Positions 1-64,000 of a DNA stretch of 64,000 nt are shown in pieces. A model generated the notes under the pieces. That model did no database searches. It was not told the origin of the DNA and was given only the letters and a program-made list of their open reading frames with translations. The DNA is taken from assembly GCA_037447655.1 (NCBI GenBank), contig JBBHKE010002277.1, positions 93,571 to 157,570 of the forward strand. The letters run 5' to 3'. The translations under genes were made by a program, and so were the position numbers. The first letter of the stretch is position 1; every line of letters starts with the position of its first letter. Origin of the DNA: Zygnema cylindricum. Taxonomy: Eukaryota > Streptophyta > Zygnematophyceae > Zygnematales > Zygnemataceae.

Positions 1-1076
1 TGAAGACTTGAAGAGGAGTTAGATCCATGGCTGCCTAGGCTGTCAAAAGTGGACAGGAAGGCAATTCTTAATAGAGATATCTAAAAGGTGTGACGGACCC
101 AGGATTTGATCCTGGTACCTACCGTCCGTCAAACTAGCCGTTCGCTTTAACCAACAAGTCTAAATATAGTGCTAGAGTACGATAGGTTTGACACAAATTT
201 ATATTTGTACACGTAGACTAGTTCGTCTAACGGGAATAGATACGTAATGCATAGATACAGTTTTGTATAGTACGGAGTACGATTTAATGTATTTTATGAA
301 ACAGATACCGCGCATTTGTTTCGAACACGAAACAAATATCGCACGTATATTTTCAACGGCTACAATTGTATCCGGCTTGATCAGACGGCCACGATAGGCG
401 CCGCGATCACGGATTATGTACTTTTGGCGTTTTTCAGTCACCGCCACGTCATGTGACACGTGGCGCGACAATGCTGGATTGCGGCGACTCCGGAGATTGC
501 GGTAACAAATCCGACTATGACACGTGTCGACATTTTGGCCATGTTGTATAATGGCCGTACAGAAAGTACACCGACACCTGTACTTTTCTGTACGACACAC
601 TAATTTCATTGGTGCCGTTTTTCAGTAGATAGAGTTTTAGAGAGGGAATAGGACTTAGAAAATTTTGGGTAAGTAGCTGCCTCTCCCAGAGAGCACCTTG
701 TATAAATGGCAAACTTTGGCCAGCCATAACTATTAATTTACTTGACCATTTTCAGTGATTCTTTTTGCTGCAGACTCAGGGGAGTCCACGCTACACAAGG
801 GTGTAGTCGGTCAGAGTTTTTTTCTGCCAGGATGGCTACATTTTGAAGGGAAAGTCAAAGTGGGTAAATGTGTCTAAATCTCATATTCAAACTTTTCATT
901 CTGTGGTGGAACTGAGCACACAGAAAGTGTTATTTCACAGGGGTGAATATATATTGGGGTTTTGACTGTCAAGGGGATAGTCATTTGGGTTTATATCAAC
1001 CTGGAGTCGACCCTATCTAGATTAGCTTCTTTTGGATCTGCTTACTCTAAGGGCCAATGGAGGTCTCAGAGTTTCA
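1..1076 (+). repeat. Copia LTR, 5'-truncated by window edge
   Basis: This long terminal repeat of the dominant copia lineage enters the window roughly 140 bp after its expected start. It has a tRNA-like hairpin (95-175, antisense), CACGTG boxes near 458 and 521, clustered GTAC palindromes near 555-600, an inverted CCAAT box near 608, a TATA box (701-710), and the conserved LTR end at 1071-1076. Copies of the same LTR with intact flanks elsewhere in the window start with TG and end with CA, which fixes the end used here. It is directly followed by the initiator-tRNA-like primer-binding site (1077-1092). Confidence 0.85.
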
Positions 1077-1212
1077 AGTTATGGGCCCACCATCTAGGGT
1101 GCCTATGTTTGATGGAACAGGCTTCACTTATTGGGAGTTTACAATGGCGAGTTTGCTTTTCGAGAAGCACTTATAGGGAATTGTTTCGGGACAAGTGAGA
1201 TGTCCGCCACCG
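1077..1212 (+). pseudogene. Copia gag, N-terminal fragment
   Basis: This short piece of copia Gag begins at the primer-binding site and reads on from a start codon in the last bases of the preceding LTR. The translated motifs QVMGPPSRVP and FDGTGFTYWEF match the other Gag copies in the window. A TAG interrupts it after the KHL motif, near 1173. The reading stops at about 1212, where the sequence jumps back into the middle of an LTR, so only about 45 codons remain. It cannot make a functional capsid protein. Confidence 0.8.
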
Positions 1213-1975
1213 CATTTGTTTCGAACGCGAAACAAATATCGCACGTATATTTTCAACGGCTACAATTGTATCCGGCTTGATCGAACGGCCACGATAGGCG
1301 CCGCGATCACGGATTATGTACTTTTAGCGTTTTTCAGTCACCGCCACGTCATGTGACACGTGGCGCGACAATGCTGGATTGCGGCGACTCCAGAGATTGC
1401 GGTAAGAAAATTGGCTATGACACGTGTCGACATTTTGGCCATGTTGTACAATGGTCGTACAGAAAGTACACCGACACCTGTACTTTTCTGTACGACACAC
1501 TAATTTGATTGGTGCCGTACTTCAGTAGATAGAGTTTTAGAGAGGGAATAGGACTTAGAAAATTTTGGGTAAGTAGCTGCCTCTCCCAGAGAGCACCTTG
1601 TATAAATGGCAAACTTTGGCCAGCCATAACTATTAATTTACTTGACCATTTTCAGTGATTCTTTTTGCTGCGGACTCAAGGGAGTCTATGCTACACAAGG
1701 GTGTAGTTGGTCAGAGTTTTTGTCTGCCAGGGTGGCTGCATTTTTAAGGGAAAGTCAAAGTGGGTGAATGTGTACAAATCTCATATTCAAACTTTGCATT
1801 CTGTGGTGGAACTGAGCAGACACAAAGTGTTATTTCACAGGGGTGAATATATATTGGGGTTCTGACTGTCAAGGGGTCAGTCATTTGGGTTTATATAAAC
1901 TTGGAGTCGGCACTATCTAGATTAGCTTCTTTTGGATTTGCTTATTCTGAGGGCCAATGGAGGTCTCAGAGTTTT
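1213..1975 (+). repeat. Second copia LTR copy, both ends rearranged
   Basis: This is nearly identical to 311-1076, differing mainly by point changes, but it begins in mid-LTR (at the catttgtttcga motif) straight after a gag fragment. It ends within a few bases of the LTR end and then jumps directly into pol at 1976. The layout is LTR, gag stub, partial LTR, pol. It suggests unequal recombination or template switching between two copies rather than a simple insertion. TATA-like sequence lies near 1600-1610. Confidence 0.8.
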
Positions 1976-4207
1976 ATATTAGATGATAAGGGTTTTGATA
2001 CTAGCAGTAGGAAAGGAGTCTTTACTGCTAGTTTTGAGGAGGAAATATATTTTATTGCTGAAAAAGGTAGCCAAGGGATGTTTTGGCTGATTTTAAGCAA
2101 TGAAAAAAAGAAACTTTATTATACTGGAGTTTATGATATAATGTTGTGGTATAAGAGGCTAGGGCATGTGAATCTAGATAAGTTAAGAGAAATGAAAAAG
2201 ATGGGAGTAGTGGAAGGGATTCAGTTCGGTGAGAGTGAGAATCTATGTGATTGTAGTGGATGTGCTCAAGGTATAGCACACAGATGTCCCCTTCCCAAAA
2301 CGAACCACCTATCATAGAGAAAAGATTCTAGATTTAGTACACACAGATATTTGGGGACCGACCAAAGTGCCTTCACCCGCGGGGAAGAGATTTTTGACGA
2401 CTATCATTGATGATTGGTCTCGGTATTCCAGGGTGTATTCTTTGAAAAATAAGTCAGAGGCTCATGAATGATTAAGACAATATAAAGCATGGAGTGAAAA
2501 ACTCCATGAAACCCCAATCAAGAGAGAAAGGAGTGACAATGGTGGAGAGTATACCTCTAACCAGTTTGAGGATTTTTTGAGGGAAGATGAAGTCCAACAC
2601 CAAAAGACGGTTCCAAAAAACCAGAAATAGAATAGGGTAGCTGAAAGATTGAATAGAACACTGAGTGATAGTGCTTAAAGTATGTTGTCGAATAAGAAGA
2701 TAGGAAAAAGGTTTTGGGGAGAAGCAATGAACTGTGCTAATTACCTCAAAAATAGATTTCTTACTTCAGCGATTGAAGGCCAAACACCTTATGTGAGATG
2801 GACCAGCCCGAAACTTGACATATCTCACTTAAAGGTTTTTGGCAGTCAAGTGTTTAGTTTAGATACAAATCCGTCTAATTGGAAGCTAGATCCTAAAGGA
2901 AAATCGGGGTACTTATTAGGATATGATGAGGATGTAAAAGGATACATAGTTTATGATCTAAAAAGGGAAGATATAATCTTAATAAAGCATCTACTAGTTA
3001 TGGATTAAGGAAAGTTTGTGGATCCCTTGAAGTATACAAAGTCAGTAAAAACCAAATGTGAGTCAAAAATTTCCGATGACTTTGAGCTTTCTAACTATCT
3101 TGGTTTCAGAGAAGATGACATTATCACAGGTACAAATTAGACCCAGAAGGACTCGGCCTTGGAAATTCTAGTGACAACTATACCTGAAGCGGAAGACGTG
3201 GTGGAAATTGAACTGAATTCAGGGACAAGGGAGAAGCCCAGATTGTTCGAAAGAACCCACGGAAACCATCTATTTTGGCCACAAATTTTGAGGGAGGAAG
3301 GAGAAGGAGGAAAAGGTTGCAATTAAAACAAGATAATAACAAGGTAACAAAACTATTTCATCTGGATTAACCTCAAACTTATGGAGAGGCGATGAATTGT
3401 CCAGAAAAGAACTAGTGGAAGAAAGCCAAAAATGAGGAGATTGCCTCAATTATAGCAGCCGATACTTTGGAGCTGGTGGATTGTCCACCTAACCAAAAAC
3501 CAAAAGGTTGTAAGTGGGTGTTCAAATAAAAATCGAACCCAGATAACACCATTCAGCGCTACAAGGCCCGGTGAGTGGCTAAAGGATTCACACAGAAAGA
3601 GGGAATCAACTATGAGGAAACCTTTACCCCGGTTGTCAAATTTCCCTCCGTCCGCATACTTCTCACTTTGGCAACAGCGGAAGACATGGAGGTGCACTAG
3701 ATGGACATCAAGATAACCTTTTTGCATGGAGAATTGGAAGAGGAGATCTTCATGCGACAACCCAAAAGATTTGTGGAGCAAGGAGAGGAGAGTAAGGTAT
3801 GCCGGCTGATTAAATCTCTTTACGGTTTGAAACAGGCGCCTCGACAATGGAATAAGAAGCTTGATGAGTTTCTTACAGGTCTAGGATATATCTAGATCAG
3901 GTTAGATCACTTAATCTATGTGTTTGAAGATGAGGAAGGTATTATTTTTATTGCAATTTATGTCGATGATTTGCTTGTTCTAAGTAAATCAATGGACAAA
4001 ATTAATAAACTGAAAATGGATCTTAAGGGGAGATTTGAGATGAAGGATATGGGGGAGGCAAGATATATATTTTCGAAATTCAAGTAGAAAGAGACCGAGA
4101 AAGAAATATTTTAAAACTAACTCAAAAGGATGTAATAGGGAACATTTTGGAAAAGTGTCAGATGGATAATGCTAATAGTGGTTGAACTCCAATAGAGTTG
4201 AAAAAGG
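1976..4207 (+). pseudogene. Copia element E pol, first part (GAG-pre-integrase, integrase, RT)
   Basis: This is Ty1/copia polyprotein remnant. Order seen: GAG-pre-integrase zinc region (1976-2330; KRLGHVNLDKLREM, CSGCAQG, with the first His read as Tyr), integrase core and C-terminus (2331-3010; GGEYTSNQFEDF, VAERLNRT, KVFGSQVF, GYLLGYDEDVKGY), linker (3010-3430), then reverse transcriptase (3430-4207; WVFK, FLHGELEEEIF, SLYGLKQAPRQWN, YVDDLLVLSKS). Many in-frame stops and frameshifts break it. The RT stops at 4207, where element D is inserted, and resumes at 8397. No intact frame longer than about 140 codons survives. Confidence 0.9.
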
Positions 4208-5397
4208 TGATATTCTATGGGCTCCATTGCCACACAGAATTCGCAAGTCCAAAGAAGCTAATCTAGATAGTGCCGACTCCAAGTATATATAAACCCAAAT
4301 GATTGATCCCTTGACAATTTGAACCCCATTATAGCTTCACCCTTGTGAAATAAGACCTTCTGTGTGAGCAGTTCCACCACAAAATGCAAAGTTACAATAT
4401 AAGTTTTGGAGAACATTCCCCACTTTGACTTTCCTTTAGAAATACAGCCACCCTGGCATGCAAACACTCTGACTAACTACACCTTTGTATAGCCTGGACT
4501 CCCCTGAGTCCGTAGCAAAAAGAATCACTGAATTTGGTTAAACTGAATTGATTTTTATTGCTGGCCAAAGTTTGCGTTTTATACAAGATGCTCTCTGGGA
4601 GAGGCGGCTACCTTCCCAAAATATTCTAAGTCCTAAACCCCTCTCTAAACCCCTTAGTACTGAGGTACTGACCAATCACAAGATTGTACTGTACAATATA
4701 GTACACTTGCCAGGGTACTTTCTGTACGGACAGTGTACGACGTCGCCATAATGCGACATTTGTCATATCCCAATTTTTTGTCTTCCATTTTGGAGATTCT
4801 TTAAACCCGCACAATGTTGCCACGTGTCATCCGGAGTGGCAGAGTCTGCAAAGTGCCAAATTGTCCATTGCACGAAGCCTGTGTTAACCAGAGCCGTCCG
4901 ATTTATATTGGTATTGAATACGGACCATCGAAACAAATGTCCGTACTATTTGTTTCTTCCGGTAGTAATAGTACAACTACTTTTATGTCGTATAAACCGT
5001 AATCTATTTAATAGTACAACTGTTTTTATGCCTTATAAACCGTAATCTAGTTAAATGGAAAAACCTACGTGTACATGTTTAAATACGTATCAAACCCAAT
5101 ATACCTCAGCACTAGTCTTAGACTAAATGGACAAAGCTACCAGCTACGGGTGACTTGACGGACGACAGGTACGAGGATCAATTCCTTGGTCCGTTAAGTG
5201 CCTTTTGGTAAATCTACCTAATTCTCCCCTGTCTTCTCTAGTGAGCTTAGGCACCCATGGCTCTAGCTCCTTATCTAGCCTTCAGTGACTACGACAAGTG
5301 TGGGGGCTTGGAGAGGGGAGTTAGAGGCAAACTGCCTCTGCTCTTTTCTATCCTAATACAGACCTAGAAAATACTCAAATATCAACACTCCCCTTAT
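4208..5397 (-). repeat. Element D 3' LTR
   Basis: On the minus strand the LTR starts TGTTGATATTTGAG and ends near ATATCA. It carries a tRNA-like hairpin region at about 5115-5215, which reads on the plus strand. CACGTG lies near 4821-4826 and GTAC palindromes near 4690-4740. The polypurine tract (complement of 5398-5413) adjoins its start. Confidence 0.85.
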
Positions 5398-7289
5398 TTT
5401 CTAGTCTATTTTCCTTTCAACTCCCACGAACAAATAAAGAAACACCCCCTCCTTTTTTTTTTCTTTTTCCTTTTGCTTTCATTAACCTAAGAAAAATACT
5501 CTTACTTTTACAACAGTGCATTAGATGAACCAAAATAATAATTGCATCACACATTTTATTTAGCATCACACTTTTCATAAATCCAAGCCAAGATTTAATC
5601 CACATCTTTTTTCCATCCACACTAAATCCAATTTCCCTCTTGCAATTAAAACAGCGAGCCCCATCTCCAATTTGCAACACACACCCAAATGCTAACCTTT
5701 TTACAAGCACACCTTCATAAATGCCATCACTCCCTTTAGTGATCTCAAACCCATTACCCCCAAAAATTGAACTTTCCTCACTCTCTCCTATCGATTTCTT
5801 TCCACAATCACTTTCTATTTTTATCCTCAAAAAATATTTCTCCTCCCCTAAACCTTTCATTAAATATTCCTCTTCTCCCCTATCTTTTTAAACCCCCTCT
5901 AAATTTACTTCTCCCCTTTCCTTGGAATCCGTTGTAGTCTCCCCTTCCGACCAGTTTTTTGTTTTCAAAAAATCAATAAAAATATCCTCAATATTTTGAT
6001 TTTTCCTTTTTTCACTCATGGACCCTAGATTTGAATTTCTCATCTCTAAGTCATACTCTACACTCGTTAACATCTTCAAGAACCTCCTCTCTCTTTACTT
6101 CCTTTATTCCTCCAAAAGCACATTGTTGCTTTCGTGGAATTTCTGTGTGCTTTTCTCTCTTCTCCATTCTACCGATGTGAAGAAGCTCCAATATTTCTTC
6201 ATCCTCTTTCTCCTCTTCCACTTCTTTCTCCTCATTCACATACCAACTTCTAAGTTCTTCCAAATAAGGACACTCCTCGATATAGTGACCTCGTTTCCTA
6301 CAAGCGAAGGAAATCATTTTTTTCAAAGCTCCCCTTTCTTTTCCTCTCCCTCTCTTTCCACCGAAGTTCCGATAAGGTTTACCTTTGTCGTTCTTCCTCT
6401 CATCACGCTTCCGCTCGTCACTGCCATTCCTCACATCACGCTTCCGCTAAGCACTACCAGCTGTAAATGCAGTCACCTTGTCACTTCTTCGACGAAGCTC
6501 CAAAGTGCTTTCCCTCACAAGAATTATCCCCATGGTAATGCTCCAAGTCCATGAGGAGCCATCCATTCCCTCTTTAAGGTAAATGATGTCTTTGTACTTA
6601 TCAGGAAGCTTCATGATTAGTGTATTAATCTTTCTCTCCTCAGATTCTACATATCCTGCACTAGCAAGCTCAACATATAACGCATGAATATCATTGCAAA
6701 ACTCTATCATGCTACCGCTTATATAAACATAGGCCTCTATTTCTTGAATTACTAATTGGTGCTTCTGTATAGTTTTACTCTTATATATCTGAATTAGTGT
6801 TTTCTAGATTTCCGAATACTTGGCTGGATTTAAAAGAGTAATAGCTAAGGACTTAGACGCATATCTAAGTATGAGATGTTTTGCTATAGTGTTTTTATAT
6901 TCCTAAATTTTTCTATCATTTTGTTTAGTTTTTGGTTCAGTTATAATCTCCACAAGTGGAACCGTAGTCCAAAGCCTAGCTCCCCTCACCATCGGTGTTC
7001 CTTTTTCATTCTCCCATTTTCCCCCTTTTATGGTAATGATATTCCTTTCACCTTCCGTTGCATCTTTTCTCTGGTTGGTTTTCTCGAAAGCCCCAGATGA
7101 TTCTCCATAGTGAGTTCCTACAAAGCCCTGTGGCATACACCTCACTTGACCCGAAATAATTCCCCATAAGTGCTTTATGAAAAGGAACCCCTCCATTATG
7201 AACTCCCAGTAAGTGAAGTCAATTCCATCAAATATAGGCACCATAGATGGTGGGCCCATAACCTGAAATTTTATGGGCTCCATTACCAC
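5398..7289 (-). pseudogene. Element D Gag with miniature pol remnants
   Basis: Read from 7289 down, the frame starts at an ATG inside the 5' LTR (MEPIKF) and crosses the primer-binding site (QVMGPPS). It continues with the Gag UBN2-like region (to about 6450) and a degenerate CCHC knuckle (CRKRGHYIEEC near 6310). A Glu-rich stretch and the KQQCAFGGIKE motif follow. Next come short blocks resembling integrase C-terminus (CRVYDLEMR), RT (MKGLGEEKYFLRIKIE) and RNase H (GCVLQIGDGARC). The RT core, YVDD motif and integrase catalytic residues are absent. Several frameshifts and stops separate 5417-5860, 5888-6079, 6051-6434, 6447-6710 and 6903-7289. Confidence 0.8.
7248..7263 (-). other. Primer-binding site of element D (initiator tRNA-Met anticodon type)
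   Basis: The minus-strand sequence GGTTATGGGCCCACCA lies immediately after the 5' LTR. It is complementary to the anticodon-arm region of plant initiator tRNA-Met as I recall that sequence, not to a tRNA 3' end. The same block encodes Gag residues V-M-G-P-P. Confidence 0.7.
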
Positions 7290-8396
7290 ACAGAATTTGC
7301 AGGTCCAAATAAGCTAATCTAGATAGTGCCGATTCCCAGTATATATAAACCCAAATGATTGACCCGTTGACAATTAGAATCCCATTATAGCTTCACCCTT
7401 GTGAAATAAGACCTTATGTGTGCTTAGTTCCACCATAGAATGCAAAGTTAGAATATGAGTTTTGGATAACATTCCCCACTTTTACTTTCCCTTATAAATG
7501 CAGCCATCCCGGCAGGCAAAAACTCTGACCGAATACACCCCTATATAGCTTGGGCTCTCTTGAGTTCAAAGCGAAAAGAATCACTGAATTTGGTCAACTG
7601 AATTGAATTTTATGGCTGGCCAAAGTTTGCCTTTTATACCAAATCTCTCTGAAGAGGCGGCTACCTACCCAAAATATTCTAAGTCCTAAACCCCTCTCTA
7701 AACCCCCTAGTACTGAGGTACTAACCAATCACAAGACGGTACTGTACAATAAATTACAAATGCAGGAGTACTTTCTGTACGGACAGTGTATAACGTCGCC
7801 ATAATGGGACATTTGTCACATCCTGATTTTTTGTCTTTCGTTCTGGAGATTCTGTAAACCCGTACGATATTGCCACGTGTCATCCGGAGTGGCGAAGTCC
7901 GCAAACCGCCAAATTGTCTTTTCCGCAAAGCCGGCGCTAACCACGACCGTCCGATTTATATCGGTATTTAATACGGATCGTCGGAAAAATGTGTGTACTA
8001 TTTGTTTCATCCGATACTAATAGTACAATTGTTTCTATGTCTTTTAAACCGTAATATTGTTAAATGGAAAAATCTACGTGTGCAACTTAAATACGTATCA
8101 AACCCAATATACCTCAACATTATTCCTAGACTAAATGGACAAAGCTACCGGCTACAGGTGACGTGACGGACTGCAGGTACGAGGATCAATTTCTAGGTCC
8201 GTCAAGTGCCTTTTGGTAAATCTACCTAATTCACCCCCTGTCTTCTCTAGTGAGCTTAGGCAACCATGGCTCTAGCTATTTATCCAGCCTTGAGTGACTA
8301 CGATAAGTGTGGGGGCTTGGAGAGGGGAGTTAGAGGCAGACTACCTCTGCTCTTTTCTATCCTAATACATACCTAGAAAATACTCAAATATCAACA
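7264..8396 (-). repeat. Element D 5' LTR
   Basis: This pairs with the LTR at 4208-5397 and has the same module order: tRNA-like region at about 8115-8215 (plus-strand reading), CACGTG near 7874-7879, GTAC palindromes near 7740-7795. The Gag start codon ATG (plus-strand complement near 7278-7280) lies inside the LTR. The two LTRs differ by scattered substitutions and about 57 bp in length, so the insertion is not recent. Confidence 0.85.
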
Positions 8397-9146
8397 TAAG
8401 GGAAGTAAGGGGAGTGTGGAAGAAAGAGTCATTATCTTAGATGAGGAATTTGGTCTGGAAGAACAAAGTTCATGCAGACTATTCCTTATAAGTAACTAGT
8501 GGGAAGCCTAATCAATTTTATGAAATATACCGGATCCGATTTGGCTGCAGCTGTAGGGGTGCTAAGTAGAAGTCTAAATTCTCCCTCTAAGAGAGATTAG
8601 GAGGCACCTAAGAGAGTTTTTAGATATTTGATAGGAACTATGGATCTATAGTTGCATTTGGGTTGAGGGAATACAGATATCACTACTTGGAGTGTTGCCA
8701 GTTATGGTGATGCTCCGATGAGGAGATGTACTTTTGGATATGTATTGTATGTGGGTGATGAAGCTTGTTGCTGGAGTGGCAAAAAGCAAAAGGTTATTCC
8801 AGAGTCCACCATGGAGGGTGAGTATATGGCCTCTTGCTCTGCGGTAAAAGAATAGATGTGGGTCAAGTCTTTGATTAGTGAGCTTGGTCACCTTAAGAGT
8901 GGTGTGTAATTTTTTTTTGTGATAATCAAGCACCAATCTTCATTGCTGCCAATCCTAAACATCATTTTAAAGCCAAACACGTGGTTATAAGACTTAAATT
9001 TGTTAGAGAGAAGGTAGAAAACAAAATTATCAGTTTAGAGTATAGACAAGATAACGAGATGGTAGCAGACATGATGACCAAACTTGTGCCTTCCCCTAAG
9101 CTAATTTTCTGCAAGGAGAAGTGTGGACTGAAATTAAAGAGTGACT
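8397..9146 (+). pseudogene. Copia element E pol, second part (RT C-terminus, RNase H)
   Basis: This continues the E reverse transcriptase after the element D insertion, then gives RNase H. Recognisable RNase H blocks are DITTWSVASYGDAPMRRC (the catalytic Asp of TWSD reads as Val), FGYVLYVGDEACCWSGKKQ, STMEGEYMASCSAVKE and MWVKSLISELGHLKSGV, followed by frame-shifted equivalents of the DNQAAIAIAANPKHHFKAKH region. Stop codons and frameshifts are frequent. It ends with a TAG at about 9146, just before the polypurine tract. Confidence 0.88.
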
Positions 9147-9161
9147 AGATAATAACGGGAG
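9147..9161 (+). other. Polypurine tract of element E
   Basis: The purine-rich run ending in ACGGGAG lies directly before the TGTAGAAATT start of the 3' LTR, where plus-strand DNA priming occurs. It is slightly diverged from the AAATAAGGGGAG of the other copies. Confidence 0.7.
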
Positions 9162-10224
9162 TGTAGAAATTAATGGTTCATTTAGTATTTTCTAGGTCTT
9201 AAATGAAATGCAGAAAAGAGGCCGAGGCAGTCTGCCTCTAACTCCTATCTTCAACTCCCACACTTGTCGCAATCATTGAAGGTTGAAAAGGGAGCTAGAA
9301 CGATGGCTGCCTGTGCTGTCTAGAGAGAGACAAGCACTTGTTGTTGAAAAGAGGTAATTAATAGGTCACTTCTCTATTTTATTTATACTTTAAAGAGAGA
9401 GAGAGTGAGGATCAAAGGCACGCCATGGCTGCCGCCATATTTAGAAAGTGGCAGGTTTTGAAGTAGATGATATTTTCCAAAAATATTACCTAAATCCGGA
9501 TTTGAACCTGCGACCTCTAGATTCAATAGCAGGGGTCCTTAAATTAAGGCACAACGAAACGATACACTTGATGTATATCAAAGATATATAAACATTAACA
9601 AAATAGCTAATTAACACCAAATTAACGAAGAGGAACAATTCATGCACGTACACGAATCTGAATCGTGTAAAATATGTTTTGATCCGACGGCTGGCATTGT
9701 AGCCGCCACCCAAAGTGAGCTTTTGGCGTCATTTGGAGAGCGTCACGCGTTGCCACGAGGCGCCGCAGTATTTGATACCGGAGAAGATGGGAGGAGGAAT
9801 CATGGCTCCCAATTTGGGAGGTGTTAACTTGTAAACTATGTCGTACGATAGACGTACTATAAGTACATCGCCCATTGTACATTCTTGTACTATATAGTGT
9901 TCATATTGGACTAGGGTTTAGTAGTAGGTAGTCATAAGTAGGCATACCAAGACTAAGTGATATTGAGGTACCTCTCTCTAAGAGAGCATGTAAATATTTA
10001 AGTCATTTTTCATCAGCCATAACTTACAGCTAAAGGGAGCAAACTCAGAGATTCTTTGTGCTATAGACTCAGGGGAGTTTTGCCTTCACCGGGGTGAAGA
10101 TGGTCAGAGTTTTTATCTGTCGAGGTGACAGCTACTCTTGCTGAAACACAAAGGGATCAGGGTTATCATAGAGGCTTCGTGTAAGCTGCCTACTTTGAGG
10201 ACCAATGGAGGTCTCAAAGTTGCA
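9162..10224 (+). repeat. Element E 3' LTR
   Basis: The LTR starts TGTAGAAATTAATGG and ends GTCTCAAAGTTGCA, length 1063 bp. Its tRNA-like segment (about 9488-9555, antisense) differs from that of most other LTRs here: its complement contains AGGTTCAAATCC, a perfect Pol III B-box-like sequence. GTAC palindromes lie at 9840-9890. The 3' third (9925-10140) is mirrored by an inverted copy immediately downstream. Confidence 0.85.
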
Positions 10225-10881
10225 ATTGTCACCCTGACAGAAAAAAACTCTTACCACCTTCACTTTTGTGAAGGCAAGACTTCATTTAGTTGATAACAAA
10301 AAAAATCTGTGAATTTGCTCCCTTGAGCAATAACTTATGGCTGGTCAAAGATGACCTTTATAGTTAGAAGCTCTCTTAGAGAGAGGTACCTATATATCAC
10401 TAAGTCTTGGTCTGCCTACTCACGACTGTACTCTAGCACTAAGGGGTTTAGAGAGGGGTTTAGGAATTAGAGTTTCTTGTAGATAGCAGCTTCTCTCTGT
10501 GAGAGCTTTTATAAAAAGTAGGATCTTTGCCCCTATAAAATTAATTGCCTGTTTGGGCATTTTTAGTGATCTCTTTTGCTGTTGACTTAGGGGAGTCCAG
10601 ACTGCACAAAGGTACAGTCAGATTGGTTGTTTGCCTACTTGAATAATAATGATCTTAGCTGAAGAAAGGTTAACCAAAAACTATATACCGGAAACTCTAA
10701 GTCCTAAACCCCTCTATAAACCCGTTAATGTTAGAGTACGGAACCAATCAAAAGACTCTATAGTATATTAAGGTACTTTGGCTGATGTACTTTTTGTACG
10801 ACCAGTGTACGACATGGCCATGGTGTGGACGCCTGTCTTCTTTGAACTCTTCCTTATGCTTTTGGGATTCCCGCTTCCCAA
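10225..10881. repeat. Mosaic of inverted and direct LTR fragments
   Basis: No gene is present. 10225-10439 is a minus-strand LTR fragment that forms an inverted repeat with 9925-10140. About 10440-10680 is a plus-strand piece of another LTR subtype (TATA-like tttataaaaag near 10510), related to the LTR at 22549-23546. About 10685-10880 is a minus-strand LTR piece with GTAC palindromes. It ends where the TRIM-like element begins at 10882. Confidence 0.7.
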
Positions 10882-11166
10882 TGGTATCGGAGCCAGCAGG
10901 ATTGTGAATGGTTTGACCTGCTTTCCCGTGAGGGGGGTGGTTCGATTGGCACGTGAAGCCGGTCCAATGCAGCGTAGAATATAGAATATCTATACTCGAG
11001 CCGCCTGTAATAAATGGGTACGGACCCGCCTGTCTCTACATCGAGCTTGTGGCACAGTAGTAGTGCGTTCGCAGCTGAAGTGAAAGGTCCCAGGGTCGAA
11101 CCCTGGCCGGCTCAATTTACCCAAGTGTGGGACATGCGGAATCCTAGATTTCTAGGAAATCTAACA
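10882..11166 (+). mobile_element. TRIM-like miniature LTR element, 5' LTR missing
   Basis: Reading order is a primer-binding site resembling the standard plant initiator-Met type (TGGTATCGGAGC, 10882-10893), a very short internal stretch of about 44 bp with no coding capacity, a polypurine tract (ending with six Gs at 10932-10937), and a 229-bp LTR (10938-11166, starts TGGTTCGATTGG, ends ATCTAACA). A second LTR of exactly the same length is at 38449-38677 with perfect target duplications, which confirms the LTR limits. The upstream LTR is absent. The sequence left of the PBS is copia LTR. Confidence 0.75.
11043..11113 (+). ncRNA. tRNA-like segment within the TRIM LTR
   Basis: This 71-nt stretch folds on paper as a cloverleaf. 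It has an acceptor stem (GAGCTTG with CCGGCTC), D arm (GCAC/GTGC), anticodon-like stem (TTCGC with GTGAA, loop AGCTGAA) and T arm (CCAGG, loop GTCGAAC, CCTGG). A-box-like (TGGCACAGTAGT) and B-box-like (GGTCGAACCC) sequences are in register. Position 33 of the loop is G rather than T, so it is a tRNA derivative rather than a working tRNA gene. A SINE-type head is the alternative reading, but the LTR boundaries argue that it is part of the LTR. Confidence 0.6.
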
Positions 11167-11282
11167 TGGTAGAGGTTGTTTGCCTATTTGAATATTTGTG
11201 ATCCTAGCTGAAGAAGGGATAGCCAATAACTATCTAGAGGCTTCCTGGATTCAGTAGTCCAATGGGGGACACAGAATTGCAT
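11167..11282 (+). repeat. 3' end fragment of a copia LTR
   Basis: This matches the last ~115 bp of the LTR at 22549-23546 (the tatctagaggcttcctg and gggacacagaattg motifs). It ends at CA and then joins directly to copia RNase H coding sequence, so a large deletion or recombination joined an LTR end to the end of pol. Confidence 0.7.
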
Positions 11283-11702
11283 ACTTCTGGGTATGAGTTC
11301 TATGTTGGAAATGGGGCTTGTTGTTGGAATTGCAAGCAACAAAAGGTGATTGCTCAGTCCACCATGGAGGCTGAGTATATGGCCTCTTGTTCGGTTGTGA
11401 AAGAATTGATGTGGGTGAAATCATTACTTCAAGAACTTGGGTATATGAAGAATGGAGTGCAAAAAATATTTTGTGGTAATCAAGCTGCAATTACAATTGT
11501 AGCAAACCCAAAGCATAACTTTAAAACAAAACATATGGATTTCCGATTAAGCTTTGTTAGAGAGATCGTCGAGAATAAAATAATATGTCTAGAATACAGA
11601 CAAAATGGGAAGATGGTACCTGATATGATGACCAAACCTGTGCCTTCTTCCAAGTTGGTATTTTGTAGGGAGAAGTGTGGACTGAAGCAAAAGATAAATT
11701 AG
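11283..11702 (+). pseudogene. Copia element F RNase H, 3' fragment of pol
   Basis: An open frame of about 140 codons covers the C-terminal part of copia RNase H. Blocks are GYEFYVGNGACCWNCKQQ, STMEAEYMASCSVVKE, MWVKSLLQELGY, GNQAAITIVANPKHNFKTKH, DFRLSFVREIVENK and MMTKPVPSSK, ending CGLKQKIN and TAG. The catalytic TWSD block and everything upstream are missing. The Asp of the usual DNQ motif reads as Gly (GNQ). It is uninterrupted, but as a fragment without a start it is not expected to act. Confidence 0.88.
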
Positions 11703-12191
11703 AAAATAAGGGGAGTGTTGAAAAATATTTTTTCTATTTTAAGTATTTTATCAGTCTACCTATGAAGGTTCTTAAGTCCTCACACTTGTCAAAGTCACTG
11801 AAGACTTAAAGAGAGCTGATGAAAAGAGGTAATTAATAGTTCACTTTTTTATTTTAGTTAGACTTTAAGGTGAGAGGGAGGATTAAAGGCACATCATGGC
11901 TGCCACGTTATATAAAAGGTGGCAAACTAAAGTAGAAGGGCATTTTACCAAAATGGTGCCTACGGCCAGATTTAGCCTGCGACCTACAAATTCTATATAG
12001 CCGGGCACCTGGAGCATTATGGCACAAAGGAAACGATACACTAACGAGGTTTTACAAATAATTAAACAATGACGCAACAATTTAAACACAGCAAACTTAC
12101 TACGAGACAGATATCAAACAATTCATGCATGAACGCGAATCCGAACCGTATAAATATATTTCATCGGACGACCATCATTGCAACCGCCACC
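11703..12191 (+). repeat. Element F polypurine tract and truncated 3' LTR
   Basis: The AAATAAGGGGAG tract (to 11715) is followed by an LTR starting TGTTGAAAAATA at 11716. The LTR carries an antisense tRNA-like region near 11950-12000. It is cut at 12191 by insertion of the 5' LTR of element G, so its promoter half is not next to it. Confidence 0.8.
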
Positions 12192-13241
12192 TGTAGAAAT
12201 TGATGGTACTTTTAGTATTTTCTAGGTCTAAAAAAAAGTGCAAAAAAAGAAGTAGAGACAGTCTGTCTCTAACTTCTCTCTCCAACTCTCTCACTTGTTG
12301 CAGTCACTGAGAAGTTGGAGAGGAAGCTAGTGCCATGGCTGCTTATGCTATCCAAAGATTTACGAGGTAGTAATGTAGTTGATTTACTAAAAGGAAAGTT
12401 GTCGCCTAGAGGATTTGATCCTGGTACCTACAAATAGGCAATGCCGCCGGTAGCCGGTAGCCTCATCCATTTAGTCTAGGACTAGTGGTAGACGATATAG
12501 AGTTTAACAATTATATAAACGTTAACATATACGCTAATTCATTTAAACGACAACTATATACGGGATACATATAGTCAGTTATAAAAAGTACGGATTACGA
12601 GTACAAAAAATAAATAAGTACCGCGCATTTGTTTCGATAGCGAAACAAATACATCGCAAATATTTATGACGGCTATGATCGAAATCGGCATTCAATCCAA
12701 CGGCCGGAAAGAATGCCGAGATCGCGACAGAATATTTCGGCGGTTTATGGTCGCCGCCACATCGGATGACACGTGCCACCACGACATTGGATTTCGGCAT
12801 CTCAAGGATTAAAGAAACAAATCCAGAAAAGACACGTGTCGAAATTTTTGTCATGTCGTACAATGTTCGTACATAAAGTACACCGGCAGCTGTACCTTTC
12901 TGTACGGTACACTAATATGATTGGTGTCGTACGTCAATAGATAGAGTTTTAGAGAGAGATAGGACTTAGAAAAATTTGGTAGATAGGACCCTCTCTCCCA
13001 TAGAGCTTCTTTACAAAAGGTCAACTTTGACCCTCCATAACTTACTGCTCAGGGGAGCAAATTCAAAGATTCTTTTTGCTATTGACTCATGGGAGTCTTG
13101 CCTTCACAAAAGTTAAAGTGGTCAGAGTTATTGTTTGCTACGGTGTCATTTATTGTTGCTGAAAGACAAAGGGTTAGGGGTATCCTAGAGGCTTCGTGTG
13201 AGCTGCCTACTCTAAGGTCCTATGAAGGTCTCAGTGTTGCA
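12192..13241 (+). repeat. Element G 5' LTR
   Basis: The 1050-bp LTR starts TGTAGAAATTGATGG and ends CTCAGTGTTGCA. It contains an antisense tRNA-like hairpin at 12418-12485. Its last bases contain the in-frame Gag start codon (13223-13225), which reads MKVSVL before entering the primer-binding site. Confidence 0.88.
12760..13025 (+). promoter_or_regulatory. U3 promoter region of element G LTR
   Basis: Two CACGTG G-box cores (12770-12775 and 12833-12838) precede a cluster of GTAC palindromes (12857-12910), in which ACATAAAGTAC and GTACCTTTCTGTAC flank a short spacer. An inverted CCAAT box lies near 12920, and a weak TATA-like tttacaaaagg near 13010. The order recurs in all LTRs of this lineage here, and most other copies have a cleaner TATA (tgtataaaaggc). 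G-boxes are commonly bound by plant bZIP and bHLH factors. Regulation by them is inference. Confidence 0.55.
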
Positions 13242-14220
13242 GGTTATGGGCCCACCATCTAGGGTGCCCATATTCAATGGAGCTGGCTTCATATACTGGA
13301 TAAAGTATGATGACACGAGCTCTATGTGAGAAACGGTTTTGCGGAATAGTGAGTGGACGGGTGAGGCGTCCATCCAGTCTTGAGATACCTCCAAGGTTTA
13401 CACGAGGCAGATTCACTAGAGAGATCGATTTTCAACGGTGGAGACAAAGGAGTGAGAGGTGGTGCACAAAGGAAAGGAGAACGAGAAGACCACACTAATA
13501 ACAACCGGTTCAGCATTCATGTCACCTATTACGAGGAACGAGGAGAATGATACTGATACTTGAGACTTCAACAATATGGCGGCAAAGCATTTCATCCTTC
13601 GCCATCTTACTCAAGGAATTGTATGTCCTCATTTGTAGGTAAAAAGGGCATCCAATCTTTGGATAACACTCATAGAGATGTACCGAAGTGGTACGATTCG
13701 GAAACAACAGTTGGCTGATAAAAAAGTTAAGGAGTATGTATACAAAGGGGGGAACATGTTGGATTTTTCCAATGAGTTTGCTACACTTTTCATGAAGCTA
13801 GAGAGTGCTGGAAAAGATATTAGTGAAAAAGAAAAGATTAACTGTCTACTGATGAAGTTAGCCGATGAGTTCGAGAACATAGTCAATCGTGTGCTGGACT
13901 TGGCGGACTCAAGGTGGATATGGAACTCAATGGTAGGAATGATTCTCGTTCGGGAGAATACATTTGAGATCCAAAGGGGAAGAAAGAGTGCGCAAGCCTT
14001 GGCAGCTATTACAGATTGGAGGAACAAGGATTCTAAGAGACCGGTCAGAAATTACGAAGGGGGGGAGCAGAAAAATCTGACCGATGAGTTCGGACTAAGG
14101 GCTCCCAAGGGTTTATGTCATTTCTGTAAGAAACTAGGGCACTATATGGCGGAGTGCACTTAGCTAACCAAGCTTCTGTTAAAGGAGGGGCAAACCGGTG
14201 GAACCACGAGAGGAAAGAAA
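13223..14220 (+). pseudogene. Copia element G gag
   Basis: Gag starts in the LTR (13223) and reads MKVSVLQVMGPPSRVP. After early frame breaks it continues with the UBN2-type region; the clearest open part is 13678-14163 (QQLADKKVKEYVYKGG, FSNEFATLFMKLESAGKD, LLMKLADEFENIVNRVL). A single CCHC zinc knuckle CHFCKKLGHYMAEC sits at 14118-14159, followed by TAG. The protein would form the particle and bind RNA. Frameshifts around 13330-13680 and the TAG after the knuckle make it a pseudogene. Confidence 0.87.
13242..13257 (+). other. Primer-binding site of element G
   Basis: GGTTATGGGCCCACCA lies directly after the LTR. This 16-nt block matches the complement of the initiator tRNA-Met anticodon arm, as recalled, and also encodes Gag V-M-G-P-P. 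The LTR and the primer site are adjacent without a spacer. Confidence 0.7.
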
Positions 14221-16250
14221 AAGGCCCTTGTGATACAGGTACATGAGGTGGAATCCGAAGACGAGGACGATGAGCTCCTATTGGATGAGGAGTTGGAAGC
14301 GACAAACGAGGTAGAAATTCCACGAAAGCAGAAATGTGCTTTCCGTGGATTGAAAGGTGAAGCAGGCTCGATTGTAGATTCAGGTGCCTCTATGCACATG
14401 TGTAAAGATAAACACCTGTTCACTAAGATAAGAAAGATTCCTACCGTAGAGATAGAGTACGGGGATGGGAGGTTAGTCACTACTACTCTTATAGGATTGG
14501 TAGATCGGAAAGTGTTATTAAAAGGAAAGACATCCATAGTTACATTCTCCGATGTATTGTTTATTCCGGAGCTGAACAAAAACCTCATCTCTATGTATGT
14601 ATTAGATGATAAGGGTTTTGATAATAGCATTAGGAAATGAGTCTTTACTGCTAGTTTTGAGGAGGAAGTCTATTTCATTGTTGAAAAAGGTAGCCAAGGG
14701 ATGTTTAGGCTAATTTTAAGCAATGAAAAAAATAAACTTTATTATGCAGGTGTTCATGATATTATGATGTGGCATAAGAGGCTTGGGCATGTGAATCTAG
14801 GTATGCTAAGAGAGATGAAAAAGATGGGAGTAGTGGAAGGGATTCAGTTATGTGAGAGTGGGAATCAAAATGATTGTAGTGGATGTGCTCAAGGTAAAGC
14901 ACACAGATTACCCTTTCCCAAAACAACCATTTATAAAGGAGAAAAAATTCTAGATTAAGTACACACAGATATTCGAGGACCGATCAAAGTGCCCTCAACG
15001 AGGGGAAGAGATTTACGATGACTATCACTGATGATTGATCTTGGTATTCCAGGGTGTATGTTTTGAAAAGCAAGTCAGAAGCTCAGGATTATTTTAGATA
15101 ATATAATGCATGGAGCGAAAAACTACATGAAACTTCAATCAAGAGAGTAAGGAGTAACAATGGTGGAGAGTATACTTCAAACCAGTTTGAGGATTTTTTG
15201 AGGGAAGATGGAGTTCAACACCAAAAGATAGTTCTAGAAAACGCAGAACAAAATGGGGTAGCTGAACAATTAAATAGGACACTAAGTGATAGTGCTAGAT
15301 GTATGTTGTCGGATAAAAAGATAGGAAAAAGGTTTTGGGCAGAAGCAATAAACTGTACTAATTACCTAAAAAATAGAGTTCTTACCTCAGCTATAAAAGA
15401 TCAAACACCTTATGAGAGATGATCCGAAAACCAGACATATCTCTCTTAAAGGTTTTCGGAGGTCTAGTATTCAGTCTAGATACAGATCAGTATAATTGAA
15501 AGCTAGATCTAAAGGAAAATTGGGATACTTATTAGGATATGATGAGGATGTTAAAAGATATAGAGTTTACGATCTAAAAAGGGAAGATATAATCTTAGTA
15601 AAGCATCTAGTAGTTATGGATGAAGGAAAGTCCGTGGATCCCTTCAAGTATACAAAGTTAGTAAAAATCAGATTTGAGTCAAGAAATTCCGATGACTTTG
15701 AGCTTCCTAACTATCCAGGTTTTAAAGAAGATGACATTCTTGCAGGTACAAATCAGATCAAAAAGGACTCGAATGCGGAAACTCCACTGACAACTCTACC
15801 CGAAGCGGAAGACGTGGTGGAAATTGAGTCAGAATTCAGAGATAGGGGAGAAGCCGAGATTGTTCGAAAGAGCCCACGAGAACTATCTATTCCGGCCACA
15901 GATTTTGAGGGGGGAAGGAGAAGTACCAAAAGATTGCAAGAAAAACAAGTTAATAACAAGGTAACAAAACTATCTCATCAAAATGAACCTCAAACTTATG
16001 GAGAGGCGATGACTTGTCCAGAAAAGAACCGGTGGAAGATAGCCATCAATGAGGAGATGGCCTCAATTATGGTAGCTGATACTTAGGACATGGTGGACTG
16101 TCCACCTAACCGAAAACGAATCGGTTGTAAGTAGGTTTTGAAATTTAAATTGAACCCGGATAACACCATTGATCATTACAAAGCCTGATTAGTGGCAATA
16201 GGATTTACACATAAAGAAGGAATCGACTACGAAGAAACATTTGACCCGGT
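14221..16250 (+). pseudogene. Copia element G pol, first part (protease to RT start)
   Basis: Protease follows the Gag knuckle with the active-site block IVDSGASMHMC (Asp codon 14377-14379). GAG-pre-integrase follows (14590-14960; MMWHKRLGHVN, CSGCAQGKAHRLPFPKT), then integrase (14961-15620; NNGGEYTSNQFEDF, where the usual catalytic Asp before NGG reads as Asn, GVAEQLNRT, GYLLGYDEDVKRY). The linker is a long open stretch (15496-16086), ending with RT N-terminus (DTxDMVDCPPNR, EETFDPV). Several stops are scattered. RT is interrupted at 16250 by element H and resumes at 20521. Confidence 0.88.
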
Positions 16251-17414
16251 TTTTGATATTTGAGTATTTTGTAGGTCTTTATTAGGATAGGAAAAAGAGC
16301 AGAGGAAGCCTGCCTCTAACTCCCTTCTCTAAGCCCCCACACTTGTTGTAGTCACTGAAGGCTAGAAAGTGAGCTAGAGCCATGGCTGCCTAAGCTCCCT
16401 TAGGAGACAAGAGTAGATAGCGGTTGGTTTTATTAAAATGAATCTTGAAGAACTCAGGATTCGATCCACGTACTTGCCGTCCGTCAAACTAGACGTTAGC
16501 TTTATCCATTTAGTCTAAGACTAAAGTCAGATGATATAGGGTTCAATAATTATATATACACTCACACGTAGACTAATTCATTTAACTGAAACTTTATTCG
16601 AAATGCATGGATCTAGTTATATAGAGTACGAAGAAGAAACAAATACCGCATGCTTTGTTTCGATAGCGAAACAAATACCGCGCATGTAATTATGACGGCT
16701 ACGATTGAAATTTAGTTTCGATCGGACGGCCAGAAAGGATGCCGAGATCGCGGAAGAGGATCTCGGCGGTTTGCGCTCGTTGCCACATAGGATGACACGT
16801 GGCACAATGATATTGGATCACGGCAACTTTGGACATTACGGGAACATATCCGGATATGACATGTGTCGACATTTTGGCCATGTCGTACGATGGCCGTACA
16901 AAAAGTACACCAGCACCTGTACTTTTCTGTACGAAACAGTAATTTGATTGGTGAGGTACGTCAGTAAATAGAGTTTTAGAGAGGGAATAAGACTTAGAAT
17001 ATTTCTGGTAGGTAGTCGCCTTTGTGAAAGAGCACCTTGTATAAAAGGCAAACTTTGGGCAGCAATAACTATCAATTTACTTAACCATTTTCCGTGATTA
17101 TTTTTGCTACAAACTCAAGGGAGTCCAAGCTACATAGGGGTTTAGTCGGTCAGAGTTTTTGCCTGCCAGGGTGGCTGCATTTATAAGGGAAAGTAAAAGT
17201 GGGTGAATGTGTCCAAAACTCATATTCTAATTTTTCATTCTGTGGTGGAAATGAGCACACAGAAAGTCTTATTTCATAGGGGTGAAGCTATAATGGGTTT
17301 GTGATTGTCAAGGGGTCAATCATTTGGGTTTATATAAACTTCGAGTCGGCACTATCTAGATAAGCTTATTTTGGATCTGTGATTTCTTTGGGCAATGGAA
17401 CACACAGAGTTTGA
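16251..17414 (+). repeat. Element H 5' LTR
   Basis: It carries an antisense tRNA-like region (about 16460-16530), CACGTG near 16797, GTAC palindromes at 16890-16935, an inverted CCAAT box near 16949 and TATA-like tataaaaggc near 17040. The Gag start codon (17396-17398) lies in its last 20 bp. Confidence 0.9.
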
Positions 17415-19348
17415 AGGTATGGGCCCACAATCTAGGGTGCCTATGTTTGATAGAACAAGCTTCACTTATTGGGGATTTATGATGGAGGGATTGCTTTTCG
17501 AGAAGCACTTATAGGGAATTGTTTCAGGACAAGTGAGGTGTCCTCCACTGGGCTTTGGAGGAAATCACTATGGAGAATCATCTGGGCTGCCGAGAAAATA
17601 AACTGGAGTTCAGATGCAAAGGAAGGTGAAGGGGAAATCATTGCCATGGAAGGGGAAAAATGGGAGAAGGGAAAAGGAACACCGATGGTGAGGGGAGCTG
17701 AGCTCTCGATTATGGTTCCACTTGTGGGGATTAAAATTGAAGAAAATGACAGAAAAATATGGGAATACAAAAACACTATAGCAAAGCATCTCATACTTAG
17801 AAACGTGTCTAAGTCTATAGCTATCACTCTTATATACTTAACAAAGTCTTCAGAGATATGGGAAGAACTTAGTCAGATTTATAAGAGTGAGACAATTCAG
17901 AGGCAGCAATTAGTAAAACAAGAAATAGATGCCTATGTTTATAAAGGTGGTAGCATGAAAGAATTTTGCAATGATATTGCTGCGCTATATGTTGATCTTG
18001 CTAGTGCGAGGTATGTAGAATCTGAGGAGAGGAAGATTAATACACTACTTATGAAACTCCCAGATGAGTACGAAAATATTATTTGTCGTATGCAGGCAAT
18101 GGGTGCTCCTCATGGACTTGGAGCTTTACCATGGGGATAATTCTTGTGAGGGAAAGCACTTTGGAGCTTCATAGGGGAAGTGACAAGGTGAATGCATTTA
18201 CAGCTGGTGGTGATTGGCAAAAGCGTGATGAGAGGAAGAAAGACAAAGGTAAACCTTATTCGAACTTTGGTAGAAAGAGAGGGAGAGGAAAAGAAACGAG
18301 AGTTTGAAAAAGGGGGTTTACTTCTTTTGTAGGGAACCGGGTCATTATATAGAGGAATGCCCTTGTTTGGAAGAACTTAGAAGTTGGAATGTGGATGAGC
18401 AAGAAGAAGAGGAAGAAGAGAAAAAGGATGAAGATATGTTGGAGCTTCTCCGCATCGGTAATATGAGAAAAAGAGAAAAGCACACAGAAATTCCACGGAA
18501 ACAACAATGTGCTTTTGGAGGTATAAAGGAAATAAGAGAGAGGAGTTGTTTGAGGATGTTGAGAAGTGTAGAGTGTATGACTTAGAAATGAGAAAGTCAG
18601 ATCTACGATCCATAAGTGAAAACGGAAAAGATAAAATTAATGAGGATTATTTTATAGATATTTTGGAAACAGAAAATTGGTTGGAAAGGGAGACTTCAAC
18701 GGATTCCGAGGGAAGGGGAGAAGTGAAACTAGAAAGGGTTTTAAAGGATAGGGGAGAAGAGGAATATTTAATGAAAGGTATAGGGGAGGAGATATATTTA
18801 TTGGGAATAAATTTAGAAAGTGAGAGTGGAAAGAAATCAATGGGAGAGAGTGAAGAAAGTTCAGAAAATGGGGTAATCGTCATGGATAGAAATATGAGTT
18901 CGAAAGATGTAGATTTTATGAGGAACTTAGTAGGGACTCTTGATTGAAGGATAAATTTTGGGGGTAATGGTTTTGACATCACTAATGGGAGTGATGTCAT
19001 CTATGAAAATGTATCCGTAAAAAGGTTAGCATCTGGGTGTGTGTTGCAGATTGGAGATAGGGCTGGCTGGTTGAATTGCAAGAGGGAATTCGGTTTTTGT
19101 TTGGATAGAAAAGAGATGAGGTGGATATTGTCTTTGCTCGGATTTATGAAAAATGGGATCCTAAATAAAACGTATGATCAGCAAGATGGAATTTTTACTT
19201 CAGCTTATTTAATGGAACTTTTTAAATATGAGAATGTTGTCTTAAAGTTTTATGAAAGGAAAAAGAAAAGAAAAAAGAAAAAGGGGAAGAGAATGTTTGT
19301 TAATTTTTTTGTAAAATTGAAAGGAAATAGACTAGAAAATAAGGGGAT
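17396..19348 (+). pseudogene. Element H Gag with miniature pol tail
   Basis: Gag UBN2-like region spans about 17415-18140 (IIAMEGEKWEKGKGTPMVRGA, KHLILRNVSKSIAITL, QRQQLVKQEIDAYVYKGG). The next frame (18083-18307) continues Gag. A degenerate knuckle YFFCREPGHYIEEC at about 18319-18360 has lost its first Cys. The acidic segment (EEQEEEEEEKKDED-type) and IPRKQQCAFGGIKE follow. Frame 18507-18947 holds short blocks like integrase C-terminus (CRVYDLEMRKSDL) and RT (MKGIGEEIYLLGINLE). Frame 19041-19361 holds an RNase H-like block (LQIGDRAGWLNCKREFGF, WILSLLGFMKNGI) without TWSD. Three frame changes and a stop interrupt what looks like one ancestral frame. Confidence 0.82.
19334..19348 (+). other. 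Polypurine tract of element H
   Basis: The purine run GAAAATAAGGGGA sits immediately before the TGTTGATATTTGAG start of the 3' LTR. It is the expected plus-strand primer and matches those of D, J and K. Confidence 0.8.
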
Positions 19349-20515
19349 TGTTGATATTTGAGTATTTTCTAGGTCTTTATTAGGATAGGAAAAAGAGCAA
19401 AGGCAGCCTGCCTCTAACTCCCTTCTCTAAGCCCCCACACTTGTTGTAGTCACTAAAGGCTGGAAAGTGAGCTAGAGCCATGGCTGCCTAAGCGCTCTTA
19501 GGAGACAGGAGTAGATAGCGGTAGGTTTTTTTATTAAAATGAATCTTGACGAACTCAGGATTCGATCCACGTACCTGCCGTCCGTCAAACTAGACCTCAG
19601 ATTTATCCATTAAGTCTTAAACTAAAGTTAGATGATATAGGGTTCGATAATCATATATAGACTCACACATAGACTAATTCATTTAACTGAAACTTTATTC
19701 GGGATGCATAGATCCAGTTATATAGATTACGAAGAAGAAACAAATACCGCTTGCTTTGTTTCGATAGCGAAACAAATACCTCGCAAGTAATTATGACGAC
19801 TACGATTGAAATTTAATTTCGACCGGACGGCCGGAAAGGATGCCGAGATCGCGTAAGAGGATCTCGGCGGTTTGCGCTCGTCCCCACATAGGATGACACG
19901 TGGCACAATGATATTGGATCGCGACAACTTCGGAGATTACGGGAACATATCCGGATAAGACATGTGTCGACATTTTGGCAATGTTGTACGATGGCTGTAC
20001 AGAAAGTACACCGACACCTGTACTTTTCTATACGACACAACAATTTGATTTGTGCCGTACGTCAGTAGATAGAGTTTTAGAGAGGAAATAGGACTTCAAA
20101 TATTTTTGGTAGGTAGTCGCCTTTGTGAGAGAGCACCTTGTATAAAAGGCTAACTTTCGGCAGCCATAACTATCAATCTACTTGACCATTTTCAGTGATT
20201 CTTTTTGCTGCAGACTCACGAGAGTCCATGCTACACAGGGTTCTAGTCGGTCATAGTTTTTGCCTACCAGGGTGGCTACATTTATAAGGGAAAGTCAAAG
20301 TGGGGCAATGTGTCCAAAACTCATATTCTAACTTTGCATTCTGTGGTGGAAATGAGCACACAGGAAGTCTTATTTCACAGGGGTGAAGCTATAATGAGTT
20401 TGTGATTCTCAAAGGGTTAGTCATTTGGGTTTATATAAACTTGGAGTCGGCACTATCTAGATAAGCTTCTTTTTGATCTGCGATTTCTGTGGGCAATGGA
20501 GCACACAGAGTTTCA
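19349..20515 (+). repeat. Element H 3' LTR
   Basis: The 1167-bp LTR starts TGTTGATATTTG and ends GAGTTTCA. It is closely similar to 16251-17414 through the whole length, including the tRNA-like hairpin (19562-19625), CACGTG near 19897, GTAC cluster at 19985-20060 and TATA-like tataaaaggc near 20140. It adjoins the CCGGT target duplicate. Confidence 0.92.
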
Positions 20516-20520
20516 CCGGT

Positions 20521-21838
20521 CGTCAGATTTCCCTTCGTCTGCATACTTCTCAGTCTGGCAGCAGCCTAAGACATGGAGGTGCACCAGATGGACATCAAGA
20601 AAGCCTTTTTGCATGGAGAATTGGAAGAGGAGATCATCATGCGACAAACCGAAGGATTTGTGGAGGAAGGAGAGGAGAGTAAGGTATGTCGGCTGATTAA
20701 ATCTTTTTATGGTTTAAAACAGGCCCTTTGATAGTGGAATAAAAAGCTTGATGAGTTTTTTACCGGTCTGGGATTTATCCGGATCAGCTCAGATCACTCA
20801 TTCTATGTTTTTGAAGATGAGGAAAGTGTTGTATTTCTTGCAATTTATCTTGATGATTTGATTGTTTTAAGTAAATCAATGGAAAAAATTAATAAGCTGA
20901 AAACCGATCTTAAGGGGAGATTTGAGATGAAGGATATGGGGGAAGCAAAATATATATTGGGAATTCAAGTAGAAAGAGACCGAGAAAGAAAGATTATAAG
21001 ATTGACTTTAAAGGAAGCAATAGGGAACATGTTGGAAAATTTTTAGATGGATAAAGCTAATAGTTGTATTACTCCAATGGAGTTAAAAAAGGGAAATGAG
21101 GGGAGTGAGGAAGAAAGAGTTATAGTCTTAGACGAGGAATTAAGTCTTGAAGAATAGAAGTTCATGCAAACTATTCCTTACAGGCAAGTAATGGGAAGCC
21201 TAATCTATTTTATGAATTGTACCCGGCCAGATTTAGCTGCAGCTCTATGAGTGCTGAGTAGAAGTTTAAATGCTCCCACTAAGAAGGATAAGAAGGCAGC
21301 TAAGAGAGTCCTTAGATATTTGATACGAACTAGAGATCTATGGTTGCATTTGGGTGTGGAGAATACTGACATTACTTTTTGAAGTGATGCCAGTTATTGT
21401 GATGCTCTGATTAGGAGATGTACTTTTGGATATGTATTATATGTGGGTGATAGGGCTTGTTGTTGGAGTAGCTAACAACAAAATGTTATTGCTCAGTCCA
21501 CCATGGAGGCTGATTATATGGCCTCTTGCTCTGCTGTAAAAGAATTGATGTGGGTCAAGTCTTTGCTTGGTGAGCTTGGTCACCTTAAGAGTGCTATGCA
21601 AATTTTTTTTTGTGATAATCAGGCAGCGATCGCTATTTTCTGCCAATCTTAAACATCATTTTAAAGCCAAACACACGGACATTAGACTCAGCTTTGTTAA
21701 AGAGAAAGTAGAAGGAAAATAATTAGTTTAGAGTACAGACGAGATAGCGAGATGGTAGCAGATATGATGACCAAACATGTGCCTTCCCCTAAGCTAATTT
21801 TTTGTAGGGAGAAGTGTGGTCTGAAATTAAAGAGTGAC
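20521..21838 (+). pseudogene. Copia element G pol, second part (RT, RNase H)
   Basis: This continues the RT of G after element H. Blocks include RFPS, MEVHQMDIKKAFLHGELEEE, SFYGLKQA, a YLDD variant of the YVDD catalytic box near 20847, MKDMGEAKYILGIQVERD and KEAIGNMLENF. The RNase H part includes GSLIYFMNCTRPDLAA, TFGYVLYVGDRACCW, STMEADYMASCSAVKELMWVKSLLGELGHLKS, then a frameshift in the DNQAAIAI region and DMMTKHVPSPKLIFCREKCGL before TAG at 21839. Scattered stops disable it. Most frame breaks are single-base changes. Confidence 0.88.
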
Positions 21839-21854
21839 TAGAAAATAAGGGGAG

Positions 21855-22434
21855 TGTAGAAATTGATTGTACTTTTAGTATTTTCTAGGTCTAAAATAAA
21901 GTGTAAAAATGAAGCAGAGACAGTCTGTCTCTAACTTCTTGCTCCAACCCTCACACTTGTTGCAGTCATTGAGAAGTTGGAGACGAAGCTAGTGCCATGG
22001 CTGCCTATGCTATCCAGAGATTTACGAGGTAGTAAAGTAGTTGATTTACTAAAAGGAATGCTGTCACTTAGAGGATTTGATTGTGGTACCTATGGATAGG
22101 TAATGTCGCCTTTAGCCGATAGCCTCATCTTTTTAGTCTAGGACAAGTGGTAGACGATATAGAGTTTAACAATTTTATAAACGTTAACATATAGGCTAAT
22201 TCATTTAAACGATAACTATATACGGGATACATAGAGTCAGTTATGAAAAGTACGAATTACGAGTACGAAAAATAAATAAGTACCGCGCATTTGTTTCGAT
22301 AGCGAAACAAATACATCGCAAATATTTATGACCGCTATGATTGAAATCGACATTCAATCAGACGGCTAGAAAGAATGCTGAGATCGCGAAAGAAGATTTT
22401 GGCGGTTTATGGTCGCCGCCACATCGGATGACAC
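21855..22434 (+). repeat. Element G 3' LTR, truncated
   Basis: It starts TGTAGAAATTGATTG after the AAAATAAGGGGAG tract and is near-identical to the first 580 bp of 12192-13241, including the antisense tRNA-like segment (22070-22140). It is cut at 22434, just after the GGATGACAC motif, where unrelated gypsy-like coding sequence starts, so its promoter half is missing. Confidence 0.88.
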
Positions 22435-22548
22435 TAGGGGATTGCGGATCTCTCAGGTGTGGTGAGCACCACAGAGAAACTGGTTGATATCCTGCAGTCG
22501 CAGAATCAGGCTGCCGCGGGGGCTTGACTCGTCACGATAGATTGGGAG
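22435..22548 (+). pseudogene. Gypsy gag fragment before a solo LTR
   Basis: A short open segment reads GIADLSGVVSTTEKLVD and LQSQNQAAAGA. I assign it to the gypsy element only because the sequence on the far side of the intervening solo LTR (from 23547) carries the same target duplicate GGGAG and continues a gag-like frame. No diagnostic domain is seen. Confidence 0.45.
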
Positions 22549-23546
22549 TGTTGAAATCATTGGTTTAGGGAAGGTATTTTCAAGGTTTTAACTAGGTAAA
22601 ACAACTAAAAGAAAAAGCACAGGCAACCTGCCTCCACCTTCTCTCGCTAACCCCCATACTTGTTGTAGTCTTTGAAAGAGAGAGAGGGCGGTGGAGTCAT
22701 GGTTGACTCAGCTCCATAGGCAGGACTAAAGAGTGACCTTAGTCACTCTGAACAAAGAGGTTGAGTCCGGCAAGACTCGAACCTCTGACCGGCACAGCGA
22801 GGCGTAGCCGTCAGCTCTTACCGGTCTGTCGTAGTAGTCCGTTAGGATACATTGTGTTTGATAGCTATTTAAACATTAGCAAGATCATTAATTCGTTCAA
22901 CGTAATTGTAATAAGGACATAGAAACTAGTTGAGATTCAGTGCGTATGAAACAAATGTACCAGACATTTGTTATTTTGGACGGCAAACATTAAAAAGCTC
23001 TTTGGATTCGACGGTCCGCATCATCGCCGCGATCCCGGAATAGCCGCCTTGGCGGTTTTTAGACGTGACATGACCTGTCGACACGTGGCAAGATATTATT
23101 GGGAAGCAAAAATCTTAGGGAGCGGGAGAACAAGTCTGGAGGAGACAGACATCCACTCCATGGCCTTGTCATACATAGACCGTACAGAAAGTACATCGGC
23201 CCTAGTACCTTTCTGTACTGTACAGTCTTCTGATTGGTTTGTACATCAGCAGATAGGGGGTTGAGAGAAGGGTTTAGGACTTAGAGGATTGAGGAAGTAG
23301 CCGCCTCTCTCCCAACAAGCTTGTACAAATATTGGCATGTTCGCCACTTTATAATTAATTCCTTGGTTGGGCATTTTCAGTGATTCTTTTATCTTTGGAC
23401 TCAAGGGAGTCCAAACTTCACAGGGGTGCAGTTAGATTAACTATTTGTCTGCTTGGGTAGTAGTGATCCAAGTTGAAAGAGGGCTAGCCAAAAGTTATCT
23501 AGAGGCTTCCTGAATTCAGTGATCCAATGGGGGACACAGAATTGTA
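22549..23546 (+). repeat. Solo copia-type LTR with GGGAG target duplication
   Basis: The 998-bp LTR starts TGTTGAAATCATTGG and ends ACAGAATTGTA (CA changed to TA). GGGAG occurs at 22544-22548 and 23547-23551. It belongs to a distinct subtype of the lineage with an antisense tRNA-like region at 22750-22840, CACGTG at 23083, GTAC palindromes at 23190-23225, and a Cys-free 3' end different from the others. No internal sequence accompanies it, so it is a solo LTR left after LTR-LTR recombination. Confidence 0.82.
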
Positions 23547-25420
23547 GGGAGGCTCTTTAAGAGAATAGGAAAAAGGCACTTGAACATGAATTATTCCTCA
23601 TTCAAGAGGCTAGACGGAGATCGAAGGGATCCTTAGTGGAAAAGTTGCTCCTCCTTATAGGACACGTCCCTTTGCTAGAGGATAACCTCAAGGTCAGGCA
23701 ACTCCTTCTACAAATCAAGCTCTAAGGAATTCACCGAGACCTAGACCGAATTCTCCTTTTCACCGGGAAGGGGAGGGGTTGGGTGTAGATCTACTTGGTA
23801 GCTTTGCAGCTGCTACCATTAAGCGTCGTACCTTTGTCACTGTGGTGGGATCTTCCGCTGTGGAGGACGTGGTGCAACTAGAACACGACCGGAGACTACA
23901 CATTTCCCTTGGAATGTCCACTCCTCCACCATCACCACCTCACTCCTCCTCCCTTTCGCCATCATTTTCTCCTTCTACAGCAGTCCGTGGGTCACCGGAC
24001 CCGCCTGTCTTACCCTACAAACACGACGTTCCCGCCTGCTCACCTCCTCACAGGCGTTCCCCTTTTACTAGCTAAAGAACTCCACCTCGCGAGACATCCT
24101 GGAGGCGAACTAGGAGACAAACGCCTTATCCTACCGGGCCCTTGCACTCTCCGTCTCCGCCACCGTCCATGCCATAAAAGCCTTTGAACATACCTCGTTT
24201 CCACATCCCTTTGGTGGAGACACTTTAAAGTGAGGAACAATACTCTCCCAGACATAGAGGAGCAAGAAATTCAACATCTCTTTTAACAGCAAGACTATCC
24301 TCAGCGGGGGGGGGGATCCCAGTTGTTTCACCCGGCCTTCCTATCGGAGGAGGAAGTGGCTGAAATCTAGAAGGTGCAGATCTAGGAGCAATTTCACCGG
24401 CTTTGTTTGTCAACCCCACCAGACCAGCCTCTCCACAATTCACCAACCTTGTGGAGGAGGAGAAAGAAATGGGTGACATAAGGATCTTTACGGGAGATAG
24501 CTCGGGGATCGCTTTCTTTGATTTTGAATTGCTTTGGAAATCTTTCACCCTTCAATAAATATAGGGGCGGAGCCTTTCTTGATGACTTCGAGACCACTCT
24601 TTTCCCCATGATAGTCAACTACCTTTCAGGAGGTGGTTTGGCGGACTACAAGGAGGGACAACCACTCTTGATGGCTCCTAGCATCAAGATTTCAGACACA
24701 GCTCTCGATGCGGCGATTTTACAAGCTAAAGTCGACTTGGTTGCTGTCGCGGCAACACCTGTAACAGCCACTTTTACAGATGATATGAAGCTGCAGGCAC
24801 ATGGAAGAGCCTATGTCAACCAGCTACAAGCTACTCAAGCCGGGCGGGCTGCAACTTGAATGGTCGCAAATCCCAACCCTTCTACCTCTCTTCTAAACAT
24901 ATGGAGGCTCCTCTACACAGAGAGAAATGAGTTTCACGGAATTTTGATGCTTGAAAAATGAGACGCCTCAAACCTTTTTCAATAGGATCTCAAGCCTTTG
25001 CCAGAAGACAAAACTGTCAACTATTGACCTTCCTACAATGGCAACCAAATATTTTATCGCTGTCCGAAATTCTTTCCGACCTACAAGGCAAACAATTCTC
25101 GATAATTGGATTGCAGGGCAGGCAATTTAGGACATCAATCCCTCGGCTAAGGAAATCTCCTTGGTACTCATAAAACCATTTCGTCCACAGTGAGGCTCGA
25201 GAAAAGGCTGTCACCGGCAAAGCTATAGCAAACTTCTTCGAGTTTTCCGAATAAACTTCTTTAAGCAATCAGGAACAAGAGGAACTTCAAGCTTTGTGGA
25301 AGCTTAAAGGCAAACGGGCGGCTGATAACGGATCAAAAGCAGCCATTGGGGCTGATGACAGGATTATTTTCATTAATTGCCTGAATTGCCATCAAAGAGG
25401 CCATAGGTGGAAACGCTTGT
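23547..25420 (+). pseudogene. Ty3/gypsy gag, first part
   Basis: Gag of the methyltransferase-carrying gypsy element, in pieces. Seen are a proline-rich open stretch 23779-24075 (LLGSFAAATIKRRTFVTVV, PSPPHSSSLSPSFSPS), an open stretch 24518-24859 (LSPFNKYRGGAFLDDFET, VNYLSGGGLADYKEGQP, LQAHGRAYVNQLQATQAG), and at 25383-25420 the first zinc knuckle CLNCHQRGHRWK with its last Cys exactly at the break. Frameshifts and stops separate them. Assignment to gypsy rests on the two-knuckle layout and the downstream domains, since gag itself is poorly conserved. The frame is interrupted at 25420 and resumes near 32588. Confidence 0.6.
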
Positions 25421-26560
25421 TGTTTTTGAAAAGTTAGTTTCGTGCGAACACGGTGTTTCGTGCGTACGCATTTACGTGATATACTATGGAGGCTCGAAAG
25501 GATTTGCGGATTGGGGGAGTAAGTGTACAAGCAAAATTAAAGTGACGTGTGAGTGGCGCGAACAAACATTTGAAAATATACGGCGGATCGCGAAGCGATC
25601 CGATATAAAATATGAATTGTTTGAAACGTACGAAGTACAAATGAAGTGACGCGAAGAAGCGTACGAAAAACAGAATGCGACAAGCTAAAATATTACGTCG
25701 CACGTACAAAACAGTTTGCGACAGGCGCATTTATTGCAAACGACGTATATTCAGTACGGAAAAGATTTAGAAGGTACGGATTAATTTTTGGCAGTAGTTC
25801 GAGGTACACGTGGAGGGCGGACGGTGTCCGCCGATGTTTTCAAGAGATCGTATTGTTTGATGACGTGTTATTAAGTGGACTGTACATATGCGATGTCAGT
25901 TCACTACGTGGACTTATCGACAAGTGACTAAGCAAGTTGTCACTTATGACGCGGATTTATGGATGCGTCGGTGTAAATATTGGAGTAACATTGTTTTGTC
26001 TTTTACATCATTATAAATTAGTGTTGATTATGATGTTTTTATTTAAGTGATCAATTAGGGTTTTGATAGTTTAATTTGTGTGTGTACAATATCATACTTG
26101 TAGACAAGTGTACGCTTACGATTGCTTGACTCTCACGTGTACACTTACGATTAGTTTACTCTTACTAAAAGGTTATTATGCGTAAATAAGATTTAGTGAC
26201 AGTAACGTAATTTACGTTGGTTATTTTGACACTTAGTGATTCATTGACAGCTCACAAGTGTATATATAGGAATGAGCTTTGTTAGAAATTAATCATCAAT
26301 GCTGGTTAGTAAAGTGGGGACCGAAGATGTAGTATTTTAGGGTTGTCGATTAGGTCATGCACTTTGAATGATATAATGATTATACCTTGATTATACTCTT
26401 GTTTATGTGTGATGCTTTGTTTTTATTATTTATGTTATTTTATATATGTTTGATATGCATTGTTTATGCATTTGTCCTAGGGTTTGTTTATGTCGATTAT
26501 TCCATCAAACCTTAGATATTGTCATAGGGTTTATTTATGTTGATTATTCCATGAAACCCT
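25421..26560. repeat. Unclassified AT-rich insertion, left part
   Basis: This stretch splits the gypsy gag between its two zinc knuckles. It has no recognisable protein. It contains several tacg/cgta-rich short repeats (25430-25760), a pair of direct ~40-bp repeats ending in AAACCCTAAA-like sequence (about 26478-26516 and 26524-26562), and TATA-like tatatata near 26275. It begins TGTTTTTGAAAAG right after the gag, which could be an LTR start, but I could not find a matching CA end or target duplicate. The young copia element is inserted at its right end. Confidence 0.5.
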
Positions 26561-26565
26561 AAATG

Positions 26566-27404
26566 TGTTGTCTTTTGGAAAGCTCTCAGTCTCAGAGCAG
26601 CGCAGCAGCGCAGCAACTATACAGACAGCAGCGCAGCTGCTATACGGAAAAGCAGCGCAGCTGCTATACCGCAGAGCTGCGCAGCAGCGCAGCAGCAGAG
26701 CAGCGCAGCAGCGAAGCTGCGATACTGACAGGACAAACGCAGCTGCGGTCACTTTGGATAAGATCCGTACAGACAACGCAGCTGCTACTATCTTGGATAT
26801 GATTTGGTGCAAGACACCGTAGCCGCGGGTGATATAAATGTGATCCGGTACGGGACAACGCAGCTGCGATTAATATGAATCTAGTCAACGGACGAGATTC
26901 ATAAGAGTATCACAAATGACTTAGCCGACAAGTATTTGTACAGTAACTTAATATAGATTCTGAGTAATATTGACTGTACAATGATAGATTGGGTTGGCAC
27001 GATCAAGGACACGTAGATCTCAGTAGGTGGGTTGATTTTGGACGTACCTCTCAGGTACACTGTTATCGGCGGTAGAACACCGAAAGTATAAGACTTAGGA
27101 CTTAGAGCATTTTTATGTATCCAGACTTCCAAGTAGTAAAACTGCAGACAGTTTTTTGGGAAACTTCTGAGTATTATATCTAGAGTGTTGTTGGGTCAAT
27201 TGTGCTGAAACTTTGGGAATTGTCAGTGTTTATGTTACTCTATATTCTCATGGAGTTTTGTGAGATTTGGATGCTTGTATAAAAATTGTTGATCACTTAA
27301 GAACAGCTGTTTGGTAGGATTCTTGATAGCTTCTGAGAGTGTATCATGTCTACTTCTACTATTACTGCTGCTCCTCCACCTGCACCGGTGGTTGTAGAAC
27401 AACA
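26566..27404 (+). repeat. Young copia 5' LTR
   Basis: It starts TGTTGTCTTTTGG and ends GTAGAACAACA. The first 300 bp are packed with GCAGC and CGCAGCTGCG palindromes. The Gag start codon (27346-27348) lies 59 bp before the LTR end, so the first 19-20 Gag codons are LTR-encoded. Confidence 0.94.
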
Positions 27405-28584
27405 GGTTATGGGCCTGTCATCAAGAATTCCTATCTTTTCCGGGGATAAGTATGTTTACTGGGCGGATATGGTGGAGACACATTTTGAAAATGTCAATCT
27501 TTTGGATATATTGGATGGTTCTTTGGATGAATCTGATCCGTCATGGTCTAAGAAAAATACGCATGCTCGTTCTATTTTGAAATTTTGTATATCTGAGGAC
27601 TTAGCCATGTCTCGGATAAAAATGAAAAAAGCAATTGATATCTGGAAATCCATTAAAAGTGATTATGAAAAGGCTAATGTTCTGGAAGAACTTCTATTGG
27701 TTGGAAAAATTTGGGACTATAAGTACACTGGCGGTACAATGGCTGAATATTCTAACAAATTTCGTATTCTTATAGATGCACATGCTTGTGCCGGTGGGGT
27801 GTTTTCTCAGTTTCAACAGGCAGCATTGCTCATGCGGGGTCTCCCTCCTAGTATGAAAGGAGCATCTGACATGCTCAAACAGAAAGATAAAGCTAGCTGG
27901 ACCTTACAGTTAGCAATCAATATTTTATTAGAGGAGGAAGCTACATCTAATATTCTCAATGTTGAGCAAGTAGAGGCTTTTAATTCAGAATTTGGAAAGA
28001 ACGGTCAATTTAATCAGCAAAGTAATCAGTTTACCCAATTCAGACAGTTTAATCTGGGGGGAAATAGAAAATCCAACAATGCATGTTTTTATTGTAGTGA
28101 GAGAGGTCATGGATACAAATACTGTCCTAAACTTAAACAAGCTAACAATACAGGTTTATACAGGCCAGGATGGCAACAAAGTCAGTTTTACAAAAACTTC
28201 ACGAGGCCTAAACCTCGTGGAAATGCACTGTTTTCAGCTTCTTCATCACTCCAAGACGAAACTCTGACATTTTCTGAGGAGGACGACACGGATCTATTCG
28301 CTATGGCGGCAGCAATGGAAGGTGCAAAGGACCCTGGATGGATTATGGATACAGGAGCGTCAGCGCATATGTGTTGGAACAAGGCCATCTTCAAAAATCT
28401 GAAAGCAACGCCGGAGAAAAATATTTATTATGCTTGTGGAATGAGTGTCCAAACTCGTGCAATGGGTGATGTGTCCTTGCTAGTTGATGTGGATGGAAAA
28501 CCAATTGAAAGGACTCTTCACAATGTCTTATTTGTGCCTGACTTTAAGAAAAATCTGTTTTCTACGTCGTTGGTTGAGAGTTAA
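27346..28584 (+). pseudogene. Young copia gag and protease
   Basis: A 412-codon frame starts at an ATG inside the 5' LTR (MSTSTITAAPPPAPVVVEQQ) and crosses the primer-binding block (VMG). Gag UBN2-like region covers residues about 25-215 (RIPIFSGDKYVYWADM, NKFRILIDAHACAGG, LLMRGLPPSMKG). A CCHC knuckle CFYCSERGHGYKYC is at about residues 247-260. Protease follows with active site WIMDTGASAHMC at about residues 331-342 and FVPDFKKNLFSTSLVES at the end. TAA at 28582-28584 stops it. The same frame continues at once into GFEVSLKNGRQVV, so the stop is probably a point mutation in a longer gag-pol frame. Programmed stop suppression is the alternative. Confidence 0.93.
27405..27415 (+). other. Primer-binding site of the young copia element
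   Basis: GGTTATGGGCC follows the LTR without spacer. It has the same 11 first bases as the primer site of the dominant lineage and again matches the complement of the initiator tRNA-Met anticodon arm, but the match ends earlier (TGTC follows instead of CACC). Confidence 0.65.
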
Positions 28585-30003
28585 GGCTTTGAGGTCAGTT
28601 TGAAAAATGGTCGGCAGGTTGTTAGCAAAAACGGCAAGGTTGCGGTTACAGGTACTAGAGATAGTAACAAGATGTATCGCATGGATATGGCTAATACAAA
28701 AGAAAATGATGTTCTGTACTCCGGTGTTTTGCACTCAGATGAGTTGTGGCATAAAAGATTAGGCCATGTCAACTATGATAGTTTGAAAAAAATGGTTGTT
28801 GCTGGAAAGATAGAGGGTGTATCAATCACAGATGGGCCGGTCAAAACTTGCGATGGTTGCGCTTTAGGCAAAATCCACAGATTGCCATTTCCTAACGAGT
28901 CTGAGCATCGGTCGACCAAACTTTTACAACAAATTCATTCGGATGTCTTTGGTCCGGCGAAGGTTCCTTCTGCCGGAGGAATGAAATATATTGTCACCTT
29001 CACAGATGATTTCTCACGGTTTACAAAAGTTTACTTCATGAAGGAGAAGAGTGAAGTGTTTGGTCACTTCAAACACCATAAAGCATGGGCTGAAAAACTT
29101 CATAATTCATCTATTTTGCAGCTCAGATCGGACAATGGTGGTGAATATACATCAAAAGAGTTTGAAACCTTTTTACTCGAGGAAGGCATTAGTCATCTAC
29201 TGACTGTTCCATATTCACCGGAACAAAATGGGGTGTCGGAACGGCTGAATAGAAATCTCACGGAAAGCTCTAGATCTATGCTCGCCGATGAAGGTGTGGA
29301 TCCGAAATTCTGGGCTGAGGCTCTAAATTGTGCAGTTTATATTAAAAATAGGATAGGATCAAGATCGGTAGAAACAACTCCTTACGAAATCTGGACGGGT
29401 AGCAAACCAGATGTTAGCCATTTCAAGGTCTTTGGTAGTCAATGCTTTATATTATATACGTCTACGGATAGATGGAAAATGGAACCGAAGGAATTACCGG
29501 GTATTCTGTTAGGATATGATGATCACTCGAAAGGTTATAGAGTCTTTGTGTTTGAAAGGCAGAAAATAGTTGTAGCTAGAAACATCATTGTTAAGGATGA
29601 ACTAGACTCCATAGATTTATTTCAAATGACAGAGCAGCAAAGGCAACAGAAAGTACAGGAGTATGTCATCTTAGATTGCATGCAGGAACTTGTCCCGCAG
29701 ATTCTACAAACTCCGGTAATGACTCACGAATCAGACTCCCTCCAACTTCCTCACCAACTTTGGGTCCAGACGGACCAAGAGCAGTCAATACAGACGGAAC
29801 GCAACCAGCGCAATCACGAACACACGGATCGCAACCAGCGCAATCAGCAAGACACGGATCGCAACCAGCGCAACCAGCGCAATCAGCGCAATGCGCGGGA
29901 TCCGACGATCTCAGCCTCAGAATTTCCGGGGGGAAGAAGATCAAGCAGCCGCCTGCAAGCAAGCTCTCACTTTGCCTACTCGCAGTCTCAGGGGAGCCCT
30001 TGA
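28585..30003 (+). pseudogene. Young copia GAG-pre-integrase and integrase
   Basis: This is in the same frame as gag. Its zinc region reads LWHKRLGHVNYDSLKK and CDGCALGKIHRLPFP (H-H-C-C). The integrase core has catalytic Asp in IHSDVFGP, Asp in LRSDNGGEY and Glu in SPEQNGVSERLNR, the D,D-35-E pattern. The C-terminal region reads FWAEALNCAVYIKNRI, HFKVFGSQCF, GILLGYDDHSKGYRVF. A downstream NQRN/DTDRNQRN repeat (29800-29895, DNA repeat cgcaaccagcgcaat) is likely a local expansion in the linker. It ends at a TGA after QSQGSP, because of a one-base shift near 29990. The next frame continues the linker. Confidence 0.93.
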
Positions 30004-30032
30004 CCATCCAAGAAGCTTTCTCATCACCATAG

Positions 30033-31571
30033 CAGAATCACTGGATTGAGGCGGCAAACGACGAAATGAAGTCGATCATGGAGGCTCAAACATGGGAGCT
30101 CGTGGACCTTCCTCCAGACCGAAAAGCGATCGGCAGCAAATGGGTATTCAAGGTGAAGTTAAATCCCGATAACACCATTGAACGCTATAAGGCCAGACTT
30201 GTGGCGAAGGGGTACAATCAAAAGGAAGGAATCGATTTTGAAGAAACATTTTCTTTGGTTGTAAGATTTCCAACAGTTAGGATTTTGCTGTCGCTAGCTG
30301 CTATAGAAGATATGGAAATTCATCAGATGGATGTAAAAACGACCTTTTTGCATGGAGAACTAGAAGAGACCATTTACATGCAGCAGCCTGAAAAGTATGT
30401 AGAACCAGGAAAAGAGCACTTAGTATGCAAGTTGCTAAAATCTTTGTACGGCCTGAAACAGGCCCCGAGACAGTGGAATATAAAGCTTGATGAATTCTTG
30501 ACTAGTCTAGGATTTCAAAGGATAAGTTCTGATCACTCTGTCTACGTTCTAAAGGGTGAAAATAGGATAGTGTATATAGCGGTATATGTAGATGATTTGC
30601 TATTAATTAGCAAATCAATGGCTGAAATTAACAAAATCAAAACTGCTCTAAACTCACGGTTCGAGATGAAAGACCTCGGTGAGGCAAAATATATTTTGGG
30701 TATCCAGGTAGAGAGGGACAGAAATAAGAAAATAATAAAATTGACTCAAAAAGAGGCTATTGGAAACATGTTAGATGAGTACGGAATGCGGGGGGCAAAA
30801 TGGTGTTTAACTCCAATGGAGTTTCGGCAGAAGTTAGAGGGAGAAGAGACAGAACCAGGTGTTATTGTTAGCGAGTATTTAGAATCAGGGGAGAATGATC
30901 CTATGGCAATAATACCTTATAGACAGATAGTGGGAAGCTTAATATACTTCATGAACTGTACCCGTCCTGACATTGCTGCAGCAGTCGGGGTACTGAGTAG
31001 GAGTCTAGAAAATCCGAGAAAATCTGATCTGGATGCAGCAAAGAGAGTCTTAAGATATTTGGCAGGAACTAAAGATCTCAAACTCACTCTAGGCGGAGGA
31101 GAAATCAAGCTGCAAACATGGAGTGATGCAAGCTATGGCGACATGCCAAGCCGGAAATCTACCACGGGATTTGTTCTACAAATTGGGAACGGTACTTGCT
31201 GCTGGAGCAACAAACTTCAAAAGGTGACAGCACAATCGACAATGGAGTCGGAATATATGGCAGCAAGCTCGGCCCTCAAAGAACTCTTATGGGTAAAATC
31301 CATGTTACAAGAACTAGGATACATGCAAGTTGGTCCACAGGTGATCTGGTGTGATAACCAGGCTGCCATTGCCATTGCTTCTAACCCGAGTCATCACTTC
31401 AAAAGCAAGCACATGGATGTACGATTACACTTTCTAAGAGAAAAAGTGTTCTCTAGAGTGATTAAATTATGTTACTTACCAGATGCAAAAATGATTGCTG
31501 ATATGCTCACTAAAGCTCTTCCTGCTCCTAAGCTGAAGTATTGTAGGGAAGCAGTGGGATTAAGTGAATAG
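30033..31571 (+). pseudogene. Young copia reverse transcriptase and RNase H
   Basis: The open frame is longer than 500 codons. RT blocks are WELVDLPPDRKAIGSKWVFKV, RYKARLVAKGYNQKEGIDFEE, MDVKTTFLHGELEETIYMQQP, SLYGLKQAPRQWN, YIAVYVDDLLLIS (YVDD catalytic box), MKDLGEAKYILGIQVERD and EAIGNMLDEYGM. RNase H has TWSDASYGD (catalytic Asp), GFVLQIGNGTCCWSNKLQKV, STMESEYMAASSALKELLW, WCDNQAAIAIASNPSHHFKSK and DMLTKALPAPKLKYCREAVGL. It ends TAG at 31569-31571. A TAG at 30030-30032 separates it from the upstream linker in the same frame. The enzyme core itself looks intact. Confidence 0.94.
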
Positions 31572-31666
31572 TTGAATTGCTGCACTGCTATATTCCTATG
31601 CTGCGATACTGCGCTAGTTTATCACCGCAGCTGCGCTGGTATACTGAGTCTAAAGCTTTAGGGGAG
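31572..31666 (+). other. 3' untranslated stretch and polypurine tract of young copia
   Basis: A non-coding stretch with ctgcgctg motifs leads to the purine-rich tract ending ttaggggag at 31658-31666, immediately before the 3' LTR. Confidence 0.8.
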
Positions 31667-32489
31667 TGTTGTCTTTTGGAAAGCTCTCAGTCTCAGAGCA
31701 GCGCAGCAGCGCAGCAACTATACAGACAGCAGCGCAGCTGCTATACGGAAGAGCAGCGCAGCTGCTATACAGCAGAGCTGCGCAGCAGCGCAGCAGCGAA
31801 GCTACGATACTGACAGGACAAACGCAGCTGCGGTCACTTTGGATAAGATCCGTACAGACAACGCAGCTGCTACTATCTTGGATATGATTTGGTGCACGAC
31901 ACCGCAGCCGCGAGTGATATAAATGTGATCCGGTACGGGACAACGCAGCTGCGATTAATATGAATCTAGTCAACGGACGAGATTCATAAGAGTATCACAA
32001 GTGACTTAGCCGACAAGTATTTGTACAGTAACTTAATATAGATTCTGAGTAATATTGATTGTACAATGATAGATTGGGTTGGCACGATCAAGAACACGTA
32101 GATCTCAGTAGGTGGGTTGATTCTGGACGTACCTCTCAGGTACACTGTTATCGGCGGTAGAACACCGAAAGTATAAGACTTAGGACTTAGAGCATTTTTA
32201 TGTATCCAGACTTCCAAGTAGTAAAACTGCAGACAGTTTTTTGGGAAACTTCTGAGTATTATATCTTGAGTGTTGTTGGGTCAATTGTGCTGAAACTTTG
32301 GTAGTTGTCAGTGTTTATGTTACTCTATATTCTGATAGAGTTTTGTGAGATTTGGATGCTTGTATAAGAATTGTTGATCACTTAAGAACAGCTGTTTGGT
32401 AGGATTCTTGATAGCTTCCGAGAGTGTATCATGTCTACTTCTACTACTACTGCTGCTCCTCCACCTGCACCGGTGGTTGTAGAACAACA
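31667..32489 (+). repeat. Young copia 3' LTR
   Basis: At 823 bp it matches 26566-27404 except for a 16-bp shorter GCAGC array and scattered substitutions. It ends GTAGAACAACA, followed by the AAATG target duplicate. It also contains the LTR-encoded start codon (32431-32433), which here reads 20 codons and runs into flanking DNA. Confidence 0.94.
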
Positions 32490-32494
32490 AAATG

Positions 32495-32587
32495 TTGTTG
32501 TATGTTAAATGGAGGATGCATTTCATATGATTGTTCATTGGCCTAGCTTCGCTTAGCTTCTTGCATGATAGTTTGGGTGGCTTCTGC
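32495..32587. repeat. Unclassified AT-rich insertion, right part
   Basis: This is the remaining part of the segment that interrupts the gypsy gag. It holds no coding sequence or recognised motif. Its right limit is set only by where gag-like coding (YFRPKNNNAAPGNS) resumes. Confidence 0.4.
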
Positions 32588-33958
32588 GGTCTATTTTAGA
32601 CCAAAGAACAACAACGCTGCCCCCGGAAACTCAAACTCGAACTTGTACTCAAGCAAAAAGAGTGGGAGAAAGAAAGATCCGAAAAGACGGATAGGCAGCA
32701 AGAGGGAAAACAAACAGAAGGGGGGGGGGGACAGAACACTGGTAACCAAGGGGAATTACCACCCAACTCCTCGATCTAAAACTACTAAATTGTCTTAATC
32801 ACAGTTGAGGCAAATAAAATTGCCAAAATTCGATGATGCTCAGATGTCCAAAAACTCAGGGGGAAATACACAACCAAAGGTTCCAAGTGTTTCGCGTGCG
32901 GCTTCCTACGACACCTGGAAAAACAATGCTTCCGCAAGAATGGGGTACCGAAAGAAATGATGCAATTCGCCTTGTTCACTGGAGAAGGAGAAACTGCGAT
33001 AAACACTCTCCCTCTTTTGCTCCTCTACCCATGGGGGCGTTGCTTTCAGCCCACGACTGAAACACCGGAGCCACCTCCAAACCCGCCAACACTCACACGA
33101 GAGAGGATATTTCAACAACAAAGTTAACAATTGGCCGCCATGGCATCCGAATTTGATGCTCTCAGTTTGAAAACCTCCACTCTGACTGCAGCACAGAAAC
33201 TCCTGCGACAAAAATAGGAATTATTGCAGATGCTTGCGGAGCTTGAAAAGCAGACCATAGCGGGTGGGGATGATGACAATGTAATGGGTTGGAATTTGGG
33301 ACCCCCTAAAGCTCACCATGCCCCATCCTTTTTATCCGGAGCCTGGAATGTGGGTGTAGGAGACAGTCGCAGATAGCTTTGTCCTTCCATCTCGGTGCAG
33401 AGAACAAACAGACAAAGAATAGCCCAAGGGGACCATAACCGAAAGGCCATTGGACCGTTATCTTTTACTCCCGGGGCAGTTATTCTGAACTAAGAGATAT
33501 GCCTCGAAATTAAACCTACACAACCACCGCTCTGGACCACCAAGAAACTTCTACTCAGCTTCAAAAATTACAAAGCGGGAAAAGAAAAAAGGCTTAAAAA
33601 ACAAACATTGGAAAATGAGAAAAGGAGCAACCAAGATTGGTTTGAAAGATACTTGGCAGAACACGTGGGAAACGATACACCACAGTCCCTGCCCGCATCA
33701 GATTCAGACGCGGAAAATAAGAAAGCTGGGGGGAGGAGCACGAGAAACTGAAAGAACAAGGTTCCCCCATTTCACCGCCTAATTATCAACCTCAATCCTC
33801 CAAACCTGCTATTATATTAGTGAGGCACCTGATGCCCTACTCCCTCACCCATGTCAAAACTCTAGCCTCGTCCCATAATTTGCCCAAAGATATCTTCATT
33901 CTGGCACTAGGAGAGGAGATCCACATGGGATATAGGAAAGGAACGCTTGCAAAACAAC
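32588..33958 (+). pseudogene. Ty3/gypsy gag, second part with second zinc knuckle
   Basis: Gag coding resumes with FRPKNNNAAPGNSNSN and a basic stretch (KKSGRKKDPKRRIGSKREN). A second CCHC knuckle CFACGFLRHLEKQC lies at about 32890-32931. Then come long Gln/Glu/Lys-rich segments broken by stops (ASEFDALSLKTSTLTAAQKL, KQTLENEKRSNQDWFERYL). A homopolymer of about ten Gs near 32722-32731 is a probable frameshift site. The last codons (GYRKGTLAKQLL) end at the insertion of element K. Confidence 0.6.
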
Positions 33959-35138
33959 TATTGAAATTCAAGTATTTTCTAGGTTTAGAGATTATAAAAT
34001 AAAAGGCAAAAATGAGACAGTGACAGCCTGCCTCTAACTCTTCTCTCAAGTCCCCATATTGTCGCAATCACTGAAGACTAAAGTTGGAGTTAGAGCCATG
34101 GCTACCTAGACTGCCCAAAGAGGACAGGAAGGCCAATTTTGATAGAGTTACAAAAGGTTTGACGGACCCAAGAATTGAACTTAGTACCAGTCGTCCGTCA
34201 AAGTAGCAGTTAGCTTTATCGTATAAGTCTAAGACCAGTGTTAACGTATATAGAGTTTGATAAATATTTATATAGTTACACGTGGACTAGTTCGTTTAAC
34301 AGGAAGGAGATATGTAATGCATAGATACAGTTTTAAATAGTACGGAGTACCGTTTTTTATATGAAACGGATACCGCGCATTTGTTTCGATCGCGAAACAA
34401 ATACCGCGCGTCTATTTTCAACGGATAGAAATATATCACGTTTTGATCGCACAGCCACTATAGGCGTCGCGATTGGGGAATGTGTACTTTTGGGGTTTTA
34501 CGGTCATCGCCACATCAAAAAACACGTGGCGTGTCAACATTGGATTACGACAACTCGAGAGATTACGGGAACAAATCCTGATATGACATGTGTCAACATT
34601 TCGGCAATGTAGTACGATGGTCGTACAGAAAGTACACCAACACCTTTACTTTTTTGTACGACACACTAATGTGATTGGTGCCGTACGTCAGTAGATAAAG
34701 TTTAGAGAGAGATAGGACTTCAAAAATTTAGTAGGTAGCCACCTCTCTCCGAGAGAGTTCCTGTACAAAAGTTCAACTTTGACCCTCCATAACTTAGTGC
34801 TGAGGGAGCAAATTCAAAGATTATTTTTGCTGCAGACTCAGCGGAGCCCATGCTACACATAGCTGTAGTCGATTAGAATTTTTGCCAGCCAGAGTGGTTG
34901 CATTTATTAGGGAAAGTCAAAGTTGGTGAATGTGTCCAAATTCTCATATTTGTACTTTGCATTCTGTGGGGGAACTAAGCACACAGAAAGTCTTCTTTCA
35001 CAGGGGTGAATTTATATTGGGATTTTGACTATCACATTGTTAGTGAGCTGGGTTTAAATTCACTTCAAGTCGTCACTATCTAGATAAGCTTCTTGTAAGT
35101 TGCCTACTTTGAGGACAATTGGAGGTCTTAGAGTTTTA
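33959..35138 (+). repeat. Element K 5' LTR
   Basis: It begins TATTGAAATTCAAG (TG changed to TA) and ends GGTCTTAGAGTTTTA. It contains the antisense tRNA-like region (34155-34235), an ACGT-core box near 34522, a GTAC cluster (34610-34690) and a degraded TATA-like region near 34765. It is less conserved at its ends than the 3' LTR. Confidence 0.86.
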
Positions 35139-36933
35139 AGTTATGGGCCCACCATCTAGGGTGCCTATGTTTGATTGATCATGCTTCACTTATTAGGAGT
35201 TTACGATTGAGGGATTGTTTTTCGAAAAGAACTTATGGGGAATTGTTTCAGGACAAGTGAGGTGTCCATCACCGAGCTTCGATGGAACTCACTATGGAGA
35301 TTAATATAGGGCTTCCCAGAAAACAAACCAGAGTTCAGAGGCAACGGAAGGTGAAGGGAAAATCATTTCCATGGAAAAAAAATTGGGGAGAAAGGAAAAG
35401 GAACACCTATGGTGATGGGAGCTAGACTCTCGGCTACGGTTCCACTTGTAGGGGTTATAACTAAAACTGAAGAAAATGACGGTAATATCTAGGAGTTTAA
35501 AAACACTGTAGCAAAACAACTCATATTTAGATATGTGTCTAAATTCGTAGCTATCATTCTTTTAAACCTAACCAAGTCTTCAGAAATCTAGGAAACACTG
35601 ATTCAGATTTATAAGAGTGAAACTATACAGAGGCACCAATTAGTAAAACAAGAAATAGAGGCCTATGTTTATCAAGGGGTAGCTTGATAGAGTTTTCCAA
35701 TGATGTTGCTACATAATATGTTGAGTTTGCTAGTGCAAGTTATGTAGAATCTGAGGTGAGAAAGATTAACACACTAATCATAAAACTTCCAGATGACTAC
35801 AAAGACATAATTTACCGTATGCAGGCAATGAATTGCTCCTCATGGACTTGGAGCATTACCATGGGGATGATTCTTGTGAGGGAAAGCACCTTAGAGCTTC
35901 GTAGGGGAAGTGATAAGGTGAATGCACTAACAGCTGGTGGTGACACGCGAAGGTGTGATAAGAGGAATAATGGTGATTGGCGGAAGCGTGATGAGAGGAA
36001 GAGAGACAAAAGTAAACCATACCAGAACTTTGGTGGAAAAAGAGGGAGAGGAAAAGAAAAGAGGGCTTTTAAAAGAGGGGTTTGCTTCTTTTATAAGGAT
36101 TCAGGTCACTATATGGAGAAATGCCCTTGTTTGGAAGAACTTAGAAGTAAAAAGTAGATGAGGAGGAACAAGGGGAAGAGGAGAAAGAGGATGAAGATAT
36201 TTTGGAGCTTCTCCGTATTGGTAGTATACGGAAGAGAGAAATGCATATAGAAATTCCACAAAAGCAACGGTGTACTTTTGACGGTATAAGGGAATTAAAG
36301 AGAGAGGAGAAACTTAAGGAAGTTCAAAATATTGAGGATAGTTTCATAGATATTTTGGAAACACAAAACTGGTCGGAAAGGGGAACTACGACGGATTCCA
36401 AGGATAGGGGAGAAGAGGAATATTAAATGAAAGGTTTATGGGAGGATAAATTTTTTTTGGGAATAAAAATAGAAAGTGATAGTGGAAAGAATTCCATTAG
36501 AGAGAGTGAGGAAAGTTCAAAAAATGGGGTAATTATCATGGATAAAAATATGAGTAAGGAAGATATATATCTTATGGGGAAATTAGTGGAGACTAGTGGT
36601 TTTTGGGAAAATTTGGGGGAGGGGTGGATTTGACATCACTCCTTGGTGTAATGTCGCTTATGAAGATGTGCCTGTAAAAGGGTTATCATCCGGGTATATG
36701 TTGCAGATTGGGGATGGGGCTGACTGTTGGAAAGGCAAAAGGGATAGTGGATTTTGCTTGGATGAAAAAGAGAGGAGGTGGATAAAATTGTTGCTCGATT
36801 AATGAAAAGTGGCATGCAAAATAAAATGTATGATCAACAAGATGAAATTATTTCGGATCATCTAATACACTTTCTTAAATATCAAGGTATTCGCTTAAAG
36901 CTTCATGAAGGAAAAAGGGGAAAGAAAAGAAAA

Positions 36934-36996
<63 letters not shown>

Positions 36997-37047
36997 TTGT
37001 TGTTTTCGATGGGAGTTGAAAAAAAGTAGACTAGAAAATAAGGGGAG
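35139..37047 (+). pseudogene. Element K Gag with miniature pol tail
   Basis: It follows the primer-site block AGTTATGGGCCCACCA (35139-35154). The Gag region is frame-broken until 35756-36157, which reads INTLIIKLPDDYKDIIYRMQ and KPYQNFGGKRGRGKEKR. The knuckle reads CFFYKDSGHYMEKC, with the second Cys lost. An acidic segment and IPQKQRCTFDGIRE lead into 36202-36426. A block similar to RT (MKGLWEDKFFLGIKIE, 36427) and an RNase H-like block (YMLQIGDGADCWKGKRDSGF, 36596-36802) follow. A TA dinucleotide repeat of about 56 bp (36937-36992) lies just before the polypurine tract. Confidence 0.8.
36937..36992. repeat. TA-dinucleotide microsatellite
   Basis: An uninterrupted (AT)n run of about 28 units lies inside the 3' end of the element K internal region. 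D, H and J have an A-rich but not TA-repeat sequence at this place, so it expanded in this copy. Confidence 0.95.
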
Positions 37048-38228
37048 TGTTGAAATTCAAGAATTTTCTAGGTCTAAAGATTGTAAAATAAAGGCAAAAA
37101 GGAGACAATGACTGCTTGCCTCTAACTCTTCTCTCAAGTCCCCACACTGGTCAGAGTCACTAAAGACTAGAGGAGGAGTTAGAACCATGGTTGCCTAGAT
37201 TGTCCAAAGAGGACAGGAAGGCCAATCTTGGTAGAGTTACAAAAGGTTTGACAAACCTAGGAATTGAACCTGGTACATGTCGTCCGTCAAAGTAGCAGTT
37301 AGCTTTATCCTATAAGTCTAGGACCAATGCTAAGGTATATGGAGTTTCATAAATATTAATATAGTTAAACGCGGACTAGTTTGTTTAACGGGAAGGAGAT
37401 ACGTAGTGCATAGATATAGTTTTAGATAGTACGGAGTACCGTTTTTTATATGAAATAGATACCACGCATTTGTTTCGACCGCGAAACAAATACCGCGCGT
37501 CTATTTTCAACGGATTGAAATATATCACGTTTTGATCGAACGGCCACGATAGGCGTCGCGATCGCGGAATGTGTACTTTTGGGGTTTTACAGTCATCGCC
37601 ACGTCAAGGGACACGTGGCGTGTCAACATTGGATTACGGCAACACCAGAGATTACGGGAACAAATCCGGATATGACATGTGTCGACATTTCGGTAATGTA
37701 GTACGATAGCCGTACAGAAAGTACACCGACACCTGTACTTTTTTGTACGACACAGTAATGTGATTGGTGCCGTACGTCAGTAGATAGAGTTAAGAGAGAG
37801 ATAGGACTTAGAAAATTTAGTAGGTAGCCGCCTTTCTCCGAAAGAGCTCTTGTACAAAAGGTCAACTTTGACCCTCTATAATTTACTACTCAGGGGAGCA
37901 AATTCTGAGATTTTTTTTGTTGCGCACTTAGGGGAGTCGAGTTTACACATGGGTGTAGTCGGTTAGAGTTTTTGCCTGTCAAGGTGGCTGCATTTATTAG
38001 GGAAAGTCAAAGTGGGTGAATGTGTCCAAATTCTCATATTCTAACTTTGCATTCTGTAGGGGAACTAAGCACACAGAAAGTCTTCTTTTACAAGGGTGAA
38101 TCTGTATTGGGATTCTGACTGTCATGGTGTCAGTCAGTTAGGTTTAAATCAACTTGAAGTCGGCACTATCTAGATAAGCTTCTTGTGAGTTGCCTACTAT
38201 AAGGACCAATTGAATTCTCAAATTTTCA
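37048..38228 (+). repeat. Element K 3' LTR
   Basis: The LTR starts TGTTGAAATTCAAG after AAATAAGGGGAG and ends AAATTTTCA. CACGTG lies near 37613, the GTAC cluster at 37700-37780 and the antisense tRNA-like region at 37245-37320. Confidence 0.88.
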
Positions 38229-38448
38229 ATAACCTAGTTTTGTCTTTTTGTCGGCCGATCCCAAAACCCATATGATGGATAGGGATTACAAGGCATTATC
38301 CGTGGCCCTCATCCTCAATCGGACCGGTAATTTCAAGCTCAATGGATACGAAAGCTACGAGGACGCAGTGGTCGATACCGGTGCGCTCCTGAATTTAATT
38401 ACAACACTTTCCTTACAGCAAATTCCCAAGGAATTACGGCTAGAAATC
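38229..38448 (+). pseudogene. Ty3/gypsy protease, N-terminal part
   Basis: Open stretch 38248-38454 reads KALSVALILNRTGNFKLNGY followed by AVVDTGALLNLITTLSLQQ. DTGA is the aspartic-protease active-site motif, and the hydrophobic VALI...VVDTGA...LI spacing fits retroviral-type proteases. It would process the polyprotein. The frame is cut at 38448 by a solo TRIM-like LTR and continues weakly after 38683. Confidence 0.72.
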
Positions 38449-38677
38449 TGTTAGATTTCCTAGAAATCCGGGATTCGGCATGTCCCACACTTTGGAAAAT
38501 TGAGCCGGCCAGGGTTCGAATCTGGGACCTTTCACTTCAGCTGCGAACGCACTACCACTGTGCAACCAGCTCGATGTTGAGACTGGCGGGTCCGTACCCA
38601 TTTATTACGGGCGGCTCGAGTATGGATATTTCCATATTCTACCCCGTATTGGACCGGCTTCACGTGCCAATCCAACA
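38449..38677 (-). repeat. Solo LTR of the TRIM-like element
   Basis: At 229 bp it is exactly the length of the LTR at 10938-11166. Read on the minus strand it starts TGTTGGATTGGCACG and ends GAAATCTAACA. It has no coding capacity. Most of its length is shared with the other copy, including a 71-nt tRNA-like segment. Confidence 0.85.
38502..38572 (-). ncRNA. tRNA-like segment within the TRIM solo LTR
   Basis: The 71-nt cloverleaf-like sequence has acceptor stem GAGCTGG with CCGGCTC (one G-T pair), D arm GCAC/GTGC, anticodon-like stem TTCGC/GTGAA with loop AGCTGAA, and a T arm with loop TTCGAAC. A- and B-box-like sequences (GCACAGTGGTAG and ATTCGAACCC) could act as an internal Pol III promoter. 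It is in sense with the LTR. It has no T at loop position 33, so it is not a canonical tRNA. Confidence 0.62.
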
Positions 38678-38682
38678 AAATC

Positions 38683-39269
38683 CTCCCGAGCGACATCTAC
38701 TTGAGTACAGTTAGCAGCGGGAGTGAGATAGTCCATTTAATAGTCCAAGCTATAGATATTGAATTCTTCGATGACGCAGGCCGATGAGTCCGAATCCAGC
38801 TCCCCTTCTAAGTGGTGCAAGGGAAGCAGTTTGAAATACTGCAAGGGATGGCCACATGGACCAGGCTTAATATGGAGTTATGTGTTTGGAAGGAATAGTT
38901 TACAGTACGAGACCTCGAAAAACCCGAAGGGACCCGGGTGGTGGTTCCCTTAGATTTATGGAATAGAGGGAAGACAAATGCCTTGTGTTCAGCTGTTACC
39001 CGGTTTATGCAACATCCTTTCTGATACAACCTTTTGTAAGCTCAACGGATATCGCTAAAGAGACATAGCAATTCACGATTTCCAAGCGGTGGGAAGAAGG
39101 ATATAAGGACCGATTATTCCAAATGAATGCACTTCGGCGAGAAGTGGATAGTACTTTTTTGGCTATATCACCGCACATAACATTTTCAATTCATGGGTCA
39201 CAATCTTTTAAGATCTTGTCTAGAAATTAGAAACTTAATTGACAAGTGGTGTCATCAACCGTTTTTTAT
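38683..39269 (+). pseudogene. Gypsy protease remnant and linker before the methyltransferase
   Basis: This coding-like but frame-broken stretch includes short readable blocks GTRVVVPLDLWNRGKTNAL and WEEGYKDRLFQMNALRREVD. I recognise no domain. Its position between DTGA and the methyltransferase motif I suggests the end of protease and an N-terminal extension of the methyltransferase, but that is inference. Confidence 0.45.
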
Positions 39270-40240
39270 TCTGCACTCTGGATTTTATCACTATTTTCTG
39301 GAATCAACACTGATTTAGAGGCAGTTTTTGAAGGCACGATACAAAGTGGAAGCTTATGCAGCTGTGGAAATATCACCCGGAGCACGAGCTGTTAGCGAAC
39401 ACCGCCTGCACCAACTTCACCATTTATATCCCCAACAACTTCTAGTGTGCGCAATCTCTAAAGCTCACTGAAGTCTTCCCCAGAATGTGGATAACATATT
39501 GACACCCCATTTAGCCGGTCTAGGAAGGGTAGATCTAGTGGTGGCGGGATGGCCTTGTTAAGGATACTACGTAGCAGGACAAGGAAAAGGGCATACAGAC
39601 ATAAGAAGTAGAAGATTCTTTCAGATGATCAAGTTTATTTCATGGATACAAAAGCTCCAAGACACACCAGTGGGGTAGGTTTAGGAAAATGTCCACCATA
39701 GGGATGATCGGCGACAACATGTTGCGGACATTTGGAGGCAAGTCACCCAGATATTAGAATCTCTATTGGTTTTCGATGCGGCACAGATGGGATCTCGGGC
39801 CCACAGAGTTAGGGCATATTGGACAAATCCATTCCTGCTTCTCTTCCTCAAGCAACTCCTGGAAAAAGAGATCCCAGACCCCCAAAATTTGTGCAGCAAA
39901 TTCTTGGAAAAGGACGGATGGCAACGCCCGAAACAAAAACCAATCATTCCCCCTTCTTCAAATGCAACAAGCCAGGATTTCCCCGCCGAGCCCTTCCGGC
40001 CTTTATCTCTTTCCCGCACAGTCACGTATATTGAAAAGGCGTAGCCGAAATGATCTTTGATATTACAGTGGGGACATAGACAACACCAACAATTGTAGAA
40101 AGAGCGCAAGCCATGGGATTCCATCCAGACACTACACCGACACTAGGTATATCAAACCTCCAAAGGTGCAGCCTCATAGGAAAAAGTGTGGACTTCAACG
40201 CAATAACATAGATTTTCAAGCATGCTCTTGCCTTCTCCAG
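39270..40240 (+). pseudogene. C5-cytosine DNA methyltransferase domain (DNMT3-like) in a gypsy element
   Basis: The motifs fall in the canonical C5-methyltransferase order. Motif I is LSLFSGINTDLEAVF (39285-39329, S-adenosylmethionine binding). The motif II region is AYAAVEISPGARAVSEHRL. Motif IV is VDLVVAGWPC (catalytic Cys codon 39556-39558), followed by TAA at 39559-39561 where Gln is expected in related enzymes. A block like RRFFQMIKFI follows, then motif VI ENV (39685-39693). The motif VIII-like block is AAQMGSRAHRVRAYWTN (39781-39831), close in form to the R-x-R-x-[FY]-W-x-N of DNMT3. The motif IX-X region is ERAQAMGFHPD then RCSLIGKSVDFNAIT (40179-40190 for GKSV, canonical GNSV). The roughly 320-codon length fits a whole catalytic domain. 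One frame shift after motif I, in-frame stops around motifs IV-VI and another shift before motif X disable it. It lies between protease and RT of the gypsy polyprotein. Confidence 0.8.
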
Positions 40241-41208
40241 TCTCTACTCCCCAAAGTTAAGAAATACTTACCTTCAAGCTCCTTAATTGTTGGCAACGCA
40301 AGCAACTGTGCAGCTTGAGGAGGGGAGGGAAAGGAGAAAATTTCAAATTCCACACCTGAGGGTTTCTCTAATTGGGGGGAGCGCCAGCTCAAAAAGAGAC
40401 AACTTACTGAAAGTTGTTAGTAGTAGAATCCTAGTCGGAAGCGAAAAGGTAGACCCACAGGTAGGATTGGATTTCGACATTACTGCTGGGGCAGACCTCC
40501 TTAAAGATGGGCAACGGTCGAGCTAGGGAAAATGGATTGGACCTTGGGTGGACAGTTAAATCCTCAGCAGAAGGCTTAACTACCAGAACTATTAGCAAGG
40601 AACAAGCAGGTATTCTTGTGGTAAGAAACAGATGTCAGAATCTACAAAGGAACTCGGTTCTAAATTAACCTCATAGACGAGACGGCAACTGTTTAGCAGA
40701 TCAGTACCCTCTCAGCTTCAAAGATAAGGAGTTTATAGCTGCTAAAGTCCAAACCTTGTTGGAAGCCGAATTCGTTCAAGAAAGTAGTGGACTCCATCGG
40801 TTCGCTTCCCCAACAGTTCTCCTTCTCAAGGAGGATGCGTCGAAAAAAATGGTGGATTTCCGCATGTGTGGGGATTACAGAATGCTGAACACTGCCACCA
40901 TCCCAAACCGGTATCCAATGCCAACCTCGGAAGAGATTTTCGACTCTTTTGCTGGTGCCACCATCTACTCCACTCTTGATATGAAGAATGGGTTTCACCA
41001 AATAGCTATGGAGCCGAAGCACCGGGAGAGGGCGACATTTTGGGCACGTTCCCGATTATACGAGTGGATATACATGCCCTTCGCGTTGAAGAATGCACCG
41101 GCAAAATTCCAACGGGCAATGGACGAAGCCCTCCAAGGAATTAATTGTGCTCAGTGCTACATCGATGATGTGACCATCTTCTTCAAGACCTTCGAAGAGT
41201 ACTAGGAG
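40241..41208 (+). pseudogene. Ty3/gypsy reverse transcriptase, N-terminal and catalytic part
   Basis: Typical gypsy RT follows the methyltransferase. 40241-40690 is a degenerate linker (DFDITAGADLL, then PLSFKDKEFIAAKVQ). 40756-41205 is open: LLEAEFVQESSGLHRFASPT, GDYRMLNTATIPNRYPMPT, FDSFAGATIYSTLDMKNGF, HQIAMEPKHRERATFW, MPFALKNAPAKFQRAMDEAL and CYIDDVTIFFKTFEEY. The YIDD catalytic box is at 41158-41169. It is cut at 41208 by a solo LTR; the next codons after it continue the fragment. Confidence 0.92.
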
Positions 41209-42276
41209 CATGTTGAAACTCTGAGACCTCCATAAGTTCTCAGAGTGGACATCTTCGAAGAAGCCTCTTTGATAACCGTGACCCTTTTGTGTTTCAGCAA
41301 GAACAACTGCCACCCTGGTAGACAAAAACACTGACCAGCTTCACCCTTGTGAAGGCATGACACCCCTGAGTCAATAGCAAAAAGATTCTCTGAATTTGCT
41401 CCCCCGAGCAGTAAGTAATGGAGGGTCAATGTTGACCTTTTGTACAAAAGCTCTTTGGGAGAGAGGGTCCTATCTCCTAATTTTTCTAAGTCCTATCTCT
41501 CTCACAGACTCTTTCTACTGATGTACGGAGCCAATCAGATTACTCCTCCGTACATAAAAGTACAGATGCCGGTGTACTTTCTGTACGAACATTGTACGAC
41601 ATGGCCAAAATGTCAACACGTGGTATATCCGGATTCGCTCCCTTAATCCTCGGAGATGCCGTGATCCAATGTCAGTCCGCCACGTGTCATCCGATGTGGC
41701 GATGATCAAAAACCGCCGGAATTCTCTTCCGTGATCTTGGCGTTTTATTTTGGCCGTCCGATTAAATTCATATTTAATCGTAGCCGTAATAATTACATGC
41801 GCGGTATTCGTTTCGCTAAAGAAATAAATGCGCGGTATTTGTTTCTTATCTGTATCGTAATCCGTACTTTTACATTACTGGATCTATGTCTCCCGTAAAA
41901 CTATTTCAGTTAAATGAATAATCCTACGTATTAATGTTTAATTAATTATCAAACCCTACACTACGTAACATTATCTCTAGACTTAACGATTAAAGCTACC
42001 GGCTGCTGACTGTTTACCGGCCGGCAGGTTCCAGGATCAAATCCTGGAGTTGTCACATATAATTTTAGTAAATAAACCCCTACTAATATTTATTTCCCGT
42101 AAGCCTATGGATAGCCTAGGTAGCCATGGCTCTAGTTTCCTCTCCAACTTCTTATTGACTGCGACAAGTTTGAGAGTTTGGAGAGAGAAGTTAGAGTTAG
42201 ACTGCCTCGGCTTCTTTCTATATTTCTATTCAAACCTGGAAAATACTTTAAAAAGACCATTAATTTCTACACATGT
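41209..42276 (-). other. Target-site duplication CATGT around a solo copia LTR
   Basis: CATGT at 41209-41213 and 42272-42276 lies exactly outside the LTR and repeats gypsy RT coding bases. This duplication was used to fix the LTR ends of the whole lineage. Confidence 0.92.
41214..42271 (-). repeat. Solo copia LTR in the gypsy RT
   Basis: At 1058 bp it reads, on the minus strand, TGTAGAAATTAATGG at the start and CTCAGAGTTTCA at the end. It contains the tRNA-like segment (41985-42056, plus reading), ACGT boxes near 41690, GTAC palindromes (41550-41600) and its own LTR-encoded Gag start near the end. No internal region is present, so it is a recombination remnant. Confidence 0.93.
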
Positions 42277-43175
42277 CTAGATTGTCCTCCGAGCATTTCA
42301 AGCAGCTGGTTTGAAGTGTCACCCTGGTAAAGGTATTTTCAGTGTGCATAAAATTATTTACCTTGGACATGAAGTGACCCCTTGAACAGTGGGCCCCTAT
42401 ATGGTCAAGGTGGCCGCCCTTGAGGCCCTTCCTCCACCTCAAGACATTTCGGCCCTCCGCACCTTTCTCGGCCTTGCCAACTACTATCGGAAGTTTATTC
42501 CCAAGATCAGCAGTCACTCACAACCTCTCAATGAGTTACTACGGAAGGACCAAGAATGGCACTGGGCCGACGAGCATCACATTGCCTTCTATTTTTTGAA
42601 GGACGCACTTAAGCAACACTCCGTGCTCTGGATGCCCGATCACCAAAAACCTTTTCTCCTTTACACTGATTGGAGCAAGTTTGGATTGGGGGCAATTTTG
42701 GCTCAAGTAGACGACGCCGAAGGTGAGTGTGCAGTGGCCTAAGCTAGCGGGAGCAATTACCGAGCGGAAGGGAATTACACCTGTTACTATGGGGAGCTCC
42801 TTGCAACTGTTTGGGCAATTCAGCATTTCCGGCCATACTTATACGGTATCCAGTTCACACTCATTACAGATCCTCAACCTCTGAAATGCATCATGGAAAA
42901 CAGTTAATTAAACGGCAAACTCGCCAGATGGATTCTAATTTTGCATGAATACGATTTTTGTATCATGGATCGGGAAGGTGAAATTCACAAAAATGTCGAC
43001 AGACTCAGCCTCAATTCCGACCCCTCCACTTTGGATTCTACCGGGGCGCGGCACGATGAGGATCCGAAAATCAATTTGGGACTTATACGAGCCTCCTCCC
43101 CTTTTATATAGCTTCCTCAAGCTAGGGGGGAAATGTCCACTTTTGCGGTAGACGTGGAGGGACATGCACCAATAG
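42277..43175 (+). pseudogene. Ty3/gypsy RT thumb and RNase H, 3' truncated
   Basis: After the solo LTR the frame is broken until 42389-42742: VAALEALPPPQDISALRTFLG, LANYYRKFIPKISSHSQPLN, LKDALKQHSVLWMPDHQKPF, LLYTDWSKFGLGAILAQVDD. The last block carries the RNase H catalytic Asp (YTD). Further blocks are YYGELLATVWAIQHFRPYLYG, KLARWILILHEYDFCIMDRE and GEIHKNVDRLSLN. It ends at about 43175, where copia element B begins. Integrase is absent, so the gypsy element is truncated. Confidence 0.92.
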
Positions 43176-43973
43176 TGCAACTCTAAGACCTCCATAGGTC
43201 CTCAAAAAGGGCAACGTGCAAGAAGCTTCAAGGATAACCCTCACCCCTTTGTGTTTCAACAAGAATAAATGCCACCCTGGCACACCAAAACTCTGACCAC
43301 CTTCACCCTTGTAAAGGCAAGACTCCCATGTGCCGATAGCAATCATAATCTCTTAATTTGCTCCCTTGAGGAGTAAGTTATGGAGTGTCAAAGTTGACCT
43401 TTTGTACAGAAGCTCTATGGGAGAGAGGGTCCTATCTACCAAATTTTTCTAAGTCATATCTCGCTCTAAAACTCTATCTTCTAACGTTCGACACTAATCA
43501 TATTAGTGTGTCGTACAGAAAAGGTACATCTACCAGTGTACTTTTTGTATGGACATTGTACGACATGGCCAAAAAATCGACACATTTTATATCCAGATTT
43601 GTTTCCGTAATCTCTGGAAATGCCAAAATCCAATCTCATCGTGCCATATGTCAACCGATGTGGCGTTACCACAAACCACCGAAATCCTCTTCCGCAATCT
43701 CGACATTCATTCCAACCGTCCGATTAAATGCAGATTTCAATCATAACCATCATAAATACGTGGGCGGTATTCGTTTCGCTATAGAAACAAGTGAGTGGTA
43801 CCTATTTCTTCTGCGTACTTTAATCCGTACTGTATAAAACCGATTTTATGTATCCCGTAAATAGTTACCGTTAAATGAGTTTGTCGACGTGGAAACATTC
43901 ATATAATTATCAAACCCTATATGACCTAACACTAGTCCTAGACTAAATGGATAGAGATATTGGCTACTAGCAG
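43176..43973 (-). repeat. Element B 3' LTR, first part
   Basis: The LTR end (TGCAACTCTAAGACC on the plus strand) adjoins gypsy sequence AATAG. The LTR is split at 43973 inside its tRNA-like segment by element J and continues at 48054. CCAAT and GTAC boxes lie at 43488-43565. Confidence 0.85.
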
Positions 43974-45111
43974 TGAAATTCTATGGGCTCCATTGTCATA
44001 CAAAATTCGCTGATCTAAAGAAGCTAATCTAGATGGTGCAGACTCCAAGTTTATTTAAACCCAAATGATTGACCCCTTGACAATCAGAACCTCATTACAA
44101 CTTGACCTCGAAAAATAAGACCTTCTGTGTGCTCAGTTCCACCACAAAATGCAAAGTTAGAATATAAGTTTTAGATAACATTCCCCACGTTGAATTTCCC
44201 TTAGAAATGCAGCCACCCTGGCAGGCAAACACTCAGACCAACTAAACCCCTGTGTTGCTTGGACTCCTTGAGTCTGCAGCAAAAAGAATCATTTAATTTG
44301 GTCAACTGAGTTGATAGTTATGGCTGCTCAAAGTTAGCTTTTTACACAAGAGTGCTCTTTCGGAGAGACAGCTACCTACCCAAAATATTATAAGTCCTAA
44401 ACCCCTCTCTAGACCCCCTAGTACTGAGGTACTGACCAATCAAAAGACTGTACCGTACAATAAAATACAGATGCCGGAGTACTTTCTGCATGAATAGTGT
44501 ACGATGTCGCCATAATGCGATATTTGTCACATCCAGCTTTGTTGTTTTCCGTTCGAAAGATTTCGTAAACCCGCACGATGTTGCCACGTGTCATCCGGAG
44601 TGGCGAAGTCATCAAACCGCCAAATTTTCCTTCCCGCGAAATCGGGGCTAACCACGGCCGTCCGATTTACATAGGTATTTAATATAGACCGTCGAAACAA
44701 ATGTCTGTACTATTTGTTTCGTCCGGTACTAATAGTACAACTATTTTTATGCCCTATAAACCGTAATCTTGTTAAATAGGAAAACCTACGTGTACGTGTT
44801 TGCATATTTATCAAACCCATTACACCTTAACACCATTTCTAGACTAAATGGATAAAGCTACTGGCTACAGGTGACTTGACAAACGCTAGGTACCAGGATA
44901 AATTCCTGGATCTGTCAAGTATCTTTTAGTAAATCTACCAAATTCACCTCATGTCTTCTCTTGTGAGCTTAGGCAGCCATGGCTGTAGCTCCTCTTATCT
45001 AGCCTATAGTGACTACGATAAGTGTGGGGGCTTGGAGAGGAGAGTTATAGGCAAACTGCCTCAACTCATTTCTATCCTAATACAGACCTAGAAAATACTC
45101 AAATATCAACA
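43974..45111 (-). repeat. Element J 3' LTR
   Basis: Plus-strand start is TGAAATTCTATGGGC and the end TATCAACA. CACGTG lies near 44586, the GTAC cluster at 44450-44510 and the tRNA-like module at 44835-44930. Confidence 0.88.
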
Positions 45112-46941
45112 CTCCCTTTATTTTCTAGTCTATTTTCCTTTCATCTCCCATAAACAAATAAACAAACACCTCCTCCCCCTTTTTTTATTTATTGTTTCCC
45201 TTTTCCTTTCATAAACTTAAGAAAAATACTCTCGTATTTACAAAAGTGCATAAGATGAACCGAAATAATAATTGCATAACACATTTTATTTAGCATCCCA
45301 CTTTTCATAAATCCGAGCCAAGATTTAATCCACATCTCTTTTCCATCCACACTAAATCTAATTTCCGTCTTGCAATTCAAACAGCCAGCCCCATCTCCAA
45401 TCTCCAACACACACCCACATGCTAACCCTTTAAAAAACACACTTTTATAAATGCCACCACTCCCTTTAGTGATGTCAAACCCATTACCCCCAAAAATTGA
45501 ACTTTCCTCACTCTCTCCCATGGATTTCTTTCCACTATCACTTTCTATTTTTATTCCCAAAAAGTATTTCTCTTCCCCTAAACCTTTCATTAAATATTCC
45601 TTTTCTCCCCTATCCTTTAAAACCCCCTCTAGTTTTTCTTCTCTGCTTTCCTCGGAATCCATTGAAGTCTCCCTATCCGACCAGTTTTCTGTTTCCCACA
45701 TATCTATAAAATTAACCTCATTTTTTCTAACTTCCTCAAGTATCTCCCTTCCCTTTCATCCCTAATACCTCTAAAAGCACACTGTTGCTTTTGTGGAATT
45801 TTTGTGTACTTTTCTCTCTTCTCCATTTTATCGATGTGAAGAAGCTCCAAAATTTCTTCATCCTCTTTCTCTTCTTCCCGTTCTTCCTCCTCATTCAAAT
45901 ATCAACTTCTAAGTTTTTTCAAACGAGGACACTCCTCTATATAATGACCCGGTTTCCTACAAGCGGATCAAACCTTTTTTTTCAAAGCTCCCCTTTCTTT
46001 TCCTCTCCCTCTCTTTCCAACGAAGTTTCGATAAGGTTTACCTTTGTACTTCTTCCTCTCATCATGCATCCACTCGTCACCGCCGTTCCTCTCATAACGC
46101 TTCTGCCGATCACCACCAGCTATATATGCATTCACCCTGTCACTTCCCCTTCGAAGTTCCAAAGTGTTTTCCCTCATAAGAATCATCCCCATGGTAATGC
46201 TCCATCTCCATGTGGAGCCATACATACCCTGCATATGGTAAATGATGTCTTCGTACTCATGTGGGAGTTTCATGATTACTGTATTTATCTTTCTCTCCTC
46301 AGATTCTACATATCCCGCACTAGCAAGCTCAAGATATAACGCTGCAATATCATTGCAAAACTCTATCATGCTACACCCATTATAAACATAGGCCTTGATT
46401 TCCTCTTTTACAAACTGCTGCCTCTGTATAGTCTCACTCTTATAAATCTGAATTAGTGTTCCCCATATTTCCAAAGACTTAGTTAGATTTAAAAGAGTGA
46501 TTGCTATCGACTTAGACACATATCTAAGTAAAAGATGTTTTGCTATAATGTTTTTATATTCCCAAATTTTCCTGTCATTTTGTTCAGTTTTAGTTCAGTT
46601 ATAACCCCCACAAGTGGAAAGGTAGCCGAGAGCCTAGCTCCCCTCACCATCGGTGTCCCTTTATCCTTCTCTAATTTTTCCCCATCTATGGTAATGATTT
46701 TCTTTTCACCTTCCGTTGCATCCTTACTCTGGTTGGTTTTTCTGAAAGCTTTAAATTATTCTCCATAGTGAGTTCCCCCAAAGCCCGGTGGCGGTCACCT
46801 CACTTATCCCGAAACAATTCCCTATAAGTGCTTTTAGAAAAAAAATCACGCCATGATAAACTCCCTATAAGTGAAGTCTGTTCCATCGAACATAGGCACC
46901 CTAGATGGTGGGCCCATAAACTGAAATTTTATGGGCTCCAT
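45112..46941 (-). pseudogene. Element J Gag with miniature pol tail
   Basis: From the LTR-located start, Gag runs through 46535-46905 and 45968-46519 (SKSIAITLLNLTKSLEIW, QRQQFVKEEIKAYVYNGCSM, NFVGKRGRGKERG) with the knuckle SACRKPGHYIEEC near 45930, first Cys lost. The acidic segment (NEEEEREEEKEDEEIL) and IPQKQQCAFRGIRD follow at 45704-45898. The tail 45189-45701 (170 codons, the longest tail frame of the four copies) reads DRGEKEYLMKGLGEEKYFLG then GGNGFDITKGSGGIYKSVFF and GCVLEIGDGAGCLNCKTEI. It retains the general shape of RT and RNase H blocks but none of the catalytic Asp residues. Confidence 0.82.
46906..46921 (-). other. Primer-binding site of element J
   Basis: This is the same block as in the other copies with one change (minus strand GTTTATGGGCCCACCA). 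It lies between Gag coding sequence and the 5' LTR. Confidence 0.65.
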
Positions 46942-48048
46942 TACAACACGGAATTCGCACATCCAAAGAAGCACATCTAGATAGTGCTGACTCCAAGTAT
47001 ATATAAACCCAAATGATTGACACCTTGAGAATTAAAACCCATTATAGCTTCACCATTGTGAAATAAGACTTTCTGTGTGCTCAGTTCTACCACAAAATGC
47101 AAAGTTAGAATATGAGTTTTGGATAACAATCCCCACTTTGACTTTCCCTTAAAAATGGAGCCACCCTGGCAGGCAAACACTCGAACCAAACACACCCCTG
47201 TGTAAGCATGGACTCCCTTGAGTCTGTAGCAAAAAAAATCATTGAATTTGGTAGTTATGGCTGCTCGAAGTAAGCTTTTTATACAAGAGTGCTTTCAAGG
47301 AGAGGCGGCTATCTACCCAAAATATTATAAGTCCTAAACCCCTCTCTAAACCCCCTAGTATAGAGGTACTGACCAATCACAAGACTATACCGTACAATAA
47401 TTACAAATGTCGAAGTACTTTCTGTACGAACAGTGTACGATGTCGCCATAATGCGACATTTGTCACATCCAGATTTGTTGTCTTCCGTTCCGGATATTCT
47501 ATAAACCCGTACGATGTTGCCACGTGTCATCGGGAGTGGCAAAGTCCGCAAACCGCCAAATTTTCCTTCCCGGGAAGCCGACGCTAACCACGGCCGTCCG
47601 ATTTATATTGGTATTTAATACAGACCGTCGAAACAAATGTCCGTACTATTTGTTTCGTCCGGTACTAATAGTATAACTATTTCTATGCCCTATAAACTGT
47701 AATCTAGTTAAATGGGGAAACCTACATGTACGTGTATATATACATATACAACCCATTACACTTTAGCACCAATTCCAGACTTAATGGATAAAGCTAGCGG
47801 CTATAGGTGACTTGACACACGGTAGGTACTAGGATCAATTCCTGGATCCATCAAGTATCTTTTAGTAAATCTACCTAATTCACCTCCTGTCTTCTCTAGT
47901 GAGCTTAGGCAACCATGGCTCTAGCTCCACTTGTCCAGCCTTAAGTGACTACGACAAGTGTGGGGGCTTGGAGAGGAGAGTTAGAGGCAGACTACCTCTG
48001 CTCTTTTCTATTTTGATACAGACCTAGAAAATACTGAAAATATCAATA
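46922..48048 (-). repeat. Element J 5' LTR
   Basis: Plus-strand start is TGAAATTTTATGGGC. It ends TATCAATA instead of TATCAACA. It is similar to 43974-45111 through its length, with CACGTG near 47521, a GTAC cluster at 47390-47440 and the tRNA-like module at 47780-47870. Confidence 0.88.
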
Positions 48049-48053
48049 GGCAG

Positions 48054-48321
48054 CTTTGACGAATAGTAGTTATTAAGATCAAAACGTGGGTTTGATAGCT
48101 CTTTTAGTAAATTAACTAATCTACCAACTATAAATAAACTAATCAAAACCCGTAAATCTCTAGATAGCATAGGTAGCCATGGCTCTAGCTTCCTTTCCAA
48201 CTTTCAGTGACAGCAACAAGTGTGGGAGTTGAAGAGAGGAGTTAGAGGGAGATTGTCTCGGCTTTTTTTCTGCATTTCATTTTAGACCTAGAAAATTCTA
48301 AGGGAACCATCAACTTCTATA
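48054..48321 (-). repeat. Element B 3' LTR, second part
   Basis: This continues the LTR begun at 43176. It starts with the second half of the tRNA-like module (GACGAATAGTAGTTATTAAG) and ends CAACTTCTATA, followed by the complement of the polypurine tract (CTCCCCTAATTTTCTAG). Confidence 0.86.
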
Positions 48322-51300
48322 CTCCCCTAATTTTCTAGTTACTCTTTAATTTTCAGACCAGACTTCTCCCTGCAAAAAATTAGCTTAGGGGAAGGCACAG
48401 GTTTGGTCATCATATCTGCTACCATCTCATTATCTGGTCGGTACTCTAAACTGACTATTTTGTTTTCTACTTTCTCTCTAACAAAGCTGAGTCTAATGTC
48501 CATGTGTTTGGCTTTAAAATGATGTTTAGGATTGGCGGAAATAACAATTGATGCTGATTATCAAAAAAAAAATTATGCACACCACTTTTAAGGTAACCTA
48601 GCTCACCAAGCAAAGACTTGACCCACATTAATTCTTTTACAGTAGAGCAAGAGGCCATATACTCAGCCTCCATGGTGAATTGAGAAATAACCTTTTGTTG
48701 TTTGCTACTCCAACAACAAGTCCCATCACCCATATATAATACATATCCATAAATACATCTCCTCATCAGAGCATCACTATAACTGGTATCACTCCAAGTA
48801 GTGATATCAGTATTCTCCCCACCCAAATGCAACCATAGATCCCTAGTTCCTATCAAATATCTAAGGACTCTCTTAGCTGCCTCCCAATCCCTGTTAGTGG
48901 GAGCATTTAGACTTCTACTCAGCACTTCTACAGCTGCAGCCAAATCCGACCGGGTACAATTCATAAAATAGATTAGGCTTCCCACTACTTACGTGTAAGA
49001 AATAGTCTGCATGAACTTTTGTTATTCATGACTTAATTCCTCATCTTAGACTATGACTCCTTCTTCCTCACTCCCCTCATTTACCTGCAAGAATGTCATC
49101 TTCTCTAAAACGTGGATAGTTAGGAAGCTCAAAGTCATCGGAATTTTTTGACTCAAATCTGATTTTTACTGACTTTGTATACTTGAAGGGATCCACAAAC
49201 TTTCCTTCATCCATAACTACTAGATGCTTTACTAAGATTATATCTTCCCTTTTTAGATCGTAAACTCTATATCCTTTAACATCCTCATCATATCCTAATA
49301 AGTATCCCGGTTTTTCTTTAGGATCTAGTTTCAATTGGACTGATCTGTATTTAGATTGAATACTTGACTGCCAAAAACCTTTAAATGAGATATGTCTGGT
49401 TTCCGGCCTGTCCATCTCTCATAAGGTGTTTGATCTTTTATAGCTGATGTAACAACTCTATTTCTGAGGTAATTAGCACAGTTCATTGTTTCTGCCCAAA
49501 ACCTTTTTCCTATCTTTTTATCTGACAACATACTTCTAGCACTATCACTTAGTGTTCTATTTAACCTTTCAGCTACCCCATTCTGTTCCGGGTTTTGTGG
49601 AACTGTCTTTTGGTGTTGGACTCCATCTTCCTTCAAAAAATCTTCAAACTGGTTAGAAGTATACTCCCCACCATTGTCACTCCTTACTCTCTTGATTAGA
49701 TTTTCATGGAGTTTTTCACTCCATGCTTTATATTCTCTAAAACAATCATGAGCTTCTGACTTGTTTTTCAAAAAATACACCCGGAATACCGAGACCAATC
49801 ATCAGTGATAGTCATCATAAATCTCTTCCCCCCGGGTGAGGGCACTTTAGCCGGTCCTCAAATATATGTGTGTACTAGATATTGAATTTTTTCTCCCTTA
49901 TAGGTGGTTGTTTTAGGAAAGGGTAATCTGTGTGTTTTACGTTGAGCACATCCACTACAATCACTTATATTATCACTCTCACTGAACTTAATCCCTTCCA
50001 CCATTCCCATCTTTTTCATCTCTCTTAACTTGTCAAAATTCACATGCCCAAGCCTCTTATGCCACATCATAATATCATGAACACCAGCATAATAAAAGTT
50101 CTTCGTTTCATAACTTAAAACCAGCCTAAACATCCCATGACTACCTTTCTCAGCAATGAAATAGACATCCTCCTCAAAACTAGCAGTAAAGACTCCTTCC
50201 CTAGTGCTAGTAAAAAAACCCTTATCATCTAATACAAATGGAGAGATGATGTTTTTTTTCAGCTCCGTAATAAACAATACATCAGAGAATGTTACTATGG
50301 ATGTCTTTCATTCTACTAACACTTTCAAATCTACCGATCCTACAAGAGTAGTGGTGACTATCCTCCCATCCCCGTACTCTATCTCTACGGTGGGAATATT
50401 TCTTATCTTAGGAACAGGTGCCTATCCTTACACATGTGCATGGAGTCACCTAAATCTACAATCCAGCCTGCTTCACCTTTCAATCCACCGTAAGCACATT
50501 TCTGCCTTCGTGGAATTTCGACCTCGTTTTTTGCCTCCAACTCCTCATCTAAAAGGAGCTCATCGTCCTCGTCCTCGGATTCCGCCTCAAGTACCTGTGT
50601 CACAAGGGCCTTTTTCTTTCCTCTCGGGGTACCACCGGTCTGCCCCTCCTTTAACCGAAGCTCGGTTAGCTTAGTGCACTTTGCCATATAGTGCCCCGGT
50701 TTCTTACAAAAATGACATAAACCTTTGGGAGCCCTTGGTCCGAACTCGTCGGTCTGATTTTTCTGCTCCCTCCCCCCATAGTTTCCGACCGGTTTCCGGG
50801 AATCCTTGTTCCTCCAATCGGTCGCAGTTCCCAAGGCTTGGCCACTCTTTCCTCCCCTTCGGATCTCAATCATATTCTCTTGAACGAGAATCATCCCTAC
50901 CACTGAGTTCCATATCACCTTGAGTCCGGCAAGTCCTACTCACGGTTGACTATGTTCTCGAACTCATCGGGTAACTTCATCAGTAAATAGTTAACCTTTT
51001 CTTTTTCACTGAAATCTTTTCCCGCACTCTCTAGCTCCATGAACAGTGTAGCAAGCTCATTGCAAAAATCTAACATCTTCCCCCCTTTGTATACATACAC
51101 CTTAACTTTCTGATCAGCCAACTGTTGTTGCCGAATCGTACTACTTCGCTACATCTTTATGAGAGCCATCCAAAGATCGGATGCCCTTTCTACCTGCAAA
51201 TGAGGACATCCTAGTCCTTGAGTGAGATGGCGTAGGATGAAGTGCTTTGCCGCCATATTGTTGAAGTCCCACGTTTCAGTATCATTCTCCTTGTTCCTCG

Positions 51301-51593
51301 GAATAGGTGACATGAATGCTGAACCAGTTGTTATTGGTATGGTCGCCTCCTTCTCCTTTCCTTTGTCCACCACCTCTCCTTCCTTTGTTTCCTCCGTTGA
51401 AGGTGAATCCTCTTTCCTGGTGAATCTGCTTCCTTTAAACCCTGGAGGGATTCCAAGACTTGATGGACGCCCCAACCGTCCACTCACTATCCCCCAAAAC
51501 CATTTTTCGCATAAAGTTCCTGTCATCATACTGTCCTAGTATATGAAGCAAGTTCCATTAAAGATTGGTACCCTAGAGGGTGGGCCCATTACC
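48322..51593 (-). pseudogene. Copia element B internal region (gag to RNase H, RT deleted)
   Basis: On the minus strand, Gag spans 51593-50690 (LCEKWFWGIVSGRLGRP, QKVKVYVYKGGKMLDF), with knuckle CHFCKKPGHYMAKC near 50690-50720. Protease-like WIVDLGDSMHMC, where DSGA reads as DLGD, ends near 50425. GAG-pre-integrase is 49858-50277 (MMWHKRLGHVNFDKLREM). Integrase 49331-49798 keeps both DNGGEY Asp and the EQNGVAERLNR Glu. Its C-terminus is 49077-49415 (GYLLGYDEDVKGYRVYDLKR). RNase H is 48340-48985 (TTWSDTSYSDALMRRC, GYVLYMGDGTCCWSSKQQKV). Integrase C-terminus passes straight to the RNase H side at about 49075, so the linker and nearly all RT are missing. Confidence 0.88.
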
Positions 51594-52637
51594 TCAAAAC
51601 TCTGAGACCTCCATAAGTCCTCAGAGTGGAAAGCTTCCAAGAAGCCTCTAGGATAACCCTGACCCCTTTGTGTTTCAGCAAAAAAAGCTGTCACCCTGGC
51701 AGAGAAAAACTCTGACCACCTTCACCCTGTAAAGGGAAGACTCCCTTGAGTCGATAGCAAAAATAATCTCTGAATTGGCTCCTGTGAGCAGTAAGTTATG
51801 GAGGGACAAAGTTGACCTTTTGTACAGAAGCTCTCTGGGAGAGAGGGTCCTATCTCCTAATTTTTCTAAGTCCTATCCCTCTCACAGACTCTATCTACTG
51901 ATGTACGGAGCCAATCAGATTACAGTTTCGTACACCAAAGTACAGTTGCTGGTGTTCTTTCTGTACGGACAATGTACGACATGGCCAAAAGTAGTATGTC
52001 CGGATTTGCTCCCTTAATCCTCGGAGATGCCGCGATCCAATGTCATTCCGCCACGTGTCATCCGATGTGGCAATGACCAAAAAACCGCCAAAATCCTCTT
52101 CTGCGATCTCGACGTTAATTCCGGTTGTCCGATTAAATTCACATTTAATCGTAGTCGTGATAAATACATGCGCGGTATTCGTTTCATTAAAAAAATAAAT
52201 GCGCGGTATTGGTTTCTTATTCGTACCGTAATCTGTACTTTTACATTACTGGATCTATGTATCCCGTAAACAGTTATATTTAAATGAATTATCCTACTTG
52301 ATAATGTTGAAGTTAATATCAAACCATATACTACGTAACATTAGTTAAAGAATTAACGGCTAAGGCTACCAGTTACCGGCTGTCTGCCGTCCGGTAGGTA
52401 CCAGGATCAAATCTTGTGGCCGGCACATACCTTTTTGTAAATAAACCCCTAACTAATATATATTTCCCGTAAACCTGTGGATAGCCTAGGTAGCCATGGC
52501 TCTAGCTCCCTCTCCAATTTCTCAGTGACTGCGACAAGTTGGAGAGTTTGAGAAGTTAGAGGTAGACTGCCTCGGCTTCTTTCTATATTTCTATTTAGAC
52601 CTAGAAAATACTTTAAAAAAGACCATTAATTTCTACA
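51594..52637 (-). repeat. Element B 5' LTR
   Basis: It is 1044 bp, with plus-strand end CTACA. The primer site complement precedes it (51577-51593, two changes from consensus). The tRNA-like module lies at 52360-52430, CACGTG at 52053 and GTAC palindromes at 51930-51980. Its outer flank (TCAACCACC) is LTR of element C, not the gypsy sequence found outside the other LTR. Confidence 0.88.
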
Positions 52638-52785
52638 TCAACCACCGTCTCTATCCTTCAGTGACTACAACAAGTATGGGGGCTAGAGAGAGGAGGTGGA
52701 GGCAAGTTGTCCGTCATTTTCTTTTTCCTTTTATACTAACATATTTATACCTAGAAAATACACTAGAAATCTATTAATTTCAACA
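52638..52785 (-). repeat. Element C 3' LTR remnant
   Basis: The last 148 bp on the plus strand match 62781-62925 of the C 5' LTR (tcaaccaccg...ttaatttcaa). The remaining ~690 bp of this LTR are missing at the junction with element B. The complement of the polypurine tract follows at 52786. Confidence 0.85.
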
Positions 52786-53757
52786 CTCCCCTTATTTTCT
52801 AGTCTTATTTTAACTTCAATTTTAGTCCACATTTCTCTCTGCAATATTTAAATTTAGGAGGGGGCACTAGTTTTGTCATCATATCAGCCACCATTTCCTC
52901 ATCAGATTTATATACAAGATTCACAATCTTATTCTCAACATTTTCCCATATAAAACTCAATCTTATGTCCATCTGCTTAGCTTTGAAATGATGTTTTGGA
53001 TTATCTATAATTGGAATGACAGCTTGATTATCACAAAACACTTCATGCACTCCCTCCTACATATACCCTAGTTCTTGCAACATATATAGGACTTGACCCA
53101 TATCAATTCTTTCAAAGCAGAACTAGAGGCCATGTACTCTGCCTCCATAGTAGACTGAGCCACCACCTTTTACTGCTTACTGCTCCAACAGCAAGCACCT
53201 TCCCCTACATACAACACATACCCAGAAGTGCATCTTCTCATAGGTGCGTCACCATAACTGGCATCACTCCAAGTAGTGATGTCAGTGTGCTCCCCTCCCA
53301 AATGAAACCATAACTCTTTAGTTCCCACCAGATATCTCATGACTCTCTTGGCTGCCTCCTAGTCTCTCTTTCTAGGATCATTAACACTCCTAGTGTGTAC
53401 TCAAACTACTTGCGCTATGTTCGGCTTGGTACAGTTCATAAAATAGATCAAACTTCCTATGACGTGTCTATAAGGGATAGACTTTATAAACCCTCTCTCC
53501 TCAGGACTCATCTGAATGTCTAAGATCATCACTCCTCCTTCTACACTCCATCACTTACTTTTTTCAAGTCCATGGGAGTGGTACAACTGTTAGCCTTTTC
53601 CATCTGGAATTTCTCAAGCATATTACCAATAGCTTGTTTCAAAGTAAGTCTGATAATCTTTTCCCCCCTATCTCTCTCCATTTGGATACACAAAATGTAT
53701 CTTTCCTCACCTAAATCTTTCATATCAAATCTGCTTCTAAGATCTTTCTTTAACATA
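52786..53757 (-). pseudogene. Copia element C pol, RNase H and RT C-terminus
   Basis: The RNase H portion includes TTWSDASYGDAPMRRC near 53270, CFGYVLYVGEGACCW-like sequence, and 52805-53050 (DNQAVIPIIDNPKHHFKAKQ, KLVPPPKFKYCREKCGLK). RT C-terminal part 53541-53756 reads LKKDLRSRFDMKDLGEERYI and QAIGNMLEKFQMEKANSC. Stops are present. The RT is interrupted at 53757, in frame, by the Helitron and continues at 58716. Confidence 0.88.
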
Positions 53758-53770
53758 CTAGTACATCAAT

Positions 53771-53785
53771 GCCCGTTACACGGGC
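53771..53785 (-). terminator. Helitron 3' terminal hairpin
   Basis: The perfect 6-bp stem GCCCGT/ACGGGC with a 3-nt loop lies 9 bp inside the CTAG end. It is thought to signal the end of rolling-circle strand transfer in Helitrons, and is not a transcription terminator in the usual sense. Confidence 0.85.
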
Positions 53786-54300
53786 AAAGGTCGTGTTGTG
53801 TGTGTTTAAGGTTGTATAAAGCTTTTGTACTCTATCTATAAGTTTGGGAACAACTTCAGGTGAGTTTTACGATGAACTATACAAATGTAAATCATATGAG
53901 GGAATAACAACCATAGGGTGTTTTGATTTGCAACACAAATATAGACAATTTTAATTCGAGAGAATGTCCCATGTAAGATGCTAGTCTGTGCAAACAAACA
54001 TGTTTTGAAGTTCATAATCAAATTTAGTCTACTTCACAATAGGAATATCGTAGTTGACATTTAATGGGTTTATTGACGACTAAGTGTCACCTTTGTAATA
54101 ACGTTCAATGGTGTGTGGCTTTAGCAATTTCAACTGACTAACTATACTAAACTAACCATTCTCTGCCTATATCAATGTGTAACTGTCATAAAGCAAATGT
54201 TTATTTTTAGCTACAGCTTTGATGTTGGTGTGTTTTGTTACACAATATGATTTTCAAATCATAACCTTAGCATGTCATTCGCCAACTTGTGTCACTTATA
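53786..54300. other. AT-rich Helitron 3' non-coding stretch
   Basis: No open frame or motif is seen between the terminal hairpin and the end of the helicase coding region. It holds the 3' flank of the helicase gene. Confidence 0.6.
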
Positions 54301-54316
54301 ATTCAACTAATGTACA

Positions 54317-54738
54317 CTATGCATTAATAACACTTTTGTAAACAACATTCTTGGTATACGTTCCGTTTTCATCTTCGAGTATCGGTTCTTCAATCAACAC
54401 TTTTATATTGGCGCGTGAAGTGACTCGCGACAACGCCACATATAGTTGTCCGTGTGCAAACACTGATTGGGGCAAATACAGACCCAAATGGTGTATTGAT
54501 TGTCCTTGTGCTTTGTTGATTGTCATAGCAAATCCTACTTGTACTGGAAATTTTCGCCGTTTGATTTGGAATGGCAAAGTTTTTTCGTTGCTGATCATCG
54601 GTATTCGCGGAATGAAAACTTCGGTGTTTTGTGCGACACCAGTGAGTATTTTTGCGTGAATGCAGTTTTTGGAAAGACCCACCACTCGGAGTTTGGTTCC
54701 ATTACAAAGTCCCCTTTCACCGTTGATATTACGTAGTA
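54317..54738 (-). pseudogene. Helitron helicase, C-terminal exon
   Basis: The minus-strand frame reads RNINGERGLCNGTKLRVVGL, then the PIF1-family late motifs FAMTINKAQGQSIHHLGLYL and QLYVALSRVTSRANIKVLI. The usual order is conserved. It is preceded upstream (54739-55080) by a non-coding stretch where the family normally has a continuous GAPI-LLRN region. Confidence 0.88.
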
Positions 54739-55080
54739 GAATGATCGGTGTACGTGTTTCACATTAAAAATGTCAATTAGTATGTATTCAATATCAGATC
54801 ATATATTTTTTGTTAATATGATTTAAATTATAGAAATTACAGATTGTGGTTTGTATTGAAGTGCATATTTTTTTTGATGTTTAAACAGATAAATAGCCAT
54901 GTGAACTTGTATTAATTTGGTTTTTATTAAAGAATGTGTATTTAATATATTATTATATCCAAGCTAATTTTGATTTAATCATAGGCATTATGGATTGTGG
55001 GTAATTGATTATATAAATTTTCACATTGATATTTAAAGACTTAAATAGTTGTATGATAAATGAGGTTATGAGAATAATTG
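54739..55080 (-). other. Probable intron in the helicase
   Basis: This AT-rich non-coding stretch sits exactly between KLKTG and PIILLRN, which are adjacent in helicases of this family. The coding side ends AAAACAG followed by GTGCAT, a fair splice donor. The acceptor side reads AC just before GTACACCG rather than AG, so splicing may be lost, or the interval is an insertion. A short repeated sense (SIIL and PIIL) marks the two sides. Confidence 0.45.
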
Positions 55081-56607
55081 ATGCACCTGTTTTTAGTTTA
55101 AGGTTGTGCGGTGGGATGCCACTGATTGTTAAGGAGTTGAGGAATTCTTGTGGCAACAATAATTGTTGATGAGGTTCTTCGATCTCCACTGAGTCTACAG
55201 AAATGTATTCATGCTCTTGTTCGGGTATTTTCCTCATCACCGAGTCGTTGACGATGTTAACATCCACATTGCGAGGAGACAGTATAGCACGATCTGAGAA
55301 GTAACCATCGCGAATGTATTGCGTTGTTACGTTTGGAAAGGTGCATTGAATGAGGTTCTCCAAGTTTGCATTCGTGTCATTACTTCTATGGAGCACTATA
55401 TCTTTTGGAATCTTTATGTACTCTGGTGGTAACCGTGGGTGTGATTCGTGTCGCCCCTCCCTTACTTGAAGCAAGAAGTCGGCAAATTCCTGGAGTGTTG
55501 AGGTGGCAACGTCATCTTGAGCTGTGCGAACACGCATATTTATTTTCAGACGAAATTGTTTGAATTTTTGCCATAAAGGGCTGTTTTTAACGCATGCTGC
55601 GATAATTTGAGCATTTGTGGCTTTTTGAATAACTGGGAGGCATTGACGAAAGTCGCCCGCTATGAGAAACACTATATTCCCAAAAGGTTTTTGATCTCCT
55701 CGTAAATCTTTCAATGTTCTATCCACTGCCTCAAGTAGATGTCGATGAGACATAAAAACTTCATCCCAAACGATTAGAGAGGTTTCACGCAATAGCTCAG
55801 CAAGATCTGATTGACAAGAGATATTGCATGTAGATTGAGCATCTATATCTAATGGAAGCTTAAATCTTGAGTGCGCTGTCTTTCCTCCAGTCAATAACAA
55901 AGCCGTTATACCACTTGCAGCAACGGCGATAGCTATTTTGCCGTTAGTACGCACTTTTGCCAAAATCTTCTCTATGACAAATGACTTTCTTGTCCCTTCT
56001 GGTCCATCAAGAAAGAAGCAAGTTTCGGCCTTTGAAGTATCTTGTACAGCATTTGTAATACGTCATATACTTTTTTCTGTTCTACATTGAGTGTGGTGAC
56101 TGATGATAACACTCGTGTCATGTCTTCAAGATTGTAAGATTTTTCGGCGTCTATTAATGGATTTCGTTTTTGTGTTTGACGAATGAGTTGCTCTAGATAG
56201 TCTGTCAGTTGGGGTAGAGTTGGATAATCCGTAAGCGATTTACCGCCCCCACGTAGGAATTGTTTGATGTCCAATAAAGTCTCGTATTCTTCTTCTCGTT
56301 GAAGATTCTCATTATTACGCGACTCATGAGCTGTGTAAATCGTGCGATTTTTATAATGGATATCCTCAGACATATCTTTGAAGTGCTTTGCCCATAATGA
56401 TTTTGCGGATTGAAGATTAGCACAGAGGAGGATTGTGGCAAATAGGTGTCGGTGTTGTTTTAGCATTTGGAATGATACCGCTTCTTCCATGCATTTTTCC
56501 CACTCTACATCATCATCGCGAAGTCTCATTGCACTTGCAGCTTCGGCAAATGTGGCATATGCGACACCTTCGATAGTACACAAATCTTTGAACGAAAGTG
56601 GTCCTTA
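55081..56607 (-). pseudogene. Helitron PIF1-type helicase, N-terminal and central motifs
   Basis: On the minus strand, 56583-55972 reads a Helitron-like N-terminal helicase stretch (GVAYATFAEAASAMRLRDDD, FATILLCANLQSAKSLWAKH, LNVEQKKVYD). A frame change follows near 56040. Then Walker A GPEGTRKS (canonical GPGGTGKT) lies near 55990-56013, and 55963-54953 carries Walker B IVWDEVFMSHRHLLE, GDFRQCLPVI and SDRAILSPRN. Walker A has Arg for Gly. Coding similarity begins at GPLSFKDLCTIEG next to AG at about 56606, so the upstream exon with the Rep domain is absent or replaced. Confidence 0.88.
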
Positions 56608-57288
56608 ACATGTTATAAAAGCCACATGAACAAAGGGTATAACGATTATATGTACGTAGAAAATAAACAATAACTTTTTTATTCTTTTTTACTCACTTTC
56701 ATTATATTTTTCCAACTTAGACCCAACATAACAACTTTTCAATTGTGTCTCGTATACATATTTTTATCATATTTTTGGAATTATTTTGCTTAAAGATATC
56801 TATTATACCAACATATCGAAAGACTTAAAAAAACAACCAATAATATCATTTTATAAAGTTTTTTAACAATACTAATTTTATTTACATGGAACAATAACCA
56901 TAGAGTGATTTTTTTAGCTCACGTGATTGATATCGTATTTCTTCAGTTGTAGGTTCAAGCATCTATTGGGCTCAAATGCCACTCCTGTACGTATTTCCTA
57001 AAGGTAAAAACATCATGTGTTTTATATGCTTGTCGATTTATGTTCAATATGTTTAATTGAGATAGGCATACTCACGTCAACACATGATACACCATCGACC
57101 AGTGTCAACCATAACACAATTCAATGAACAACTTGAAAACATGAAACTCTCTTTATATTTTGTAACCCAAATCTCATTTCCGTATTATCATGCATTCTAT
57201 GTGATATTCTATGTGAACATAACATGATTCAAAGCAACAACACAAACACATCACACATTTTTCAAACGACAAAAGTGGTTTATCTACG
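56608..57288. other. AT-rich non-coding stretch in Helitron
   Basis: No coding sequence is recognised. It would hold an upstream intron or the breakpoint at which the Rep-coding part was lost. Confidence 0.6.
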
Positions 57289-57640
57289 TTGAGTGAATTA
57301 ACATATGTTACTCATATCTACATATTTTGCACCATTTTCATGAACAAATCCCACTTAGAAACAGGAAAAAGCCGTTTTTGTGTAGTTACAGCTTTACAAC
57401 ATACGTCGATATACAAATCAACTTGCCTGGGTAATATTGTCTTTGAACACTTGCAGGTTGAGGCGTTAGTCAGCCTGGATAGCAAGGCCGTTCCAAAGTT
57501 CAGCCAGACCAAAGTTGTACTATTCAGCCGATTACTTTTCAAGTCGAATAAGCGTACTAATTTTATGTTGTTCTTGAAATCTACAAGTGTGCAAAATGAA
57601 AAGTGTTTTTTTTTACGGTACTGCCGGTGGTCGTTCGTAG
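57289..57640. other. Unassigned Helitron segment with opposing open frames
   Basis: Open frames exist on both strands (57289-57816 plus, 57318-57665 minus). Neither shows a recognised domain. It could be a captured host fragment, as Helitrons often carry, or non-coding DNA. I do not choose. Confidence 0.3.
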
Positions 57641-58600
57641 ATACTGGCGGGCGACAACATTGCATTACGCCAGCGGTACGGCGGTCCGTATTGCGGGCGA
57701 TCGCACGGCAAAGTTACATCGTGCCAGGTACGGCGGTAAGTACTGCTGACGCACGGCGGCATAGATTTACGCCAACGGGCGGCAGCGTAAAATTACGCCA
57801 GCCGGCGGCAGCGTAGAATTACGCCTGCGGCTAGCTGCCGGCAGCGAAGAATTACGCCTGCGGCCGGCAACGTAGAATTAGGCCAACAGCCGGCAGCGTA
57901 AAATCACGCCAGCCGGCGGCAGCGTAGAATTAAGCCGGCGGCCACCTGCCTGTAGCGTAGAATTAAGCCAGGGGCCGGCAACGTAGAATTACGCCAGCTG
58001 CCGGCAGCGTAGAAAATTGCCAGCTGGGGAGCAGTAGCGTAGAATTATGCCAACGGCCGGCAATGAAGAATTACGCCAGCGGCCGGCAGCGTAGAATTAC
58101 GCCAACCGGCGGCAGCGTAAAATCACACCAGCGGCAGGCAGCGTAGAAAACTGCCAGCAAGCGGGCGGCACCGTAGAATTACGCCAGCAGCCGGCAGCGT
58201 AGAATTACGCCAGCTGGCGGCGGCGTAGAATTACGCCAGCCGGTGGCAGCCTAGAATCATGCCAGCGGCCGACAGCGTAGAATTACGCCAGCTGGCGGCA
58301 GCCTAAAATCACACCAGCGGCAGGCAGCGTAGAAAACTGCTAGCTTGCGGGCGGCACAGTAGAATTACGCCAGCAGCCGGCAGCGTAGAATTACGCCAGC
58401 CGGCGGCAGCGTAGAATCACGCCTGCGGCCAGCAGCATAGAAAACTACCAGCTGGCGGGCGGCAGCGTAGAATTACTCCAGCGGCCGGCAGCGTAGAATT
58501 ATGCCAGCGTCGGCAGCGTAGCATTACGCCAACCGGCGGGCGGCAGCGTGGAATTATGCCAGCGGTATAGCGGTTTGCACAGCGACGGGCGGCAATGCTA
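57640..58600. repeat. GC-rich tandem array inside the Helitron
   Basis: About 25-30 degenerate units contain GGCAGCGTAGAATTACGCCAGC with spacings near 28-36 bp. Variants are GTAGAAAACTGCCAGC and GTAAAATCACGCC. Local GC content is far above its AT-rich surroundings. It occupies the 5' quarter of the Helitron, ending about 115 bp from the TC terminus. Confidence 0.88.
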
Positions 58601-58715
58601 CATCGTGCCAACGGCACGGCCTTGCGTACCTCGGACACAAAAAATCCTTGACAGCCACACCGCCTATATAAGGCTTTCCACAAAGGCGTCTGAAAGACTC
58701 TTATTTATATACTGA

Positions 58716-59205
58716 TTAATCTTTTCCAAAGATTTACTTAACACAAGCAGATCATCCACATAAATTGCAATAAAATGACACCATTCTCATCTTCAAACAT
58801 ATAGATAGAATGGTCAGAACATATTCTGAAATATCCCAGACTAGTGAGAAACTCATCTAGTTTATTGTTCTATTGTGGGGGAGCCTGTTTCAGTCCATAT
58901 AAGGACTTTATAAGCTTGCAAACTTTGCTCTTTTCTCCTTCTTCCACAAATCCCTCTGGTTGCCTCATGAAAATATCTTCCTCTAACTCACCATTAACAA
59001 AAGCAGTCTTAATATCCATCTGGTGTATTTCCATGTCTTCCGCTCGTGCCAGACTGAGGAGAATCCTTACTGATGGGAACTGAGTAACTGGAGCAAAAGT
59101 CTCCTCATAGTCAATCCCCTCCTTTTGGGTGAACCTCTTTGCTACCAAACAAGCCTTATATCTCTCAATAGTATTATCAGGGTTCAATTTTAGTTTAAAC
59201 ACCCA
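58716..59205 (-). pseudogene. Copia element C pol, RT N-terminal part
   Basis: Continues the RT after the Helitron. The minus frame reads YVDDLLVLSKSLEKIN (catalytic YVDD near 58752-58763). 58870-59202 reads FKLKLNPDNTIERYKACLVA, YEETFAPVTQFPSVRILLSL, HQMDIKTAFVNGELEEDIFM and SLYGLKQAPPQ. Both sides of the Helitron join in frame at residues KIN and LKKDL. Stops occur in the region. Confidence 0.9.
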
Positions 59206-62089
59206 TTTACAGCCAATCGGTTTTTTTGTCCGGATGACAGTCCCCTAGTTCCAAAGTATTTGCTTCCATAATAGAGGGCGTCTCATCATTTATGGCTTTA
59301 ATCCATATGTTTTTCTCTGGACTGTTTACTGCCTCCGAGTATGACTGAGGTTCATCAGGGTGAGATAGCTCAGTTAACTTGTGAGCCGTATCTTTTTCCT
59401 GTATCCTTTTGCTGCTCCTTCTTCCCCCCTCAAACTTGGAAGTTGGAATGGATGGAAGTCTTCGATTTCTCCTTACTGTCTCATCGGCTCCCCTCTCCAT
59501 TGAAGCCGGTTCCGGTCCCTCCTCTTCTGTCTCCTCCAAGTACATAGGAATATGTGAGGTTTCCGGTGGATTGCCTTTGTCTTGGATCTCCTCTGAATCT
59601 GCAACCCTGTTTCACTTATGTCCCTTTCGGGCAGGATGGAGTCCTCTTTACCTTCAGACTCCAATCTCATTCTTATCTTTTTGGTATATTTAAAAGGGTC
59701 AAATGATTTCCCTTTATCCATGAAAACTAGGTGTTTCACCGGAATGATATATCTCTTTGCTAAGTCATAGAACCTATATCCCTTGACATCCTCATCATAT
59801 CCTATAAAGCATCCGGGTTTTCCCTTAGCATCTAGTTTCGAGTTTTTCCTATCCGTGTCAAGATTGTAAACTTGGCTACCGAATACTTTAAGGTGAGAGA
59901 TATCTGGTTTCCTTCCCACCCATCTCTCATAACGTGTCATTCGTTTTACAGCTAAGGTAAGGACTCTATTCTTAATGTAGTTGGCATTGTTCATGGCCTC
60001 TTCCCAATATCTCTTTCATATTTTCTTGCCGGCCAACATATTACATGCACTATCTCGTAGTGTTTGTTTCAACCTCTCAACAACCGCATTTTGTTCCGAG
60101 TTATGTGGTACGGTTTTCTAGTGCTGAACTCCCTCATCACTCAAGTATTGCTCAAACTAGTTAGAGGAATATTCCCCCCTATTATCACTCCTTATCCTCT
60201 TAATGGGGGTTCCATGTAACTTCTCACTCCAAGCTTTATACTCTTTGAAGTAAGCTGATGTTTCAGACTTTGTTTTTAGGAAGTAGACTCTAGAGTATGT
60301 GGACAAGTCATCGGTTATTTTCAACATTAACCTCTTTCCTCCAACTGAATGCAGTTTTGCAAGTCCCTAGATATTTGTGTGGACTAGATCTAAAACTTTC
60401 TCACCTCTTTATGTGGCGGCTTTGGGAAAGGAAAGTCTGTGAGCCTTACCTTGAGCACAGCCACTACAATCATTCATCATTTCATTATCCTCAAACTAAA
60501 TGCCTTCTACTACCCGATGCTTTTTCATTTTACTCAACCTATCAAAATGCACATGCCCCATTCGTTTATGCCAAATCATCAACTAAGGAACACCAACATT
60601 GTAAGCATTCTTCTTTTCTTTACTCAGGCTAAGCCTAAACATTCCTTGGCTACCTTTATATGCCGTGAAGTAAACTTCATCCCTATACTTAGTTGTAAAG
60701 ACTCTCTTTCTAGTGAAGGTATCAAACTCTTTGTCATCTAACACAAACGTAGAGACAAGATTTTTACTCAGTTGAGGAATGTAGAGTACATATGAGATTG
60801 TGAGTATAGAAGTCTTACCCTCCACTAAGACTTTCAGATCTACTTACCCCACTAGATCAGTAGGAACCACTCTCCCATCCCTATACTCTATCTCTACAGT
60901 ATGGATTTTTTTTTTTAGCTAAGTGAAGAGTTCTTTATCACGACACATATGCATCGATGCACCAATCGATGATCCATCCATCATGTGGAGCTTCCCGAAT
61001 TGCTCCAAGGGCACACTTCTGTCTCCGAGGGATCTCCTTCTCCTCCAGACTCTCGTCAAGAAGAAGCTTTCCATCCTCTTCAGAAGACTTATCCTCGGTT
61101 TCTCCTATCACTTTTGTGACCACTAGTGCCTTTTTTTCCCTACGGAAGAACCCCCTCCACGGTTCTATTGGAGCCTCAGCTCCGACAGCTTGACACAATC
61201 CGCGATAAAGTGTCGCGGCTTTTTGCAAAAATGACAAAGGCCATTTGGGGGCCTTCGTCCTCTAGACTGATCTCTTTCCCTTTTTTATGGTTTCTTCGGG
61301 TCCTTCCCCCATCGGTCTCCTCCTGCAGCTAAAGCTTGAATGCTCTTTCCTCCTCTCCTAATCTGCATGGTGTTTTCCTGCAAAAGTATCATCCGAACCA
61401 CTATATTCCACTTCCATGCACTATTAGTCATTTCCTGTACTCAGTACACTATGTTTTTATACTCGTCTGGTAACTTTATGATGAGAGTGTTAACTTTCAT
61501 TTTCATTGTACATGTCCATCCGACACTTTCCATCTCCATATACAAAGAAGAAAGGTCATTGCATTAATCTAACATCTTTCCTCTTTTGTAAGTGTAACTC
61601 ACTAGCTTTTGCTCACCTATCTAGAGCTCCTGAATAGTACCAGCTCTATAGATCTCCACAAAACACAACCACAACTCCTCGGCCTTGTAAATGTGAAGGT
61701 GAGGGGTGGCCAAAGCTTGAGTGAGGTGCCTTAGAATGAAGTTATTGGCAGCCATGTTTCCGTCTTCCCACATTTGAGTATCGTTCTCCACGGTCTTCAC
61801 GGTCGCCGCTTTTGTTGCCGTGGCATTAGGGGTGAGGGGTGTCTCCTGCCCTTTCCCCTTTTCGGACACATTGTTGTCCCCATCATCTTCCTCCTCCGCG
61901 GGAGCAGTCGCGTTTGCTGGAAACCTTACTCCTCCAAATCCTGGCGGAGTTCTCGAAGGTGGACGTTTCACTTGTCCACTAATGATACCTCAGTATCGTT
62001 TTTCGCACAAAGCCCCCATCATCATGGCTTCCTAATAGATGAACCCAGATCCATTGAAGGTGGGCAACCTAGAGGGTGGGCCTATAACT
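59206..62089 (-). pseudogene. Copia element C gag, protease and integrase
   Basis: On the minus strand from 62089: Gag (PPSRLPTFNGSG, 61621-61971 reading PPSRTPPGFGGVRFP and HLTQALATPHLHIYKAEELW) and CCHC knuckle-like CHFCKKPRHF region near 61210. Protease shows as QKCALGAIREAPHDGWIID with a weak DWCIDA in place of DSGA (60938-61237). GAG-pre-integrase blocks are around 60430-60825 (FTAYKGSQGMFRLSL). Integrase core spans 59995-60400 with DNRGEY and QNAVVERL-type sequence, and C-terminus 59473-59994 reads KVFGSQVYNLDTD and GCFIGYDEDVKGYRFYDLA. The linker 59207-59545 reads FEGGRRSSKRIQEKDT. Many stops are present. Confidence 0.85.
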
Positions 62090-62925
62090 TGAAATTCACT
62101 GTCCTCTGTTGGACTACAGAATATAGGAAGCCTCTAGATAGTTTTTAACTAATCCAATTCAAGCCACAACCACTGCTTCCCAAGAAGGCAAACTAACAGT
62201 TTGACTACACCCTTGTACAGCTTGGACTCCTTTGAGTTTGTAGCAAAAAGATTCATTGAAATCGGCGAACCAGCCGATAAGTTATGGGGTGGCAAAGATA
62301 CCTATTTTATACAAACCCTGAAGGGGAGAGGTGATTGTATCTAAAAACACTAAGTGCTGATTCCCGCTAATACCTCATATTTATTAAAGTACGTACCAAT
62401 TATATTGTTGTATCGTACCAAAAAGTACTACAGTCGGTGTACCTTTTGTACAAAAAATGTACGACAAGACTATTACGTGGACGCATGCCCTATTTTTACT
62501 CGTCCATAGGTTCTTCGGAATTCCCGCGACCAAATATGATCTCTCCACGTGGCGCTAGGTCATGCCATGTCATTAAAAGCCAAAGTGACCACTCCTAAAT
62601 AAATATATATCTATAACACCCTATAGCATTTAGCATTGGTCCTAGTCTAATAAAATAAAGCTGACCGCTACCGGCCAACTTGACAGACGCCAGGTACCGC
62701 AATCAAATCCTGGGTCCGTCACGTATCTTTTTAGTAACCGACTAAAAATAATTGTCTGTTGAACTAAGGCAGCCATGGTTCAACCACCCTCTCAATCCTT
62801 TAATGACTACAACAAGTATGGGGGCTAGAGAGAGGAGGTGGAGGCACGCTGTCCGTCCTTTTCTTTTTCCTTTTATACTATTATATACATACCTAGAAAA
62901 TACTCTAGAAATCTATTAATTTCAA
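62090..62925 (-). repeat. Element C 5' LTR
   Basis: The 836-bp LTR has plus-strand start TGAAATTCACTGTCC and end TTAATTTCAA. It contains a tRNA-like module (62638-62725), CACGTG at 62555, GTAC boxes at 62393-62465 and the antisense start codon region. The primer-site complement (62074-62089, GGTGGGCCTATAACTT-type) precedes it. It is shorter than other LTRs, mostly by a deletion in U3. Confidence 0.83.
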
Positions 62926-63475
62926 GAAATTTCGCATTATCGTTGGGTTGTACAATGTCCGTACGGAAAGTACTCCGGTACCTGTACTTTCTTGTACGGT
63001 ACACTCCTGTGATTGGTCAGTATTTCAGTACTAGAGGGTTAGAGAGGGGTTTAGGACTTAGAATATTTTGGGTAGGTAGCCCCCTCTCCCACAGAGCATC
63101 TTGTATAAAAGGCTAACTTTGGCCAACCATAACAATCAACTCAGTTAAGAACTTTTCAGTGATTGTTTTTGCTGTGGACTCAAGGGATTCCAAGCTACAC
63201 AGGGATGTAGTCTGTGAGTGTGTTTTCTTGTCAGGGTGGCTGCATTTCTAAGAGAAAGTCAAAGTGGGGAATGTTATCCAAAACTCATATTCTAACTTTT
63301 CATTCTGTGGTGGAACTAAGCACACAGAAAGTCTTATTTCACAGAGGTGAAGGTGTAAAGGGGTTCTCATTGTCAAGGGGTCAATTATTTAGGTTTATAT
63401 AAACTTGGAGTCGGCATTATCTAGATTAGTTTTTTTGGACCTGCGAATTCTGTGTGGTAATGGAGCCCATAAAAT
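62926..63475 (+). repeat. Truncated copia LTR, plus orientation
   Basis: It begins in mid-U3 (ttgtacaatgtcc) and runs through GTAC palindromes (62950-63000), an inverted CCAAT box near 63015 and TATA-like tataaaaggc (63104-63113) to the LTR end with its start codon (ATGGAGCCCATAAAAT, 63460-63475). Instead of the primer site, a CA-rich stretch follows. Confidence 0.8.
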
Positions 63476-63631
63476 TAGATCACACACATTCACACACCCA
63501 CATACCCCCACACATCAACACATTCCCACACACCCCACACACCCAGACACACCCACCCACACCCACCCACACCCACCCACATACACACACACACAAACAC
63601 ACACACAAACACAAACACACATACACACACA
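63476..63631. repeat. CA-rich degenerate microsatellite
   Basis: About 150 bp of CACACA, CCCACA and CACACCCA repeats lies between the ends of two oppositely oriented LTRs. Confidence 0.9.
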
Positions 63632-64000
63632 TGAAACTCTGAGGCCTCCATAGAATCTCAAAAAATGCAATTTATACTAAGTCGCTAGGATAACCTTGCC
63701 CCCCTTTGGTTTCACCAAAAATAAGTGCCACCTTGGCACACAATAACTTTGACCAGCCTCACCTTGTGAAGACAAGACTTTCTTGAGTTAAAAGCAAAAA
63801 GAATCAAGTAGTTTGCTCCCCTAAGCAGTGAATTATGGATGGTCAAAAGATGAATAGAAGCACTGAGGGAGAGATGCGGCTACCTAAGATTTTGCTAAGT
63901 CCTAAACCCCTCTCTAAACCCTCTACTACTAGAGTATGGCACCAATCAAACATTATATCGTATAGAAAGGTAATGGTGCGGGAGTACTTTCTGTACAACA
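63632..64000 (-). repeat. Copia LTR, minus orientation, cut by window edge
   Basis: Plus-strand start is TGAAACTCTGAGGCC, the common inverted LTR end. GTAC boxes and the GAGGGA-type leader follow. It continues beyond the window. Confidence 0.85.

Follow-up and report, generated by a model that had tools for sequence, protein, structure and literature searches.

A lineage of Ty3/gypsy retrotransposons in the streptophyte alga Zygnema cylindricum is, as judged from its sequence, a carrier of a DNMT3-type cytosine methyltransferase (MTase) domain placed before the reverse transcriptase (RT). The window, that is the whole 64-kb stretch of DNA that we analysed (G000:C1718:93571-157570), holds one dead copy of this lineage, and relatives with the same domain were found in the same genome. 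We regard it as close to certain that this is a genuine captured DNMT3-type domain that serves these elements. Our fuller reading is that the lineage keeps the captured MTase under selection, that its Pol would be made by readthrough of a UAG codon, that its cDNA would be methylated by its own enzyme and that a PHD finger would steer its integration. Given that the anatomical core of this joint statement is firm, we put its probability at about 0.55.

The dead gypsy copy in the window

The copy in the window is a dead Ty3/gypsy relic that has been interrupted several times. Its pieces were placed by tblastn using pieces of a relative, and they are collected with the interrupting elements and the MTase motifs in Table 1. 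A copia element parts the first gag piece from the rest of the copy. For the nested LTR element further downstream, no target-site duplication was found around it and its limits are approximate. The SINE-like insert in the protease frame is one of two copies of a repeat of about 228 bp, and its tRNA-Gln-like stretch lies at 38501-38572 on the minus strand (ARAGORN). Behind the RT, the RNase H was recognized by RT_RNaseH_2 with an E-value of 4.7e-14, and tblastn with the integrase and PHD pieces of relatives found nothing in the window. Repeats fitting an LTR pair of the gypsy element were not found in the flanks of the copy on contig C1374 (10 kb before and 5 kb after).

Table 1. Positions in the window of the gypsy pieces, the elements that interrupt them and the MTase motifs
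Feature	Position	Strand	Basis
Gag, N-terminal and middle part	23728-25416	+	tblastn with gag of the relative on G000:C1374, 53-74% identity, four stretches
Gag C-terminus with CCHC zinc knuckle	32612-32950	+	tblastn, 49% identity, E 7e-22; open stretch 32837-33127
Stretch of the gypsy element between gag and protease	33796-33930	+	by eye, translation against relatives L037 and L011
Nested LTR element, two LTRs, gag-like interior	~33950-38230	+	LTR similarity; gypsy sequence on both sides
Aspartic protease region	38233-38448	+	tblastn with L006 piece, 75% identity, E 9e-32
Protease motif VDTGA	38371-38385	+	upstream of the MTase
SINE-like insert with tRNA-Gln-like stretch	38449-38676	+	91% to 10940-11166
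Remainder of protease frame	38677-38994	+	tblastn with L006 piece, 71% identity, E 2e-44
Conserved stop TAG CAA TTC, between protease and MTase	39066-39074	+	class I copies
DNMT3-type C5 cytosine methyltransferase domain, broken	~39243-40262	+	PF00145, DNMT3 chains, relatives
Motif I LSLFSG	39285-39302	+	
Motif II AAVEIS	39358-39375	+	
Motif IV VVAGWPC	39538-39558	+	
Motif VI ENV	from 39685	+	
Motif VIII AHRVRAYW	39799-39822	+	
Motif X LIGKSV	40173-40190	+	
RT palm with YIDD	40669-41202	+	RVT_1 E 3e-17
RT motif CYIDDV	41155-41172	+	downstream of the MTase
Solo LTR inside the RT gene	41214-42271	.	5-bp target-site duplication CATGT; LTR relatives
RT thumb and RNase H	42338-43027	+	tblastn with L039 piece, 78% identity, E 6e-122

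By examining the three-frame translation, we located on the plus strand all the motifs that a sequence-only reading of this DNA had named, in the order it had given (I, II, IV, VI, VIII and X, within 39285-40190), lying collinear between a protease with DTGA and an RT with YIDD as it had stated. Its span for the domain, 39270-40240, was right as to location, the domain edges being slightly wider (about 39243-40262). It had also called the copy dead because of stops and frameshifts, and in-frame stops and frame changes do occur throughout the domain. In the frame of the RT, four stops fall across 39322-40041 and motifs I and X lie in a different frame, while a 119-aa open stretch (39685-40041) is in the same frame as the RT stretch 40669-41202.

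First, none of the six single MTase fragments of the window matched PF00145 or any methylase profile in a profile search. Second, when the domain was read through, with stops and frame changes written as X, it matched PF00145 with an E-value of 2.2e-5 over 240 aa and of 3.2e-6 over 339 aa (39243-40262; 27.2 bits for a curated cut-off of 22), best over motifs IV-VI (profile positions 58-130 of 324). The search against PF00145, which the sequence-only reading had proposed as its own check, thus gave a match above the cut-off. The match to TIGR00675 (E 1.9e-9) scored 37.6 bits, far under the model cut-off of 100.65. Third, among solved structures, the 29 top rows of 39 are DNMT3A, 3B and 3C (best E 7.1e-6), the ten remaining ones are HhaI with E-values of 0.11 and weaker, and no DNMT1, CMT or DRM chain appeared up to E 1. 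The catalytic Cys (motif IV), Glu (motif VI) and Arg (motif VIII) are present. An AlphaFold model of the read-through sequence alone was useless (pLDDT 37.6). The profile and structure matches confirm that the region is a genuine C5 methylase domain and that the observation is real. A second MTase copy was not found within the 64-kb window.

The surroundings hold many LTR elements that are copia-like by their frames (by eye). One near-intact copia element lies at 27337-31571, between the two gypsy gag parts, with adjacent open frames of 415, 472 and 512 aa (gag-pol). Other LTR elements (33950-38230, 43973-48039 and more, in both orientations) have a gag-like frame and no RT was seen in them; we take these to resemble TR-GAG elements. 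PIF1-like helicase frames at 54317-56062 on the minus strand (by eye) perhaps belong to a Helitron, and a minisatellite at 57754-58565 has 26-bp units with higher-order periods of 52, 82 and 108. The plant tRNA-Met primer site, sought as a marker of the host, gave three matches, no more than expected by chance, and Rfam at gathering cut-offs gave none. A copia-rich window fits the genome description of Zygnema cf. cylindricum SAG 698-1a (359.8 Mb in 3,587 scaffolds, with 73.3% repeats), which gives Copia as the largest repeat class at 29.8% (PMC9915684).

Relatives in the genome and their methyltransferase

By searching the genome (352,776,454 bases in 2689 contigs) with PF00145, we obtained at least 123 matches (123 scored of 782 candidates, all over the cut-off), and with the window MTase at least 151 (from 150 scored of 1362 candidates). 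In the 150 matches listed, identity to the window MTase is 52-72%, the window itself excepted, and the matched part is stop-free in 35 (counted by eye). We then read 38 loci (L001-L038) with 1.5 kb flanks, which are the best of two lists made by MTase and not a random sample; since they were picked by their MTase, gypsy relatives devoid of the domain could not appear among them. Class I accounts for 35 of them, including the window copy and the intermediate L003, and class II for two (L004 and L005). The last one, L007, has no gypsy piece. Its stretch 1498-2100 corresponds to host chromomethylase exons. The best solved matches (2.7e-28 to 2.9e-28) are 9mvy, 7ubu and 4fsx, three structures deposited under the name DNA (cytosine-5)-methyltransferase 1, and 5guv comes next (E 2e-12). 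We take 4fsx to be the maize chromomethylase ZMET2 and 5guv to be an animal DNMT1. CMTs are described as plant enzymes first seen in charophytes (PMC6453930). GRAS, a mark of Zygnematophyceae and land plants, gave 27 matches in this genome and none in 14 control genomes, a weak control since at least ten of the 14 are prokaryotes.

The protease precedes the MTase in 33 of the 35 class I loci and the RT follows it in 28; both neighbours are seen in 27, the window copy included, and this order is contradicted in none. The search for other gypsy copies and for intact relatives, both advised by the sequence-only reading, was therefore fruitful, with the domain found between protease and RT in these 27 loci and with open MTase-bearing copies found in the same genome. 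A single open frame covers both MTase and RT in L006 and L018 and runs up to the end of the locus. The Pol order is that of Ty3/gypsy elements, with protease, RT and RNase H in the window, and with the integrase behind the RNase H in relatives. The class II locus L052 encodes the tail of the MTase, the RT, RNase H, integrase and PHD finger in a single 1306-residue open frame. In L005 (1117-3414, minus strand), a 765-residue open frame comprises zinc-knuckle-like motifs (below the Pfam cut-off) and most of the MTase, stopping short of motif X. With the protease query used, L004 and L005 gave no protease match. L003 (1-2629) represents an intermediate lineage, in which the MTase is 58% identical to that of L006 over 254 aa and the UAG site described below is kept; the flank read revealed no RT. 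In L040 (1173-2411), a 412-aa open frame lies directly 5' of gag, in the same frame and with one stop between.

To estimate selection, we used nine class I MTase stretches that are open over their whole length. They form 36 pairs, of which 23 yielded finite values and 13 were dropped as their distance was undefined, the ratio being taken where dS exceeded 0.02. The median dS was 0.168 and the median dN 0.038, with a dN/dS of 0.24, and the median dN/dS of the RT part was 0.135 (38 of 45 pairs), both ratios being biased downward because the frames were chosen for openness. These values suggest that the open copies are under purifying selection and that the MTase is kept under selection. As for the catalytic residues, counted in the 34 class I relatives whether open or broken, the Cys of motif IV is kept in 32 and the Glu of motif VI in 33; in motif VIII, Ala and His are each kept in 32 and the second Arg in 31. 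Motif X reads mostly GQS in class I (Q in 26 of 34) and GKS in the window. Motif IV is PCQGY in class I, SECQG in the class II locus L005 and SPCN in DNMT3A. The SEC of L005 stands where C5 methylases carry PC.

These counts bear on the idea that a host DNMT3 gene or pseudogene happened to land in one dead gypsy copy. Such an accident would agree with the single copy in the window taken alone, but the genome search rules it out for practical purposes, because 27 loci have protease and RT both beside the domain and in the same order. The neighbours recorded in 33 (protease) and 28 (RT) of the 35 class I loci, a dN/dS below 1 and a divergent class arranged in the same way as far as the PHD finger leave its probability negligible.

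The METHYLTRANSFERASE kind was judged by pairwise scores against solved structures only. The class I MTase of L018, open throughout, matched DNMT3A with an E-value of 7e-9 from motif I to past motif VIII, the next kinds being DRM (0.024) and HhaI (0.064). Likewise, the MTase of L005 matched DNMT3A at 4.7e-11, followed by entry 3g7u at 6.8e-5, with HhaI at 0.005 and the best DRM chain at 0.08. PF00145 matches of the relatives' MTases (6e-9, 3.7e-14, 6.4e-14 and 6.5e-14) were all over the cut-off. In the window, the motif order from I to X is unrearranged, unlike that of DRM. The sequence-only reading, which had called the domain DNMT3-like with a motif order other than that of DRM proteins, is borne out on both points, and the scores support an MTase closer to DNMT3 than to DNMT1, CMT, DRM, DNMT2 or bacterial enzymes. 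It shares with plant and animal DNMT3 the motif order, the AHRxR..W form of motif VIII and a best structure match to DNMT3A or DNMT3C; it differs by its motif IV (PCQGY or SEC), by additional sequence between motifs II and IV and by its place in a retrotransposon polyprotein.

We then asked whether the two classes go back to one capture. The MTases of L006 (class I) and L005 (class II) share 38% identity across 262 residues, with 2 gap positions, and between motifs II and IV both classes contain a stretch where DNMT3A is gapped in the L018 alignment. This identity and this common stretch favour one capture, and we infer that the MTase was captured once. Two separate captures, one per class, would account for MTases that differ at a median of 0.67 (about two thirds) of aligned positions, for the UAG missing in L004 and L005 at the class I site and for the different motif IV of L005. 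However, besides the 38% identity with hardly a gap and the common stretch, both classes have the MTase before the RT and a PHD finger, making two captures improbable. MTase and RT distances were correlated over 29 loci (Mantel test, r 0.79, 0 of 2000 permutations as high), a value that can be explained by the class split, and weakly so within class I (r 0.315 for 27 loci, with 80 of 2000 permutations as high).

The kept UAG codon and the terminal PHD finger

Several copies have protease and MTase in the same frame, separated by a single stop that is always at one place. In the window, TAGCAATTC occurs only once, both strands counted, at 39066. By scanning the region 60-300 bases ahead of the MTase for CAATTC with any codon in front of it, we found the site in all 35 class I copies. 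The codon is TAG in 33 of them, never TAA or TGA, and a sense codon in two (L014 and L025). The TAG sits mostly at -171 to -180 from the MTase (-201 in L003), and in 4 of the 33 TAG copies indels have put it out of frame with the MTase start. No UAG was found at this site in the class II loci L004 and L005. Because this stop is kept in nearly all copies and is always UAG, programmed readthrough is its best interpretation, and class I Pol is probably made in this way. Programmed UAG readthrough is used by murine leukaemia virus and tobamoviruses, and the readthrough rule is UAG-CAR-YYA, to which the UAG-CAA-UUC of class I is a near fit only.

On contig C1374, downstream of L006, the RNase H is followed by an integrase (H2C2 1.3e-15, rve 6.7e-13) and then by a PHD finger. 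This PHD finger, read in the flank L039 and lying at the end of the frame, matched PF00628 with an E-value of 2.8e-5 and 24.5 bits, just over the cut-off of 24, and its nearest solved structures are PHD-finger proteins (E 0.001 and weaker). By using this stretch of L039 as the query, we found it in seven of the eight class I copies read (L039 itself, L041 and L043-L048); no PHD was seen in L044, where the integrase match ends prematurely. All eight metal ligands (C4-H-C3) are present in three of the seven stretches, and a stop interrupts two of the seven. In class II, the PHD finger of L052 (3530-3919) matched PF00628 at 2.7e-11, with PHF12, Lid and BAZ2B as best structures, and follows an integrase (rve 1e-12) with an H2C2 zinc finger; in L049, the start of a PHD is followed by a stop (by eye). 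The L052 PHD is much nearer the textbook form than the class I PHDs. Taken together, the copies show a class I plan of gag-protease-UAG-MTase-RT-RNase H-integrase-PHD finger. Chromoviruses are Ty3/gypsy elements with a chromodomain after the integrase. The elements described here resemble them in that a domain of the histone-reader type follows the integrase of a gypsy Pol, and differ in that this domain is a PHD finger (PF00628) and not a chromodomain, and in having an MTase before the RT.

Known elements and the proposed role

The sequence-only reading had mentioned reports of MTases captured by retrotransposons of algae or dinoflagellates, and this was correct (PMC5890265). De Mendoza et al. 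(2018; PMC5890265) described KnitGypsy-Dnmt3 of Klebsormidium nitens, with a DNMT3-type domain in a gypsy Pol frame, under purifying selection and with DIRS-like repeats, and a 2025 survey reported that streptophyte and dinoflagellate retrotransposons carry DNMT3 members, naming the LTR family as Copia (PMC12344493). The kind is thus already known, and the elements found here are, as far as these descriptions go, a more elaborate variant of it. Like KnitGypsy-Dnmt3, they have a DNMT3-type domain with unrearranged motifs in a gypsy Pol frame of a streptophyte alga and under apparent purifying selection, with MTase and RT sharing an open frame here in L006 and L018. By description, they are set apart by at least 151 matches, the conserved UAG and the terminal PHD; the words PHD, readthrough and frameshift are absent from the main text of PMC5890265, which gives K. 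nitens fewer copies than Symbiodinium. The downstream flanks L039 and L041 showed none of the DIRS-like repeats described for K. nitens. SymbioDIRS-Dnmt3 of Symbiodinium (PMC5890265) likewise combines a DNMT3-type domain and an RT in its Pol frame, and differs by its tyrosine recombinase, the integrase here being of the DDE type (rve 6.7e-13 and 1e-12) with H2C2.

In the open-access literature, we did not find the terminal PHD, the kept UAG, the two classes or the occurrence in the Zygnema lineage, some of which the K. nitens element may share. Zygnema is not named in the main text of PMC12344493, and the part of PMC10952607 consulted (Zygnema, DNMT3, retrotransposon) makes no mention of MTases in retrotransposons. 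According to a 2019 opinion paper, land plants lack such elements (PMC6338049), which a zygnematophyte host does not contradict. A mosquito gypsy paper was rejected as a precedent for the PHD, which there is the name of a neighbouring gene. Among 239 candidates of 132-420 aa from a large protein database, a length range that excludes polyproteins, none matched at E <= 1, and searches of viral contigs (three queries) and genome contigs (one) gave pattern matches and no relatives.

The sequence-only reading had proposed that the element could mark its own DNA or alter host silencing. Our scheme would run as follows. The UAG would be read through at a low rate, giving much Gag-protease and little Gag-Pol per particle, and the protease would free the MTase from the polyprotein. 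The MTase would then methylate the new double-stranded cDNA, inside the particle or in the pre-integration complex, while the PHD finger, in the place that the chromodomain occupies in chromoviruses, would read the histone H3 tail and steer the integrase. New copies would land already methylated in chosen chromatin, and by resembling old silent DNA or by doing less harm they could escape a stronger response. That self-methylation of cDNA is the main job of the MTase is plausible, at slightly less than even odds. The de novo CG methylation shown in yeast by SymbioDIRS DNMT3 domains (PMC5890265) speaks for the scheme. Against it stand a motif IV that is PCQGY and not SPCN (SEC in L005), a motif X that is mostly GQS, a UAG context that fits the readthrough rule only nearly, PHD ligands that are complete in three of seven class I stretches, the negative protease search in L004 and L005, the negative LTR search on C1374 and the yeast result for KnitGypsy-Dnmt3 given below.

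More tentatively, the polyprotein might hold a writer-and-reader set for chromatin, with a DNMT3-type writer after the readthrough UAG and a PHD reader on the integrase. Animal DNMT3 combines a catalytic domain with a PHD-like ADD reader, and the element has MTase and PHD in one polyprotein. On this design, the cDNA would be pre-methylated and matching chromatin picked, and one capture before the split of classes I and II would have been retained during two successful radiations in one alga. We hold this possible, with the odds leaning against it.

Two other uses of the domain seem unlikely to us, and to a similar degree. First, the MTase may act mainly on host DNA or chromatin, Pol products spreading or saturating methylation and so blunting targeted silencing. 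The many copies would suit this, as would a PHD finger able to carry the enzyme to host chromatin, and the discussion of PMC5890265 offers the same speculation for Symbiodinium; the placement in Pol behind a kept stop, however, suggests work in the particle. Second, the domain may be kept for another job (RNA methylation, nucleic-acid binding as a partner of the RT or folding of the polyprotein) with little DNA methylation. Here the unusual motifs IV and X agree, as does KnitGypsy-Dnmt3, which gave no methylation in yeast (PMC5890265), a result that its authors consider inconclusive because human DNMT3B gave none either; SymbioDIRS DNMT3 domains showed de novo CG methylation in yeast in the same study. 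But the three catalytic residues (Cys, Glu and Arg) are each retained by 31 to 33 of the 34 class I relatives, which counts against a purely structural role since such a role does not require them, and the best matches are DNMT3-type DNA methyltransferases.

We keep self-methylation of the cDNA as the preferred reading of the domain's job. Why a parasite would carry the type of enzyme that silences parasites was left open in the discussion of PMC5890265 in 2018. With many copies in two classes, both dead and open, one can now ask in this alga whether fresh insertions arrive methylated, and where. The PHD finger and the kept stop, absent from the main text of PMC5890265, give two further handles on the mechanism by which a family of MTase-bearing gypsy elements may bring its own machinery for marking DNA.
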